Assembly (NCBI GenBank): GCA_035235625.1
Contig: CP141140.1
Location: forward strand, 21,968,685 to 22,032,684
Reading direction: 5' to 3'
Source of the DNA: Saururus chinensis
Taxonomy: Eukaryota; Streptophyta; Magnoliopsida; Piperales; Saururaceae
Length of the DNA: 64,000 nt
Shown here one piece after another: positions 1 through 64,000 of this stretch. A model generated the notes under the pieces. That model was not told the DNA's origin and made no database searches. It saw nothing but the letters and a program-made list of their open reading frames with translations. Position 1 is the stretch's first letter. Each line of letters opens with the position of its first letter. The position numbers and the translations under genes were made by a program.

Positions 1-453
1 ACACCTAAAGATTCTAATGAAAAATTGTTATAAACAAATCAAGATTATCAATTGTTAAAGTCTTAGGTGAATCAAAGCCACGATTATTAAATGTTAGCAA
101 AAGAAAAAATTTAGTAATATTAACTAATAGGTGATTAAATGGGTAACAATCAACCAAATAAGTAATGGGTAATGGAATGGTTATGACATTAGTTTTATTG
201 TTTAGGTAATGAAACAATCATGGATAAAAATATGGGAAATGGTTATGGGGATAGAAGAAATCTTATTTACACTATAGACTGACCCTTGGCTACCCATCTT
301 CCACTCCCATGATAGAGAAAAATTAGGAACCCCACCCCATCGCTAACATTTTTTTCTTCATCCTCACAAAGGCTAACACTTATAACTGCAATACCCTAAA
401 TCTCCCAAGTCCCACCTAATGCCCTTCACTATCGTTACTAATAATAACCCCTG
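1..453. other. AT-rich intergenic DNA
   Basis: No convincing coding sequence, repeat structure or RNA gene is visible here. The short open frame at its left edge is AT-rich and looks like chance. Confidence 0.5.
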
Positions 454-593
454 TTATGCCCCCAATTAAATACACCCATTTTACATATCTTTTCTCTCAT
501 TAGAAAACATATCATGCTACCATTTATAATATGTAGTAGAGAAATATATTGGATATGGTTATAAGAAAGCTGAAAACTAAATTGGGGGCATAA
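454..593. mobile_element. Short MITE-like element with 14-bp inverted ends
   Basis: A perfect 14-bp inverted pair, TTATGCCCCCAATT at 454-467 and its reverse complement at 580-593, encloses 140 bp without coding potential. The size and terminal symmetry fit a MITE. The arms do not extend inward, and TA or TTA at the ends could be either target duplication or part of the repeat, so the superfamily is unclear. Confidence 0.4.
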
Positions 594-859
594 TATTCAC
601 ATCTTCCATAATCAGTGTTTGAGATAATACCACAATTATGTTTTTAAAGTAACCATGTACATTAAAATTGTCACACATTTTCTTAAAATTCACCATTTTT
701 TTTTGTAATATAATAATTGTAAACTTGGAAAATTGACGAAATCCAAAACTTGTAAATATAATTTTTATAACTTTAAATCATCATACATCAATTTTTCACA
801 TAAAATTTTCCAAAGCGTCGTACGTCCAAACCAAACATCCATAGGCATAAATCAAATAC

Positions 860-2009
860 AAAAACATACAAAATAAATATGCCCTGACTATGAACTTAAT
901 CACAAATACATCACAGACATATTTAAATACAAGTCTCGCAACAGTCCGTAGTATACAATCCCATATACAAGTCTAGATAATATAAATATTTCAAACTCTC
1001 ATCTCACCCAATACATCAGTTATCAAAAATAGATACATCAAGTCGTGACAAAATAATAAAGACTCATAATGAGCCAATGGTATACTTGAGTCAAGAGAGT
1101 AGGTCCACCAACAAAAAGAAGAGTCTATTCAAATGAGCTTTCAATAAAAAAACCTATAAAAGCCTCCAGAACATAGGTTAAAAAGAGGTAAAATGAGTAT
1201 TTTCATATTCAGTAGGAAAGTTCAAATTGGTGAACTTTGTAAATTTATATATAGTTGCATTCATTAAACATTAACATGAAGCAAAAATACATAATAAATC
1301 AGCGTTTCACCATAAATTATAACCATGCTCATACACATACTATCTTACTAAACATTTTTACACATACTTATACATTTATTGTTTTAATTGTACCATCGTA
1401 ATTAAATTTGTATTCTTATAGTCTTACTCAAATTCTTACACATACAGTCCTACTAAAAAAATTTTACTTACAATCTTGCTTAGAAACTTATATTTAGAGT
1501 TTTACTTAGAGTCTCCCTTAGAGTTTTACTCAAAATTTTACACTTATAGTAGAGTCTTATACTTATGGTCTTAATCGGAATCTTACACTTATTATTGACA
1601 AAGAGGGCTCATTACAATTTAATCAGCTCGAGTATCAATGAGAATGAATATCACTGAGGCATTACCTTATCTTTTGAGGAACAACTAGATACCAAATTTT
1701 TTTTTCGAAGGTAAAGCACACCTATGTTCACAAAGCATAGAATCAAATAAGTAAGAACATATCAATGATATTACTTACCTAAGCACATAAATGCCCTCTC
1801 TGTGGGGCTATATAGTGTCAGCTAAGGGTCATACAATGCCAACTAGGGGCAATGCCACTTTTAGGACAATATCTTACAATGCCACTTTTACGACGAAATT
1901 TACAGTGCTACATATGAGGATTTGGGTCAAGTTGCTATTAAACAGTCTATTCCAATGTCGGAGCTTGGTATCTAGGGAGTTCTTTGAGAGTCAAGTTATC
2001 TTTGAGTAA
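860..2009 (-). repeat. Decayed Ty3/Gypsy-like LTR fragment (family R1, copy 1)
   Basis: This stretch shares a long ordered set of motifs with 17030-18180: the 'ctcatctcaccca' block, the 'ataataaagactc' block, the 'gaggtaaaatgagt' block, runs of 'cttacacttatagtcttactc', the 'gctcattacaatt' block and the 'cacacctatg' block. The order is the same but identity is only about 65-75 percent by eye, so both copies are old. Symmetric 'tgagta...tactca' signals near the end are common in plant Gypsy LTRs, which suggests a minus orientation. It is a fossil and no coding domain is visible. Confidence 0.45.
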
Positions 2010-2818
2010 ACACATATTTATATCATGTTAAACATAGAGTTGGGTCAGAACAATGAATGGTGGTTAGTGTCATGTGACATTTTAGTTAGCATATGATGTG
2101 TCAGTCTATCTAAGAGATTGGACAGGGGTATTAATTATTGAACAAGGGTTGTGAGATAATTAATGACATTGATTAATAATTAGCACAAGTGAAATAATTA
2201 AAAGACTTGCATAAAATATAGGTTGATTAAAAATACTTAAGCATTATATGTTTGATGTTATGTTTCTTGAGATACTATAGTTTCTAGACAGAACTACGTT
2301 TGGATTCGATCTTGTTGGAGTAACATTTGAAATATTGTCTGATGAGTACGTAGGCAACTAACATCTAGTAATGTTATCCCGATCCAAAAAATATTAATAA
2401 ATTTATTTGTTCTATTAGAAACTTTACTCTTGAGGGTGGAGAGGTTTCGTCATTGTTGTTTGGTTTGGTTGGTTATAGGTTCTTAAGGCGGGGACTAGTA
2501 AGGCTAGGATAAGCAAGCGTGGGATGCGGTTCGTCATCTCCACAATTCTGGTAAACAATTATATCTTGACGTAAGAGTCAACTTAGTTATTCATTTTTAG
2601 ACTAATGACAAACTTGTACTTAAATAGATAGGCTGTTCTTTATGAATTTTTGAAACGTGTAATAATAACATATAATTTGATACTCGCATTTGTAAACCCT
2701 AATTATCATGACTTGGATATTTAATAGAATAATTTATTTTATACTTAAGAAAAAAAATTCTCGTGACTTACCGTTGATGCTTTTTTTAAAAATGGCTTTT
2801 AAAAATCCGGGTCATAAC
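2010..2818 (+). repeat. LTR fragment, probable Ty3/Gypsy 3' end
   Basis: The segment at 2290-2370 matches the 3' part of the solo LTR at 13135-13215: the same 'agaactacgtt', 'ggat-c-atc-tgttgga' and 'gtaggcaac' blocks in the same order. It ends near 2818 with a 'cgggtcataaca' terminus, like the '...cgggttgttata' end of that LTR. This is a partial, old copy. Confidence 0.4.
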
Positions 2819-4440
2819 AAAAAGAATCAATTCTCCCATGTGGAACAGCAACGAGCCCTAATAGAGACTGTAAGAGGCACAATCCCACATAGCATTGACG
2901 TTAGAAAGTCTCAAAGGCAAGAAGAAGGATTGGTGAATTTGTTTATGGGTAGGGCTGTGTTGGAGGAGACAATCACATATATGTGAAAATCAAGAAAATT
3001 GACTCAGTTTTCCTTTTGGTTTTGATAAATCAAGGGGACTAGACCAACTAATTAAAATAGAATGCAGGCTTCATAGAAGATTTTGCAAAAAAAAAATTGC
3101 TTGCTACTAACGAGACCATGCATCGCCACGTGCAATGCACCTGAATAGAGAGGTAGAGGTGGTAGGTGTCTCTCCCTCACCCTCCCCACGTGCTTCTATG
3201 TTATACTTCAAAATACAAAATCCTCTAGCATAAACCCTAGTTGTTTTGGTTAATCTAATTTTTTTTTGTTTACTTCAAAAATTAACAAAAAATTATAGCT
3301 TTTGAGAGGCAAGAACGAGAAGGGAAAGGGGAGGGTCTGGGGGTGGATCTAGCTCTCGGCTTCTTGTTGGAGTCAGATAGTGCTGGAGGAGGGGAATCTA
3401 TTTTTTTTCCAGGGATGAGAAACTATGGGGGGGCGGATGAGATTAAGGAGTCAACTAAAAAATACATACAATTCTTTACTTACAGGGGATATAGGAGCTT
3501 TTTTGGACCCCATTAACTACATTCTAGAATATATTCTTATTCATTCAAACCAACTTTTGAGACATATATTAGGTTTCTCTACATTTAATGGTTACTAAAT
3601 TAATAGATTAAAACTCGTGATAATTTACAGAAATATGTAAGATACCTCTAAATGTCTATATATAAAAAATTGGGCGTTGTAATTTAGTCATATCGAGGCG
3701 GATAGAGCTAGAGCTTTGACTCCATGCACTAACATATGACCGCGAGTCCTTTGATTAGTAAGAAAGTTGACGTTTGATTATTCGTTCTTTTTTTACTGCT
3801 TCGAATGCTAGGCATTGCCCAAGGATGATCACCATCATCCTGGAGAGATCAAGGGTTTGAAGACAAAGTCTTCCCTCGGTGACCTAAACTGGAAAGGATA
3901 GGCCTACCGATTAGTGAGAAAATTTGGTCGTATCCGGCTAGCTACTTAATAGCGTTCAATAACTACCACGATTATGCAGCAGTTATTCCACTCTAAAGAG
4001 TGTCTGAACTATATAAGTAAGTAAAATTTAAAGAAAAGTGGGACAATTTTTTTCAAATAGACACTCTTTGTAGGATTGAGGGAGTATATGGCAAATAGAA
4101 AGACATTTAAATAAACCGAATATAAAACAAAAGGGCATCAAACACCAAACCACGGTTCTAGAAAACTTGACATTTACAAACCACCCCTTAATAGAACAGT
4201 TGTGTGATCAGAACTAACTCAAATAAGATATTTTGCACGCACATGTATGTAATTAGGATATAGAGATTTGTACGCCCAACACGCCTGGCTGCTACCATTT
4301 CGCACGAGTTCACTTAACTCACACGTAAAATGGTAGTCGTTGGATTTCTTTTTAACGGTTCAGCCCAATGCCCTATATCGGCACTCTATGTATAATATAT
4401 ATGCTGAAACCACTTAAACAAGAAACTAAGCACACATGGG
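2819..4440. other. Intergenic DNA downstream of receptor kinase A
   Basis: No gene was recognised. There are homopolymer T and A tracts, a short GC-richer patch around 3300-3430 and one open frame at 2708-2986 that overlaps the LTR end and resembles nothing I know. Confidence 0.4.
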
Positions 4441-4543
4441 ACAACCTATATTACACTCCAAAGGTAGTTTCCACTGTCACGAGTCTCCTGAGAGTATGAT
4501 GCCACACAAGATTGACAGCTCAACATGACAATGGAGCTGCAAA
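4440..4543 (-). other. 3' flank conserved among the receptor kinase copies
   Basis: The DNA just after the stop codon of gene A ('acactccaaagg', 'gatgccacacaagat', 'caacatgacaatggagc') matches the DNA after gene B at 35270-35392 and, closest to the stop, after gene C at 40950-40977. It is probably the ancestral 3' UTR. Confidence 0.55.
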
Positions 4544-7500
4544 TTAAGTGCTACCATTTTGAACATGGTCTCCTAGAAAGGCTTCCCTCAGTCGCTGCAG
4601 TTCGTTCCTCACCATTCTCATGTCCATTCTATCTTTTGGGAGTTCAGAGGAGCATCTAATTCCAATTCCTATCACTGCAACCAAGCAATCTTGAATTTTG
4701 TCTAGTCTAGTTTCCCCTTCTTCTAGGAGTAGTTGTGGGTACACAATCTCCATCACTCGTCCAGGAAATGCCATCTTTGCGTACTTTGAGATGGTTAAGC
4801 CATCTTTGAACATATCATCGTGAGGCCTCTTCCCTGTGAATACCTCTAACAATAGGACCCCAAAGCTATACACATCACCCATGGTAGTCACTTCAGAGCC
4901 AGTTCCATACTCTGCCGCAAATGTAAAGAAACATAATTTAGTAAAGTTTTTTTTGGCACAAATTTAGTAGTGTTACTTCATGGCATGGCATACTACTGTG
5001 TCTAGAATCGTAATAGCGATTATAGCTACTCTCCAGTCATAGTACAAGACAAAAATCATTAAAGACATAATATTTTGCTTCTGTTCAAACATGTAAAAGG
5101 TGATACAGAGCAAAATTTTCTTCCATAGCTCTTCAGATTATGTGTGTTTGAGAGAGACAGAGAGATTACCTGGAGGAATGTAGCCAATTGTACCTCGTAG
5201 GTTGATAGCACTAGATAGGGAAGTGTCACCACTTTCTGTGAATAAAATTTTTGCAAGTCCGATGTCGCTAACATGGGCCACCATATCCTCATCAAGGAGA
5301 ATGTTGTTAGGTTTTAGATCACAGTGGACAATAGGAGTATGACATTCATTATGAAGATATTCTAATGCCTTAGCAACATCAATGGCAATGTTTAATCTGC
5401 CCATCAAATTTAAATATTGATTTCGATCACCTTCCTTGTGCAGCCAGCTCTCTAGAGTCCCATTCGGCATAAACTCATAAACTAGAGCTTTGAATTCTTT
5501 TCCTTCTGCGTCAGACCCTGAGCAGCAAGTTAAGATCTTGACAAGATTCCGGTGTCTAATATTTCTTAAAGCTTCACATTCTGCCATGAAACTCTTAAGA
5601 GACCCTTCTTTATCAAGTTTAGAACTTTGACAGCAATAACCATTTGATCATGACCAAGAACCCCTTTATATACCGATCCAAAACTTCCATCACCTATCAA
5701 ATTTGTTGAAGAGAAACCATCAGTTGCTTCACGGAGTTCAAAGTAAGAGATGCTCATTAACTTGGTCTCTGTGGAAGATGTCAGGGATGTCGTTTTTCTT
5801 GACTTTCTTCCCAAATAAATTGCAAATATGCCTGACACCATAATTAAAAAGAGACTCCCTGTAATGGCTAATGCTTTTACTTTTGCAGATGTGGCTCTTT
5901 TATGTCCATAAACCACATCTGCTGAACATGGTGGCAGATTTAATTCCCTTATACCGCCACAAAGTTTGTTGTTACCTTCCAAGGAAATTGAACTTCCATT
6001 CGTGAATATACCTTTTATTGGCACTTTCCCTTCTAAATTATTGTAAGATAAATTTAGATATTGCAGGTACACCAACCTAGCAAGGTAATCAGGAATGGTA
6101 CCAGACAATTTATTTCGAGAAAGATCAATTTCTTGAATTATCTTCAAAGCACTTAGTGATACAGGTATAACTCCCGTGAAAGAATTGCCTGTCATATTCA
6201 GAACTTCCAACGCCAAGCAGTTGCCAAGGGAGTTGGGAATGTTGCCAAACAGTTGGTTGTCAGCAATAAGCAGTCTATTTATGTTCACCAGTTTACCCAC
6301 TCTCACAGGCAGGGACCCACTTAACAAGTTATTAGACAAATCGAGTTCAAATAATGATGTGAGCTCAAATATGAATATGGGTATGACACCATTGAGGCGA
6401 TTTTCATAGAGAAGAAGGCGATTCAGATTTGCACAATTTACTAGACTTGGAGGTATTTGCCGTTGCAACCGATTGTCATTCAAAAATAGCACGCTCAATG
6501 AGGAGAGGTTCCCCAGCGAAGCTGGAATTTACCCTGACAATCCGTTGCTATATAAGTTAATTCCCTCCAACCTTTTTAACTTCCCAACACCTGCAGGGAC
6601 TGAACCGGTCAAGAAGTTGCTCTCGAGACCAAATCTTTGCAGGTTGACGAGGTTTTGAATCCCCGGACTTATGATACCATATATCCGATTCCCACCTAAT
6701 ATCAAGTCTTGAAGTTGGGAAGAAAGGTTTCCCACCGAACCCGGCAACAAGCCATGGAGGCGATTGTAGCTTGCTTCCAAACGTTGGAGTCCACTGCAGT
6801 TGGTTAAAGACGTGATAAACAGCAAATCATCTCCCTTTTCACTCCCCAGTGTATTGTTTCCAACTAAAAACATTGTCAAGTTTTGACACTGGCCTATATC
6901 AGTTGGTACAGAACCAGTAAAATAATTGTAACCTAAATCCAGTGTCCTAAGATGAGAAACATTAGAGAAAGAAACTGGAAGGGGCCCTGTAAACTGATTT
7001 CCTGAAGCATGAAGGCCCTCAAGCTTTGGAAATGCTGTCCCAATATGAAATAGTATCCGCCCTCTTAGCTGGTTGTCTACCACAGTCAACATTATGATGT
7101 TAGTGAGATTGTAGATGGAGAGAGGAATCGTACCAGATAACTTATTTTCGCCTACTTTAAGATGCTGCAAGAGAGAGAGTTGGCCTAGTTGATATGGGAT
7201 CCTCCCTTGCAAAATATTTCGCTCCAGATAGAGTTTGGTGAGAGAAGAAAGATTCCCCATTGAAGGCGGGATGCTTCCACTAAGGTTGTTCTGACTTAAA
7301 CCAAAAAAAGTGAGCTTTGGCAAAGAGCAAAGCTCAGAGGGGATCTTTCCAACCAACTTATTGTAAGAGAAGTCGAAGCCTGTGAGTTCCGAGCAGTGGG
7401 AAAGGTTAGTGGGAATCACTCCCTCCAATGAATTGTGACTCAAATCTAATATTTTGAGCCGAAAGAGAGAACCAATTTGGTGGGGCACTATTTCTCCATG

Positions 7501-7857
7501 CAAGCTGTTATTGCGAAGGCCGATGGTTCGAAGGAAGGTGAGGTTTGCCAAGTGAGGCGACAAGCGACCCACTAGGCCAAGACCCATCAGGATCAAGGCT
7601 GTGACTCTTTGTGGGTGTTTGCAGCCACAGGTGACTCCTCGCCATTGGCAGAAATGAAGAGAATCATTCCATGAACTCAAAACTTGGAAAGGATCGCCAG
7701 TTATTTCTTTCTTAAATTCGAGTAGAGCAAGACGATCCGTATGGTTTTTCATCACTGAGGCAGTTGCAGCTGATGCGGAGTGGAACATGCCATGAAACGT
7801 GGACAAGGCTGCAACGACGCAAAGACAACAGATGAGGCAATGACGCAGAGAATCCAT
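4544..7857 (-). pseudogene. LRR receptor-like kinase A (Xa21/EFR-type), disrupted
   Basis: The family perceives microbial peptides at the plasma membrane and signals through a cytoplasmic Ser/Thr kinase. From Met 7857 one reads a signal peptide, an LRRNT cap (NHTDRLALLEFKKEI, then CQWRGVTC), over 20 LRRs, a TM segment (about 5795-5875) and a kinase. Exon 1 is 7857-5170 and exon 2 is 4911-4544. The 258-bp intron has GT at 5169 and AG at 4912, and rejoins GYIPPEYG. Full length would be about 1018 codons. There are two breaks. An in-frame TAA lies at 6529-6531, where paralogs have Gln in LSGQIPASLGN. A one-base loss in a T run near 5617-5620 shifts the frame after AVKVLN, before the kinase C-helix. 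In addition the DFG motif reads DIG. Exon 2 is very close to that of gene C. A truncated LRR protein could still be made, but a working kinase is unlikely. Confidence 0.88.
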
Positions 7858-8133
7858 TGGGGATTGGTTTGGAGGTCAAGAGAGCTCGCAATTGTGAGTG
7901 CCGACTCTTGAGAACTTTGGACAATGCACTGAATTACTCAGTTGCAGGGAGGCTCCGACGCGAATAATGAGAGGCAAAGGAATAGAATAGTTGGCAGCAA
8001 AAACCTTGGCTTTATTCCTTTTTATAAGATGGTTAGTTGCGAATCTATACTATACTTAGCGATGGCAGCATGTATTAGCAAAAGTGTTTTGATTACTAAT
8101 GGTAACTTTACTATGTTAATTATTTCTGATTAA
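7858..8133 (-). promoter_or_regulatory. Upstream region of receptor kinase A
   Basis: This is the immediate 5' flank of the gene A start codon. No clear TATA box stands out. A TTGACG core (W-box-like) is seen further up, near 8465. Confidence 0.25.
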
Positions 8134-9339
8134 TTAAATAACTATCTTTAGTGGCCTTGCATCCAATTGAATGGCCACTCCTTGCAGCTAGCCTATGACT
8201 ACGTCGCCGGAGTCTTCACGCCTCGTCCCTGTCAGTTTAGGTTCGAGGGCTGGCCCGACGAGTTGGACGGGGGCCTATCAAGGTATGCCAATTAGGAGGC
8301 GGCACCTTTGGATACGGGCCCGATGCATGGTGAACAAAATAGACCGGGGCCACGGGGAAGCTTCGGTTCGGTCCCCTAGGGAGTGGAGTCTTGGAGTCTT
8401 TAATGCTGGGCCCAGTGGGTTGGCCCGCATCATTAGTTTAATATTTTCAGTTTAATGGTTTCCCCGTTGACGCGAAGACTGACCTACAGAGGACATGCAT
8501 GCATGTTTGAAATTCAACGGGAAATAAATTTCCACAGTGACTTTTGGAATGGTAGCAGTCCCAGTGGCTAGTTTAAAATTAAAATATTTTTTATTAGTAT
8601 TACTTTTTAAAAATAGTTGAGGCGAGTTTTGACTTATATGTGGCTGGGGGAGTCTAGGTTATGCAAGTTCTCAAATCTAAATCTAAATCTAAACGGCACA
8701 TATTACTTAGAGTTTAAATTTCCCTAAAATAACATAGGTCATTGAATTTAAATCCAACAGCTGTAGGGCCTAAGCTCACACAGCTACGTGTGAGCCAAGA
8801 CTCACAGATAATTTTTCCTTTACTTTTAGAAGAAACGAGACAACTTCTCTAGTAGACAGATCCATTCATAAGAAAGAAAAAAGAGTTCTTTAACATATTA
8901 TCTGCCGAAGAGCCAAATATTTCATATTCCTTGCTTCTCAACTTTAAATACCATATGACCTACTTTAGGATAAAAATGCCTTTAGGTTTAAATAAAACTA
9001 ATACCTATACAGATTCTTATAAATGCACAGTGGCACCGTTTCGGTGGAGAAGAAGGATTGGCGGAAAGGTGGAGTTTGCGGTCTAGAGATGGCCATAGGT
9101 GACTCACCGGAGACGGTAAAAAGAAGTTTTTTTCCATGATAGAAGCGGTTCTAGGTGAAAAAGTCTTTATTTTGACCGATTTGATAACCCTTTAACCACC
9201 ATAATTGAGAGGATTAGTATTTGTATCTATTACAACAGAGAGGTAGGGAATAATGACATGTATGTAGGTAGAAAGGTATGGTTGACAAACATTGTTCCAT
9301 CAGAGAGGTTCGGCAAGCTGCAAGTTCAAGTCAAATAAA
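8134..9339. other. Intergenic DNA with a GC-rich patch
   Basis: Bases 8180-8440 are much more GC-rich than the surroundings and hold a short open frame (8195-8455) with no recognisable motif. The GC patch may be part of an old LTR. The rest is AT-rich without recognised features. Confidence 0.35.
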
Positions 9340-9350
9340 GACTTATCATC

Positions 9351-12300
9351 AATGGTAATGTGACTTTAAAATACTTCATTTCATTTTCGCAATCATCCAC
9401 TTTGTATGAATTAGAAGATAAAGAAGATCTGCAATCAATATTTTCAATTCATAAGAAGGTAAATAAAGAAATGTTATCATTGTATGCGGAGATGAAAAAG
9501 CCTGACAAAGGTGACAAATCACCATCAGTAGAAAGGAACTAGATGCTCAATAGAGATAAATCACCGGTGGTATTGACTCATCGCAACTTGAAAAGCGGAT
9601 TGCAAATAGGAGCCAATGATACACAATTCACTTGTGAAATAGTTAGGTAACAATGAATTTTAGATTACACAACATTATACTTTTTTGTTACTTTATCGTG
9701 TACTCGAATCCACGACATTTATAATATCGTGTTCAATAAAAATACAATATTTAAAATATTACATAACTAATGATGCAATATACAAAAGTGATATCTCACA
9801 ATAACACGACTTCAGAGAATATCTTCTCATTAATAACACGATAAAATTTGTAAGCGTGTAACTGAATATACGATGTTGAGTTATATTACATATTGTAACA
9901 CATTAATATGCATTGTAGATTGGGAGAACTGGGAGATTTCAACACAACAAATCCATGTCACACATTGTACAACATTCCAATGCCTACAGAACCTATTACA
10001 GAAGTAATTCATAGTGAATTTGAAGAAATGCCGCCAACAATAGGTGTGATAAGGACTTTATTTGATAACTATGAACCCCCATACAGCCTTAGAAATTACG
10101 ATAATCAAGAATTTGAAGAAGTGTGGGGTGATGACTAATGAAATGATAATGATATAATTGACATGGAAAATATGTTTGGCCATGAAAAATTCGGACACAA
10201 CGAGGTACCCAATAATATTGACGTTGAGGTAAAGGTTGAGTGGAAGACAATCGATGATCTCAACCCATTGGAAACAAATATTGGTGAGGGCAAGGTAATG
10301 ACTAGTAATTTGCAAATAAAAGACTACCATAATATACTCCAATTGGGTACATTTCCTAAGCTTGGTACATTTCATAATTATAATAAAGGCAAATTTCACA
10401 TATCGGGTTCTGGATGAGAACAAGAATATATATGTCATAAAGTGATTCGGTCAGTCTTGCAAGTGGAACATAAGGACATTAAACATTAGAGATGTAGTGA
10501 TTATGATAAGGTTAGTGCCCGACCATGCATGTGGAAGGCAAATGAAATCAACTGACCACCCTTTAGCATCTCCCCTTTAGATTGCGAGAAAATATTATGA
10601 CCTCTTTAATGATTCAATAGAAATTACAATGAAAAGCATTGCAAGATATGTATCGAAGAACTAGGGTATAACTGTGAACTACAAGAAATGTTAGTGTGCA
10701 GGTAAGGTACACTTATGATATTTACACTTATCAACATGACGTATTATCGGCCACACAAGCCTTATAAAGTTGCATTTTTCTAAAACATGACTTGTTTACA
10801 TTTCGTGTTACCATGAACATGCTGCTCATAAAGTCCAGTTTTATGAAAATACGATTAGTATAGGTAAAACACTGTGTGATTTAATCAATAGGGACCTAGA
10901 TGAATCATATCACATACTTCTTGCATACAAAATTTAGATAGAAAGGATTAATCTAGGTAGCTTAGTAGTTTCAATTAGACCATGTGACATTCCTAGACCT
11001 ATATGGGGATACGATTATAAAAGAGTATTTTGGATGTTTGGGCTGGTTATAAGAACTTTTAGAACAACATTGAGGTCATTACTAACCATAGATGCTACTT
11101 TCTTAAACGGAAAGTATCTCGGTCAGCTATTGATAAAACTGCACTAGATAGGAACAATAATATGTTATGCGTCACGTTTGCAGTGGTCGAGAATGAGTGC
11201 AAGAAAACTTGGTTCATTTAATAGGATGTAGTGAATTTGGACACACGTAACTACACATGAGGAAAGTTTCATCATTTGGGGCTACTGTGTAAACATGCAA
11301 TTGCAACAATTTATCACATACACTTCTATATGTCTGAGTACTACTACAAATGGTACTCCACAAAAACAAATAAAATTACATATTGAGAGCCATTATACCC
11401 AATGACGGATAGCACCAGTGGGCACCGACTAGAGTTCTGCTTACATTCAACCTACCAATCCCCCTTAAGCATTGTAATGCGACACCCCGCTTTTTGATTA
11501 CGTCTAACCAAGGGGGTTAGAGGTAATTAGTAATTTTCTTTATAATAAATTATAGATAGTTTTAACCATTAAAACCGCTGTATTTGAGTAGAGCTCGAAG
11601 AAACAAGCATAACGAAATAAAGAATGGGCGAAATGGAGGTCGGGACTGGAAGTTATGATATTTAAGAAATGTGCAATATAGGTGGGACTTACTTAGAAAG
11701 AGCACGATTTATTACTTTAAGTGGGTTTGTATCGAAGGGCTCATCAATACGAGTCCAACGATACCTAGAACGCGCAAATCCGATTCCGGGGTAGGGAGAT
11801 ATGCGAGTTTGAAGATTTGATTTTTTATATATAAAATAATATATTATAAAAAATAGGTACGTGTGTGACGCGCGCGCGGCATGCGCGACCACGGAGTGCG
11901 TAACGCGCAGTCACCGCTCGCGTAACGTGTGGGTGACGCGCTGCGCATGCGGGGCGTGAAACAATTGGCGCCCACAGCGCACCGCGCGGTTCCGCGCGTG
12001 CCGCCACCCGAAACCCGTGGTGCCGCCATTTCTGGCGGCGCAGTGCCATGGTTTCAGCGGCTCGGGTCTATTTAAACCCCTTTTTCTTCCGAGTTTTTGG
12101 CAATTCTTCTCCTCCTCCGTTTTTGACAATTCGAAGTCCGATTAAGGCCATTCAAGACCCGTTTCGTACTAAATCAAGCGTGCTCTACGCATTGGAGTGG
12201 TCATTTCTTTGAGTTGGTGATCGTATGAGGAGGAAACGCCCTAAGACAAGGCGAGGTTCTGCCCATTATCTTCATGCACATACCAACTTCATTTTCTCTG

Positions 12301-13637
12301 CTTCTGGCCATCCTAACTTCGATTTAGTTGATTCAAGAGGCGTTCTTGACTACACTACGCAATGGAGGGTTCCATTTTCTAAGTTGTCAATCGTATGAGG
12401 AGGAAATGCCCCGAGACTAGGAGAGGCCCTGCTTGTCATCGTCGAACACCGGAGCAATACAGGGTTCTATCCATAGTTTCCGAGCCTCAACAAGAGAAAC
12501 AATCTAGAGTAGGGGAGGTTTTGTCCACCACTCACGGACACGGAAAATGAGAAGAGTCTCCGGTAAGGAGAACATTTGTACATAGCCTTTCAATGCAAGA
12601 CGAGGGACATATAAAGGCCAGAGGAAGTTCCATCTACTACCTCTGGATCTGAAGGGGAGGACGCCAGAAGGAACGAGCAACTCCGAACACTGCTACCTTA
12701 CGAGACATGATGGGAGTAAGCAGTTCTAATCTCCAGTTTTAATTATAGAATGACATGTGCTAGTTTTGATGTGTGTTATGCTATGATCCATATGCTTGCT
12801 ATGCTTATATACCATAATGTGTGCTTTTATGTCATGATGTATGCTTATATGTCATGATGTGTGCTTTATACCATAATGTACGCTTATATGCTATGACGTG
12901 TGTAGTCTCGCTCTAGGGTAGAGTGAGACGTGTAATTTGTGTTTTCAGTTTTGGCTTAGTGATAGAGCGAGACGTGTATGTGTGGTTATGATCCCACTCG
13001 GTGGTAGAGCGAGATGTATGTTTTTGGCTTATTAATTTCCGCTTGACTCCGATATATGACGAATTTTTGTAAATATCAGTATATATGTATTTTAACGTAT
13101 ATGATTTTGTGACAATTGTTGTATGTAGTAGCTGTTAGGTAGAACTACGTTCGGATCCAATCATGTTGGAATAATATCCAATACGTATGTAGGCAACCGG
13201 CGGCAAGGCAACGTTGGCCCAATCCAAATTAATTATGAATATATGTTTTATGTTATTTTTCATGCGACAAACTATGAAGCTTCGTTGTGTATGTCCATTA
13301 CAACCTAAGTCTACGTACGAGGAAGCTTTGAAGCTCCATAGTGCGTAGACGAACGTTGTACATCTCGCACACAAACGATGATTCCTGGCTCAAAGAAAAG
13401 AAAAATTTTATATTAGTGATTTTGTGGACTCGGCTCGGGTTGGGTTGTTATAGTGGCATCCAAGGAAAACCTAATATAGTCACAACCCAAGGTCAATGCC
13501 CTACACAAATGTGGAGCATGTAAGCAGTTGAGTCACAATCACAAATGTTGTGGCAGCACACAAGATGACCTTCCAAATGTGGCTGCTGGTCCAAATACAA
13601 GCCAAAGGAAGCCGAACAAAAAAGTAGGAAGATGACA
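9351..13637 (+). pseudogene. MULE (MuDR-like) transposase remnant, interrupted by an LTR
   Basis: Pieces of a MuDR-type transposase appear in the expected order. An N-terminal domain (VTLKYFISF...ELEDKEDLQSIF, 9357-9450) resembles the plant MULE N-terminus. Acidic linker segments lie at 9908-10138 and 10163-10417. The start of the DDE core, IDATFLNGKYLGQLL (11088-11132), carries the first catalytic Asp. A SWIM-like finger end (LLCKHAIATI, 11280-11310) is followed by YMSEYYYKWYST. After the LTR comes a CCHC knuckle, KCGACKQLSHNHKC (about 13508-13549), then a basic tail ending at a stop near 13637. The DDE core is much shorter than normal and several frame changes separate the pieces, so no transposase is made. 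The linker after SWIM (PLKHPRKT) reads continuously across the LTR insertion point if one target copy is removed. Confidence 0.72.
11473..13454 (+). mobile_element. Solo LTR, Ty3/Gypsy-like, inserted into the MULE transposase
   Basis: About 1.98 kb starts with TGTAATGCGACACCCC and ends near '..ttgttatag'. It has a CpG-dense block (11870-12060), a TATA-like 'ctatttaaacc' at about 12068 and then a pyrimidine-rich leader, as expected for U3/R. MULE transposase sequence lies on both sides, which identifies it as an insertion. A probable 5-bp target duplication is agcat/ggcat (one mismatch), though the exact right edge is uncertain by 1-2 bases. No internal retroelement domains are present, so it is a fossil solo LTR. 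The retained CpGs suggest moderate age. Confidence 0.6.
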
Positions 13638-13739
13638 TAAGGATGGGGAACATCGATCAAGGTTGCCTTATCTGCCCCCATTCTTTAGTTAAATAGAATA
13701 AATTCCATTATGATAATTTTGTAGTCACATTCTTAGAAA

Positions 13740-14285
13740 CTTGCTTTTTGATGAATGTAGTGTTATCATCTACGATAGTATATCAATATCATGTTATCGA
13801 TAACATGACCTAATTGGAGTTCGTGTTGTCGATAACATGATATGTTGATCAATGTTTATTGTTTATATTGTCTGATGTATACATATCGTGTAATTGGAAA
13901 CACGATCAAAGGGATTATGCGTCATCAATTACATAATAAAAAAATGACTTACAATGAATATAACAAATTTTTTTTGTAACTACTTATACATTGTAAGAGA
14001 GAAATGACATAGAGGTCCACTGTAGAAATAATTATTATATTACATATTAAAAAAACATTTTTACAAAATTATCTAAGAAATGACAAATGTTTAGTCGTGT
14101 AAATGAATACACGATGATCTAATCCATCGTTTATCTAAGAAACAAAAATGTTGTTTACCGTGTTATCGATAACTCGATTCAGAAACACGACCATTGTGCA
14201 AAGTCATATATCATGTTATTTACAACACAATACATGTATTTCGTGTTATCAATAACACGATCAAAACATTAACTAATTCATACCT
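13740..14285. repeat. Palindrome-rich repeat block, copy 1
   Basis: The block begins with 'tgttatcatctacgatagtatat' type sequence and TGTTATCGATAACA palindromes 32 bp apart (13793, 13825). It continues through an AT-rich spacer and ends with more palindromes (14155-14262). The same succession occurs at 15085-15640 plus 16300-16680, so the two blocks are an ancient direct duplication. Confidence 0.65.
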
Positions 14286-14660
14286 AACTTACCCCAATTT
14301 ATGGAGCAACACTTTATTAATTTTTGCCCAGGGCACCAATTTTTGATGCAGCACACCAGTATTCGACATAGCACTTACTTCACTTTTGGCACCCTCTTGG
14401 TAAAGTTAAAGCTTCAGATCCACGAGCAGATTACTAGTTGGCACCCACCTCTTGCCCCTCAAAGGAACCTGGCCGTAAGTGGTCACCTAACACTTTGGAA
14501 TCTTAGTTCCATATCTAAAAGAGGCAAAGAGACCGATGACTGACAATAAATATGACTGCCGAAATCTTAAAAGCGACTAAAGACTGACAATATCTGACCG
14601 GTGACAGGCAATTGCTAATTGATGAATGCATACTTCTTATCTTAGGGAAATATAAGAAGT
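14286..14660. other. Unassigned stretch between palindrome block and hairpin
   Basis: An 80-codon open frame (14301-14543) has no recognisable motif. No other structure was seen. Confidence 0.3.
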
Positions 14661-14970
14661 ATCGCACACCAATTGTCTCTAGGAGACGGTCTTGTTAGCC
14701 ACAAAAAAATGTAGCAGATTAGGACATTGAAATAACACCAGACTATAACTCGTCCACCTTCTAGGTGGATGAGAAGGATGGTGTCAAAGATTAATGACAA
14801 GTATTGACAAATAAATTTGCCAATTCACCCCATTAATCGTTTGCACCACTCTTCTCATTCACCTCGAAGACAAATGATTCATAGTCGGGTGTCATTTCAA
14901 TGTCCCAATGTCTAGAAGCATTTTTTGGTGGCTGATGAGATCATGCTCCTGGAGACAGATGGTGTGCGAT
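14661..14970. repeat. Long imperfect inverted repeat (hairpin), arms about 138 bp
   Basis: The arm 14661-14796 (from 'atcgcacacc' to 'gattaatg') pairs with 14831-14970 (from 'cattaatcg' to 'ggtgtgcgat') over its full length at roughly 75 percent by eye. The loop is about 34 bp. It may be a foldback element or a young MIRNA-like hairpin. No target duplication is visible. Confidence 0.7.
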
Positions 14971-15124
14971 GATTTACTTTGATATTAACTTTTTTGAACT
15001 TTTGTTGTTTAGACTATACACTCATCTACTACTGTTAATGATATTTCTATTTTTGAATTATACTACTAAACACGCTTTTTTTGTAGAATGTTGTGTTATC
15101 ACATACGATAGTATATGAATATCA

Positions 15125-15490
15125 TGTTACGACATAACTTGAGTTCGTTTTATAGATAACACGAGTTGTTGATCAATTACAAGAACTAATTGGAGTTCGT
15201 GTTATCGATAACACAAACTAACTAGAGTTCATGTTATCAATAACACATCCTAATTGTAGTTCGTGTTATCAATAACATGACCTAAATAAAGTTTGTGTTA
15301 TCAATAACATTAACTAATTGGAGTTCGCATTATCGATAACACGACATACCTGAAGTTTGTGTTTTCGATAACATGATATGTTGATTAATTATACGAACTA
15401 ACTAGAGTTTGTGTTATCAATATTACAACCTACCTCGAGTTCGTATTATCGATAACACGGCCTAACTAGATTTTGTGTTGTTGAAAACAC
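15125..15490. repeat. 32-bp tandem array of a TGTTATCGATAACA palindrome
   Basis: Palindrome cores start at 15149, 15201, 15233, 15265, 15297, 15329, 15361, 15413, 15445 and 15477, with a related core near 15125. Spacing is exactly 32 bp except for two 52-bp steps that contain an extra 'tgttgatcaatta'-like 20-mer. The consensus core is GTGTTATCGATAACAC followed by a 'gacctaattggagttc' linker. Substitutions are scattered, but length is almost perfectly kept. Confidence 0.85.
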
Positions 15491-15654
15491 GATTAAAGGG
15501 ATTATGCATTACCAATTACACGATAACAAAATTCATAATAATGAATATAAGTGAAATTTTTTGTGTACATTGTAAGAGAAAAATGGCATAGAGTTGCACT
15601 ATAGAAATAATTTACATATTACATATTGAAAAATATTACTTCAAAATTGGCATA

Positions 15655-17005
15655 TTACATCAAAAAAAGATATAACTCGTCTGTAGAAGCATCGAATTCC
15701 TGATCAATTTTCCCATGAAGAATTGTTGCACACATTTGTGGCTTGACCAACATAGTGATCTTTGATTGCATGAAATCTGGTTGAAGAACTTCTGCGGCTA
15801 GCTTCGTTACATAGTACATCAATAAGACCTTTCAGCCTTCATTCGTTTCTTCATAGAGACATTTTTGGATCTTCGTCGGTGACCACTTTGTCACACTCTT
15901 TATCCTTAGGATCTTCTTCATGGCATGGCAACATGAAGTTTAACCTTTTTGACCTTGGTAAAGTGGTGAATGGTCACCCTTTAGTGGATTATACTGCCTG
16001 GAACTCTTCTCCCTTAATTGACCAATAAGAAGATAGAAATGGTCAGTGACGTAGATCAGAATGAAAGCACTCTCGGTATTTACATTCAGCCACCTCATCA
16101 AGTTGTTGATGATTTTGGATCCATCTTCACATTGTCATGTTGTATCCCTACGTTGTAGTAGTGCTGGATGGCAAATTTTTCACAGAAGCAGTTCGGATAA
16201 ACTCCAGGATTTCTTAGATTTTGATCATCAAGTAGTTGACAAAAGATGTCTATACCCTAATATCATCAAAAAAATATTATTGTGTAAGTGATAACATGAC
16301 AGAAAATAAGTTGTGTAAATAACATCACGATATTCTAACCCATCGTGTGTATAAGACACACAAATTTTCTCTATCGTGTTATTGATAACACGAGTCAGAA
16401 CATAATTGTTGCGTGAATTACAAATCATGTTATTTAAAATACAATATGTGAAATTTTGTGTTATTGATAACACGATTCAGAAATAAGACCATCGCTTGAA
16501 TTCACCTATCATGTTATTTAAAACATGATATGAGAACTTTCGTGTTATTGATAACATGATTAAGAAACATGACCTTTGCATGATTTCACATATCATGTTA
16601 TTTAAAACACGATATGTGAACATTCATGTTATCGATAACACAAACAAAAACATTAACTTATTCTTACCTCATTTGTTATGCACTCTTGGCAAAGCAGAGA
16701 CACACAATTGGTAGGTAGAAGCATCTCCATAGACCATTGCTGGTGCAGATTGTCCATAAACTCCTTGATTGTCTCAAGATTTTCACCACGTAAGATCTCC
16801 ATGGCTCCATTGCGACCTCCTTTTCCTTTATCTTATTCTCATGCTTCTCAGCATGCTCTTCGATATCTATAACGCTTCTAATACTCTCTAGTAGTTCCTT
16901 ATCAATTTGATCAAGAGTATCTAATATGGTGGCCGAATTGGAGCGCTCGTCTTCTATGCTTTTGATGTTGCGGTGGGTTGAGGATATGCAAATAAATTGC
17001 CTCAA
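15655..17005 (-). pseudogene. Probable Ulp1-like (C48) peptidase remnant of the MULE
   Basis: Read on the minus strand, an acidic, Lys/Glu-rich segment (IDKELLESIRSVIDIEEHAE, within 16676-17005) is followed by NTESAFILIYVTDHFYLLIG (about 16020-16080), which resembles the strand carrying the catalytic His of Ulp1/SENP peptidases. Further on, LLMYYVTKLAAEVLQP (about 15775-15825) resembles the helix after the catalytic Cys (DCGxxxxYY). The Cys region itself is too decayed to read, and stops and frame changes separate the parts. The 16300-16640 palindromes lie between the first and second coding pieces. The assignment rests on pattern only; an unrelated captured host gene is the alternative. Confidence 0.4.
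16377..16640. repeat. 84-bp higher-order repeats built from two palindromes
   Basis: Units of 82-84 bp start at about 16378, 16460, 16544 and 16628. Each has a GTTATTGATAAC or GTTATCGATAAC core followed by a 'tatcatgttatttaaaacatgata' dyad. A decayed pair of the same units lies at 14155-14262. Confidence 0.75.
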
Positions 17006-17029
17006 ACATTCTCAAGTGCTACTCGAAAA

Positions 17030-18801
17030 CAAACATATGAAATAAATTGTCATGATCATAGGCTTCAAATACAAATCTATCTCAAGCATCCCTAAGTACA
17101 AGCCTCATAAACAGTTCATAGTCTAGTCTAACTACAAGCCCAAAAAGTATACACACCTTAATTTTCATCTCACCCAATGCATCAAATTGTGACAAAAATA
17201 ATAAAGACTCGTAGTGAGTCAAGGGTATAGCTGAGTAGATGGAAATCATTCCACCCACGGAAGCAAGTATCCATCTCTAGGTGCTCTCTTTCACAAACCT
17301 GCAAAAGCCACCCTAACATCGAGGCTAAAATGAGGTGAAATGAGTGTTTTCATACTCAATAGGAAAATACTTAGTAAGGGAGTTCCAAATAATGAACTAT
17401 GTAAGTCCATATATTGATATGTTCATGCAACTCAAACATGAAGCATGAAAACATACAAACACATCAGAGTCGCATAATATAATAATCATGCACAATCATA
17501 TACCATCTTACCATTCTTACACGTACTCTTACACTTACAGCCTTACTCATATCATTCTTACACTTATAGTCTTACTCAAAACATTCTTATAGTCTTACTT
17601 GTACCATCTTACTCAAATCCTTACTCTTACAATCTTGCTCAAAAACATACACTTATAGTCTTTCTCAGAAACTTACTTTTGTAGTCTTACTCGGAATCTT
17701 ACAAACTTACTCATAAACTTACTCATACAGTTGTATACATACTATTGACCACTAAAGCTCATTACAATTAATAAGTTATAGTGTAAAAATAGAAAGGACT
17801 GGCACTAGGGAATCACCTTAACCTCCTAGGAGTAACTAGATACCATGGACTTTTCTAAAGGCAATACACACCTATGCTAATGGGGCACAGGATCAAACAT
17901 GCAAGAGTAGATCCATGATACTACTTATCTGAGCGCACAAACACCCACACTCTAGAGGCCATACAATGCCAACTAAGGGTCATATAGTACCAACGAATGG
18001 TAGAAATCATATAATGTCACTCTTGGGCTGAAATCTTATAGTGTTACTCTTGGGTAGAAACATACAATGTTCTCAATAGAGCATCAAATATCTGAGCTTA
18101 ATATAGCACTAGGACAAAATAGAAAACATATGTTGCACTCAACATAGCATCAAATGTCTGGGCTTAAATACAAAATACAAACAACATACCGCATGATAAA
18201 CATCATGGTAATATATAAGAAATGCTCAGTCGACTCATTATTGCTAGCTCAAACACGAAACTTAATCTGTCAATACCTTCTGGTCTCAAACTCACAATGC
18301 TATCATATTAACTTTGCTTATAATTCAAGTTTGAATTAAGTAATTTACACGGTATAATTATGTCATAAAATGTTCTATCTAACATTCTTACATTGATTAA
18401 TTAGAAGCTGAACCCGTTATGAAACCTTAGTTTGTCAGGGTAACATACTTCACTTAACCAATCCATCTCATAACCATAACCCACCATACAACAAATCCTT
18501 ACATATTCTTACATGTTCCACAATCCACCTTATGGCTAAAATATCTTACTCATAAGTCATTAAACTAAGCTCCTTAGAGCCACCCCCAATTACCCTTTTA
18601 CTTATACCTTACTTATTGTTCTTACTTTCCACTTTATAAATATATGTTATGTTTATATAATTACATTGCACTCAGCACAAAAACCCTGAGTAAAATAGAA
18701 CCCCCAACGTCTGTTCCAAACTTATCCCAATCCTCTCCCGTCAAACTCTTATGTCCTCCGTCTTCCGTCATACAGTTATAAATCCATACCAAACCCTTGG
18801 T
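17030..18801 (-). repeat. Decayed Ty3/Gypsy-like LTR (family R1, copy 2), left part
   Basis: It matches 860-2009 block by block. The hAT element splits it at 18802, and the sequence resumes at 24547. Minus orientation is inferred from the LTR signals. This is an old fossil without coding domains. Confidence 0.5.
18794..18801. repeat. Left 8-bp target-site duplication of the hAT element
   Basis: CCCTTGGT directly precedes the terminal inverted repeat. The identical octamer follows the right end at 24539-24546. Confidence 0.9.
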
Positions 18802-19058
18802 TAGGGGTGGAAATGGTCTTCGGTCGACCGTGTTTGAGTCCGCGTCTGTGATGTCTGAGCCCAATTGACCATGACCGAAGTGACCGAAATATTTTGATCT
18901 CTATTACGGTCAAAATAAACGGCAATCGTAAAACCACATGACCGGTCCCGGCCCCTCTCTGCCCTAAATTTTTCTCCTACTATCTTCTTCTCTCAAGTCC
19001 CCTACGCCTCTTCTCTGCCGGCATCTCATAGCTCCGGCGAGCCCTAGCCCCGGAGGAG

Positions 19059-19178
19059 ATGGCGACCATCGACCCTGACAGAGACTTGGATTTAGAAGCT
19101 CAGATCGTTTACCTTTTCTGTCTAACGAAGGATTTTTTGGCAAGATTGTTCTTCTCTGTTTCTCTCCACAATCGATAG
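19059..19178 (+). other. Short upstream ORF or first exon of the hAT gene
   Basis: An ATG at 19059 after a GC-rich leader opens 39 codons (MATIDPDRDLDLEAQIVYL...). The stop sits exactly at a good donor (ag|gtaatg, intron from 19179). The matching acceptor may be 'tttcttacag' at about 20842. It is probably the 5' UTR exon of the transposase transcript with a small upstream ORF. Confidence 0.4.
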
Positions 19179-20817
19179 GTAATGTGAATCTCTGTTACTT
19201 ATTTATTCAATTTAAATCTTTTGTGGTTACTTTTTGCGTAGAGCTTTTTTTTTGGATTTGATTTCAGTTTCTAAAAATACATTTTTCTTCTCTAGTTCTT
19301 ACTTGCGGAATTACAAACCTGTCTGTTCGTCTCTAATTCTTAATTGGCTTCTCTTGTTTTCTACTTTTTCTCGGTTAGTTTATACACAAGTGTATGACAA
19401 ATTATTTAGGTTTAATTTATGGGTTGTTAGGATTTCGTGTTCCTATGGCTTGATGAATCCAGTGGCATTCTCTTAGAGGATATTTGAAGTTGGGGGGCAA
19501 TGATTAGTTTTCGATTATGAAATGAAGTGGGTGTGGGTGTTGTTTGATTGTTCAATCGAACTTCAAAATGCTTTTGCGGCGAAGCTTGGAATCTAAGGAG
19601 CATTTGATTAGAATAGGAATGTTGATGTGCCGTTTTTTTCTCAAGCCCATTGCGGATTTGTATAGCCAGTGCTTAATTGAGTTTGATTCGTTGTTCTTAT
19701 GGTTTTCTGATTCTTTAAATGTTCCCTTTATTAGGAATAGGCTAGAAGATCACGAGTTTTAGCTTCGTATTTTATTTGGTTTATAACATTTTTATGTTTG
19801 AGTATACGTGATAGATAATCTTAGGCACTTTTACTTGGACACATGTCTCGAAAGCAATATTGTTTCTTTATGCCCCAATCATAAAATTTTATCCTGTGAC
19901 TTGTGAATCAAGTCTTTGGCTTATTAGAGTTGTCTGAATTTTGTGAGGCATCTCTCACACACTATGAGAGGCATTTTTAACAAGGTTTCATCTCCTCTGC
20001 TTGTTTTATGAATCTCAAACATAATTTAGTACATTATCTCTTTTTAATGTATATGTAAATTCACTAGCTTATGTCTTGTACAACGTCAAAAGAATTATGG
20101 TATGTTTATGCTAGTTATTGCAGAAAGAATTCAACATGGGCTTATATTTTCTGTTTGTGCCAATTATCATAATTATCGCAAATAGTTTGTCCACCTGAAT
20201 CTGCAGCTCTTCCCACACCTTAACAGGCTTGAATTGCAGAACAATTTTTATAGAAGAGACTGAATATGAGAATACATATAATTTTTCAATTTCTTTGATC
20301 CATTTGGAAGCTTCTAATTTTCATATTTTGCAAATGGCGACCCAGAAAATAAAAAAGTTAATACCAGTCATAATTGGGCTGGAAGAGATGTTACAGGAAT
20401 TGCTCAATATATGGCATATTATTACTCACAATCAATAAGTTTCAAGTAGGACTAATTAAAGGTTTATTGATTAATGATCACCACTTCCTCTAATTATCAT
20501 CCATACCCAGGTAGCTGTTTGGATTCACCCTACAATTATTAGTCAACAATTATGAATTAAGATATAAAAAAATATCTATACTGCATTATTGGCTTTGTAT
20601 TTTCTTATAACATGACTTACTTATATTGTTCTGATCTGTGTGAAATTTTTTTTAATAGCAGCTTCTTTCTTGTTCATTTTTTTCATCTATATTATTTAAT
20701 GGTAGTCTTTTATCTCTACTTAAATTGATTGCATATTGTTATTCCCTTACAAATGCTTAGTAAGGAAAACCATTTTCAATGATTCGTGACATGATGGTGT
20801 AATAATTAAATTATTTT

Positions 20818-23128
20818 TTGCTATTTGATGTGTTTTCTTACAGACTATGCCTGAGTCTATGGATGCTGAAAGTCATTACATGGAAATTAGGTGGGAGTGA
20901 AAATAAATACGAAGCCGATGAATTAAAAAGAGGGGCTACTACAAGTGAACTAAATGTTAAGAGGAGAAAGTTATTTTCAAAGGTTTGGAACCACTTTGAT
21001 AAGGCATATGAATTTGATAGAGAGTATGGTAAATGTCATCATTGTGGTATGTTGATATCGGCGTTGGGAAGGATAGGGACTACTGGGTTGTGGAGGCATC
21101 TTCAAAATAAATGTGATAATTATAAATTTCAAAAGGACAAGGATGTGGAACTCAAACAACAAAAAGTGGGTAGTAAGAACAAAGATGTGAGCCCACTAGT
21201 TGAAGGGTTTAAATTTAACCAAGAGAGAAGTAGGTGTGAATTGGCTAAGGCTATTATTGTTCATGAATACCCTTTTTCTATTGTTGAACATGGTAGATTT
21301 AGAAAATTCTTGAATAATGTGCAGCCCTTGTTTGACATTGTTGGACGGAAAACTATTGATTTAGATTGCATGAAAATCTACGAAAAAGGAGTGAGAAAAA
21401 TGCATGCTTTGTTGGATAATGTTGAAGGTAGAATTAGTTTTACAAGTGATATGTGGACATCAGTTCAAAATTACTTATTTATGTCTATCATGGCTCATTT
21501 CATTGACAAAGATTGGGTGTTATACAACCAAATTCTTAACTTTTGTAAGGTTGAATCTAGACACACTGGTGCTAACATTTGTAATGTAATTTTCAATAAG
21601 TTGAGTGATTGGAAGATTGATAGAAAAGTTTTTAGCATTGTGTTAGATAATGCAAGTGCTAACATTTCAGCTATTAAGGACCTAAAAGCCATATTTCAAG
21701 TGAATGGTGATCTTCTTGTGGGTGGTGAGTTTTTACATGTTAGATATTGTGCACATGTGTTGAACCTTATAGTTGAAGATGGAATATCAGAAGTGAAAGA
21801 TTCATTATACAAACTTCATGAAAGTGTTAAATTTGTGAAAGGTTCTCCACAAAGGGAAGCAACATTTAAGAGGCTTGCAAATCAACTTAAAGCACCAACT
21901 TTGTCTTTAATTCTAGATGTGCCAACAAGGTGGAATTCTACCTTTAAAATGGTTGATGTTGCATTGAAATATAAGGATGTTTTTGCTCTAATGTCAAAGT
22001 TTGATAAAGATTATGTTACTTTTCCAAATGATGAAGAATGGAGAAATATTGAAGTTGTGCAAGAATGTATTAGACCATTTTTGGATCTAACGGAGCAATT
22101 TTTAGCAACTAAGTATCCTACATCAAATTATTTTTTTAACACAGTTTGTCAGCTGAAATTGGAATTATTGAAGTAGTCTAAGAGTGAAAATATTTTGAAG
22201 TATTGTTTGACTTCTAAAATAATGGAGAAGTATGATAAGTATTGGAATCAAACTTGTATGATCTTATCTATTGCATCAATTTTAGATCCAAGGTACAAAA
22301 TGTTTCCAATGAGGTATTATTTTCCTAAAATATTTGGTGAAATGGTTGGAAAGGAGAAGATTGTTGAAGTAAAGGGCAAATTAGAAATTTTGTATGATGA
22401 GTATAAGCCAAGTGATATTTCTCATAGGAGAGCTTCTACCAATGATTTAAATAGTAAAGAAATGGATTCTAACATCAATTCTACTAGTGGTAAAAATATT
22501 TGGTTAGATCATCTCAACATGTTCATGGAAGAAAATTCATCTTCTCAAATAACAAAAACTGATTTGGAACTTTACTTCGAAGAAGGGGTTGTTAAAAGTG
22601 CATACATGGGAGATAATTTTGATATATTGTCTTGGTGGAAGGTAAATTCTATGAAGTATCAAATTTTGTCAAAAGTTGCTCGTGATGTGTTTGCTATTCC
22701 TGTTTCAACTGTTGCATCTAAGGCTGCTTTTAGTATGGGTGGTCGAGTAATTGACCAATATAGAAGTAGCTTGAAACCACAGACAGTAGAAGCATTAATT
22801 TGTGCTCAAAGTTGGCTTCAGAGTGAAGATGAAGGTAACTTATGTATATGTCTTTGATGTTTTTAAGCATATTTGTATACAACGTAATACTAAATATATT
22901 TTTCTTATAATAGTACAAGAAAATGTTGATTTGATGTCTTTCCCGACAATGCATAATGCTAAGGATAATGATATTGAGATTGATAATGGTAAGGTTTATG
23001 TATGTCAAATACACTATTATATTTGGGTTTGATCTTGGGTGCTTATTCTTATATATATTTTTTGTTGTATTTCAGAGTGTAAGACGACTACTACTCTTTT
23101 AGAAGATTCTTTTGGAGGTGAAATATAG
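20818..23128 (+). pseudogene. hAT transposase (BED finger, hATC), one in-frame stop
   Basis: This is a cut-and-paste transposase. A BED zinc finger (KVWNHFDKAY...CHHC...HLQNKC, 20980-21112) is followed by the RNase-H-like core (FTSDMWTS, then IVLDNASAN, CAHVLNLIV and DVPTRWNST) and the hATC dimerisation domain (22620-22820, with SKAAFSMGGRVIDQYRSSLK). The reading frame is open apart from TAG at 22174-22176, after ELLK. Two small downstream exons fit in phase: donor after 22834, exon 22914-22988, exon 23076-23128 ending in TAG. The true start is uncertain. An ATG just after the acceptor (MPESMDAESHYMEI) is in another frame and needs a one-base shift or a different splice to join the finger. 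It is either recently inactivated or only marginally so. Confidence 0.88.
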
Positions 23129-23324
23129 CATTGGAGGTGACATTGCATTGGAATTTGGTCGTCTTATTTTATTCCTTTAAAAGTGATAAGCAATTATATT
23201 AAAATTGCCAAATTTAGCATGCAAGTTGATTAGAGATTCTTCCTCCCCCTTGCTATAATTTGCTAATTTGATCTGGCTTTTGTCTCTAGGCATTTTAAAA
23301 TACTATTATTTTGAACTTAAATTG

Positions 23325-23770
23325 GCTATGATGTTGTCAAGTATGGATTTTATGGAAATGTCATGAAAGAAAGTGAGAGTTATCGTTGGATGGGCCCTAA
23401 ACGCTATGATTATGCTGGTACAAAGGTGTTTTTGAAGCACATGTATGGTTTTGAGTTTACAATTTAAGAGGTTCTTGGTCTTTCTTATTGACCCCTTTTT
23501 TACTTATACTCGAGAGTCCAAATTATTTTCTTTTTTTAGGTCTTATGAAGCTAAGCTTACTTATCTAGATGTCAGTAAGGAAAGCCACCCTATTTCGAAA
23601 GTTCGTATTGAAGGTGGTACTTAAAAAATTTGGAGAAAAACAAGAAAACCTGATAGAATGATCTGCCGTTTGAATTGTCCCACTTGTAGTGATACAAGCA
23701 AACCCTTTATTAACAATAGTGACACTAAGTGGTCTCACTCCAAAGGGCTATATCTTAGTGAATTTGTTTT
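23325..23770 (+). other. Coding-like segment in the 3' part of the hAT element
   Basis: One frame reads GYDVVKYGFYGNVMKESESY and on to HMYGFEF and a stop (about 23327-23466). After a 'ctttttttag' acceptor-like site it seems to continue as SYEAKLTYLDVSKESHPISK and later KIWRKTRKPDRMICRLNCPT (to about 23760). The composition looks protein-like, but I recognise no family. It could be a captured host gene fragment. Confidence 0.3.
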
Positions 23771-24538
23771 GCTAGTTTGCAAAGAATAAGAATGAGAAGT
23801 AGATGGCATGTGTCTACTGATTGCTTTTCAAAAATCTTGTTTTTATCTCAAAGACATCTAGTAACTTATGTAAAATAGTTTGATGAACTATATATTCTCC
23901 ATAATTCTACTAACATATTAATGCTCAACTGGTGTTGAACCTAACATCAAATTTGGGGATTAATTTTTTTAATTGCTTTGTTTTCAGACAAGGAAGAGAA
24001 TTTTTAGCAATTTCAACTATTGCATAAAAGTGTGAAGGTCAAAAGAAATGCCGAGATTCATGTTGAAATGCTAGACGTAGGGGTGGAAGTTGGTCTTATG
24101 GGTTTTGTCATATCTGAACAATGGGAGATGAACCCTTAGTTTTTGTTAAGTCCTTAGTTTTTGTTAAGTTTGTTTATTTCTCAAAAACAATGAAAAGCTA
24201 GCTCCTTGTGAAAGGATTTTAATGGTTCCATCTAATTCCAGAATTACAGACATATGATTGATCTTTTATATCAAGTTTTATGCACATCATTTTTAGCCCA
24301 AGAAATATCATATCAATGTGTAGATGTTAAAAAAAAATCATGAAACTGAGCATCACTATAATCACATACTAAAATTGATGGAAGAAATTTTGGGACCATG
24401 TTCTGAAATTAAAAACGGTCTGACCATGTCCAACAGATAGTTGGTCACGGTCACGGTCATGACCCTAAATGGTCATGTCAATTGGTCACGGTTACGGTCA
24501 GTGTTTGACCGTGACCAAATGACCAACTTCCACCCCTA

Positions 24539-24546
24539 CCCTTGGT
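24539..24546. repeat. Right 8-bp target-site duplication of the hAT element
   Basis: CCCTTGGT, identical to 18794-18801, directly follows the right terminal repeat. Confidence 0.9.
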
Positions 24547-25390
24547 CACCTCTTACCATCTATTGCCCATCCATCTGCCCCACTCACAAACAGATATACA
24601 TTGCACAAGCATATAGCCATCATATATATGTATGTCCATCACACATACATAAAACATACCCATAATTCCATACATAGCTTACCAACATACCTGTTACCAT
24701 CATTAGCATACACATGGTCCACATACATAAAACATACTTTTAGCTCACATGGATGTCATATGCATTTTCAAATATACCATAATTTATCCTATTTTACTCT
24801 TACATCATGCAATTGAATCATCATCGATCATCCAAAATATTGAATCATATTACCCTAGCAAGCTTCTACACATTCAAAGCATACTATTATGAAATTACAT
24901 GTTCAAAGTCCTCCACATCATAATCCATGACGTTTGACGGCGAACACATGACAGTGGTGGTGGAGTTGGCAGCCAAAAACATCACCTAGTTGAGAGAGCT
25001 ATTGTCTCGAGGTTTAAGAAGTGCTAGAAGTATTCTTGGCCAAATGGGGTGACAGGATTCTATGCGGTAAAATCCGTGATCCAGGGCGGCACACTAGGGC
25101 GGCTGAAATGGCAAATGTAATCGGAAACCAAGGTGGACTAACTGAAGGTCGGCCGGTGACTGAGAAGTACTCAACCGGGCTCAAGACGTCGAAATCGGCC
25201 GCAAATAGCATCCAACAATGGCGATTTCGTATCAACTATGGCCCACCTAAGGGGCAGAGGGCATGTGTATGTGCTCGTGGACAATGAAGGGGTGGAGGAC
25301 TCTAATGGTCAAATCCAATCGGTGGCCAAGCCATCCAACGGTGAGGCCGTGCAAAAATGACATCTAAACCCTAAACCGCACGTGTAGCCA
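24547..25390 (-). repeat. Decayed LTR (family R1, copy 2), right part
   Basis: This continues the repeat interrupted by the hAT element. The first 350 bp are AT-rich with repeated 'catacataaaacatac'. The last 480 bp are GC-rich, which fits the U3/R part of a minus-strand LTR. No clear terminus was found. Confidence 0.4.
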
Positions 25391-25863
25391 CATTGTGATG
25401 GCCACCATTTAATATGATATAATAATTAAAATAATCTTATCTTCTATGCGTAATTATCATGCACGAGACTGAATGTGACGGTTGTTGGTGTAGCACAAAC
25501 AAAAAACTCACACATATCAACATGATCATCATGAAATACAATAGAGTCATTGCAGAGCCAAAAAGTATATATCATAATTACATTATAAAATTAACAGATT
25601 CAGTAGTACATATCATAATATATTACATATTCTAAGGACCACTGTGCATAGTGCTGGTAGTTATACACAATTTATAAATCTCTAAGGCATATGATGCCTT
25701 TAAACTTCAGTCACAAAAATAATTATGTAAGTCTATTGTAGCTACCAGATAAATTATTCAGAAATCCCTTCCGCTTTCACCTATATCCTTTCCGCAACAC
25801 CAGTAGTATCTGGGCATGGGTGATTATTTTATGCTTAGTAGGTTGAGTTAAAATCTAAGGTAA
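25391..25863. other. AT-rich spacer between LTR fossils
   Basis: No feature was recognised. Confidence 0.4.
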
Positions 25864-25865
25864 TG

Positions 25866-28071
25866 TGTAGCGCCTTGACTTTTTAAATTGCTTTAAAGGT
25901 CGGAGTGTCGTCAATTTGTAATTTGTAATTAAAAGCGGGCCAAGATCAACCCTGTACAAAAGAGTAACTATTCATTAATTTACGTAATTACAAAAGCTAC
26001 AAAACAAGGCAAATCATGCCTTAACAAAATTAAAGTCATGCACATACAAAATTAATACATAACAAAAGAACATAGTAAAGTAAATTAGAAATGTAGATCT
26101 TTAGAAGTTCTACAGGCAATCTTTATTGACATCAACTTCTTCGTTCGGACCTACGGCGTCTAGGGGTAAGTGAGTATAATTATACTCAGTATATAAAGTT
26201 AAAATTTTATTAGCATGCTAAAACATAAAGCATAAACAAATGTGTATAAAATATTCTCCTAATAATTTACATTCAAAAATCAAAATAATATTATTGACTA
26301 ATAGAATCCGACACACTTCTTATACAAAAAGTCACATAATAGTTCTTCACAGAATCTGGTAAACTTGGATAAATTGTTCATAAGCAGAATCTGTTGAATA
26401 ATTTAAAATTGATTAAATCATAATTTACATAATGTCGCCAATACCGGTGCACCATGCACCCGTGCTCGTGGGGCAACAAGATCATAATGAAGAGGATCTT
26501 CCAATGATAATTAACTTTGTGGGCGCGTCATATGCCTCAAAGGTGGTATCTAGGAGTCATAACTCTGATAGCTTTTGTGCTTTATACCAAATAGCTACCC
26601 TTCAAATCTAATCAAAATTATTCGTAACATCATTAAAATAATAATAATATTTTAAAGAATGTATCACGACAAAATCCCACTAAGAAGCATACATGACGTA
26701 CATGACGCTATTATTTTAGCGCATGTCCACCCTTAATAAGATACTTTTTTGAAATAATATTTTATTTAGGAAATAAATAAATTACGAAATAGAATGCCTA
26801 GTCATAGCACGGAATTAGAGCTTAAAACCACCTACCCTTCTTGAATTTGTCGGGAGTAGCAGAGGGCATTCAAAGCCTCCTCTTACTCCTAGGGAGTCTT
26901 TCTAGCTTGAGAGTAGAGGGTAGAGTCTCCCATTGAGTTGGGATGATTCTTATTTCCAGCCCAAAAATGGTGGACGGAGTCTCCTCTTGCACTAGGACAA
27001 ATTCTTCTTCTGGACCGGAAGTGGCAAATAGAGTTGCCCCTAAACTAGGACACTTTCTTCCTCCTGACCTGAAAGTAGCAAAAGAGTCTCTCCTTACCCC
27101 GGGTTGTTTCTCTCTTTTAGAGTATCTAACTAGAAAAATAGACCCCTCCACGACATAGAATGCCCTCTAATTAGTTAGGAACTGTTTTTGAATGGAAGAA
27201 ATCGGACGAGAAATCAGAGGAGAATGTAAAAGAAGCCATCGAATGCGTGCCACATGACATGCATCTTACGGCTTACAAAAATTGTCATATGTTAGCGCGC
27301 CATGGCCTGCCACTTCATGGCTGCATGCAGCAACAAATCAACGCTGCTTATGCCTCTCATGGTGTTAGCAGTGCTAACACAAATTTTTATTTTTTATTTT
27401 TTTATATTTAAAATAAATTAATCTAAAACAAAATTTTAAATTTTAAACAGGCATAACTCCTTACCCCGAATAGATATAATATTTTCATATTATCTTTTAT
27501 CGAAAAACTGATCAATTAGAAGCAATCCAATTCAGAAACATATCCAAAAATCGTTGATTCGTCCAATGACAATAAAATCATCGGTTCGTCCAATGATACT
27601 GAAATAGCATTCCCTTTGACACTCATGGGGCAATGGAAAGCTTAGGAGGTAGAAGTTTTCTCATGATACTCAACACCTTCTTGCGCACACGCAAGGACCA
27701 ATTATTTTTCTCAGTGGGTATCCAAGTTATGGTAATTCTTGGTTCTTTAACCAATGAACTACCCAGGGAGTGAACACACTCAAAACATAAGGCTAAATAA
27801 CTTATCGACAAGCATTTTAAAACAAGACCATTCATGGGTAGGTTATCCCACACTTTTCCAGTGGGGCCTATCTATGAGGCACGTTTCTCTGGGCCATAAC
27901 TTACGGCCCTAATGTTTGATTCAAGTGGTTCAAAGTCTGTTATGCTCATCTTTCGGAGCTTTATAAGAAATTATTGCATAATAATCTTTAACTAATTAAA
28001 AATTACTAAAAAGTTTAACATTAGCTTTATTAGGGGCTAAAAACTTACCAAAAATTCAGGGTCGATACACA
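25866..28071 (-). mobile_element. Probable solo LTR, Ty3/Gypsy-like, minus orientation
   Basis: Reversed, it starts near TGTGTATCGACCCTGAATTT (28071) and ends near '..ggcgctaca' (25866), both typical of plant Gypsy LTR ends. Near its 3' end it carries the symmetric 'actgagta..tactcac' signal (26170-26200) seen in such LTRs. It is about 2.2 kb. No target duplication or internal domain was seen, so it is an old fossil. Confidence 0.5.
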
Positions 28072-29400
28072 CATGCACACTCGGTTAAAGGCAAAAAAAG
28101 GTGAAATGGGGCTATCATTGGTTCCTAAGGCAAATATGGGTCCACAAGGGCTACATAGCTAAGGCCAATAAGTGGTGGCCTACCGATGCGACAACATCTC
28201 CAATAGCAACCCACAACCAAAACAATTGGTTTGGGTGGTTGTGCTTTTCTCACAGTAGAGGGCGAAGGGGTATATGAGGGTTGAGCAGTGGTGGAGCACA
28301 GGTCATGGGTGAAACAAGGCTGACCCCAAGGTTGGCCGGAGGCCAATGGTCAAGTCAACAAGGCAGCAAAGGACTAAGGTGGGGATGTTATGCATCACAT
28401 GGATCACACTCAATTCGAGGCAAAATAGGGAGGAGCAAAACATAGTAAGGGCTGCCCTCACTGTGCCAAGGTCAACCAACCAAAAAATGACTTATGGCCA
28501 CAACAAACTACCCTTCAATAGACCAGTTTGCATCGTAAACAAAGACAAAAATAATTGGGGAAGTACCTGACAGACACACAAAAAGGGTCGGAGGTGATGG
28601 CAGTGGCAGTGATCGTCTCTACTATGGCCCTAGAGTTTGGGCAAAGCTGGGTCCGGTGGAAGATGGCAGCAGACGACGGTAGCTCTACGGGGCCCAACAC
28701 ATCAAAGAGAAGAAAACAAAGGGGCAAAAGGAACCAGGTGGAGGAGAGAAGGGGTGGAGGTGGAACTGGCTTGGGTGGGGCCGTCCTTGGCCATTGCCAG
28801 GCTGGGGTGGGGTGGAACCCATTATGCCAATCCAGCTACGGCCAGCTAGTGCCAGTAGCGAAAAAGTCCAAAATAGAGAGGGAGAGAGACTGACTAGGGA
28901 AAAATTAGAGATGAGGTGGGGGCGGGAGAAAGAGAAGGGGGCAGAGCAGTACCGGGTGGGACCAACCCTCACCGTTGCCAGGCTGGGGAGGAGCCCACAA
29001 CTACCAGCTGGCCATTGCCAGCTAGTGCCGGTGGCAGCGAAACCAAAACAGAGAGGGAGAGGTGGACAAGCAGAGAAAAAGCTAAGAGGGACGACATGGC
29101 TGGGCAAGGGAGATGACCTTGTCTTCACCAAGCCTTGGCTGGTTAGACATGGCTAGCCACTAGCACCGTCTCCAAGCTCTCATAGAGAGAAAAGGGGAGG
29201 GAGGTCCGATGCATCTAGAATGGGCTCGCTTGAGCCCATCCTTTCTATTTTTTTCCTTTTCTTTCTCTTTTCTTTGAGTCCCTCTTTCTCTTTGTCTTTT
29301 CCTCCTTTTTGGCGCCAAAAACTTGTGTGGCGCGCTGAGGCCCAACGGTCATAACTAAGCCCTACACTCGTCTCTATGGGTAGGAATACTGAGCTCAAAA
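28072..29400. other. GC-rich repeat-derived region, no assigned gene
   Basis: Bases 28720-28900 and 28950-29095 are diverged copies of one another ('ttgccaggctgggg', 'gccagctagtgcc', 'aacagagagggaga'). Long overlapping open frames occur on both strands because the composition is GC-rich and purine-skewed; none shows a domain. It may be part of an LTR or a captured 5' UTR. Confidence 0.35.
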
Positions 29401-29494
29401 TGGAAAATTAAATACAATGTAACATCAAATTTCCCTATCGGAATATGAGCATAAAAATAGCAAAAAGGTCTAAAAAAAGTGCAATAAAATAGGG

Positions 29495-30065
29495 ACGTTA
29501 TTGGATATGCAACAACATATCATGAACATCTTCTGCCCAGTTGTACCTCCCCACAATAGCCAGGTCATCGTGGGTGTTACACAGAGATGAGGAGATAGAT
29601 CTATTCCTCTGTGTGAATAATATGAGAGCCCCCATGTGCAAGATATATATCCAAGTGCGTTGAGTTTTCGTCGGAGACAACATGCCCGTTTTTAGCCACT
29701 TTCTACAAAATTTCTTCAATGAGATTCTTCTCTAGCAGCTTCCCCATGAAGAACCTTTTAAAGAATTGCCTATTGCCTTGGGCAGCTTTCCTGTCACCAC
29801 TATCCAACTTCAATGGGTTTCCATTCGCCCTCAATCACGTGATCAGTGCATCATCTTCCTCTATGAGGGGTATTATTTTCCCCTGGATGTTGAACACCTC
29901 TTGTGAGTAATCCCAACACTCACCAATTAGAACGTCCGGGAGCAGTCTAGAGATTATGATTTACTTACAATCGTATACTAGGTATGACCTAGTCTCCTCC
30001 AAAATTGCCTTGCATCTTGGCATCAATTCAACGAGGTCTTTTGATAGTCAAAGTCTAGCTGGGAA
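29495..30065 (-). pseudogene. Remnant of a plant mobile domain (PMD/DUF1985-like) protein
   Basis: On the minus strand, ECWDYSQEVFNIQGKIIPLI (about 29850-29910) matches the style of PMD/aminotransferase-like transposon proteins (WD...F...G...TLEDV). Further on are HMGALILFTQRNRSISSSLC (about 29580-29640) and AIVGRYNWAEDVHDMLLHIQ (29501-29560), like the 'vd.le.vg.YnWa.av' end of that domain. Frame changes separate these parts. This family is often carried by plant MULEs and other transposons. The call rests on pattern resemblance only. Confidence 0.4.
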
Positions 30066-31270
30066 GCTATTTGTTTCTAGCCCCAGTCTTGTCCCATAAA
30101 TTCTCTTTTTATTCTCTTTTGAGGCCTTCACTGATTTCACCATTTGACTGTATTTTGCAACCTTCATCTGTTTACCCCCCAACACAAGCTCTTCCTCTTC
30201 CCTCAACTCCCCCCCTCCCGAACCAATGTCAAAAACCATCCAGCTCCTTGTCGCTCCATCACCCCACAAGCTCTGTGCCGACCTTACCCTTTCCCTCCTA
30301 CATGCATAGATTCACCACAACCACCTCTACTTCATCGTTCTCCTCCCAATCCGATCCAGCGCTAGAAGCTAGAAGCAGCCCAACGCCTCCCTAACCACAA
30401 AAGTCCGGCCGACTGGAGCCATTTTGAATCTCCGCTTCGCACAAGGCGCCGCCTTGACTGCCTCTCCCTTATCCCTCTCCTCCTAATCTCCTCACTACAG
30501 AGATCTACCTCGACTGAGAGAACTCAATCTCCCGATCTCCTCGCTATGAAGCTCCACCCCAACCGTACCTCTTCCCTCAACCTGCCTCCCAATCCAATGC
30601 CAGACGGTCAAAGGTCTTCTAGGTCATCACCGGTCCTCCACCTCGAGTGCTTGAGGTCACCCAGTTTTGCTCCAACCATGCACCACAGACGCACAACCAG
30701 CGTAAGAAACTACTAATCTGAGACATTATCAAAATGATTCAGGCCAAGGTGGAAAAGCTACAAGAATGACATAAAGGAATAGCTTGGACAAAGGATGAAC
30801 ACAAGTATTTCATCATTTTTCAAGCACCTATTTTTATGACAAGAGCAGTCGTGTTGTTGATGTGGATTGGTTACTGTTAGTTGCATTAATATTTTAGTGA
30901 CAAGTGAATGACATACTTGTAATAATATATGTATTAATGTTCTTTTAAAAGTGTGCAATGCTCATTCAAATGGCATACATGAATATAACAGGTTCTCTCT
31001 TAATCTAGGTACTAATATTTTATAAAAACAATAGATTTACGTTTGACATTTGGCGAGGAATTTTAGTTTAACACTATAGGTATAAGATAGTAGCATTTTT
31101 TAGGTATCCTTCTCTGTAGAAAATTTGAATCTAGATCCTCTTTCTTGTTGTTTCCATTTTCTTATTTGTGATGACAAAGGTTTGTCTTTTGTTGGTTTTC
31201 TTTTCACTCTTCTTATAAATGTAAAGGATACTGATTAGGGAAGAGTTGAAAATGAAATTGTGCCTCAATG
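30066..31270. other. Intergenic DNA with a C-rich leader-like segment
   Basis: Bases 30150-30680 are unusually C-rich (poly-pyrimidine, 'cctccc') like a plant 5' UTR or an LTR leader. The overlapping Pro/Ser-rich frames have no recognisable domain. The rest is AT-rich. Confidence 0.3.
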
Positions 31271-31289
31271 AAGTGGAAAAAACCTATAT

Positions 31290-31555
31290 AAACCCCCCAC
31301 CCTACAATTCCTTAATCGTCATCAAGTCGGTTTTTGTGTCACCGATGCGTCAAACCTTATTGACAGTAACATTACAATTTCATCGACGAGTCAACATTAC
31401 AGCTTCATCAACGAGTCTATCGACACGCTGAATATCACTGATAGAGACTTTATTGTTCCATCGGTAAGTTCATTAACACGTCGAATATCGCCAACAGTGA
31501 AACATTGTTTCACCGGCAAGTTCATCGATGTGTCGTAGTTCACCAACAGGACTCC
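31290..31555. repeat. Decayed minisatellite of CATCGACGAGTC-like units
   Basis: Variants of 'ttcatcgacgagtc', 'ttcatcaacgagtc', 'ttcattaacacgtcg' and 'ttcatcgatgtgtcg' recur every 30-60 bp, alternating with 'aatatc(a/g)ccaacag' segments. It could be a subterminal array of an unrecognised DNA transposon. Confidence 0.5.
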
Positions 31556-31719
31556 AACCTTCAAAATACATCATAATTTTTTTATTTTCTGACCAATAAT
31601 CATTATTATTTTCTTAAATAATTTACTCTACGTTATTATAATTAAAAAGGCTTGTAAATCCATTTCGAAAACTACATGTGTTCTAATATAAGTGCTACAC
31701 GAAATTGATGAAGTAAAAA

Positions 31720-32310
31720 CCTAGAATTTGAGAGAGGAAAGAGGAGAAATTATTTGGCTATTGTTTTCCCAAGAGATAATTATTGTGCTTAAGAGTGTAG
31801 TTTTAATGGTGATTGTTTGAGTGAACACAATAAAAAGAGAATTTTTTCATATACAAATACTTGAGGAGAGAGTCTGTCAAGTTCAATGGGAGATTGAAGA
31901 CTCAAGGCTAAAATCATTATCAAGAGGAGATTGATTGTAGATGCTATAAAAAGACGAAGATAAAGCAAGGAGGAAAAAACTTTAATACTTAAGTAGATAA
32001 GACGTGAAGGCCAACCAAAAAAAAAGAGGGAGATCTAAGAAAAAAATAAGTTTGTTTTAGAGTCTTCCTAAGAAGTTGGTGGTTTGTTTGTATCATGTAA
32101 GGTCTTACTTGCTAGTATGTTGATTTTAGGTCAAAAGTAGTTGTCGTGGTTTTTTACTCTAGTTAGGGTTTTTTACATAAAAATTTTTTGTGTTCTTGTA
32201 TGATTTATGGTTTGATTGATGATTGGAATAGTCAAGAATGTACTTAGTAATTAGGATTTTTTCGTTTTCGCTTCAAAACAAATTCTTCCGCAAAAGAGGT
32301 TAGAACTCTT
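31720..32310 (+). repeat. Possible Ty1/Copia LTR fragment
   Basis: The segment contains 'gttagggttttttacataaa' followed by 'aattttttgtgttc', resembling the 'ggttttccacgtaaaaatcttgtgt' signature of many plant Copia LTRs. Upstream is a 'gttcaatgggagattgaag' stretch. The ends are not defined. This is a weak call on an old fossil. Confidence 0.3.
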
Positions 32311-32577
32311 AATTTTTTATTTATTAAAATATTAGGACTATGAGCAATCTAGTAATCCACTAGGATATTTATAAACTTTCAAATAGAGCTATTAATTTGG
32401 GATGGAAGAAGTATATTAGCGTTTATATCTCCAAACTTTTTACTTTTGAAAAATATATATCATATGTAAAAATTATGCATCAATTACAATTTAATGAAGA
32501 TATATACCATATATGGTATTAGTTCATATATGTGATTATATGTCTATATAATATGTCATAATGTATGTTAAAATTAA

Positions 32578-32579
<2 letters not shown>

Positions 32580-32624
<45 letters not shown>
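32580..32624. repeat. (TA)n microsatellite
   Basis: About 40 bp of uninterrupted AT dinucleotide. Confidence 0.95.
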
Positions 32625-32628
<4 letters not shown>

Positions 32629-32639
32629 TTAAAAATTAT

Positions 32640-32825
32640 ATTCGAGTTTGAGTTCACGCGTGAGTTTAAGCTGAGTATGAGTCGTGTTTGAATTTTATTC
32701 GAGCCAAGCCAAATCGAACAGGGGCATGCTAGAACTTGATTCAAGCCTATTCGAACTTGAGTTGAGTCACTTCAAGCTAAGCCTGACCCACTCGACGGGC
32801 TGGATTGACTCATTAACACACATAA
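32640..32825. repeat. Repeat rich in 'gagttcgagt/tcgagcc' motifs
   Basis: The segment is made of variants of 'ttcgagttt', 'tcgagccaagcc' and 'cgaacttgagttgagtc'. This composition is common in plant hAT-type MITE subterminal regions, but no ends were found. Confidence 0.35.
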
Positions 32826-32829
32826 TTAT

Positions 32830-35009
32830 CTTTCTTGTTTGCGAGTAAAGTAAGACTATATATCCATATCGTTGTTCAGGAGTTGCTGAGAGGATCATAT
32901 TAAAAGATAAGGAAAATGAAATGAAGGCAACAGATCTTTTGCAGGAGAAGATCTATGCTGTGTTCTTGGACAATCATGAAACGAATGCAAATGAAATGGC
33001 CTACTTGGGGGCTAGCTAATCTGCACATGGCTGTTGGATTTGGAACGGCAGTGCTAATCTAAAACTACCATAGCTACCCCAGCAGACAGCTGATCCATTC
33101 GTCACGACTAAACATGGAGTGGATCGAGTTAGTAAGCAGTCAACATGAGGCCGGCAATAAGTAAGCTCCAGCTTGCAGTTAGCATTTTTCTTCTGGAAAA
33201 GAAGAAGTCAGAGACCCCACAGTAACGAACGAGCAACTGTTCTTAGCGGTCTGCTGAAGCATGGATCTACACCTGCAGGGCTTCCGTTCCAGCACCTCTC
33301 AGTTCAAGCTAATGCTCGCATGCCGGATAGTGACTGATTAGCAAGTGGAAGTTACTGCCGGCCTCTTTGCTTTCTGTTAACTCCATTTCGAAGAATAAAT
33401 ACTCCCACCACATAGGATCGCCTGAATGCCAGGTAATTCATTTGACGTGCGTTTCTCAACGTCACGTAAGCATTTTTCAATTCAAATTGCATGTCGTCGT
33501 AGGCAGTACCAGTCAGGCTCAAGCCGTCCATGCAGATCGGCCTGCTTAGCCAGTAACTTATAGACGGTTCCTTCGGTGATTGACCAGTTCACCATTTCCA
33601 CATCCAATTTTATCAAGGGTTTCTCTAGCTTGACATGTTTGCATGCGACCAGCTCACATAAGGCTCCGAACATGCTATATTTATTTTTATGTACAATTAT
33701 CTTCTTATGTACCATGTTTAGATTCTTAAGTGAGGTGGTAAGAGAGTTGGTCAGGGAAAATTGGCTTGAAAAATATTTTTCTTCTCAACAGGCTATTAGG
33801 CTTTCAAGATTCCAGTTTAAATTAAGGACGATTTCAATTCGAACGAGGGCAACAAATTCAACATTACTTTAAGTAACTTCTTAGAGCACGCCTCAAAGAT
33901 CTAGAAGAAAAGGAATAAGAAAAAAGAATGCAAGCGAAATAAATTTTGAGTCCTATGAATTCTTAGTTTTTGTGTTGTTTATGTGGGATCGATTAGCCAT
34001 TGTGTCCAAGGTTTTTTTCATTTTGGGTTTTTTTTATCTTGGTTTGCAGTGGCTCGTAACTCTGAGTTGGGATTAGCCATTGTATTTTCTTTTAGAACCA
34101 TGCTAAACTGATGTCCATTTCCTTGCCGGATGAAGCTACGCGACCTTCAGGAGCCATTGACATGTAGCCTGTACGGCCCTTATTTTTTTAAACATGGTTG
34201 AGATCATCTTGGTAACATGCCCGTAGCTCATCTCGTACATCACATCCCGGAATTTTAGCATTTTTCTTTCCATTTTGCTATTTTTCATATATCCTTCTTG
34301 CGGTTTAATAAATTTTTAATGATAAAAAACTATTAAATTATATTATAGTCTAAATGAGAACAAAATTGTTATTTAGCGAAACCAATGAATATTGACCCTT
34401 TTTACTCCATCCACTAACCCTTTTACTTCATCCAAGTGATAATGACAAAGATGTAAAATATAAAATCTGAACATAATATTTTTAGAGCAGAGTCTAGTAG
34501 AGCTAATATTTGATTAAGAATCCAACCAAACCCACTCAAGCCAGCACAACTCGAAGGTTGGATCGCATACTTTAAAAAATGTGTTTAGTTTGACCGGGCT
34601 TCATGACTGCTAAATGGGGCTCCGAAGACATATTAGCTTCTATGTACCATGTTAGACTTAAAAGTTAACATACCTCTATGTAACATGTTAGGAGCCTCAT
34701 ATTACATATGAACAGGCGCTAGTCATGTAACTAGTGAAGAAAATATTTTGCACTTTACACCTATTACACATGTACCAGTACTGTAACATACACCGCATTT
34801 TTGAGTAGTGAGAAAAAAATTTGGTGAATGGTTAGATTCTCACTAATGTCCAATAAAGGTAGCTATTAGTGCGAAAATAAAAATTGTTGAAATTTTACAG
34901 TTACAACACCTTAAGACACAATTACGTGATGGGAACCAACTTACAAACTTGTAGTTTACTTTTGCATACCCAGTCATGTATTTAGCATGTATAATGATAT
35001 CCACTTAAA
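32830..35009. other. Intergenic DNA upstream of the receptor kinase pair (3' side of B)
   Basis: No gene, element ends or RNA gene was recognised. Several short open frames here lack any motif. Confidence 0.4.
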
Positions 35010-35411
35010 GGCAGAAACCTTGAGTATTTAATTATACCAGGATATAATTGCAAGTGACAACTTATTTTACACCAAAGGTTGTGTCCACTGGCATCGGCCT
35101 ACTGACAGTCTGATGCCACACAAGATCAAAAAAGTTGAGAGACGAGAGCATAGGATCGAACATTCAACGTGACAATTGAGCCAAAAAATCAAGTTCTATA
35201 AGTTCGGCAAGGCAGAAACCTTGAGTGTTTAATTACCAGGATATAATTGCAAGTGACAACCTATTTTACACTCTTAAGGTTGTGTCCACTGTCATCAGCC
35301 TACTGAAAGTCTGATGCCACACAAGATAGAAAAAGTTGAGAGACATGATCATAGGAACATTCAACATGGCAAATGAGCCAAAAAAATCAAGTTCAATAAG
35401 TTTGGCCTCCA
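35010..35411 (-). repeat. Tandem duplication of the 3' end of receptor kinase B
   Basis: Two units of about 200 bp lie head to tail: 'ggcagaaacc' starts at 35010 and 35211, and both units continue through 'ttgcaagtgacaac', 'gatgccacacaagat' and 'caagttc-ataagtt-ggc'. The second unit contains the stop codon of gene B at 35393, so the 3' UTR and last codons were duplicated. Confidence 0.85.
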
Positions 35412-38400
35412 AGAAAGGCTTCCCTCACTACCAGCAGTTCGGTCCTCACCATGCTCATGTCCATTCTATCTTTTGGGAGTTCAGAAGAGCATCTCACTCC
35501 AATTGTTATGGCTGCAACCAAGCAATCTTGAATTTTGTCGAGTCCATTTTCTGCTTCATGTAGCAGCAGTTGGGGGTCCACAATCTCCACAATTCGTTCC
35601 GGCATAGACATCTTTGCATACTTTGAGATGGTTAGGCCATCACTGAACTTACTATCATTAGGCTTCTTCCCCATGAACATCTCTAACAGCAGGACCCCAA
35701 AACTATACACATCCCCCATAGTGGTCACTTTGTAGCCAATACCATATTCTGTCGTTAGAAGAAAGCACCATAATTTAGTACGCTACCTGATGCTGTGATA
35801 TAGCATGTTAATGTTCCTTAATATGCATCTAAATAAAAATGCTCACATGATTGATTGTAGAAGACAAATTTAAATCATTTGTCTTTTACCGTGATTATGG
35901 TAAAAGATTTGTGTGTTATTGGATCAGCAAGAATAGTGAATGCAATAATTTTCTCTTGTTCAATTTTCATACATCTTAAGAATGAATGAGAGCATTTTTC
36001 CTCTTATATATGTTTTCCATGTGAGTGTGCACATATACATAGATGTGAAGTTATGATGAGTTAGTAGGAAGTATTTTTAATGTTCCACTTTGACAATAAA
36101 CTCAGTGTAAAAATATATGAAAACCCTTTATCTATGAGATCGAGTTGTACAACTAGCACATATTAGAGCCAATAATATTGGCGCTAATATGCACCAACAT
36201 GTACATGGTAAATTTCAAATATAAGGGCTCACATATGTTCCTTACATTGTGCTAATTATCAAATATGAGCATAAAAACTCTTCCCAATTGGTGAAGCTTC
36301 ACTAATATAGTGGCTGGTGGAGTAATGCCGACCATTGACAACGTAGAATCAATGGCGCACACCTATTAGTACACATGCACTCTTGATATTACAGCTCACA
36401 CACCTAAACCTATGTGCTAATGGGTGCGCCATTATTCCCATTGCTGAGAGAGAGGGGGGATTGAGAGAGAGAGAGAGATTACCAGGAGGAATGTAGCCAA
36501 TGGTACCTCGTAAGCGAATTGCACTCGATAGAGATGAGGAAGAGCCAATACTCTGTGGCAACAAAAATTTTGCAAGTCCAAAGTCGCTTAGATGGGCCAC
36601 CATATCCCCATCAAGGAGAACGTTGCTAGGTTTTAGATCACAATGAACGATACTTGTGTGGCATTGATTGTGTAAATAATCTAATGCATTGGCAACATCA
36701 ATGGCAATATTTAACCTTTTGTTCAAAGATAAATATTGATGTTTATCACTTTGCGGGTACAGCCAAAACTCTAGAGACCCATTTGACATGAATTCATAAA
36801 CTAGAGCTTTAAATTCTCTTCCTTCTGCATCAAATCCTGAGCAGCAAGTTAAGATCTTGACGAGATTCCGGTGCCTAATATTCTTCAAAGCTGCGGATTC
36901 TGACGTGAAACTTTTAAGAGATCCTTCTATGTCAAGTTTTAGAACTTTCACCGCAAAAGTCATTTGTTCATGGCTAAGAACCCCTTTATATACCGAACCA
37001 AAATTTCCAGCTCCTATCAAATTTGTTGAAGAGAAACCATCTGTTGCTTTAAGGAGTTCCAGGTAGGAGATTTTCATGAACTTGGTCTTTGTGGAGGAAG
37101 ATGTTATCAAAGATGTCAAGGAAAGCTTCTTTCTTGATTTTCTTCTCCAAGAAACTGCAGCTATGCCAAATGCCATCATTATAATAAGGCTTCCTGTAAT
37201 GGCCAATGCTTTAACTTTCATGGAGGTGGCTCTTTTATGTCCATCAATGATCACCTTGGTAGAACATGGTGGCAACTTCAATTCCTTTATACCACCACAA
37301 AGCTTACGGTTCCCTTCCAACGAAATTGAACTTCCATTCGTGAATATACCGTCCATTGGTATTTCTCCTTCGAAATTGTTGTAAGATAAATTTAGATATT
37401 TCAGGTACACAAATTTGGCAAGGTAATCAGGAATGGCACCAGACAGTTGATTGCTAGAAAGATCAATTTCTTGAATTATTTTTAAAGCATTTAATGACAT
37501 TGGTATCGATCCTGTAAAGGAGTTGCGACCCATTTTTAGAATTTCCAAAGCAACACAGTTGCCAAGGGAGTCAGGAATGCTACCAAGCAATTGATTGTCG
37601 TGAGCAAGCAGTGCATAAAGGTTGACCATTTTACCCACTTCCACGGGCAGGGACCACTTAAGAAATTGTTAGATAAAAGAAGTACACTTAACGATGTGAG
37701 GTCAAATAAAAATCTGGGTATCACACCATTGAGGCGATTGTAAGAAAAACCAAGATGGTGCAAGTTTGCACAGTTCACTAGACTGGGAGGTATCAGCCCT
37801 TGCAACAAATTGTAAGATAAATCAAGCTCAATCAATAAAGACAGGTTCCCCAAGGAGGCTGGAATTTGCCCCGACAATTTGTTGCTATGCATGGCAATTC
37901 CCTCCAGCCTTCTAAACTTTCCAACACCTGCAGGGACAGAACCGGTCAAGAAGTTCCTCTCCAAGCCTAAAACTTGCAGGTTGACAAGGTTTTCGATCCC
38001 TGGACTTATGGTCCCATATATGCGGTTCCCACCTAATGCTAAGCTTTGAAGTTGGGAGGACAGATTTGCTATGGAATACGGCAACAAGCCGTGGAGGCGA
38101 TTGTAACTTGCTCCCAAATATTGGAGATCGCTGCAGTTAACCAATGACGAGATGAACAACAAATCATCCCCCTTTTCACTCCCAAGCGCATTGCTTCCAA
38201 CTAAAAACTGTGTCAGGTTTGGACATTTGCCTATATCATTTGGCACAGTCCCAGTAAAAGAATTGAAACCTAAATCCAGTGTCCTTAGATGAGAAGCATT
38301 AGATAAGGAACCTGGAATGGGGCCTGTAAAATGATTGTATGCAGCATAAAAGAACTCAAGCTTTGGAAATGCTATCCCAATATGCCATGGAAGCTGTCCG

Positions 38401-39179
38401 CTTAGCTGGTTGTCTACGACTCCCAATATTGTGATATTAGTGAGATTGTAGATGGAGGAAGGAATCATACCAGATAAATTGTTTTGGCCCAAACGAAGCT
38501 GTTGCAAGTGGGAAAGTTGGCCTATCTCCTCCGGGATCATCCCTTGCAAAGAATTTCGCCCCAAAGAAAGCGTGGTGAGTGAGGAAAGGTTCCCCAGCGA
38601 AGGTGGGATGCTTCCGCTCAGGTTGTTCAAATATAACTCAATATAGGTGAGCTTTGGCAAAGAGCCGAGCAAGGAGGGGATATTTCCGACCAGCTTATTG
38701 TAAGAGAAATCAAAGCTTTCTAGTTCCGAGCAGCCGGAAAGGTTGGCCAGAATTTCTCCTTCCAAAGAATTGTACCCGAAATCAAGGAATCGCAGGCGAA
38801 AGAGGTAACCAAGTTGGTGGGGTATCTCGCCATGCAAACTGTTATTGCGAAGTCTGATGGATCGAAGGAAGGTGAGGTTCGCAAGGTCCGGTGACAAATG
38901 ACCTACTAAGCCACGACCAGTCAGGTCCAAGGCCGTAACTTGTTGGTGCTTGCGGCCGCAGGTGACTCCCGGCCACCGGCAGAAATGGAGAGAATCATTC
39001 CACGAGCTCAACACTTGGAAAGGGTCACCGGTTATCTCTCTCTTGAATGCGAGTAGAGCAAGACGATCCGTTTCGTTGCCCATTTTTGTAGCAGTTGCAG
39101 CTGATACCGAGCGGATTATGCTATGAAAGAAGAAAAGGCCAATGAAGCCGGCATAGAACTTCTGCAGCAGAAGATCCAT
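35393..39179 (-). pseudogene. LRR receptor-like kinase B (Xa21/EFR-type), one frameshift
   Basis: This is a cell-surface immune-type receptor, sister copy of gene C. Met 39179 (MDLLLQKFYAGFIGLFFFHS) begins a signal peptide. An LRRNT (NETDRLALLAFKREI, CRWPGVTC), over 20 LRRs, a TM segment (about 37145-37215) and a kinase with GAGNFG, AVK, HCDLKP (non-RD) and DFG follow. Exon 1 is 39179-36483 and exon 2 is 35748-35393. The intron is 734 bp because it holds a MITE. A one-base loss near 37653 (ggacca instead of ggaccca in gene C) shifts the frame in a late LRR, after LSNNFLSG; the downstream frame is fully open through the kinase. With a single lesion, a recent loss or a sequence error are both possible. 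Confidence 0.88.
36065..36285. mobile_element. MITE in the intron of receptor kinase B
   Basis: The ends are inverted: 'ggaagtatttttaatg...' on the left and '...cataaaaactcttccc' on the right, with further pairing of 'aataaactcagtgta' and 'tacattgtgctaatt'. The same element lies at 57185-57412, and a related one at 56170-56385. It explains why this intron is 734 bp while those of A, C and D are 187-258 bp. Confidence 0.65.
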
Positions 39180-39335
39180 ATATTTTGTTGGGTCCAAGAG
39201 CAAATTTCCCTGCCTGGAGTGCTTGGGCAACGTCCTAAAATGCTTACTCCCTCGCAGTAAACCATGATCCTTATCTTTATACGGATGAAGAACAACTGCA
39301 CACCCGGAGCCACACTCACCCTCACTTAATCTCTG

Positions 39336-39341
39336 TTGACT
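39336..39341. promoter_or_regulatory. W-box core upstream of receptor kinase B
   Basis: TTGACT lies 157 bp upstream of the start codon, in a block shared with gene C (162 bp). W-boxes (TTGACY) bind WRKY factors. Also in this promoter, the TATATA found in C is missing through a small deletion, but a TATAAA has arisen at about 39275-39281. Confidence 0.4.
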
Positions 39342-39435
39342 TGGTAATAGGCCACAAAAATAATAGTTTAAAATTACGATAGTAGTGGCAGATACTTAAT
39401 TTCATCATAAGCAAAATAAGTGCAATATGACTTCA

Positions 39436-40115
39436 GTAAGGAATTTTTTTCAAAAATAGACCACAAAAATGTTGAAAATACAAAAATAGGCAAAAAAATC
39501 TAGATTTGTAAAAATAGACTTGCATATATTATAAAATGCCTTAAATGCCCCCATACGGTAAGGTTTTATGTGAAGCCCGCATACTTTCTACCTAAAAGTG
39601 GCAACTGCCAACTAACTACACGATAGAAAACCTACAATTAGTAATTTTTCATTTTTGGTGAGAAAGTATATTTCCCTGAGAAAGTATATTTCCTATAACT
39701 AACTATACAATAGGAAATATTATCATGAAATTGACTACATGATAAAAAACTTGTAGTTAGAAGTTTTCTACTTTTAGTTGAAAAATGTATTTCATATATA
39801 TTATCATATAATCGACTACGCGGAAGAAACACTATCATGTAATGGATTACATGATAGGAAACTTACAGCCAGTAGTTTTCTACTTTTAGTTAATTAAAAA
39901 GAATATTTCACATATAATATAATCAACTACATGATAAGAAACTTACTCTTTACAATTTTTCACTTTCTATTAGAAAGTATGTTTCCTATGGAAACTTACA
40001 GTGCGGAGGCATTTTGGGTATTTCACTGTGTGCACAAGTCTATTTTTACAAATTTAGATTTCCTTGGCTAAGTATTTCCGCCTTTTGTAAGGTTTATTTT
40101 TAAAATATTTAAAAA
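39436..40115. mobile_element. 680-bp insertion with about 85-bp inverted ends, absent from the C copy
   Basis: The left end ('ttttttcaaaaatag..gatttgtaaaaatagacttg') is the reverse complement of the right end ('caagtctatttttacaaatt..'). The paralogous flank of gene C at about 44490 lacks the whole segment. A possible 5-bp target duplication is CAGTA. The interior holds three or four diverged repeats of an 'actacatgataggaaactta' motif. It is non-coding and non-autonomous, of unknown superfamily. Confidence 0.75.
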
Positions 40116-40956
40116 AACAGTACTTAAGAATTAGTATAAAGTAACTACTAATTACTAATTGGTCATAATATGGCAGAGGCACATCGGCATGAATCGCCAC
40201 CTGCTGGATGCTTGTTAATCATATTCGACGAAGTCCTTCAGAAATTTCCCATCTATTAGAAAAGTAGTTTTTTTACATATCAACTACTCTTACATGGTAG
40301 TTACTAATTTTATTATTTAATCATCGGAAGTCTAAACCTTTACGTACGAGGATAATCCATTTGCTGATGATGTCAAACTTGTCGTATCAGTTTCATTTCT
40401 TTATGTTTGTTTTTTGTGATTGATCTTATCCCAGAAGAGGTCCAGCAGGATCTAGGGTGGTACCATTTGTCCGGGGTGGTTGCAATTGTTTTAAGGTTCT
40501 AAATTAATCAAAGTTTTTAGTCTTCAAAAGGAGCCAAGATTAGGAGCAGGATTTTAGGAATTGATCCAGATGAGAAGTCTCAATAAGTCGAGATGATACA
40601 ACTTTGCACCTCAAATAAGGTGCAGTTTACTTCAACTAAAAAAAATCAAATGTTTAAATAATATGATTATATAAAGATTCCATCACATATAGATGAAAAT
40701 ATTATATTTCCTGAATATCTCCATTACAAAAACCTAGGTTGCGAACTTAATAGGACCTAGCTAGCCTCATTTTGCTCGGGTCACTTCCTCTAGCCTGAAA
40801 GACTTCATCAAGAACTTTATTTGTATGCTCACTTGTGTTCTATTGTAAGAAAGAAGCGTAAATGTTATGTAAGGTGAGAAGTACCTCATACCATAAAAAG
40901 ATAAAAATATGATTAATTCAGCACTTTTTCATGCCACAAAAAGACAAAATCCTTTA
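40116..40956. repeat. 5' flank of receptor kinase B, duplicated at 44500-45648
   Basis: This block ('taagaattagtataaagtaac', 'cacctgctggatgct', 'aatttcccatctattagaaaa', down to 'gacaaaatccttta') matches the flank of gene C. At 40957 the match ends and the 3' end of gene C begins, so 40956/40957 is the tandem-duplication junction. Confidence 0.85.
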
Positions 40957-40977
40957 ACATGACAATGGAGCTGAAAA

Positions 40978-43900
40978 TTAAGTTCTATCACTGTGAATAT
41001 GGTCTCCAAGAAAGGCTTCTCTCACTCGCTGCAGTTGGTTCCTCACCATTGTCATGTCCATTCTATCTTTTGGGAGTTCAGAGGAGCATCTAATTCCAAT
41101 TCCTATCACTGCAACCAAGCAATCTTGAATTTTGTCTAGTCTAGTTTCCCCTTCTTCTAGGAGTAGTTGTGGGTACACAATCTCCATCACTCGTCCAGGA
41201 AATGCCATCTTTGCGTACCTTGAGATGGTTAAGCCATCTTTGAATATATCATCATGAGGTCTCTTCCCTGTGAACACCTCTAACAATAGGACCCCAAAGC
41301 TATACACATCACCCATTGTAGTCACTTCAAAGCCAGCTCCATACTCTGACGAAAATGTAACGAAACATAATTTAATTAAAAAAAATTGGCACAAATTTAA
41401 TAGTACTGATTATAGCTACTCTTCAGTCATAGTAGAAGACAATAATTGAAGACATAATATTTTGCTTCTGTTCAAACAACTAAAAGGTGTTACAAAGTAA
41501 AAATTTCTCCCATAGCCCTTCAGATTATTGCGCATTTGAGAGAGACAGAGAGATACCTGGAGGAATGTAGCCAATGCTACCTCGTAGGTTGATTGCACTA
41601 GATAGGGAAGCATCACCACTTTCTGTGAACAAAATTTTTGCAAGTCCAAAGTCGCTAACATGAGCCGTCATATCCTCATCAAGGAGAATGTTGTTAGGCT
41701 TTAGATCACAATGGACAATAGGAGTATGGCATTCATGATGAAGATAAGCTAGTGCATTAGCAACATCAATGACAATATTTAATCTATTTGTCAAATTTAA
41801 ATATTGATTTCGATCACCTTGCGGGAACAGCCAGCTCTCTAGAGTCCCATTTGGCATAAACTCATAAACTAGAGCTTTGAATTCTTTTCCTTCATCATCA
41901 AACCCTGAGCAGTAAGTTAAAATCTTGGTAAGATTCCGGTGTCTAATATTTCTCAATGCTTCACATTCTGCCATGAAACTCTTAAGAGACCCTTCTTCAT
42001 CAAGTTTTAGAACTTTGACAGCAATAACCGTTTGATCATGGCTAAGAATCCCTTTATATACCGATCCAAAACTTCCAGCACCTATCAAATTTGTTGAAGA
42101 AAAACCACCGGTTGCTGCAGCGAGTTCAACGTAGGAGATCTTCATCAACTTGGTCTCTGTGGAAGGTGTCAAGGAAGACTTTTTTCTTGACTTTCTTATT
42201 AAATAAACTGCAAATATGCCCAATGCCGTAATGAAAAGGAGACTCCCTGAAATGGCTAAAGCTTTTACCTTTGCAGTGGAGGCTCTTTTATTTCCATAGG
42301 TCACATTGCCGGAACAAGGAGGCAACTTTAATTCCCTAATTCCGCCACAGAGCTTATTGTTGCCTTCCAACGAAATTAAACTTTTATTCCCAAATATACC
42401 TTTTGTTGGTACTTCTCCTTCGAAATTATTGTAAGCTAAATTTAGATACTGCAGGTACACCAACTTAGCAAGGTAATCAGGGATGATCCCATACAAATTA
42501 TTACGCGCAAGATCAATTGCTTGAATAATTTTTAAAGCGTTTAGTGACATTGGTATAACTCCTGTAAATGAGTTGCTCGACAATTCCAAAATTTCCAAAG
42601 CTAGACAGTTGCCAAGGGAGTAGGGGATGTTACCAAATAATTGATTGTTATTAACAAACATATCGTTCATGTTCACCAGTTTACCCACTTCTGCTGGTAG
42701 GGACCCACTCAGGGAATTGTTAGATAAATCAAGCACGCGTAAAGATGTTACGTCAAATAGAACTCTGGGTATCACACCATTGAGGTGATTGTTTTGAAGA
42801 AAAAGAAGCTGCAGAAGTTCGCAATTTACCAGACTAGAAGGTATTAGTCCTTGCAAAAGATTATCAGATAAATCAAGCGCGTATAAAAGAGAGAGGTTCC
42901 CCAAGGAGGCTGGAATTTGCCCCGATAATCTATTACTTTGCAAGGCAATATCTTCCAACCTTTTAAATTTTCCAACAACTTCAGGAACAGAACCCGTCAA
43001 GAAGTTATCATCCAAACCTAGAACTTGCAAGTTGACAAGGTTTTCAATCCCTTGAGTTATAGTTCCATGTATCCTGTTCCCACCTAGAGCAAAGCCCTGA
43101 AGTTGGGAGGAAAGGTTTGCTATGGAATCCGGCAAGGAGCCATGGAGGCGATTGTAACTTGCTCCCAAACGGTAGAGACCACCGCAGTTGGTTAAAGACG
43201 TGACAAACGTCAAATCATCTCCCTTTTCACTCCCTAGCGCATTGTCTGAGACTACAAACGATGTTAGGTTTTGACAGTTGCCTATATCAATTGGAACAGA
43301 CCCAGTAAAAGAATTATTAGGTAAATTCAACAGCCTGAGATGAGAAGCATTGGACAAAGAAACTGGAATGGGACCAGTAAACTGATTCTTTCCAGCATAA
43401 AGGAACTCGAGTTTGGGGAATGCTATCCCTATATGCGATGAAAGCCCACCGCTTAGCTGGTTAACTGCGACTTCCAATGAAATGATGTTGCTGAGATTGT
43501 AGATGGAGGGAGGAATCATACCAGATAAGTTGTTTAAGCCCAAAACAAGGTCTTGCATGCGAGAAAGTTGGCCTAGCTCCTCCGGGATTCTCCCTTGAAA
43601 ATTGTTTGTTGCTAGATTGAGGGTGGTGAGAGAGGAAAGATTCCCAAGTGAAGGTGGAATGCTTCCACTCAAGTTGTTCTGATCTAAACCAAGATCCTTG
43701 AGCTTTGGCAAAGACCCAAGCTCAGAGGGGACGTATCCAACCAGTTTATTGCGCACGAGTTCCAAGCTAATGAGTTCCAAGCAGTAGGAAAGGTTGGTCG
43801 GTATTTTTCCTTCCAAAGAATTGAACCCCAAATACAGAAACTTTAGCCGAAGTAGAGAACCAAGCTGGTGGGGTATCTCTCCGTGCAAGCTGTTATTGGA

Positions 43901-44230
43901 CAGTCTGATAGATGCGAGGAAGGTGAGGTTTGCCAAGTGAGGTGACAAGCGACCCACTAGGCCAAGATCAGGCAGGCCCAAGGCTGTTACTCGTTGGTGT
44001 TTGTGGCCGCAGGTGACTCCCGGCCAGTGGCAGAACTGGACAGTATCATTCCAGGAGCTTAGCACTTGGAAAGGGTCACCAGTTATCTCTCTCTTGAATG
44101 CCAGTAGAGCAAGACGATCCGTTTCGTTGCTCATTATTGTGGCAGTTGCAACTGATGCCGACTGGATCATGCTATGAAAGAAGAAAAAGGCAATGAAGCC
44201 GGCATAGATCTTTTGCTGCAGAAGATCCAT
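40978..44230 (-). CDS. LRR receptor-like kinase C (Xa21/EFR-type), intact
   Basis: This is a predicted plasma-membrane immune-type receptor, 1013 aa. A signal peptide (residues 1-27, hydrophobic AFFFFHS) and LRRNT cap (NETDRLALLAFKREI, then CHWPGVTC) precede 20-plus LRRs of the LxxLxLxxNxLxGxIP type with many NxS/T sites to about 620. The TM segment is about 655-677 and the kinase about 710-1005. Visible kinase motifs are GAGSFG (717-722), the VAIK-type Lys 739, HCDLKP with Asp about 842 (Cys before Asp, non-RD) and DFG (860-862). Exon 1 is 44230-41557 and exon 2 is 41345-40978. The 211-bp intron splits the Glu of GYIPPEYG. I chose Met 44230 because it follows a TATATAG (44313-44319) by 83 bp and matches the start of B; an in-frame Met at 44368 lies upstream of that box. 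The gene arose with B by tandem duplication. The ligand is unknown. Confidence 0.93.
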
Positions 44231-44312
44231 ATATTTTGAGTGGTTGAGGCTAAGAGCAAATTCCCCTGGAGTGCTTGGCAACGTACTAAAATGCTTACTC
44301 CCTTGAAGTAAA

Positions 44313-44319
44313 CTATATA
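44313..44319 (-). promoter_or_regulatory. TATA box of receptor kinase C
   Basis: TATATAG on the minus strand lies 83 bp before the start codon, giving a predicted 5' UTR of about 50 bp. Confidence 0.5.
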
Positions 44320-44391
44320 TGATCCTTATCTTTAAACAGATGAAGAACAACTGAACTCCTGGAGCCACACTAACCCCTACTTCAGTCTCTG

Positions 44392-44397
44392 TTGACT
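44392..44397. promoter_or_regulatory. W-box core upstream of receptor kinase C
   Basis: TTGACT lies 162 bp upstream of the start codon and is conserved in position with gene B. Confidence 0.4.
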
Positions 44398-45124
44398 TGG
44401 GTATAGTAATGACTAGTTTGAAATTATCATAGCCTTCTCTAGTAGGCAGATATGTTCATCACAAGTAAAATATGTGCAATATGACTTCAGCACAAAAACC
44501 AGTTCTTAAGAATTAGTATAAAGTAACTACTAATTAATACGGCATAGGCGCATAAGCATGAATCGTCACCTGCTGGATGCTAATTAATCATATTCGACGA
44601 AGTCCTTCAGAAATTTCCCATCTATTAGAAAAGCAGTTTTTTTACATCTCAACTCTTACATGGCATCTATTTTTATTATTTATTTAGTTATCGAAAGTCT
44701 AAACCTTTACTAGTATAATCCATTTGCTGATGATGTCAAACGTGTTCTATCAGTTCCATTTCTTTATGTTATTTCTTTGTTTTTTTTTGTGAGATCTTAT
44801 CCTAGAAGAGGTCATGCATGATCAAGAGTGGTACCATGTGTGGGGCGGTTGCAATTGTTTTAAGGATCTAAATTAATCAAAGTTTTTAGTCTTCAAAAGA
44901 AGCGAGGATTAGGAGCCGGATTTTAGGAATTGATCCAGATGAGAAGATTCAATAAGTCAAGATGAGACGTACAACTTGTCACGCAAATTAGGTGTAGTTT
45001 ACTTTGACTCAAAAAAATTCAAATTGTATAAACAATATAATTATATAAAGATTCCATCACAAATAGCTGAAAATACTATATTTCCCAAATATCTCTATTA
45101 AAAAAACTTAGGTTTCAAACTTAA

Positions 45125-45280
45125 GGATTCAGATCGGCTAGTCCCACCCAGTGTGGCAGCTGCATTGGGAAAACACATTTGGCTGTGTCATAGCTATATA
45201 GATTTTCTCAACGTGGCTGGCTTTGATTGGACACTCCCACTAATTTTGGTGAGAGTACCCACCCGGCTAATCTAAACCCC
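45125..45280. mobile_element. 156-bp hAT-type MITE in the C flank, absent from the B flank
   Basis: It is bounded by AAACTTAA (45117-45124) and AAACTTAT (45281-45288), a 7/8 octamer duplication. The B flank has a single 'gaacttaat' at the same place. The ends are weakly inverted (ggattcagatcggc / gccgg..tctaaacccc). Confidence 0.7.
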
Positions 45281-45357
45281 AAACTTATAAAGAACTAGCT
45301 AGCTTCATTTTGCTCAGGTCACTTGGGCAGAAAGACTTCATCCATAACTTTAAATTG

Positions 45358-45509
45358 GAAAATGATATTTCCACATATAAACTCACATGAGTTTTGGTTG
45401 GCCTAGATAAGTGAGTTCATATAAACTATGTACAGTTCACTTACGTAGTCCAATCAAAACTTTTACATAAATTTTTGTGGGTATTTTTATTGTAGACATA
45501 TCACTCTTT
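45358..45509. mobile_element. MITE (ggaaaatgatatt family), copy 1
   Basis: The left end 'ggaaaatgatatttccacat' pairs with '..gtagacatatcactctt', and a central 'gttttggttgg' pairs with 'ccaatcaaaac'. The B flank at about 40816 is uninterrupted ('aactttatttg'). The second copy is at 46957-47127. The target duplication is only approximate here. Confidence 0.7.
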
Positions 45510-46469
45510 ACTTTATTTATATATTAACTTGTGTTTTATTGTAAGAAGCTTAAAATTTATGTAAGTTGAGAAGTAGCTCAGACCATAAAAAGATAAAAAT
45601 ATGTTTAATTGGGCACTTTTTCAAGGCGCAAAAAGACAAAATCCTTTATAGTGTTTTTACTTAGATTTCTATGCTCTTACAAGGGAAAGAAACGTACTCC
45701 CTCTTTTAATTTTAAGTAAGTATCTTATTTAATTTTTTAAAATAAATTAATTTTAATAATTTTTAAAAAGATTATAGAGAATGTTTATTTTTAGACAGAG
45801 AGAATAATAGAAATGTTACATGGAAAATTATAAATCACAACTCTAAAGTAGATTCTTGTTTGCATCTAGGGATACGTTCTTTTACTATTTTACCAAAACT
45901 ATTACATGATAAGAAAATAAGACGATGCAAGTTCTTTCATCCACTACCAGCTACTACCTACTAAAAGAATGAACTCCCTATTGGTAGGGGTGGGGGCGTG
46001 TGGCATGGGCATCCGACAGTAGCCAATTAGGGGCCCACTCACCCAATGCTTCCAGTCATGACCAAAAACATTTCTCTCCTAAAGTTATTCACACATAATT
46101 TTACATTTATAATTAAGGTAATTATTTATGGATGATTCTGCACTTAAACCCCTTCTCTCCCCCCCCCCCGGATTTACCCTTTCACCCAAATGCCTCTGTA
46201 TTTTTTTTTGACATAATATGTATAAAATATATTAGCTCATTTACCAAAAAAATATAGCTCCAGTTGGAAAAAAATTGTCCTATATTAGTAGCTTAATTTA
46301 AGTTATTGACTACTTAAAAAATTATCTCTTAGGCTTATTTTTCATTATTTTAGCTATAAGTTCCACCATACAATAAAAAGTCACTTATTTTTTCTAATAA
46401 AACTACTAATATGGGATGGTCCTGACGGAGGGGTAATATATATAAGCACAATTTCTCAAATGATCAACG

Positions 46470-46920
46470 GTTAGTTAATTCAATGAATGTGGTTCACGGT
46501 TTACCCGGATTGTTTAACTAGTTAGAACATGCTGGTCTGGTAATTAATTCATATAACCCGTAAATGGTCAGAATAAGCAGGTTGATTGATTACAAGTTAT
46601 AACTCTCATCTGTTCGAAACTCACGATTCCAGGAAATCGCCATTCTCATCTCATTATTAATTCCACAGTGGCCAGCCAGCCCTGCACATTCTCACAATTC
46701 TACAGTGTTAGTCTTTTCCGCCTCTGTTTCCTTTTAAAAAAAACTGCTCATTTGCGTCGCTTCTTCCTCCTCCATGTAAGTTCTCTTCATTAAGAAATGT
46801 CTCAAATAAATTTTATTACATTTTTTCTCTTTGGAACTTGCAGTATGAATGCTATAACTTTTCATTTCTTAAGACTCGTTCAGTATTAGTTAGTGTTATT
46901 ACCTTATATACTTAAATTTA
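46470..46920 (+). pseudogene. Decayed copy of the 5' end of the gene at 61080-61560
   Basis: Promoter, first exon and first splice sites parallel 61080-61560: 'ggttcacggttta-ccgg', 'gaacatgctgg', 'aattcatata', 'ctcatctgttcgaaactcacgatt', 'gcgtcgcttcttcctcctcc' then GTAAGTTCTCTT, and after a short intron 'gcag|tatgaatgct'. The copy has lost the start codon seen at 61384 and its 3' continuation. It is a duplicated gene fragment rather than a working gene. Confidence 0.65.
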
Positions 46921-46956
46921 AAGAAGTAGAAAACATGAATACTTTACTTTATATTA

Positions 46957-47127
46957 GGAAAATGATATTTTCATATCAAAAGTACACAACAAAAACTCAC
47001 ACATAATTTTTGATTGGTTAAGATGAGTAAGCCCATGTGAATTTAGCGTGGAGCCTACTAGTGAAGGCCAATCAAAACTCTTGTGTGATTTTTTGTAGGT
47101 ACTTTTGTTGTGGGAATATCACTATCC
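46957..47127. mobile_element. 171-bp hAT-type MITE, copy 2, perfect 8-bp duplication
   Basis: The terminal inverted repeats ('ggaaaatgatattttcatat', and '..gggaatatcactatcc' on the right) pair over about 60 bp, including 'gattgg' with 'ccaatc'. It is flanked on both sides by TTATATTA (46949-46956 and 47128-47135). No coding capacity is present. Confidence 0.9.
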
Positions 47128-47485
47128 TTATATTATGAATCTCATTTATATGTGTAGGCAAGCGTGAGACATTTTTTGGCTATCATTTATATAAGCCTTT
47201 TATAAAAGACATATGAATGCTCAATCAATCTCATGCTGCACGAAAAAATCAAAAGTTCACTCTTACAAGTTTTTTGTATTCCATTGACAAGGGTTTATAT
47301 GTGTTTATTTTCATTTAAAAATAGAAAGTCATATTTTATATTAATTAATATGAAAATTTGGAGTTAACATGGTAAGTTACAAAGGTGTGCATGTGAGGTC
47401 ATTTATTAATCTCTTTGATAGGAAGGGTTACCATGAGACAACATTCCCCATCCATTATTCACAAAAAGAGTAAAGAAGACTTCGT

Positions 47486-47599
<114 letters not shown>

Positions 47600-48450
47600 C
47601 ATATCAAGTGAACAAGGTATGTTTCTTATATTTAAATATTATGTTATTTGCCTTATGCGTGGAGTATATTTTTTATTTTTTTAAGTAACTTAAAAGAGTA
47701 GCTAACATTAACCGAACTATTATTTATGATATGGATAATTAAAAGGCAGGGGAAATTGGAGTGATAAGGGAAACAATATTACCTATTCTACAATTGATTC
47801 ATTGGTGAGAACTATACTTAGTGTTGCTAGCTTATTGTATTAGATGCTAAGCATGTTGGACTATGATAAGGGCTCAGGTCCATTCGGTTTACTTTGTTTG
47901 CGGTTTTGATAAGCCAATACAGGCCACGGTATCAAAGGATAGTGGGGGCATTCACGCCAACCCCACATAAACCATTGTGACACAACTTCAATTGGGACCA
48001 AATCTATTACACACGCACACTAATCATGTAACTAAGGTGCACACATTCACATTGTAGGGCCTAACTCATGAATTAGTGTCTTTAGTCGAACCCATGATTA
48101 GCATGATGGTCGACCCAGTTGTGGGTTTAGCCATGTGCAAGGGGTCCAAACCTCCGTGGGCTCTAAAAAATAGAGTTCACTCCCATTGTGTCAGACCTTT
48201 TAAAATAGTATGGTAAAATTCAGATTGGAGACCCAGCTAGAAAAGGTTATGTATGGTAATTAGAGGAGTATAAATAGACTTAAAGAGAAGAGAGAAAGTC
48301 ATAATCACTTAGAGTAGCCTCCTCTCCTCTCCTCTCTCTCCCAATCACACCTCCCCCTCTCTCTATGTGTTCTGCCCCAAAAACAAGAGGAGAAAAGGGT
48401 TTGGCCGCCCCCTTCTCTCCCTCTCTTGTCCCTCTTGCGTGGTGCATAAA

Positions 48451-50945
48451 CAGTATAACAAAATGTAATATTAGCAACGCAAAACCAAGTGTCGCTAAAA
48501 ATAACTATTTGCAACTCATAGAGAAGTGTCACAATAAAATCAATTATTAGCGACTCATAAATATATGCGTCGCTAATAGTCAGCTATTAGCGACGCTTTA
48601 TTATGAGCATCGCTAATAGTTGACCTATTTATGAAGTTTTCTACAAACATAGCTAATAGTTATTAATTATAATAAAAATAAAAAATAAAATAAAATATTT
48701 AGCGATGTATAGAAATATACGTTGTTAATACCTATATTATTAGCGATATATATTTTTATACGTCGCTAATAGGATTTATTTTATTTTATTTTTAAAATTA
48801 AAAAAATTATAAAAAATTAAAATTAGAGGAGATATAAGAGGGGGAGATTAAATAAATTTTAATTTGTTTATATATTATTAAATAAATTAATTTTAAATTT
48901 TTTAAAAAAAATTAAAATTAGAGGAGAGATAGTGTGTAGAGGGAGAGAGAGAGGAGACAGAGGAGGGAGGGAGAGAGAGGAAATGGGAGAGAGAGAGAGA
49001 GAGATGAGAGGGAGAGTAATTTTATTTTATGTTTAAAAAAAATTATTAATTTTTATATTTTAAAATAAAAATTAAAATTAAAATAAGTATTAATAACGAC
49101 ATATATACATATATGTCGCTTTACTATATGTAGTAGTGATGAATAAAATTATATGTTGCTAATACTTGACATAGACGTATAATTATATACGTCGCTAATA
49201 TGATTTCTTTTAATTCATTTTTTATTTTTTAAAATTATTCTTAAAGAATAAAAAATCTTAAAATATTGAAATTAGAGAAGAGATAGTGTGTTGGGAGGGA
49301 GGAGAGAGAGAGAGGAGAGGGAGGAGAGGGATAGGAGAGGGATAAGAGGGAGAGAGGAAGAGGAGAGAGATAAAGAGGGAGAGAGGGGAGAGAGGAGAGA
49401 GAGAGGAGAAGGCTAAGAGGGAGAGGGAGAGTAATTTTATTTTAATTTTTTTAAAAAAAATTTATTTATTTTTATATTTTTAAAATAAAAAATTAAAATT
49501 AAAATAAATACTAATAGCGACGTTTAGTCATATACATCATTATTAGTATATGTATTAGCAATGTATAAAATTATACATCACTAATACGTGTAATATTAGC
49601 GACGTATAATTATATGGTCGCTAATATGATTTCTTTTAATTTTATTAATTTTAAAAAATAAAAAACCTTAAAAAATTAAAATTAGAGGAGAGAGAGTGTG
49701 TAGGGAGAGAGGAGAGAGAGAGGAGAGGGAAGAGAGAGAGCAGAGGAGGAGAGGAGAGAGGAAGAGGAGAGAGATAGAGAGAGGGGAAAGAGGAGAAAGA
49801 GGGAAAGAGAGGAGAGGGAGAACAATTTTATTTTATTTTAAAAAAAAATTTATTAATTTTTTTATTTTTAAAATTAAAAAAATTAAAATTAAAATAAATA
49901 CTAATATCGGCGTTTAGTCATATACATCACTATTAGTATATGTATTAGTAATGAATAAAATTATACATCGCTAATATGTGTAATAGCGACATTTTGTCAT
50001 ATACGTCACTATTAGTATATATATTAGTAATGAATAAAATTATAAGTCGCTAATATGTGTAATATTAGCAACGTATAATTATATACGTCGCTAATATGAT
50101 TTCTTTTATTTTTATTTTTAAAATTAATTTTAAATAATAAAAAATCTTAAAAATTTAAAATTATAAGAGAGATAGTGTGTAGGGAGAGAGGAGAGAGAGG
50201 GAGAGGGATAAGATGGAGAGATGAAGAGAAGAGAGGGGAGAGAGGAAAGGTAGAGGAGATGGAGAGTAATTTTATTTTAATTTTTTAAAATATTTTTATT
50301 ATTTTTTATATTTTTAAAATAAAAAAATAAATTTAAAATAAATACTAATAGTGACGAATAAAATTACATGTCGACGTATATTTATATACGTCGCTAATAT
50401 GATTTTTTTTATTTTTTAAAAAATTAATTTTAAAGAATAAAAAATTGAAATTATAGGAGAGAGAGGGGAGGGAAGAGAGAAGAGAGAGAGGATAGGGAGG
50501 AAATAGAGGGGAAGGGGAAATGCATTTTATTTTAAAAAATAAAAAAAATATTAGCAATGTATACTATGTTTTATTAGCGAAATATAGATGTATACATCGC
50601 TAATACAATATACATGGATATACGTAGTAATAGAGATGCTCAATGAGAGCGTCGCTAATTATATTTTTTTAAAAAATATTACACGGGAGAAATTCTAGCC
50701 GCTTATAAAAACCCACCCCAGTTTTTCTCCGCCGCCCTGCCTCCCTGCCGTCTCCGTTGCCTCCTCCCCGCTCATCCATCCCCCCTACTCCGGATCCCTC
50801 CCCGCTCATTTATTAGCGACGATTTTGTATACATCGCTAAAGGATTATTAGCGATATTTTTTATTATATGTCGTAAATATGCAATAGCGATAATACTTTT
50901 TTTTATGTTTATTATGCGTCGCTAATAATCCTTTTTATTGTAGTG
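48451..50945. mobile_element. Non-autonomous CACTA element, 2.5 kb
   Basis: The right end is the reverse complement of CACTACAATAAAAAGG; the left end is a decayed CAGTATAACAAAATGT. Both are flanked by AAA (48448-48450 and 50946-50948), the 3-bp duplication of the superfamily. Subterminal TTAGCGACG/CGTCGCTAA motifs follow both ends and recur throughout, often as facing pairs. Five GA-rich blocks (48826-49014, 49267-49430, 49683-49825, 50161-50265, 50452-50520) alternate with them. No transposase is present. Confidence 0.85.
50695..50815 (+). promoter_or_regulatory. Promoter-like GC-rich segment inside the CACTA element
   Basis: A TATA-like 'cttataaaaaccc' is followed by a C-rich, leader-like 90 bp ('ccgccgccctgcctccctgc'), in sharp contrast with the surrounding AT/GA repeats. 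It may be a captured host promoter or the remnant promoter of the autonomous parent. Confidence 0.4.
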
Positions 50946-51721
50946 AAAGGAGGATTTTTATTTTTCGAGTTGTGTGGCTTCAAGGTAAGGGCTAGGGCAC
51001 TCTTTCATGCTGATTTCATAATCCAAGAATGAACTTTGAGGGATCTACAAAAGTACAAAGTTATTCTCCTCTCTTTCTTGATTAAATCAATATTCAATTA
51101 TAATTCGAGCGTTAGAGTGAATGTATAAATCGTTCGGGGGCTGATCAGCCCCAAAGGTTAATTCATACCTCTCTTAAATTTAATTCTAATTCATTGTTAG
51201 TCCTTTATATATGTTTATTACTTATGTATGTTATTATTCATATAATTATATAAAATAATTGAATTAAAATTATAATTTTTATGCAAGGTGTTACCCCTAA
51301 GATTTGCCGACCAACGTACTTCCACTTTGATGCCACTTAACAAAGAGAGCTATGCTATATATGACAGCTATATTCCTATCAACTTCGGTAAAAAAAAGAG
51401 GCAACGACATTTCCTTCCAATCTACAACCAAACTTACATTACTTTATATACTTATTCAAAGAACTAGAAAGAAATCGATTATAAAAGTGAAAAGTTTTCG
51501 GTTGAAAACCATTTATGGTAATTTGTACATAAGGGACAATTATACTCTATATAACTTCTTATATGTTTAGATAATTACAAAATTTCCTGTAATTTCAAAC
51601 CTCTTTGTCATACCAAACAAGAAATATGTCAAGAATCATCAAACAAGTTGATGCAAAAGTTCAAAAACTGATCAAGAGGCATGATGGTCTTACCATAATA
51701 TGATAATTATGAAGCAAAAGA
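50946..51721. other. Intergenic DNA downstream of receptor kinase D
   Basis: No gene was recognised. It includes the probable 3' UTR of gene D near 51600-51721. Confidence 0.4.
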
Positions 51722-54700
51722 TTAACGTCCCTCCATATGAATTTCTCCGCCAAGGACTTCCCTCGCTAGCTCCAGCTCAGTTTGTACCACTCTCATGTCC
51801 ATTCTGTCTTTGGCAAGCTCGGAGGAGCATGTAATTCCTATTCTTATTACTGAAACCAGACAATGTTGAATTCTATCTAGTCCATCTTCTCCTTCCTTTG
51901 GAACCAATTGGGTGTCCACAATCTCCATTACGCGCTTAGGAAATGACATTTTTGCATACTCTGAGAGGGTAAGGCCATCCTTGAACATGTCATCAGTCGG
52001 CTTCCTTCCTGTAAACATCTCTAACAGCAAGACCCCATAACTAAATGCATCCCCACGAGTTGTCACCTCCCCGCCAATACCATACTCTGCAGTTGTTAAA
52101 AGAAAGGCAGGTAATTTACCAAAGTAAATTGTGTGGATTAAAAAAATTTGTGAATTTATCTACCTTATAAACAGATTACTCTCAAACTGTTTCCGACTAA
52201 TTTGTTGTTTATACATGATTAGGCCTTGGGGTTAATGTTAAAGAGAGAATCTAGAGAGACAATGATTTTTTACCTGGAGGAATGTAGCCAATGGTGCCCT
52301 TGAGTTTGAGGGCACTAGATTGGTTCGAGGAAGCACCATTTGCTGTGAGCTGAATTTTTGCCAGACCAAAGTCGCTAACATGTGCCACCATGTCGCCATC
52401 AAGAAGAACATTATTTGGCTTCAAATCACAATGAACAATGGGATGATGACAATGATTATGAAGATAATCGAAAGCATGTGCCACATCAATAGCAATATCT
52501 AGCCGCTTCTTTAGGTTCAAAAACCTAGACTGACTGGGTCCACTTTGTGGATGCAACCACGACTCTAATGTCCCATTTGACATCAATTCAAAGACTAAAG
52601 CTCTGAATTCCTTTCCTTCTGAATCAAACCCGGAGAAATAAGTCAAAATCTTTACAAGATTCCGGTGTCTTATGTTTCGTAGTGCTTCACATTCCGATGT
52701 AAAACTCTTCATTGCATCATTCTCTACAAGGTTTAGCACCTTCACCGCAATGTCCTGACTACTATTCAAAATTCCCTTGTACACAGAGCCCAAGCTTCCA
52801 ACACCAATCAAGTTTGCCGAGGAAAAACCATTTGTTGCTTCAAGAAGTTGTTGATAGGAGATCTTCATGTGTAGGTCCTCCATAGAAGACGTTGAAGGAG
52901 GCTTCTTTCTTGACATTCTTTTCCAAAGAAGTACAAGTAGACAGAGCACCAAGAGAAGACTTCCAGTAAGGGATACTATCAATTTGACTGCTAAAGCTTT
53001 GTCATGTTTATGAACTGTTTTCAAGGAACATGGAGGCAAATACAATTCCAATACACCCCCACAAAGGTTAGTGTTTCCTTGTAATGAGATTGCACTTCTG
53101 TTCTTGAAAATCCCTTCTTTGGGTACTTCTCCTCCAAAATTGTTGAAGGATAGATTCAAGTACACCAAATATATCAACGTGGTAAAGAATTTGGGAATCC
53201 TCCCTGACATTTTATTATGAGAAACATCAAGTTCCTTGATCACTCTCAAATCACTTAACGACATTGGTATGGGTCCCTCAAAGAAGTTATTAGACATGGT
53301 GAGAGTTTCCATAGCAATACATTTGCCGAGGGACTCAGGAATTTCTCCAGAAAGTTGGTTGTTGCCTACAGATAACATGTACAAATTTGCAAGGTTTCCC
53401 ACCTCCATTGGTACGGAACCGGTTAGATAATTATGAGATAGAAAGAGGATAAGTAACGATAAACTCTTGAATAAGGTGTTGGGTATGACACCAGTAAGCC
53501 GATTGCGGAAAAGGCGAAGATCCTGCAGGTGTGTACAATTTGCAAGGCTTGGAGGTATGATACCCTGCAGTTGATTAGCTGAAAAATCAAGTTGTACCAA
53601 TTGTGTGAGGTTTCCCATGGAGGCTGGAATTTTACCAGATAATTTGTTTTCTCCCATGGTTAGCCCTTCTAACCATCTAAGCTTCACAATTCCAGCAGGA
53701 ATGGAACCAATCAATGAGTTAAACTCCAAACTTAGTACTTGCAGATTGATAAGATTTGCAATTCCTGAAGGGATGGTCCCATATATTCTGTTCTGGCCGA
53801 GCTCCAAATCCACAAGGCTGGTGGACAGGTTTGCTATGGAATCTGGCAACAAGCCTTGGAGCCCACTCAAAATGGCATTGAAAAATTTCAGATTGCTACA
53901 GTTTGTTAAAGATGTAATAAACAGCAAATCATCCCCTTTGTCACTCCCAAGGTCATTGCCCCCAATGTACAACGTAGTTAGATTTTGAAGCTTTCCTATC
54001 TCAATGGGCACAGGACCAACAAAATGGTTAGAGGCTAAACCAAGCACCTTGAGACCAAAAGCATTTGCAAATGAGACAGGAATTGGTCCCCTGAGTTGAT
54101 TACCACCAATGGCAATTCCAACAAGGTTTGGAAAAGCCATCCCAATGTCAGATGGTAGGCTTCCTATTAGTTGGTTACTAGCAAGCTCAAAGTCTTGGAT
54201 GGAAGAGAGATTATAGATAGAGTTAGGAACCTCACCAAATAAGTTGTTTACTCCCAGATATAGACCTCGTAGCTGGAAAAGTTGGCCCAGCTGCTGGGGA
54301 ATCCTCCCTTGCAAATTGTTGTACCTTAGGTGAAGAGAATTAAGAGAGGAAAGGTTCCCCAGTGCAGTTGGGATAGCACCACTTAGATTGTTGTCATACA
54401 GGCGAAGGTATACAAGCTGTGACAAAGAGCCAAGCTCCGGGGGAATGGTGTTAACGAGTTCATTGTGACTCAGGTCAATGTTTCTGAGTTGAAAACATTG
54501 GGATAGATTGGCTGGAATCTCTCCTCCCAGCGAGTTGTTTTGCATCAGAAGGAACCTCAGGCGAAATAGACGACCAAGCTCTTTGGGTATTTCTCCATGG
54601 AAATGGTTGTCTCCAACATTGAGGGATCTGAGGAAGGTGAGATTTGCCAGGTGAGTTGAAATGTGACCCACTAGGCCAAGACCATGCAGGTCCAGTGCTG

Positions 54701-55028
54701 TGACTCGTTGATGTCGTCGGCTGCAGGTGACTCCTCGCCATTGGCAGAAGTGGAAAGAATCGTTCCATGAGCTAAACACATGAAAAGGATCACCAGTCAT
54801 CTCTTTTTTGAATGCTAGTAAAGCAAGACTATCAGTTTCGTTTTTCAGGAAGGTGGTTGTTGCTGATGCTGAGTGGAACATGACAACGGAGAATAGGATA
54901 AAACGGAGAAAGCACACGAAGGTGATGGTTTTCTGCCGGTGGAGACCCATGTCGTTGGCCAGCAGCATGCAATCCGCCCCAGAAGTTAGGTAATGCACTG
55001 AGAATTTGCACACTTTCAGGCAAGCCAT
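51722..55028 (-). CDS. LRR receptor-like kinase D (Xa21/EFR-type), intact, divergent
   Basis: This predicted plasma-membrane receptor kinase is the most divergent member here. It has 1039 aa from Met 55028, or 1013 aa from Met 54950. A signal peptide (FVCFLRFILFSVVMFHSASA), LRRNT (NETDSLALLAFKKEM, CQWRGVTC) and 20-plus LRRs precede a TM segment (683-702, numbered from the first Met). The kinase shows GVGSLG, Lys 763 in IAVK, HCDLKP with Asp 868 (non-RD) and DFG 886-888. Exon 1 is 55028-52274 and exon 2 is 52086-51722; the 187-bp intron lies at the same codon as in A-C. The start is uncertain. Met 55028 has good context (accATGG) but sits 13 bp after a TATAA-like box at 55041-55046, so transcripts from that box would begin at Met 54968 or 54950. 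Met 54950 (MGLHRQK) gives the cleaner signal peptide. No stop or shift was seen. Confidence 0.92.
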
Positions 55029-55088
55029 GGTCCTGCCTCATTATAAGAAGCTAACTACAAGTCACTAATTAATCACTTCAAGTAGCCA

Positions 55089-55094
55089 TTGACT
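55089..55094. promoter_or_regulatory. W-box core upstream of receptor kinase D
   Basis: TTGACT lies 139 bp before Met 54950, similar to its distance in genes B and C. Confidence 0.35.
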
Positions 55095-56169
55095 TTGGAA
55101 TGATAGTGGCTACTTTATGTTTTTATGTTTTTGGTGGTGATAATGATAGTGGCTAGTTTAAAGAAAAATGATTTTCTTAAATTCTATTTGTTTACTTTAT
55201 AGGCCTTTACACTGCAGTGGCTAGTTTAAAAACTATAAAAACTTATCTACTGGAGAAATGCACAAGCGTGCAAATTCGTCATCATCCCTACAACAGGAAA
55301 TAAAATTGTCAACGAGTTAGTGTCAAGTTGGGTGGGATTATAGGGAGGTAGATTTACATTTTCGAAACGGCCATTGACTTTCTTAGAAAACATTAGTTTA
55401 CTTTTTGTTGACACAGTTACGTGTGCATTTATACATCTCAAGTCAGGAGAGAATTTTATGTGTGCGTTGCACACCATGTTAGCGGTGTATTCTACATTCA
55501 AGACAGGACGTATTAGCATGGTATGCAACTCAATGCCCTTGAGATCTCATACATAATACTGATACGTCGTGTCTTAAATGGCGATATATACCGCCTATAT
55601 GGTGTGCTGCGCAGACTTAAAAATTTCTCAGTCAACTCGTCCATGGATCATCCATTTGCATCCACGCTCGTGGTTTTAAATTTCTTTCTGTAGCGTTATA
55701 TGTGGATTGCATCACACTGCAATAAGAAAATGATCCCCGTTGAGATTTCACGGGAATTGTAAGTGTAAACCGGTTGTTGACGACCTCATATAGGTGCTGC
55801 CCAGGTGAGACTAATTGTTTTGATAAGGACTTCCCACAATAACGGACCCATATCATATTTGCCATCTTGGAACACGTGGGCATGTAAAGTCGGACAAATT
55901 TTAACCGCCGATTGGAAAGAAAAAGGTTGAAACTTTTATAAGTAAGAAACTATGAAGCCTGCACATTGCAGAGGGCCACAGGACGGCAGGCTGGCTACCG
56001 CTCCGGTCTCGAGAGAGGGAGAATCCTCCGAGTGGACTCAATTTGGCGAGGTGTTTTAGGCTCCAACGATACGGGATCGGCCAACCGGACTCTGAGAGTA
56101 GCGTACCACACTAATCACCATTAAACCCTTGTATATACATGTTCCACCTGGTTGAAGGCTTACATTAAG
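55095..56169. other. Intergenic DNA upstream of receptor kinase D
   Basis: No gene was recognised. Small open frames at 55247-55528 and 55632-55883 overlap frames on the other strand and carry no motif. Bases 55975-56110 are GC-richer. Confidence 0.4.
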
Positions 56170-56385
56170 GGAAGAGTTTTTCATATTTTTTATTCACCGT
56201 GAACCCAACATAAAAAACGTTTAGAAATTATTTATTTTTAAAATTAATAATACACACGTTAGTATATATTAGTATCAATATGTATCGTCAATCTCATAAA
56301 TAAACAGCCCTTAGATATTCCTTATGTTAAGTAAAAATTAGGGGTATAAATTTTCTTAACCTAAATTGAGGGCAAGGCTTAAAGA
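56170..56385. mobile_element. Probable MITE related to the intron B element
   Basis: 'gggaagagtttttcatat...gaacccaacataaa' on the left resembles the reversed right end of the 36065 and 57185 elements, and a partly complementary '..gggtataaattttcttaa' closes it. It is more decayed than the other copies. Confidence 0.4.
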
Positions 56386-57184
56386 ATTTAAGTCTGTCTT
56401 AAATAGAGTAGATGGTAAAAAAACCTCGAATTGCTTGGCCCTTCCTTAAGTATAAAAATTATTTAATAATACCACATATGCCCTAAGGGGAAGAAAAAAT
56501 TGAGAAAGATGTATATTTTAAGGAAGTTTAGGTGAATTATTACAGTGAGTTGTGAAGGACCCCGCCTAAAGGCCAAAGGTATATGATCTTATGCCTAAAA
56601 TTTATTGATATTTTAATGATTTTTTATTAAAATATTTTTAATAAAAATAGTAAAAGGCAAAAACAATTTATGGCATGGCATGAGCCCACTTACAACTGGC
56701 TAGGGTTAGACTTTTGAAAGCCTGCCTAAGGCCAAGGCCTAGCTTAGGCCCAGCCCAACCCGATTTTAGCCTTATCCACGGTTGTTTATAAACATATAAT
56801 ATTTTTCTATAATATGCCTATTTCATTTGTATTTTTTGTAGCTAATGTTTTTGTTTTTTACATGTTAGAATATTTTGTATTAATAAGCTTATTTCATCAA
56901 AATTAACATACGCCACTTGGCTTAGTTGGTTTCCGATTAATGGACTTTAAATGTAGAAGATTTATAAAGCTTTCTTCTCGACAAAATAAAAATATCAATA
57001 TCAACCTTTTGTCGAGACCCTACCCAATACAAGTCTTTGGGCTAAGGAGTCTGGTGGGAACTTGTCAGATTCTGTCAGAGTGATGATGAACTCGTGGTAG
57101 GAATTAGTCCTTGTATTGGCTATAGGCAAACCTTTTGGAGACTGCCCCTAAGTTTTATACTAGCAAGGTTATTATGGTATTGGT
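56386..57184. other. Intergenic DNA without a recognised gene
   Basis: A tRNA A-box-like 'tggcttagttgg' at about 56929 has no matching B box, so a SINE is not supported. Confidence 0.35.
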
Positions 57185-57412
57185 GGTGGTGTTAGAAGCA
57201 TTTTTAATGCTTCACTTTAATAATAAGCCCAGTGTAAAGAATACATAGGTGCCATTTATCTATGAGAACGATGACGTATATGCTAATACACATTAGCGTT
57301 AGTGGTATTAGCACTAATATGCATCTAATGTGTGCACTGTCAATCTCAAATATTAAGGGGTTCACATGCATTATTTACATTGGGCTCATTGTTAAAGTAG
57401 AGTATGAAAAAT
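57185..57412. mobile_element. MITE, second copy of the intron B element
   Basis: Ends 'gaagcatttttaatgcttc' and '..catgaaaaattctttc'-like are inverted, with inner pairing of 'aataagcccagtgtaaa' and 'tttacattgggctcatt'. Flanks 'ggtggtgt' and 'ggtggtgc' may be an 8-bp target duplication with one mismatch. Confidence 0.65.
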
Positions 57413-57902
57413 TCTTTCGGTGGTGCTTGTCTTGCTTCTTATTTACACAGGCGCTTGTATGCCTTTCATGTATCTTAATGGTATTTTTAAATTTTATATG
57501 TAAATTTATTTTGTTTCATCTCTTATTATATTATACTTGTTTAGTTTAGAAGTTTTAGTTTCCTATAGTGTCTTTGGTAACGTGGGTTCCTCTTGTACTT
57601 ATTTTTCCAATAATAGATAATATTAAGTTGGCTACAAAAACTTTTTGTGGTCAAAACCTTTTATTATTGTGTGCTTAAAAAATTAGCTATATAAGATTCA
57701 TATAGGCCCAAAGTAAACCTTTGTAGGGTGTCCAAACATTGCTTAAGAGAGGAGGCAACACCCACCCTACTTTCATTTGTATCTTTCTCTAAAATAGCTC
57801 ACTATTCACCCTCATTGTCCCATATTAAGAATTCAATTTGGAAAAAAATTGATACCTAAGAAAGCTTAATAATTAATTTTTTTACTTCACCCACTAATTA
57901 TT

Positions 57903-58115
57903 ATGAGAAGGATGAAATCTTTTGCCGGGATTTCAACTACATCTCTGGCGCCCCTAGAGGGGGCATCGGCATCGTCGAGATATTCTTCCCGAGTTGTAAA
58001 GGTATGTGAGGAGCCAGAGCTAGAGCCACATCCCGAGCCGGAGCCACGGCTAGAGCCGAAACAGGCAGATCATGAGGAGGAGCTCGTATAGCACCGTCGA
58101 GGCCGAGGACGTAAG
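57903..58115 (+). pseudogene. Possible C-terminal exon of a MULE-borne protein
   Basis: A 62-codon frame (MRRMKSFAGISTTSLAPLEG..) ends in a Glu-Pro repeat tract (EEPELEPHPEPEPRLEP) and, after a stop, a basic RRGRGRKR. Glu-Pro tracts followed by a basic tail are frequent at the C-terminus of plant-mobile-domain transposon proteins. The frame lies just inside the MULE-type right end at 58310-58625. Nothing upstream of it is recognisable. Confidence 0.3.
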
Positions 58116-58309
58116 AGATTGTGATATTAGCTTTGTTGTATGCTTATTTTAAAACTAAACATTTTTTTGACTTGTCATGTAATATATTTGATAAATATTT
58201 TTATTTTATGTTTATTTTTATTCGATGATGTTAATACTTTAATGTTATATTTGGTATGTATGGAATGAATGAACAGGGACATGTGTTAAAATTAGTTTAA
58301 ATTAGATTT

Positions 58310-58625
58310 TTTTAAAAAAAAATTAATTTGATTTTGTCCTTTAAAAGGACGAAATTAGTATTACGTGATTACGTCCTTTAAAAGGACGAAATTGGTCAAG
58401 TCTTTTAAAACTTGACCCGATTTCGTCCATTAGAGGGACGAAATCAACTTAAACCTGATTTTGTCGTTTAATCAACTTAAAAATTAAAAAAAAAACCACG
58501 CAGGCGCCAACCAAGCGGCTGGCGCCTGCGTGGCAAAAAGGAACACCACTTTGGGAAATATTTCCCAAAGTGGTTTATTTTGGTAATTTTTTTTAATTAT
58601 TATTTATATAATTTTCTCAATATAA
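58310..58625 (+). repeat. MULE-type terminal region (right end), same family as 59146-60807
   Basis: It has the same architecture as the right end of the Pack-MULE: 'tttcgtcctttaaaaggacg' dyads, a GC-rich hairpin (ccacgcaggcgcc..ggcgcctgcgtgg, 58496-58533), a perfect 'ccactttgggaaatatttcc' dyad, then 'attattatttatataatttt'. The matching left end was not found. Confidence 0.6.
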
Positions 58626-59136
58626 AATATACCCCATTTATTCTATATTATTAGTCATTTTTAATTTTATAAAATAAATTAAAATTAATTTATTATACTA
58701 TAATATAAAACAAATTGATGTATTATAAAACTTTTAAAATCGAATAGTTTACCTACGTTTTATACAAGTAATCCCTATTTTATGCTTATTTGATATGTTC
58801 TAATCCCCAAAAAGTCAAAGATATTAAAATCTTAATCCATATTTTTTAGGTTATATTAATTTTAATTTTATAATATTATATCTTATACTCTCAAACCCGA
58901 ATTTTTACATTTTTGGTATTGTAAGAAAGCTCTTGACGAGCTCTATCAAATGAGATCATAAATGATTATGTTTTCTTTAACTTTTTATAGGCTATATGTA
59001 TATAATATATAACTTAATAATATATTATATTTTTATATATATTATATATATTTACCAAACTAGTCTAGAATATGAATAACATGCTCCACAATACAAAGTC
59101 TTTCGACACCATTATAATCTTTGCCAATATGTGACA
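58626..59136. other. AT-rich spacer between two MULE-type elements
   Basis: Low-complexity AT-rich DNA with no feature recognised. Confidence 0.4.
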
Positions 59137-59145
59137 TAATTTTTA

Positions 59146-60807
59146 GGGAAAATTATTTAAATAATAATAATAATAAATTATTCACCAATTTATACCACTT
59201 TGAAAAATATTTCCCAAAGTGGTGTTACTTTTTGCCACGCAGGTGCCAACTAAGCAATTGGCACTTACATGGTTTTTTTAAAAAAAAATTATATGATTTC
59301 GTCATTTAGAATGACGAAATCATGTTTAAGTTGATTTTGTCCTTCTAAAGGATGAAATCAGTTTATCAATTTATAAGACTTAACCCAATTTTGTCATTTA
59401 GATTTCGTCCTTCTAAACAACGAAATCACCAAACTTCCATTAGAAGGATGAAATTACCTTATATTCACCTTATACGGTGATTTCGTCATTCTAAACGATG
59501 AAATCACGTACCTTTGCAACTCAAGAAGAACATCTCAATGATGTCGATGCCCCCTCATCGAAATCCTGACTGAAGAGGTCGCAGTTGTAGATGTGGAAGC
59601 TACGGTCGGTGCTGGCGGCAAAGTAGCTATGCTCCTGGTTGAAGGAGAGGTAGAAGAAGGTGGGGAAGGAAGCTGCCTGGGTTTGGGTCGGGGTTGGTAG
59701 GATCGGGGCCGGGGCCATAGAGAGGCGAGGGGGAGGTGGGCATGGAGAGGTGGGGTTAGCTAGAGCATTAAAAACTTGGTGTAAACTGGGAGTCAACTAG
59801 AGCATTAAAAGCTTGGTGTAAATTGTACCAGTTAAAAAACAAACTAAGGGCGGTGATTTCGTCAGTCAAAACGACGAAATCATGGAATATGCACAAAACA
59901 CTTCCTTTCCTACTCTACACCATGTTAAAATGATTGGATATACAATTTAATTTTCGTTGCCTTGGAAGGTCATGGCACGACCTCAATAAAAGGAGTGGAA
60001 AAAAATATTACGATGAAGAGGATACTGCAATCATTGAAATTAAATAAAAAATACTATACAGGCAAGCTGGTGAGGTGCATTGTAATGAAAGAAAAAAACA
60101 AAAAAAAGTTGATGAAGACCATGGATTGTAGAATGTAGAGTTGGTGAGGTGCACACATTGCCACACACATACCTAGGATTTTTGGTCTATTATTTTAATT
60201 GTTATAAACATTTAGGAATTTACTTAAATTAAGTGTGTATAGGGAATTGTGAGACCCTCTAAAAGTACTACCAGAGATTATGGGGCCATATTTTAATAAG
60301 AGTGGAGCATGCCGGTTATTAAGTTGAAAGGATATTAATTAAAATGGAGTATGCCAGTAATTAAGTTGAAATAATTGCTTGATTTTGGCAACTTCTGGAT
60401 GAGAGTGTGTTGTTGAAAGTATGTTATGTGTAAATGCTTTAAATAGGGAGTTGAAGAGAAACTAAGCGTGGAGTATGCTTCAAATGGAGTATGTAGTAAC
60501 TAAGTGTGGCAATTTCGTCATTTAGAAGGACGAAATCGCCTTAAGTTGATTTCGTCCTTCTAAATGACAAAATTGGGTTAAGTGTTATAAACCGATAAAT
60601 CAATTTTGTCCATTAAGGACAAAATCAACTTAAACCTGATTTCGTCCTTCTAAATGACAAAATTATATATATATATTTTTTTAAAAAGTTATGCAAGTGT
60701 CAGCTGCTTGGCTGGTACCTGCATGACAAAAAGCAATACCACTTTAAAAAAAAGTGGTCCAAATTGGTAAATAAATTTTTTAAAATTATTATTTAAATAA
60801 TTTTTCC
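59146..60807. mobile_element. Pack-MULE-like element, 1662 bp
   Basis: Long inverted termini begin GGGAAAATTATTTAAATAAT (59146) and end '..attatttaaataatttttcc' (60807). They stay collinear inward through 'ccaattt', 'accacttt', a GC hairpin and repeated 'tgatttcgtc-tt-taaa-gacgaaatca' dyads. Flanks taattttta (59137-59145) and ttattttta (60808-60816) make a 9-bp duplication with one mismatch, as for Mutator-like elements. The interior carries a host gene piece (59551-59667) and no transposase. Confidence 0.75.
59521..59796 (-). pseudogene. Captured fragment of an ATG18/WIPI-type autophagy gene
   Basis: The 91-codon minus-strand frame contains LSFNQEHSYFAASTDRSF followed by HIYNCDLF (59551-59667). 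This matches the first WD40 blade of plant ATG18 proteins (LSFNQD..CFA.GT..GFRI.NCDPF). A Pro-rich stretch precedes it, also as in ATG18. The rest of the beta-propeller, including the PI3P-binding FRRG region, is absent. The frame starts and ends inside transposon DNA, so this is a transduplicated piece. Whether it is transcribed is unknown. Confidence 0.7.
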
Positions 60808-60816
60808 TTATTTTTA

Positions 60817-61060
60817 ACTTATATGATTTGAATTTATAATTATCTAGTGTAAGTATTTATGAGTTAATATAGATCTCCTATATATATAACTAATTATCAT
60901 TATGATCCTCAAAGTAATCTATTATAACTATAACATACAAGACATACCTTTGTTTAATATATATTTTATTTTAAAATTATTTTATTTTATCCTATTTAAT
61001 CTATAATTATACGCATAATAAGTATGCATTTTTTGCTAGTTTTAATAAACCAAATTGGCA
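60817..61060. other. AT-rich spacer
   Basis: No feature was recognised. Confidence 0.4.
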
Positions 61061-61079
61061 TTTTCAACACAATGCACGC

Positions 61080-62340
61080 GGTTCACAGTTTAACCGGGTC
61101 GTCCAACCGGCTTGAACATGCTGGCCCGATAAATAATTCATATATTTATCCGCCCGTAAGACGGAAGAGGACATAGCTGGGTTTGGTTTTACGATTCTCA
61201 TCTGTTCGAGAATCACGATTCTGATTATCGGGGAAAAAGAGAATGGGAGAATCACGATTCCGTGATCGACTTTCCTATCTCAATTCTGCAGTGGTCAGTC
61301 CCCTGCAGCATCCTATGCGTTTCCTCCCCTTATCCTCTCGCATCTTCCCCTCACTCCTTCCGGCCTCCCATTCCTCCGAAGAAATGATCGCTTCCGTCGC
61401 TTCTTCTTCGTCTTCCTTGTAAGTTCTCTTATCTGTCTGTTATCGACCATAAACTTTCTGAAGCGTTTTTCTTTCTCTTTTGGGGATTCCAGTAGATTGA
61501 ATGCTGCTACTTTTCGTGCCTTGCGCTCAGTATTAATTAGTGTGATATTGGGTCCAACTTTGAGCTGAAATACTATGCTTGGAGAAGACAATTGATATGG
61601 TACTTGGAGGTGCACGTGTTATGACAACTGGGAACTTGCGTTTAACCTTTTCCCGAAAAGTTCTTTCTTTTAGGTAATCTTGGTTAGATTGTCTGCATGC
61701 TTTACTACTAGTTCCAATCAGCTTGGTAATACCAAATCTGGATGGAATTTATTAGATAAGCTGAAGGCCAGTGTGAGATATGAGCCTCGTAAGGCATTAT
61801 CACTTTTAATGAAAATGGGTTTGGAGGAAAAAATTAAAATATTGATGAAAAATTCAGTGTTCTATCTGATAATTATAGTTGTAGAGATGTCAAAAGAGCT
61901 AAAAGACGTAAAGGGTTCATCTCTATGAAGTCTACCTACTATTCTTGTTTGGGGACTCATACTGAATTTGTATCATCAATGTTGATCAAACAATATGAGC
62001 AAGGATCAAACATTCTAGCTAAATTGGATTTCCTGAATCTGGAATTGGGTACGAACAGATGTACATTCTAGCAAAATTGGGTCACTACTTTTTGGATGTC
62101 AATGATGCCCTGGGTTGATATTTATAAATTTAGATCCTGTGTGCTGCAGATGCCTTACTCCATCTCCTATGTGCCATCTCCCACTAGTAAATCGATCTGT
62201 GCTTCCGTCTAATCTGTTTGAGGGCTTTATTCGAGGTTTGCACATATCCACTCCTTTTCCTTTTAAAATTAACTACAGGGAAATGTTGTTGGACGTTCGC
62301 AATGAGTTGGTGCTAGGTCATTTACTTGGAATTTGTTGAA
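61080..62340 (+). other. 5' part of an unidentified plus-strand gene
   Basis: A GC-richer upstream region leads to ATG 61384 (MIASVASSSSS, a plastid- or mitochondrion-transit-like start). The exon ends at 61418 with a strong GTAAGT donor. An acceptor at 61492 gives a second exon reading FRLNAATFRALRSVLISV. Further coding-like pieces are SACFTTSSNQLGNTKSGWNL and PRKALSLLMKMGLEEKIK (61690-61830) and a frame at 62115-62339. I recognise no domain. The gene may be broken by the LINE downstream. The decayed paralog at 46470-46920 preserves the first exon and both splice sites, which supports the model. Confidence 0.4.
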
Positions 62341-62539
62341 ATCAACAACCTCCGCAGACTACATTTTTTTCTTTCTAATATGTTGCTTTTCCTCATTATG
62401 CAGTTAGAAGGAGGCAATTGTGTCTTACCTCACAGGCTGGCTTTTGGGATTCCATGAGATCTGGGTATTCAGTTTTTATCACAGATCTAATAGCTCTGCC
62501 TCCTTATTTTAATAAAAGTTACAGTGCATTTATTCATAA

Positions 62540-64000
62540 TCATAATTAAGTAGTGTATCGCCTCCATTCTAGCATGTTTTGTAGTAACTCTTTTGTAAAA
62601 GATAACATAGTCATATCCTTCTTTATTAATTTCATCTAAGTTCTTTTAGGTCTCCCTCCCTCTTTTAGCATCATTTACATAAAACTCTTCCAACCTTATC
62701 GGGGCATCCATTGGTTTTCTTTATACATGCTTATACTAAAGCAATCTGCATTATCTAAGCTTCTCCCTTAAAGGTGTTACCCCTAAGTTCTCACATATAT
62801 ACTTATTTATAATCCTATATTTCTTGGTTATTCTACATATCCACATTAGCGTCCTCATTTTAGTTACATTCAGTTTATCTATTTGACTTTTCTTTGGTAC
62901 TCAATATTCTACTTTATAGAGTATTGCGGGCTTAATAGTTATCTTAAAACTTACGTTTAACCCTATTTAGGACTTGCCTATCACACAAAACTCCTAATGT
63001 TGCCATCCATTTTACCCACCCTGTATTAATCTTATGTACTATATGACTAGTGATATCTCCCTTTATGGATAATAGAGTCCAAATATTGAAATTTCTCACA
63101 TCTTGGCACTTTTTGCAATTTATTTCGACTAAAGTTCTACCAATGGTCTACTATCCTTAAAGTTAATTTCCATAAACTCCATCTTCATCTTACTTATTTT
63201 AAAACCTTTTAATTCTAGAGCTTCCCTCTATAGTTCAAATTTGGCATTTAACCTTGTTATAGTCTCACCAACTAAAACTACATTATCTGCAAAAAGCAAG
63301 CATCAAGGTATCCTATCTGGTATATGTGTAGTTAGTTAATCCATAACTAGAGCAAAAAGATAAGGGCTTAAGGCTTACCTTTGATGTAGACCTACTGTGA
63401 CCAGGAACCTCCCCTAATTGTTCGCACATTGGTCACTACCTCATTGTACATATCTTTAATAATATCAATGTAACCTCTTATAACTCCGTTCTTCTTTAAG
63501 ACACTCCAAATGAGCTCTCGAGGCACTCTATCATAAGCTTTTTCCAAAGCAATAAAGGTTTTATCTCCTATCCTTACTTCTCAACTAGTTATCGTAACAA
63601 GAAGATAGCCTTGATTATTGATCTCTTTGACATAAAATCAAATTGGTTCTCAGTAAGTTTAGTTACTTTCTGCAAGTGTCTTTCAACCACTATCTTGTGT
63701 AACTTCATAGTATGACTCATAAGTTTTATACCCTTATAATTTGTACAGCTTTGGATATCCATTTTTTTATATAAGGGTATAAGGGTATTTCTCCTCCACT
63801 CCTCTAGCATCCTCTTTGACTTCCAAATATTGTTAAATAACTCAGTTAACCAAGTTAAGCCAACACCCCCTAGGCATTTCCATACTTCAATAGGAATTCT
63901 ATCATGCCCTAATGTTTTACCTTTCTTTATATTCTTTAAGACAACTCCTACCTACTCCATTGTAAATTTCTTAATATAAGTTATATCCTTAATAAGACTG
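62540..64000 (-). mobile_element. RTE-like LINE, 3' part, runs off the window
   Basis: On the minus strand, the reverse transcriptase of a plant RTE-type non-LTR retrotransposon is readable in pieces. EEWRRNTLIPLYKK then NYKGIKLMSHTMKL and TENQFDFMSKRS (63589-63810) form the fingers/palm start. LFADNVVLVGET (about 63265-63300) is the catalytic FADD box, with the second Asp changed to Asn. Near 62640 a 'RPK-T...KKD' C-terminal tail is visible. The element enters from the right edge. Many stops and shifts show that it is dead. Confidence 0.82.

Follow-up and report, generated by a model that had tools for sequence, protein, structure and literature searches.

A tandem array of palindromic cores in non-coding DNA of an Ulp1-carrying Mutator-like element of Saururus chinensis, a possible protein-binding platform

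Introduction

Non-autonomous Mutator-like elements (MULEs) with terminal inverted repeats are a known class of transposon. The target site duplications of MULEs measure 8–11 bp according to an excerpt of PMC6446971. In the Arabidopsis VANDAL elements, the motifs targeted by VANC are 8–9 bp long, and the string 'palindrom' does not occur in the available portion of the text of Hosaka 2017 (PMC5735166). VANC genes that bear Ulp1 also exist, and Ulp1-carrying MULEs are described in part of a review (PMC13317346) as recognizing motifs in their own non-coding regions.

We analyzed a 64,000-nucleotide stretch of Saururus chinensis DNA (the window) that carries a tandem array of 16-bp palindromic cores. 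Among the available portions of the literature, searches with four variants of the core letters returned nothing beyond a Lactobacillus match, and this motif was not found in the MULE and VANC papers. We compared the array, the element that holds it (W), and a family of short relatives (X) with the systems above.

Results

Core array. The initial annotation described at least ten dyad cores at 32-bp steps, two steps being 52 bp, which proved exact by the core positions and by TRF, which independently called a 32-bp period at 15167–15342. The reported array (15147–15490, plus strand, between two genes of W) consisted of ten cores with ≤3 mismatches to GTGTTATCGATAACAC, 16-base near-identical palindromes that start at 15147, 15199, 15231, 15263, 15295, 15327, 15359, 15411, 15443, and 15475; of the nine steps between them, seven are 32 bp, about three turns of the helix, and two are 52 bp. 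The same description was incomplete, in that it omitted a weak core at 15506–15521 (plus strand, 5 mismatches, PWM score 7.5) located 31 bp past the last reported core, a damaged core seen by eye near 15124, and two further clusters in the same element. The whole window contained 18 cores with ≤3 mismatches compared to 0.30 expected (100 shuffles, largest 3), and all 18 fell in 13791–16641.

The first additional cluster, A (13791–14258, plus strand), had a left part (13791–13838) with two cores 32 bp apart and a right part (14160–14258) in which cores at 14160 and 14243 flank a TTTA-type core at 14213. The second, R (16376–16641, plus strand), was in the intron of an Ulp1-like gene and contained four cores (≤3 mismatches) interleaved with three of the TTTA type. 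The alternation of the two core types, 51–53 and 31 bp apart, accounts for the 84-bp unit of this cluster. A weight-matrix scan located weaker cores at 13888, 13919, 14213, 15506, 16282, 16310, 16427, 16511, and 16595 in the same region, with weak scattered scores also elsewhere in the window.

Element W. The array sits, as judged by sequence comparison, in non-coding DNA of a decayed, nested MULE, because the window was collinear with a W copy on contig C2 and had an X-type end at 8883. Collinearity covered 8905–16942, except for an extra 2 kb (11473–13449) and smaller gaps, and resumed at 29522–30171. The C2 copy was ~10 kb long, spanning ~6109–16159 of the joined stretch. One of its strands encodes PB1, DBD_Tnp_Mut (E 5e-9), and MULE (E 1e-20) domains, and the opposite strand carries an Ulp1 (C48) exon. 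DBD_Tnp_Mut and MULE, which together indicate a mudrA-type transposase, were over the cut-off in this copy and undetectable in the decayed window copy. The Ulp1 exon (L029, 4259–4486, minus strand) passed the PF02902 cut-off narrowly and in one copy (E 3.5e-4, 20.9 bits vs 20.7), and its translation contained NEDCGVF; PF02902 had no match on the C4 fragment of W. Terminal repeats of the C2 copy were degenerate (score 19 vs at most 18 among 200 shuffles), and a candidate 9-bp duplication matched by eye at 8/9 positions. The MULE context named in the initial annotation was thus supported by the transposase and Ulp1 domains of the collinear copy and, in relatives, by terminal repeats and 9-bp duplications.

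At the left end of W in the window (8883–9010, plus strand), the terminal sequence belonged to the family of the X terminal inverted repeat. The X terminal consensus matched 8883–8933 at 81%, and two X right ends matched 8883–9010 or 8914–9010 at 74–75%. Searches within the window found neither the opposite end nor a target site duplication for this copy. The decayed transposase half (8905–11472, plus strand) was collinear with C2 6131–9525, which codes for PB1, DBD_Tnp_Mut, and MULE. About 0.77 kb of the C2 copy was missing from the window at 11212/11213, and none of the three domains appeared in the 83 ORFs scanned out of the 106 of ≥55 aa listed for 9–31 kb. The extra DNA at 11473–13449, where collinearity breaks at 11472/13450, was absent from this site in the C2, C4, and L013 copies and is probably a later insertion, outside the element proper; L012 had ~1.5 kb of other DNA at the same site. 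A reading of 13082–13450 as an LTR-retrotransposon was dropped, since the C2 copy places this stretch outside W. Between cluster A and the reported array was a foldback (14661–14970, plus strand) with arms ~75% complementary (DNA fold z -10), the surroundings of which (~14655–15005) occurred in W copies and also, MITE-like, at numerous sites that lack the other parts of W.

On the minus strand, the Ulp1-like (Peptidase_C48) gene comprised a decayed exon (15650–16256, with 15650 approximate) collinear with L029, an intron (16257–16667), and an upstream exon (16668–16942) that ends where homology with other W copies stops. The intron had a GAG/GTAA donor and a TTAG/G acceptor, and hence GT and AG ends, in 4/4 copies compared, and was ~411 bp long in the window vs ~297–330 bp in the other copies. 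A Pfam scan of the window's own broken Ulp1 frames gave no match, and a by-eye Ulp1 reading of these frames had two weak, unrelated PDB matches; the C2 copy is what supports this reading. The right part of W (29522–30171, minus strand) was displaced by nested DNA and matched C2 14680–15285 at 69%. The window copy of W is a decayed relic.

A spacer probe (14400–15060) had 40 scored places, about ten of which, including the window, matched over most of the probe, while most others matched in the foldback part only. Two of the places in the first group, selected through the probe rather than the core, were read, and each was a W copy with core clusters at matching positions. We infer that the two genes of W, which are on opposite strands, have cluster A and the reported array in the space that separates them. 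Core clusters of W were located between genes, in the conserved intron of the Ulp1-like gene, and towards the right end. None of the 18 cores of the C2 copy had its center within an ORF of ≥75 aa, although ORFs of this size, genuine or spurious, take up 39%; the clustering of these cores means fewer independent events than 18.

Surroundings. The remainder of the window contained other repeats and genes. A hAT transposase gene with zf-BED, hAT RNase-H-like, and dimerization domains occupied 20806–22854 as two open pieces in one frame with a stop between. Four related LRR receptor-kinase-like genes, identified by eye from translations, were at 4544–7857, 35393–39230, 40978–44368, and 51722–55028 (minus strand). 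A dispersed repeat adjoined W at 17003–18796 and 24547–25092 and had the opposite relative orientation beside W in L012. We also noted that 17177–17994 resembled 1033–1843 and that 48900–50500 held tandem GA-rich repeats recurring about every 390 bp.

Core loci and family X. The exact core occurred at 829 places genome-wide (516 Mb, 11 contigs), and the reversed control at 0. The matches listed, all on contig C1, formed 24 loci including the window, and we read 20 of the other 23: 16 were X, one was a partial X (L014), two were W (L012, L013), and the last was L025. With 19/20 of these exact-core loci being copies of X or W, a satellite unrelated to the MULE is rejected on this sample. Random spacing in other copies, a concern of the initial annotation, was not observed; steps of 31/32 bp were mostly kept. 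Among neighboring cores <120 bp apart the commonest steps were 31 bp (102) and 32 bp (70), then 87 (31) and 72 (21). A search for the two-core pattern matched 0 viral contigs and three bacterial contigs with one pair each.

Family X, as seen at the 16 loci, was a repeat of ~1.8–2.5 kb with terminal repeats and a middle formed by an array of palindromic cores at 31/32-bp steps, ~0.4–1.1 kb long. Copy L016 had a 61-bp terminal inverted repeat (80%). Target duplications in the 16 copies matched at 9/9 positions in L016, L024, and L019, at 8/9 in L017 and L027, at 7/9 in two, and at fewer in nine, whereas only 2/240 control pairs made from the flanks of different X copies matched at ≥8 of 9 bases. 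The 9-bp duplications of X and the candidate one of W on C2 fall within the MULE range. The few X ORFs scanned contained no Pfam domains. The X terminal-repeat consensus did not contain the core, by eye, and the first core was ~650 bp (L016) and ~640 bp (L011) inside the left end. The genome seems rich in MULEs generally, since first-look scans gave 2831 candidates for the transposase domain of MULEs and 957 for DUF1985, with the best 150 of each scored.

Turnover, constraint, and spacing. Cores at the site of the reported array (≤4 mismatches) numbered 10 in the window, 5 in the C2 copy (steps of 32, 52, 32, and 31 bp), and 4 in the C4 copy (32, 53, and 32 bp). A third copy, L012, had an 85-bp tandem array with core-like sites at ~3137–4008, in the interval of the window's 32-bp array. 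These differences support the tandem expansion proposed earlier, and we read them as independent local expansion. In cluster A, the non-CpG core columns of five W copies diverged less than the rest (0.097 vs 0.198; 0/271 shifts). The R region, compared across four W copies, showed no significant core constraint (0.194 vs 0.213; 117/366 shifts), a test that repeat misalignment and coding exons may blur. Between repeat units, cores differed less than linkers for both the 32-bp (p 0.04; rank test 0.097) and 84-bp (p 0.0002) units. Within X, conservation of core and linker was nearly equal (0.96 vs 0.90, for cores picked by similarity).

The consensus linkers of X and W were no more alike than shuffled sequences. 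The two arrays nevertheless aligned in places, over 49–129 bp at 71–84% and mostly in cluster R, which indicates some shared ancestry, and part of their likeness may be plain common descent. The earlier proposal that the spacing sets cores on the same DNA face applied to W, in which 19/24 steps >40 bp were within 1/8 turn of whole 10.5-bp turns, but not to X, in which 16/93 were, below the 23 expected; because many steps are inherited copies, these counts overstate independence.

CpG decay. Of the 40 substitutions in the 18 window cores, 27 were transitions (C>T or G>A) located at CpG sites, and CpG sites make up 108/324 of all sites (CpG transitions vs all non-CpG changes, Fisher p 3e-6). The X arrays (284 cores, 17 loci) had 416 CpG transitions plus 24 other CpG changes at 1704 CpG sites and 190 changes at 3408 non-CpG sites; in all of these counts the cores were chosen by similarity to the consensus and the units share descent, so the events are not independent. 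CpG observed/expected was 1.3–1.6 in array regions vs 0.59 for the window. This sequence pattern indicates that the CpG decay of cores is a footprint of past cytosine methylation, and such decay would suit any silenced transposon. The palindrome halves showed no coupled changes in window cores, with 2 compensatory changes seen vs 3.4 expected.

Discussion

The array is real, is located in a non-coding part of a MULE, and recurs in short relatives, and it therefore looks like a binding platform, perhaps for escape from silencing. A cis-acting binding array of some kind seems somewhat probable from these sequence features, and protein binding to the palindromes is plausible. Since layout, turnover, and host element resemble the VANDAL/VANC system and the Ulp1-bearing VANC genes, as far as the available parts of those sources describe them, we favor a protein-binding array that benefits the element, most likely an anti-silencing one. 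In this tentative reading, to which we give slightly less than an even chance, the repeated sites, carried in non-coding DNA of the Ulp1-carrying MULE W, are most likely recognized by a DNA-binding protein that acts as a dimer, and have a putative anti-silencing role. A protein of the element family, or an exploited host protein, would bind the palindromes cooperatively and would counteract silencing of the whole element, as VANC does at Arabidopsis VANDAL motif arrays. X, which keeps ends and array, could respond in trans. That the action is specifically VANC-like anti-silencing we regard as possible and somewhat doubtful. The strongest argument for function is that X and W share core and spacing while their consensus linkers are unrelated. 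This argument is tempered by the discovery of the X loci through the core and by the alignment of the X and W arrays in places, and the latter slightly lowered our estimate for a binding array and for anti-silencing.

Passive tandem repeats offer an alternative account, which we consider somewhat unlikely, in which slippage and unequal exchange multiplied a short palindrome in tolerant non-coding DNA, with no function and with X and W alike by descent. The variation of copy number and unit length between copies, the nearly equal conservation of core and linker in X, the absence of significant core constraint in the R region and of coupled changes in the palindrome halves, and the stretches over which X and W arrays align are all what this process would leave behind. 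It fits less well with the same core at about equal spacing between unrelated consensus linkers in X and W, with core constraint in cluster A and between repeat units, and with the helical phase kept in W spacings.

Two other roles would make the cores functional without any escape from silencing. The cores could be sites for a transposase or host factor that aids transposition or transcription, comparable to the internal or subterminal repeats of DNA transposons and with no silencing role; X copies do keep arrays together with terminal repeats, and a palindrome at regular spacing suits a dimeric binder. We consider this quite unlikely given that the X terminal-repeat consensus lacks the core, that the first core in L016 and L011 is far inside the left end, and that W cores are confined to one half of the element and include an intron. 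The palindromes could instead act as RNA, with array transcripts forming hairpins that feed small RNAs, so that the array triggers silencing. RNA of the array folded better than shuffles (z -6.7), the CpG decay shows past methylation, and tandem repeats can give rise to siRNAs and be targeted by RdDM (PMC10398659, in the portion available). However, the palindrome halves lack coupled changes and it is hard to explain why an element would keep and expand a trigger of its own silencing, making this role very unlikely.

The fullest version of the favored anti-silencing reading is a system in which a dimer binds cooperatively and sequence-specifically, along one face of the DNA, to a CpG-bearing palindrome; the system is used by an Ulp1-carrying MULE and is exploited by the short non-autonomous X. 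We consider this complete scheme unlikely as a whole. If it is true, X, as little more than ends and a target array, would be a parasite of another element's escape from silencing. Should the arrays be anti-silencing targets, methylation escape could be tested outside Arabidopsis on a well-defined palindrome that has hundreds of natural copies, with X serving as a short family akin to a reporter. If they are not, they would be a clean case of functionless tandem palindromes spreading inside transposons.

Among known systems, W resembles the Arabidopsis VANDAL MULEs with VANC targets as these are described in the available sections of two papers (PMC5735166; Sasaki 2023, PMC10398659). In both, a short motif is tandemly repeated in intron, intergenic, and terminal non-coding DNA, and the tandem arrays in the non-coding DNA of W vary between copies. 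Both also have repeats gained or lost between copies, degenerate terminal repeats (in W, those on C2), and methylated elements. They differ in that the motif here is a 16-bp CpG-bearing palindrome at 31–32 bp, compared to the 8–9-bp YAGTATTAY, AGTTGTCC, and AGTTGTAC of VANDAL elements in those sections, in that DUF1985 was undetected in W, and in that W has short X relatives with clear terminal repeats. DUF1985, the VANC domain, was not found in 72 Ulp1-strand fragments from four decayed W copies, nor by eye at W loci in the best 150 of 957 genome candidates; the best 150 of the 2831 MULE-domain candidates likewise miss W's own MULE domain. Because DUF1985 was not found, in copies that are decayed and among those best 150 candidates, we do not claim VANDAL membership for W. 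The Kaonashi/KIU elements, in the part of the review that describes them (PMC13317346), are similar to W in joining a MULE transposase gene with an Ulp1 (C48) gene, and differ in that no VANC-type domain was seen beside Ulp1 in W. Finally, X is like the non-autonomous MULEs in its ~1.8–2.5 kb length, its terminal repeat (61 bp in the copy measured), and its 9-bp duplications, and differs from them in having a middle filled by an array of palindromic cores.
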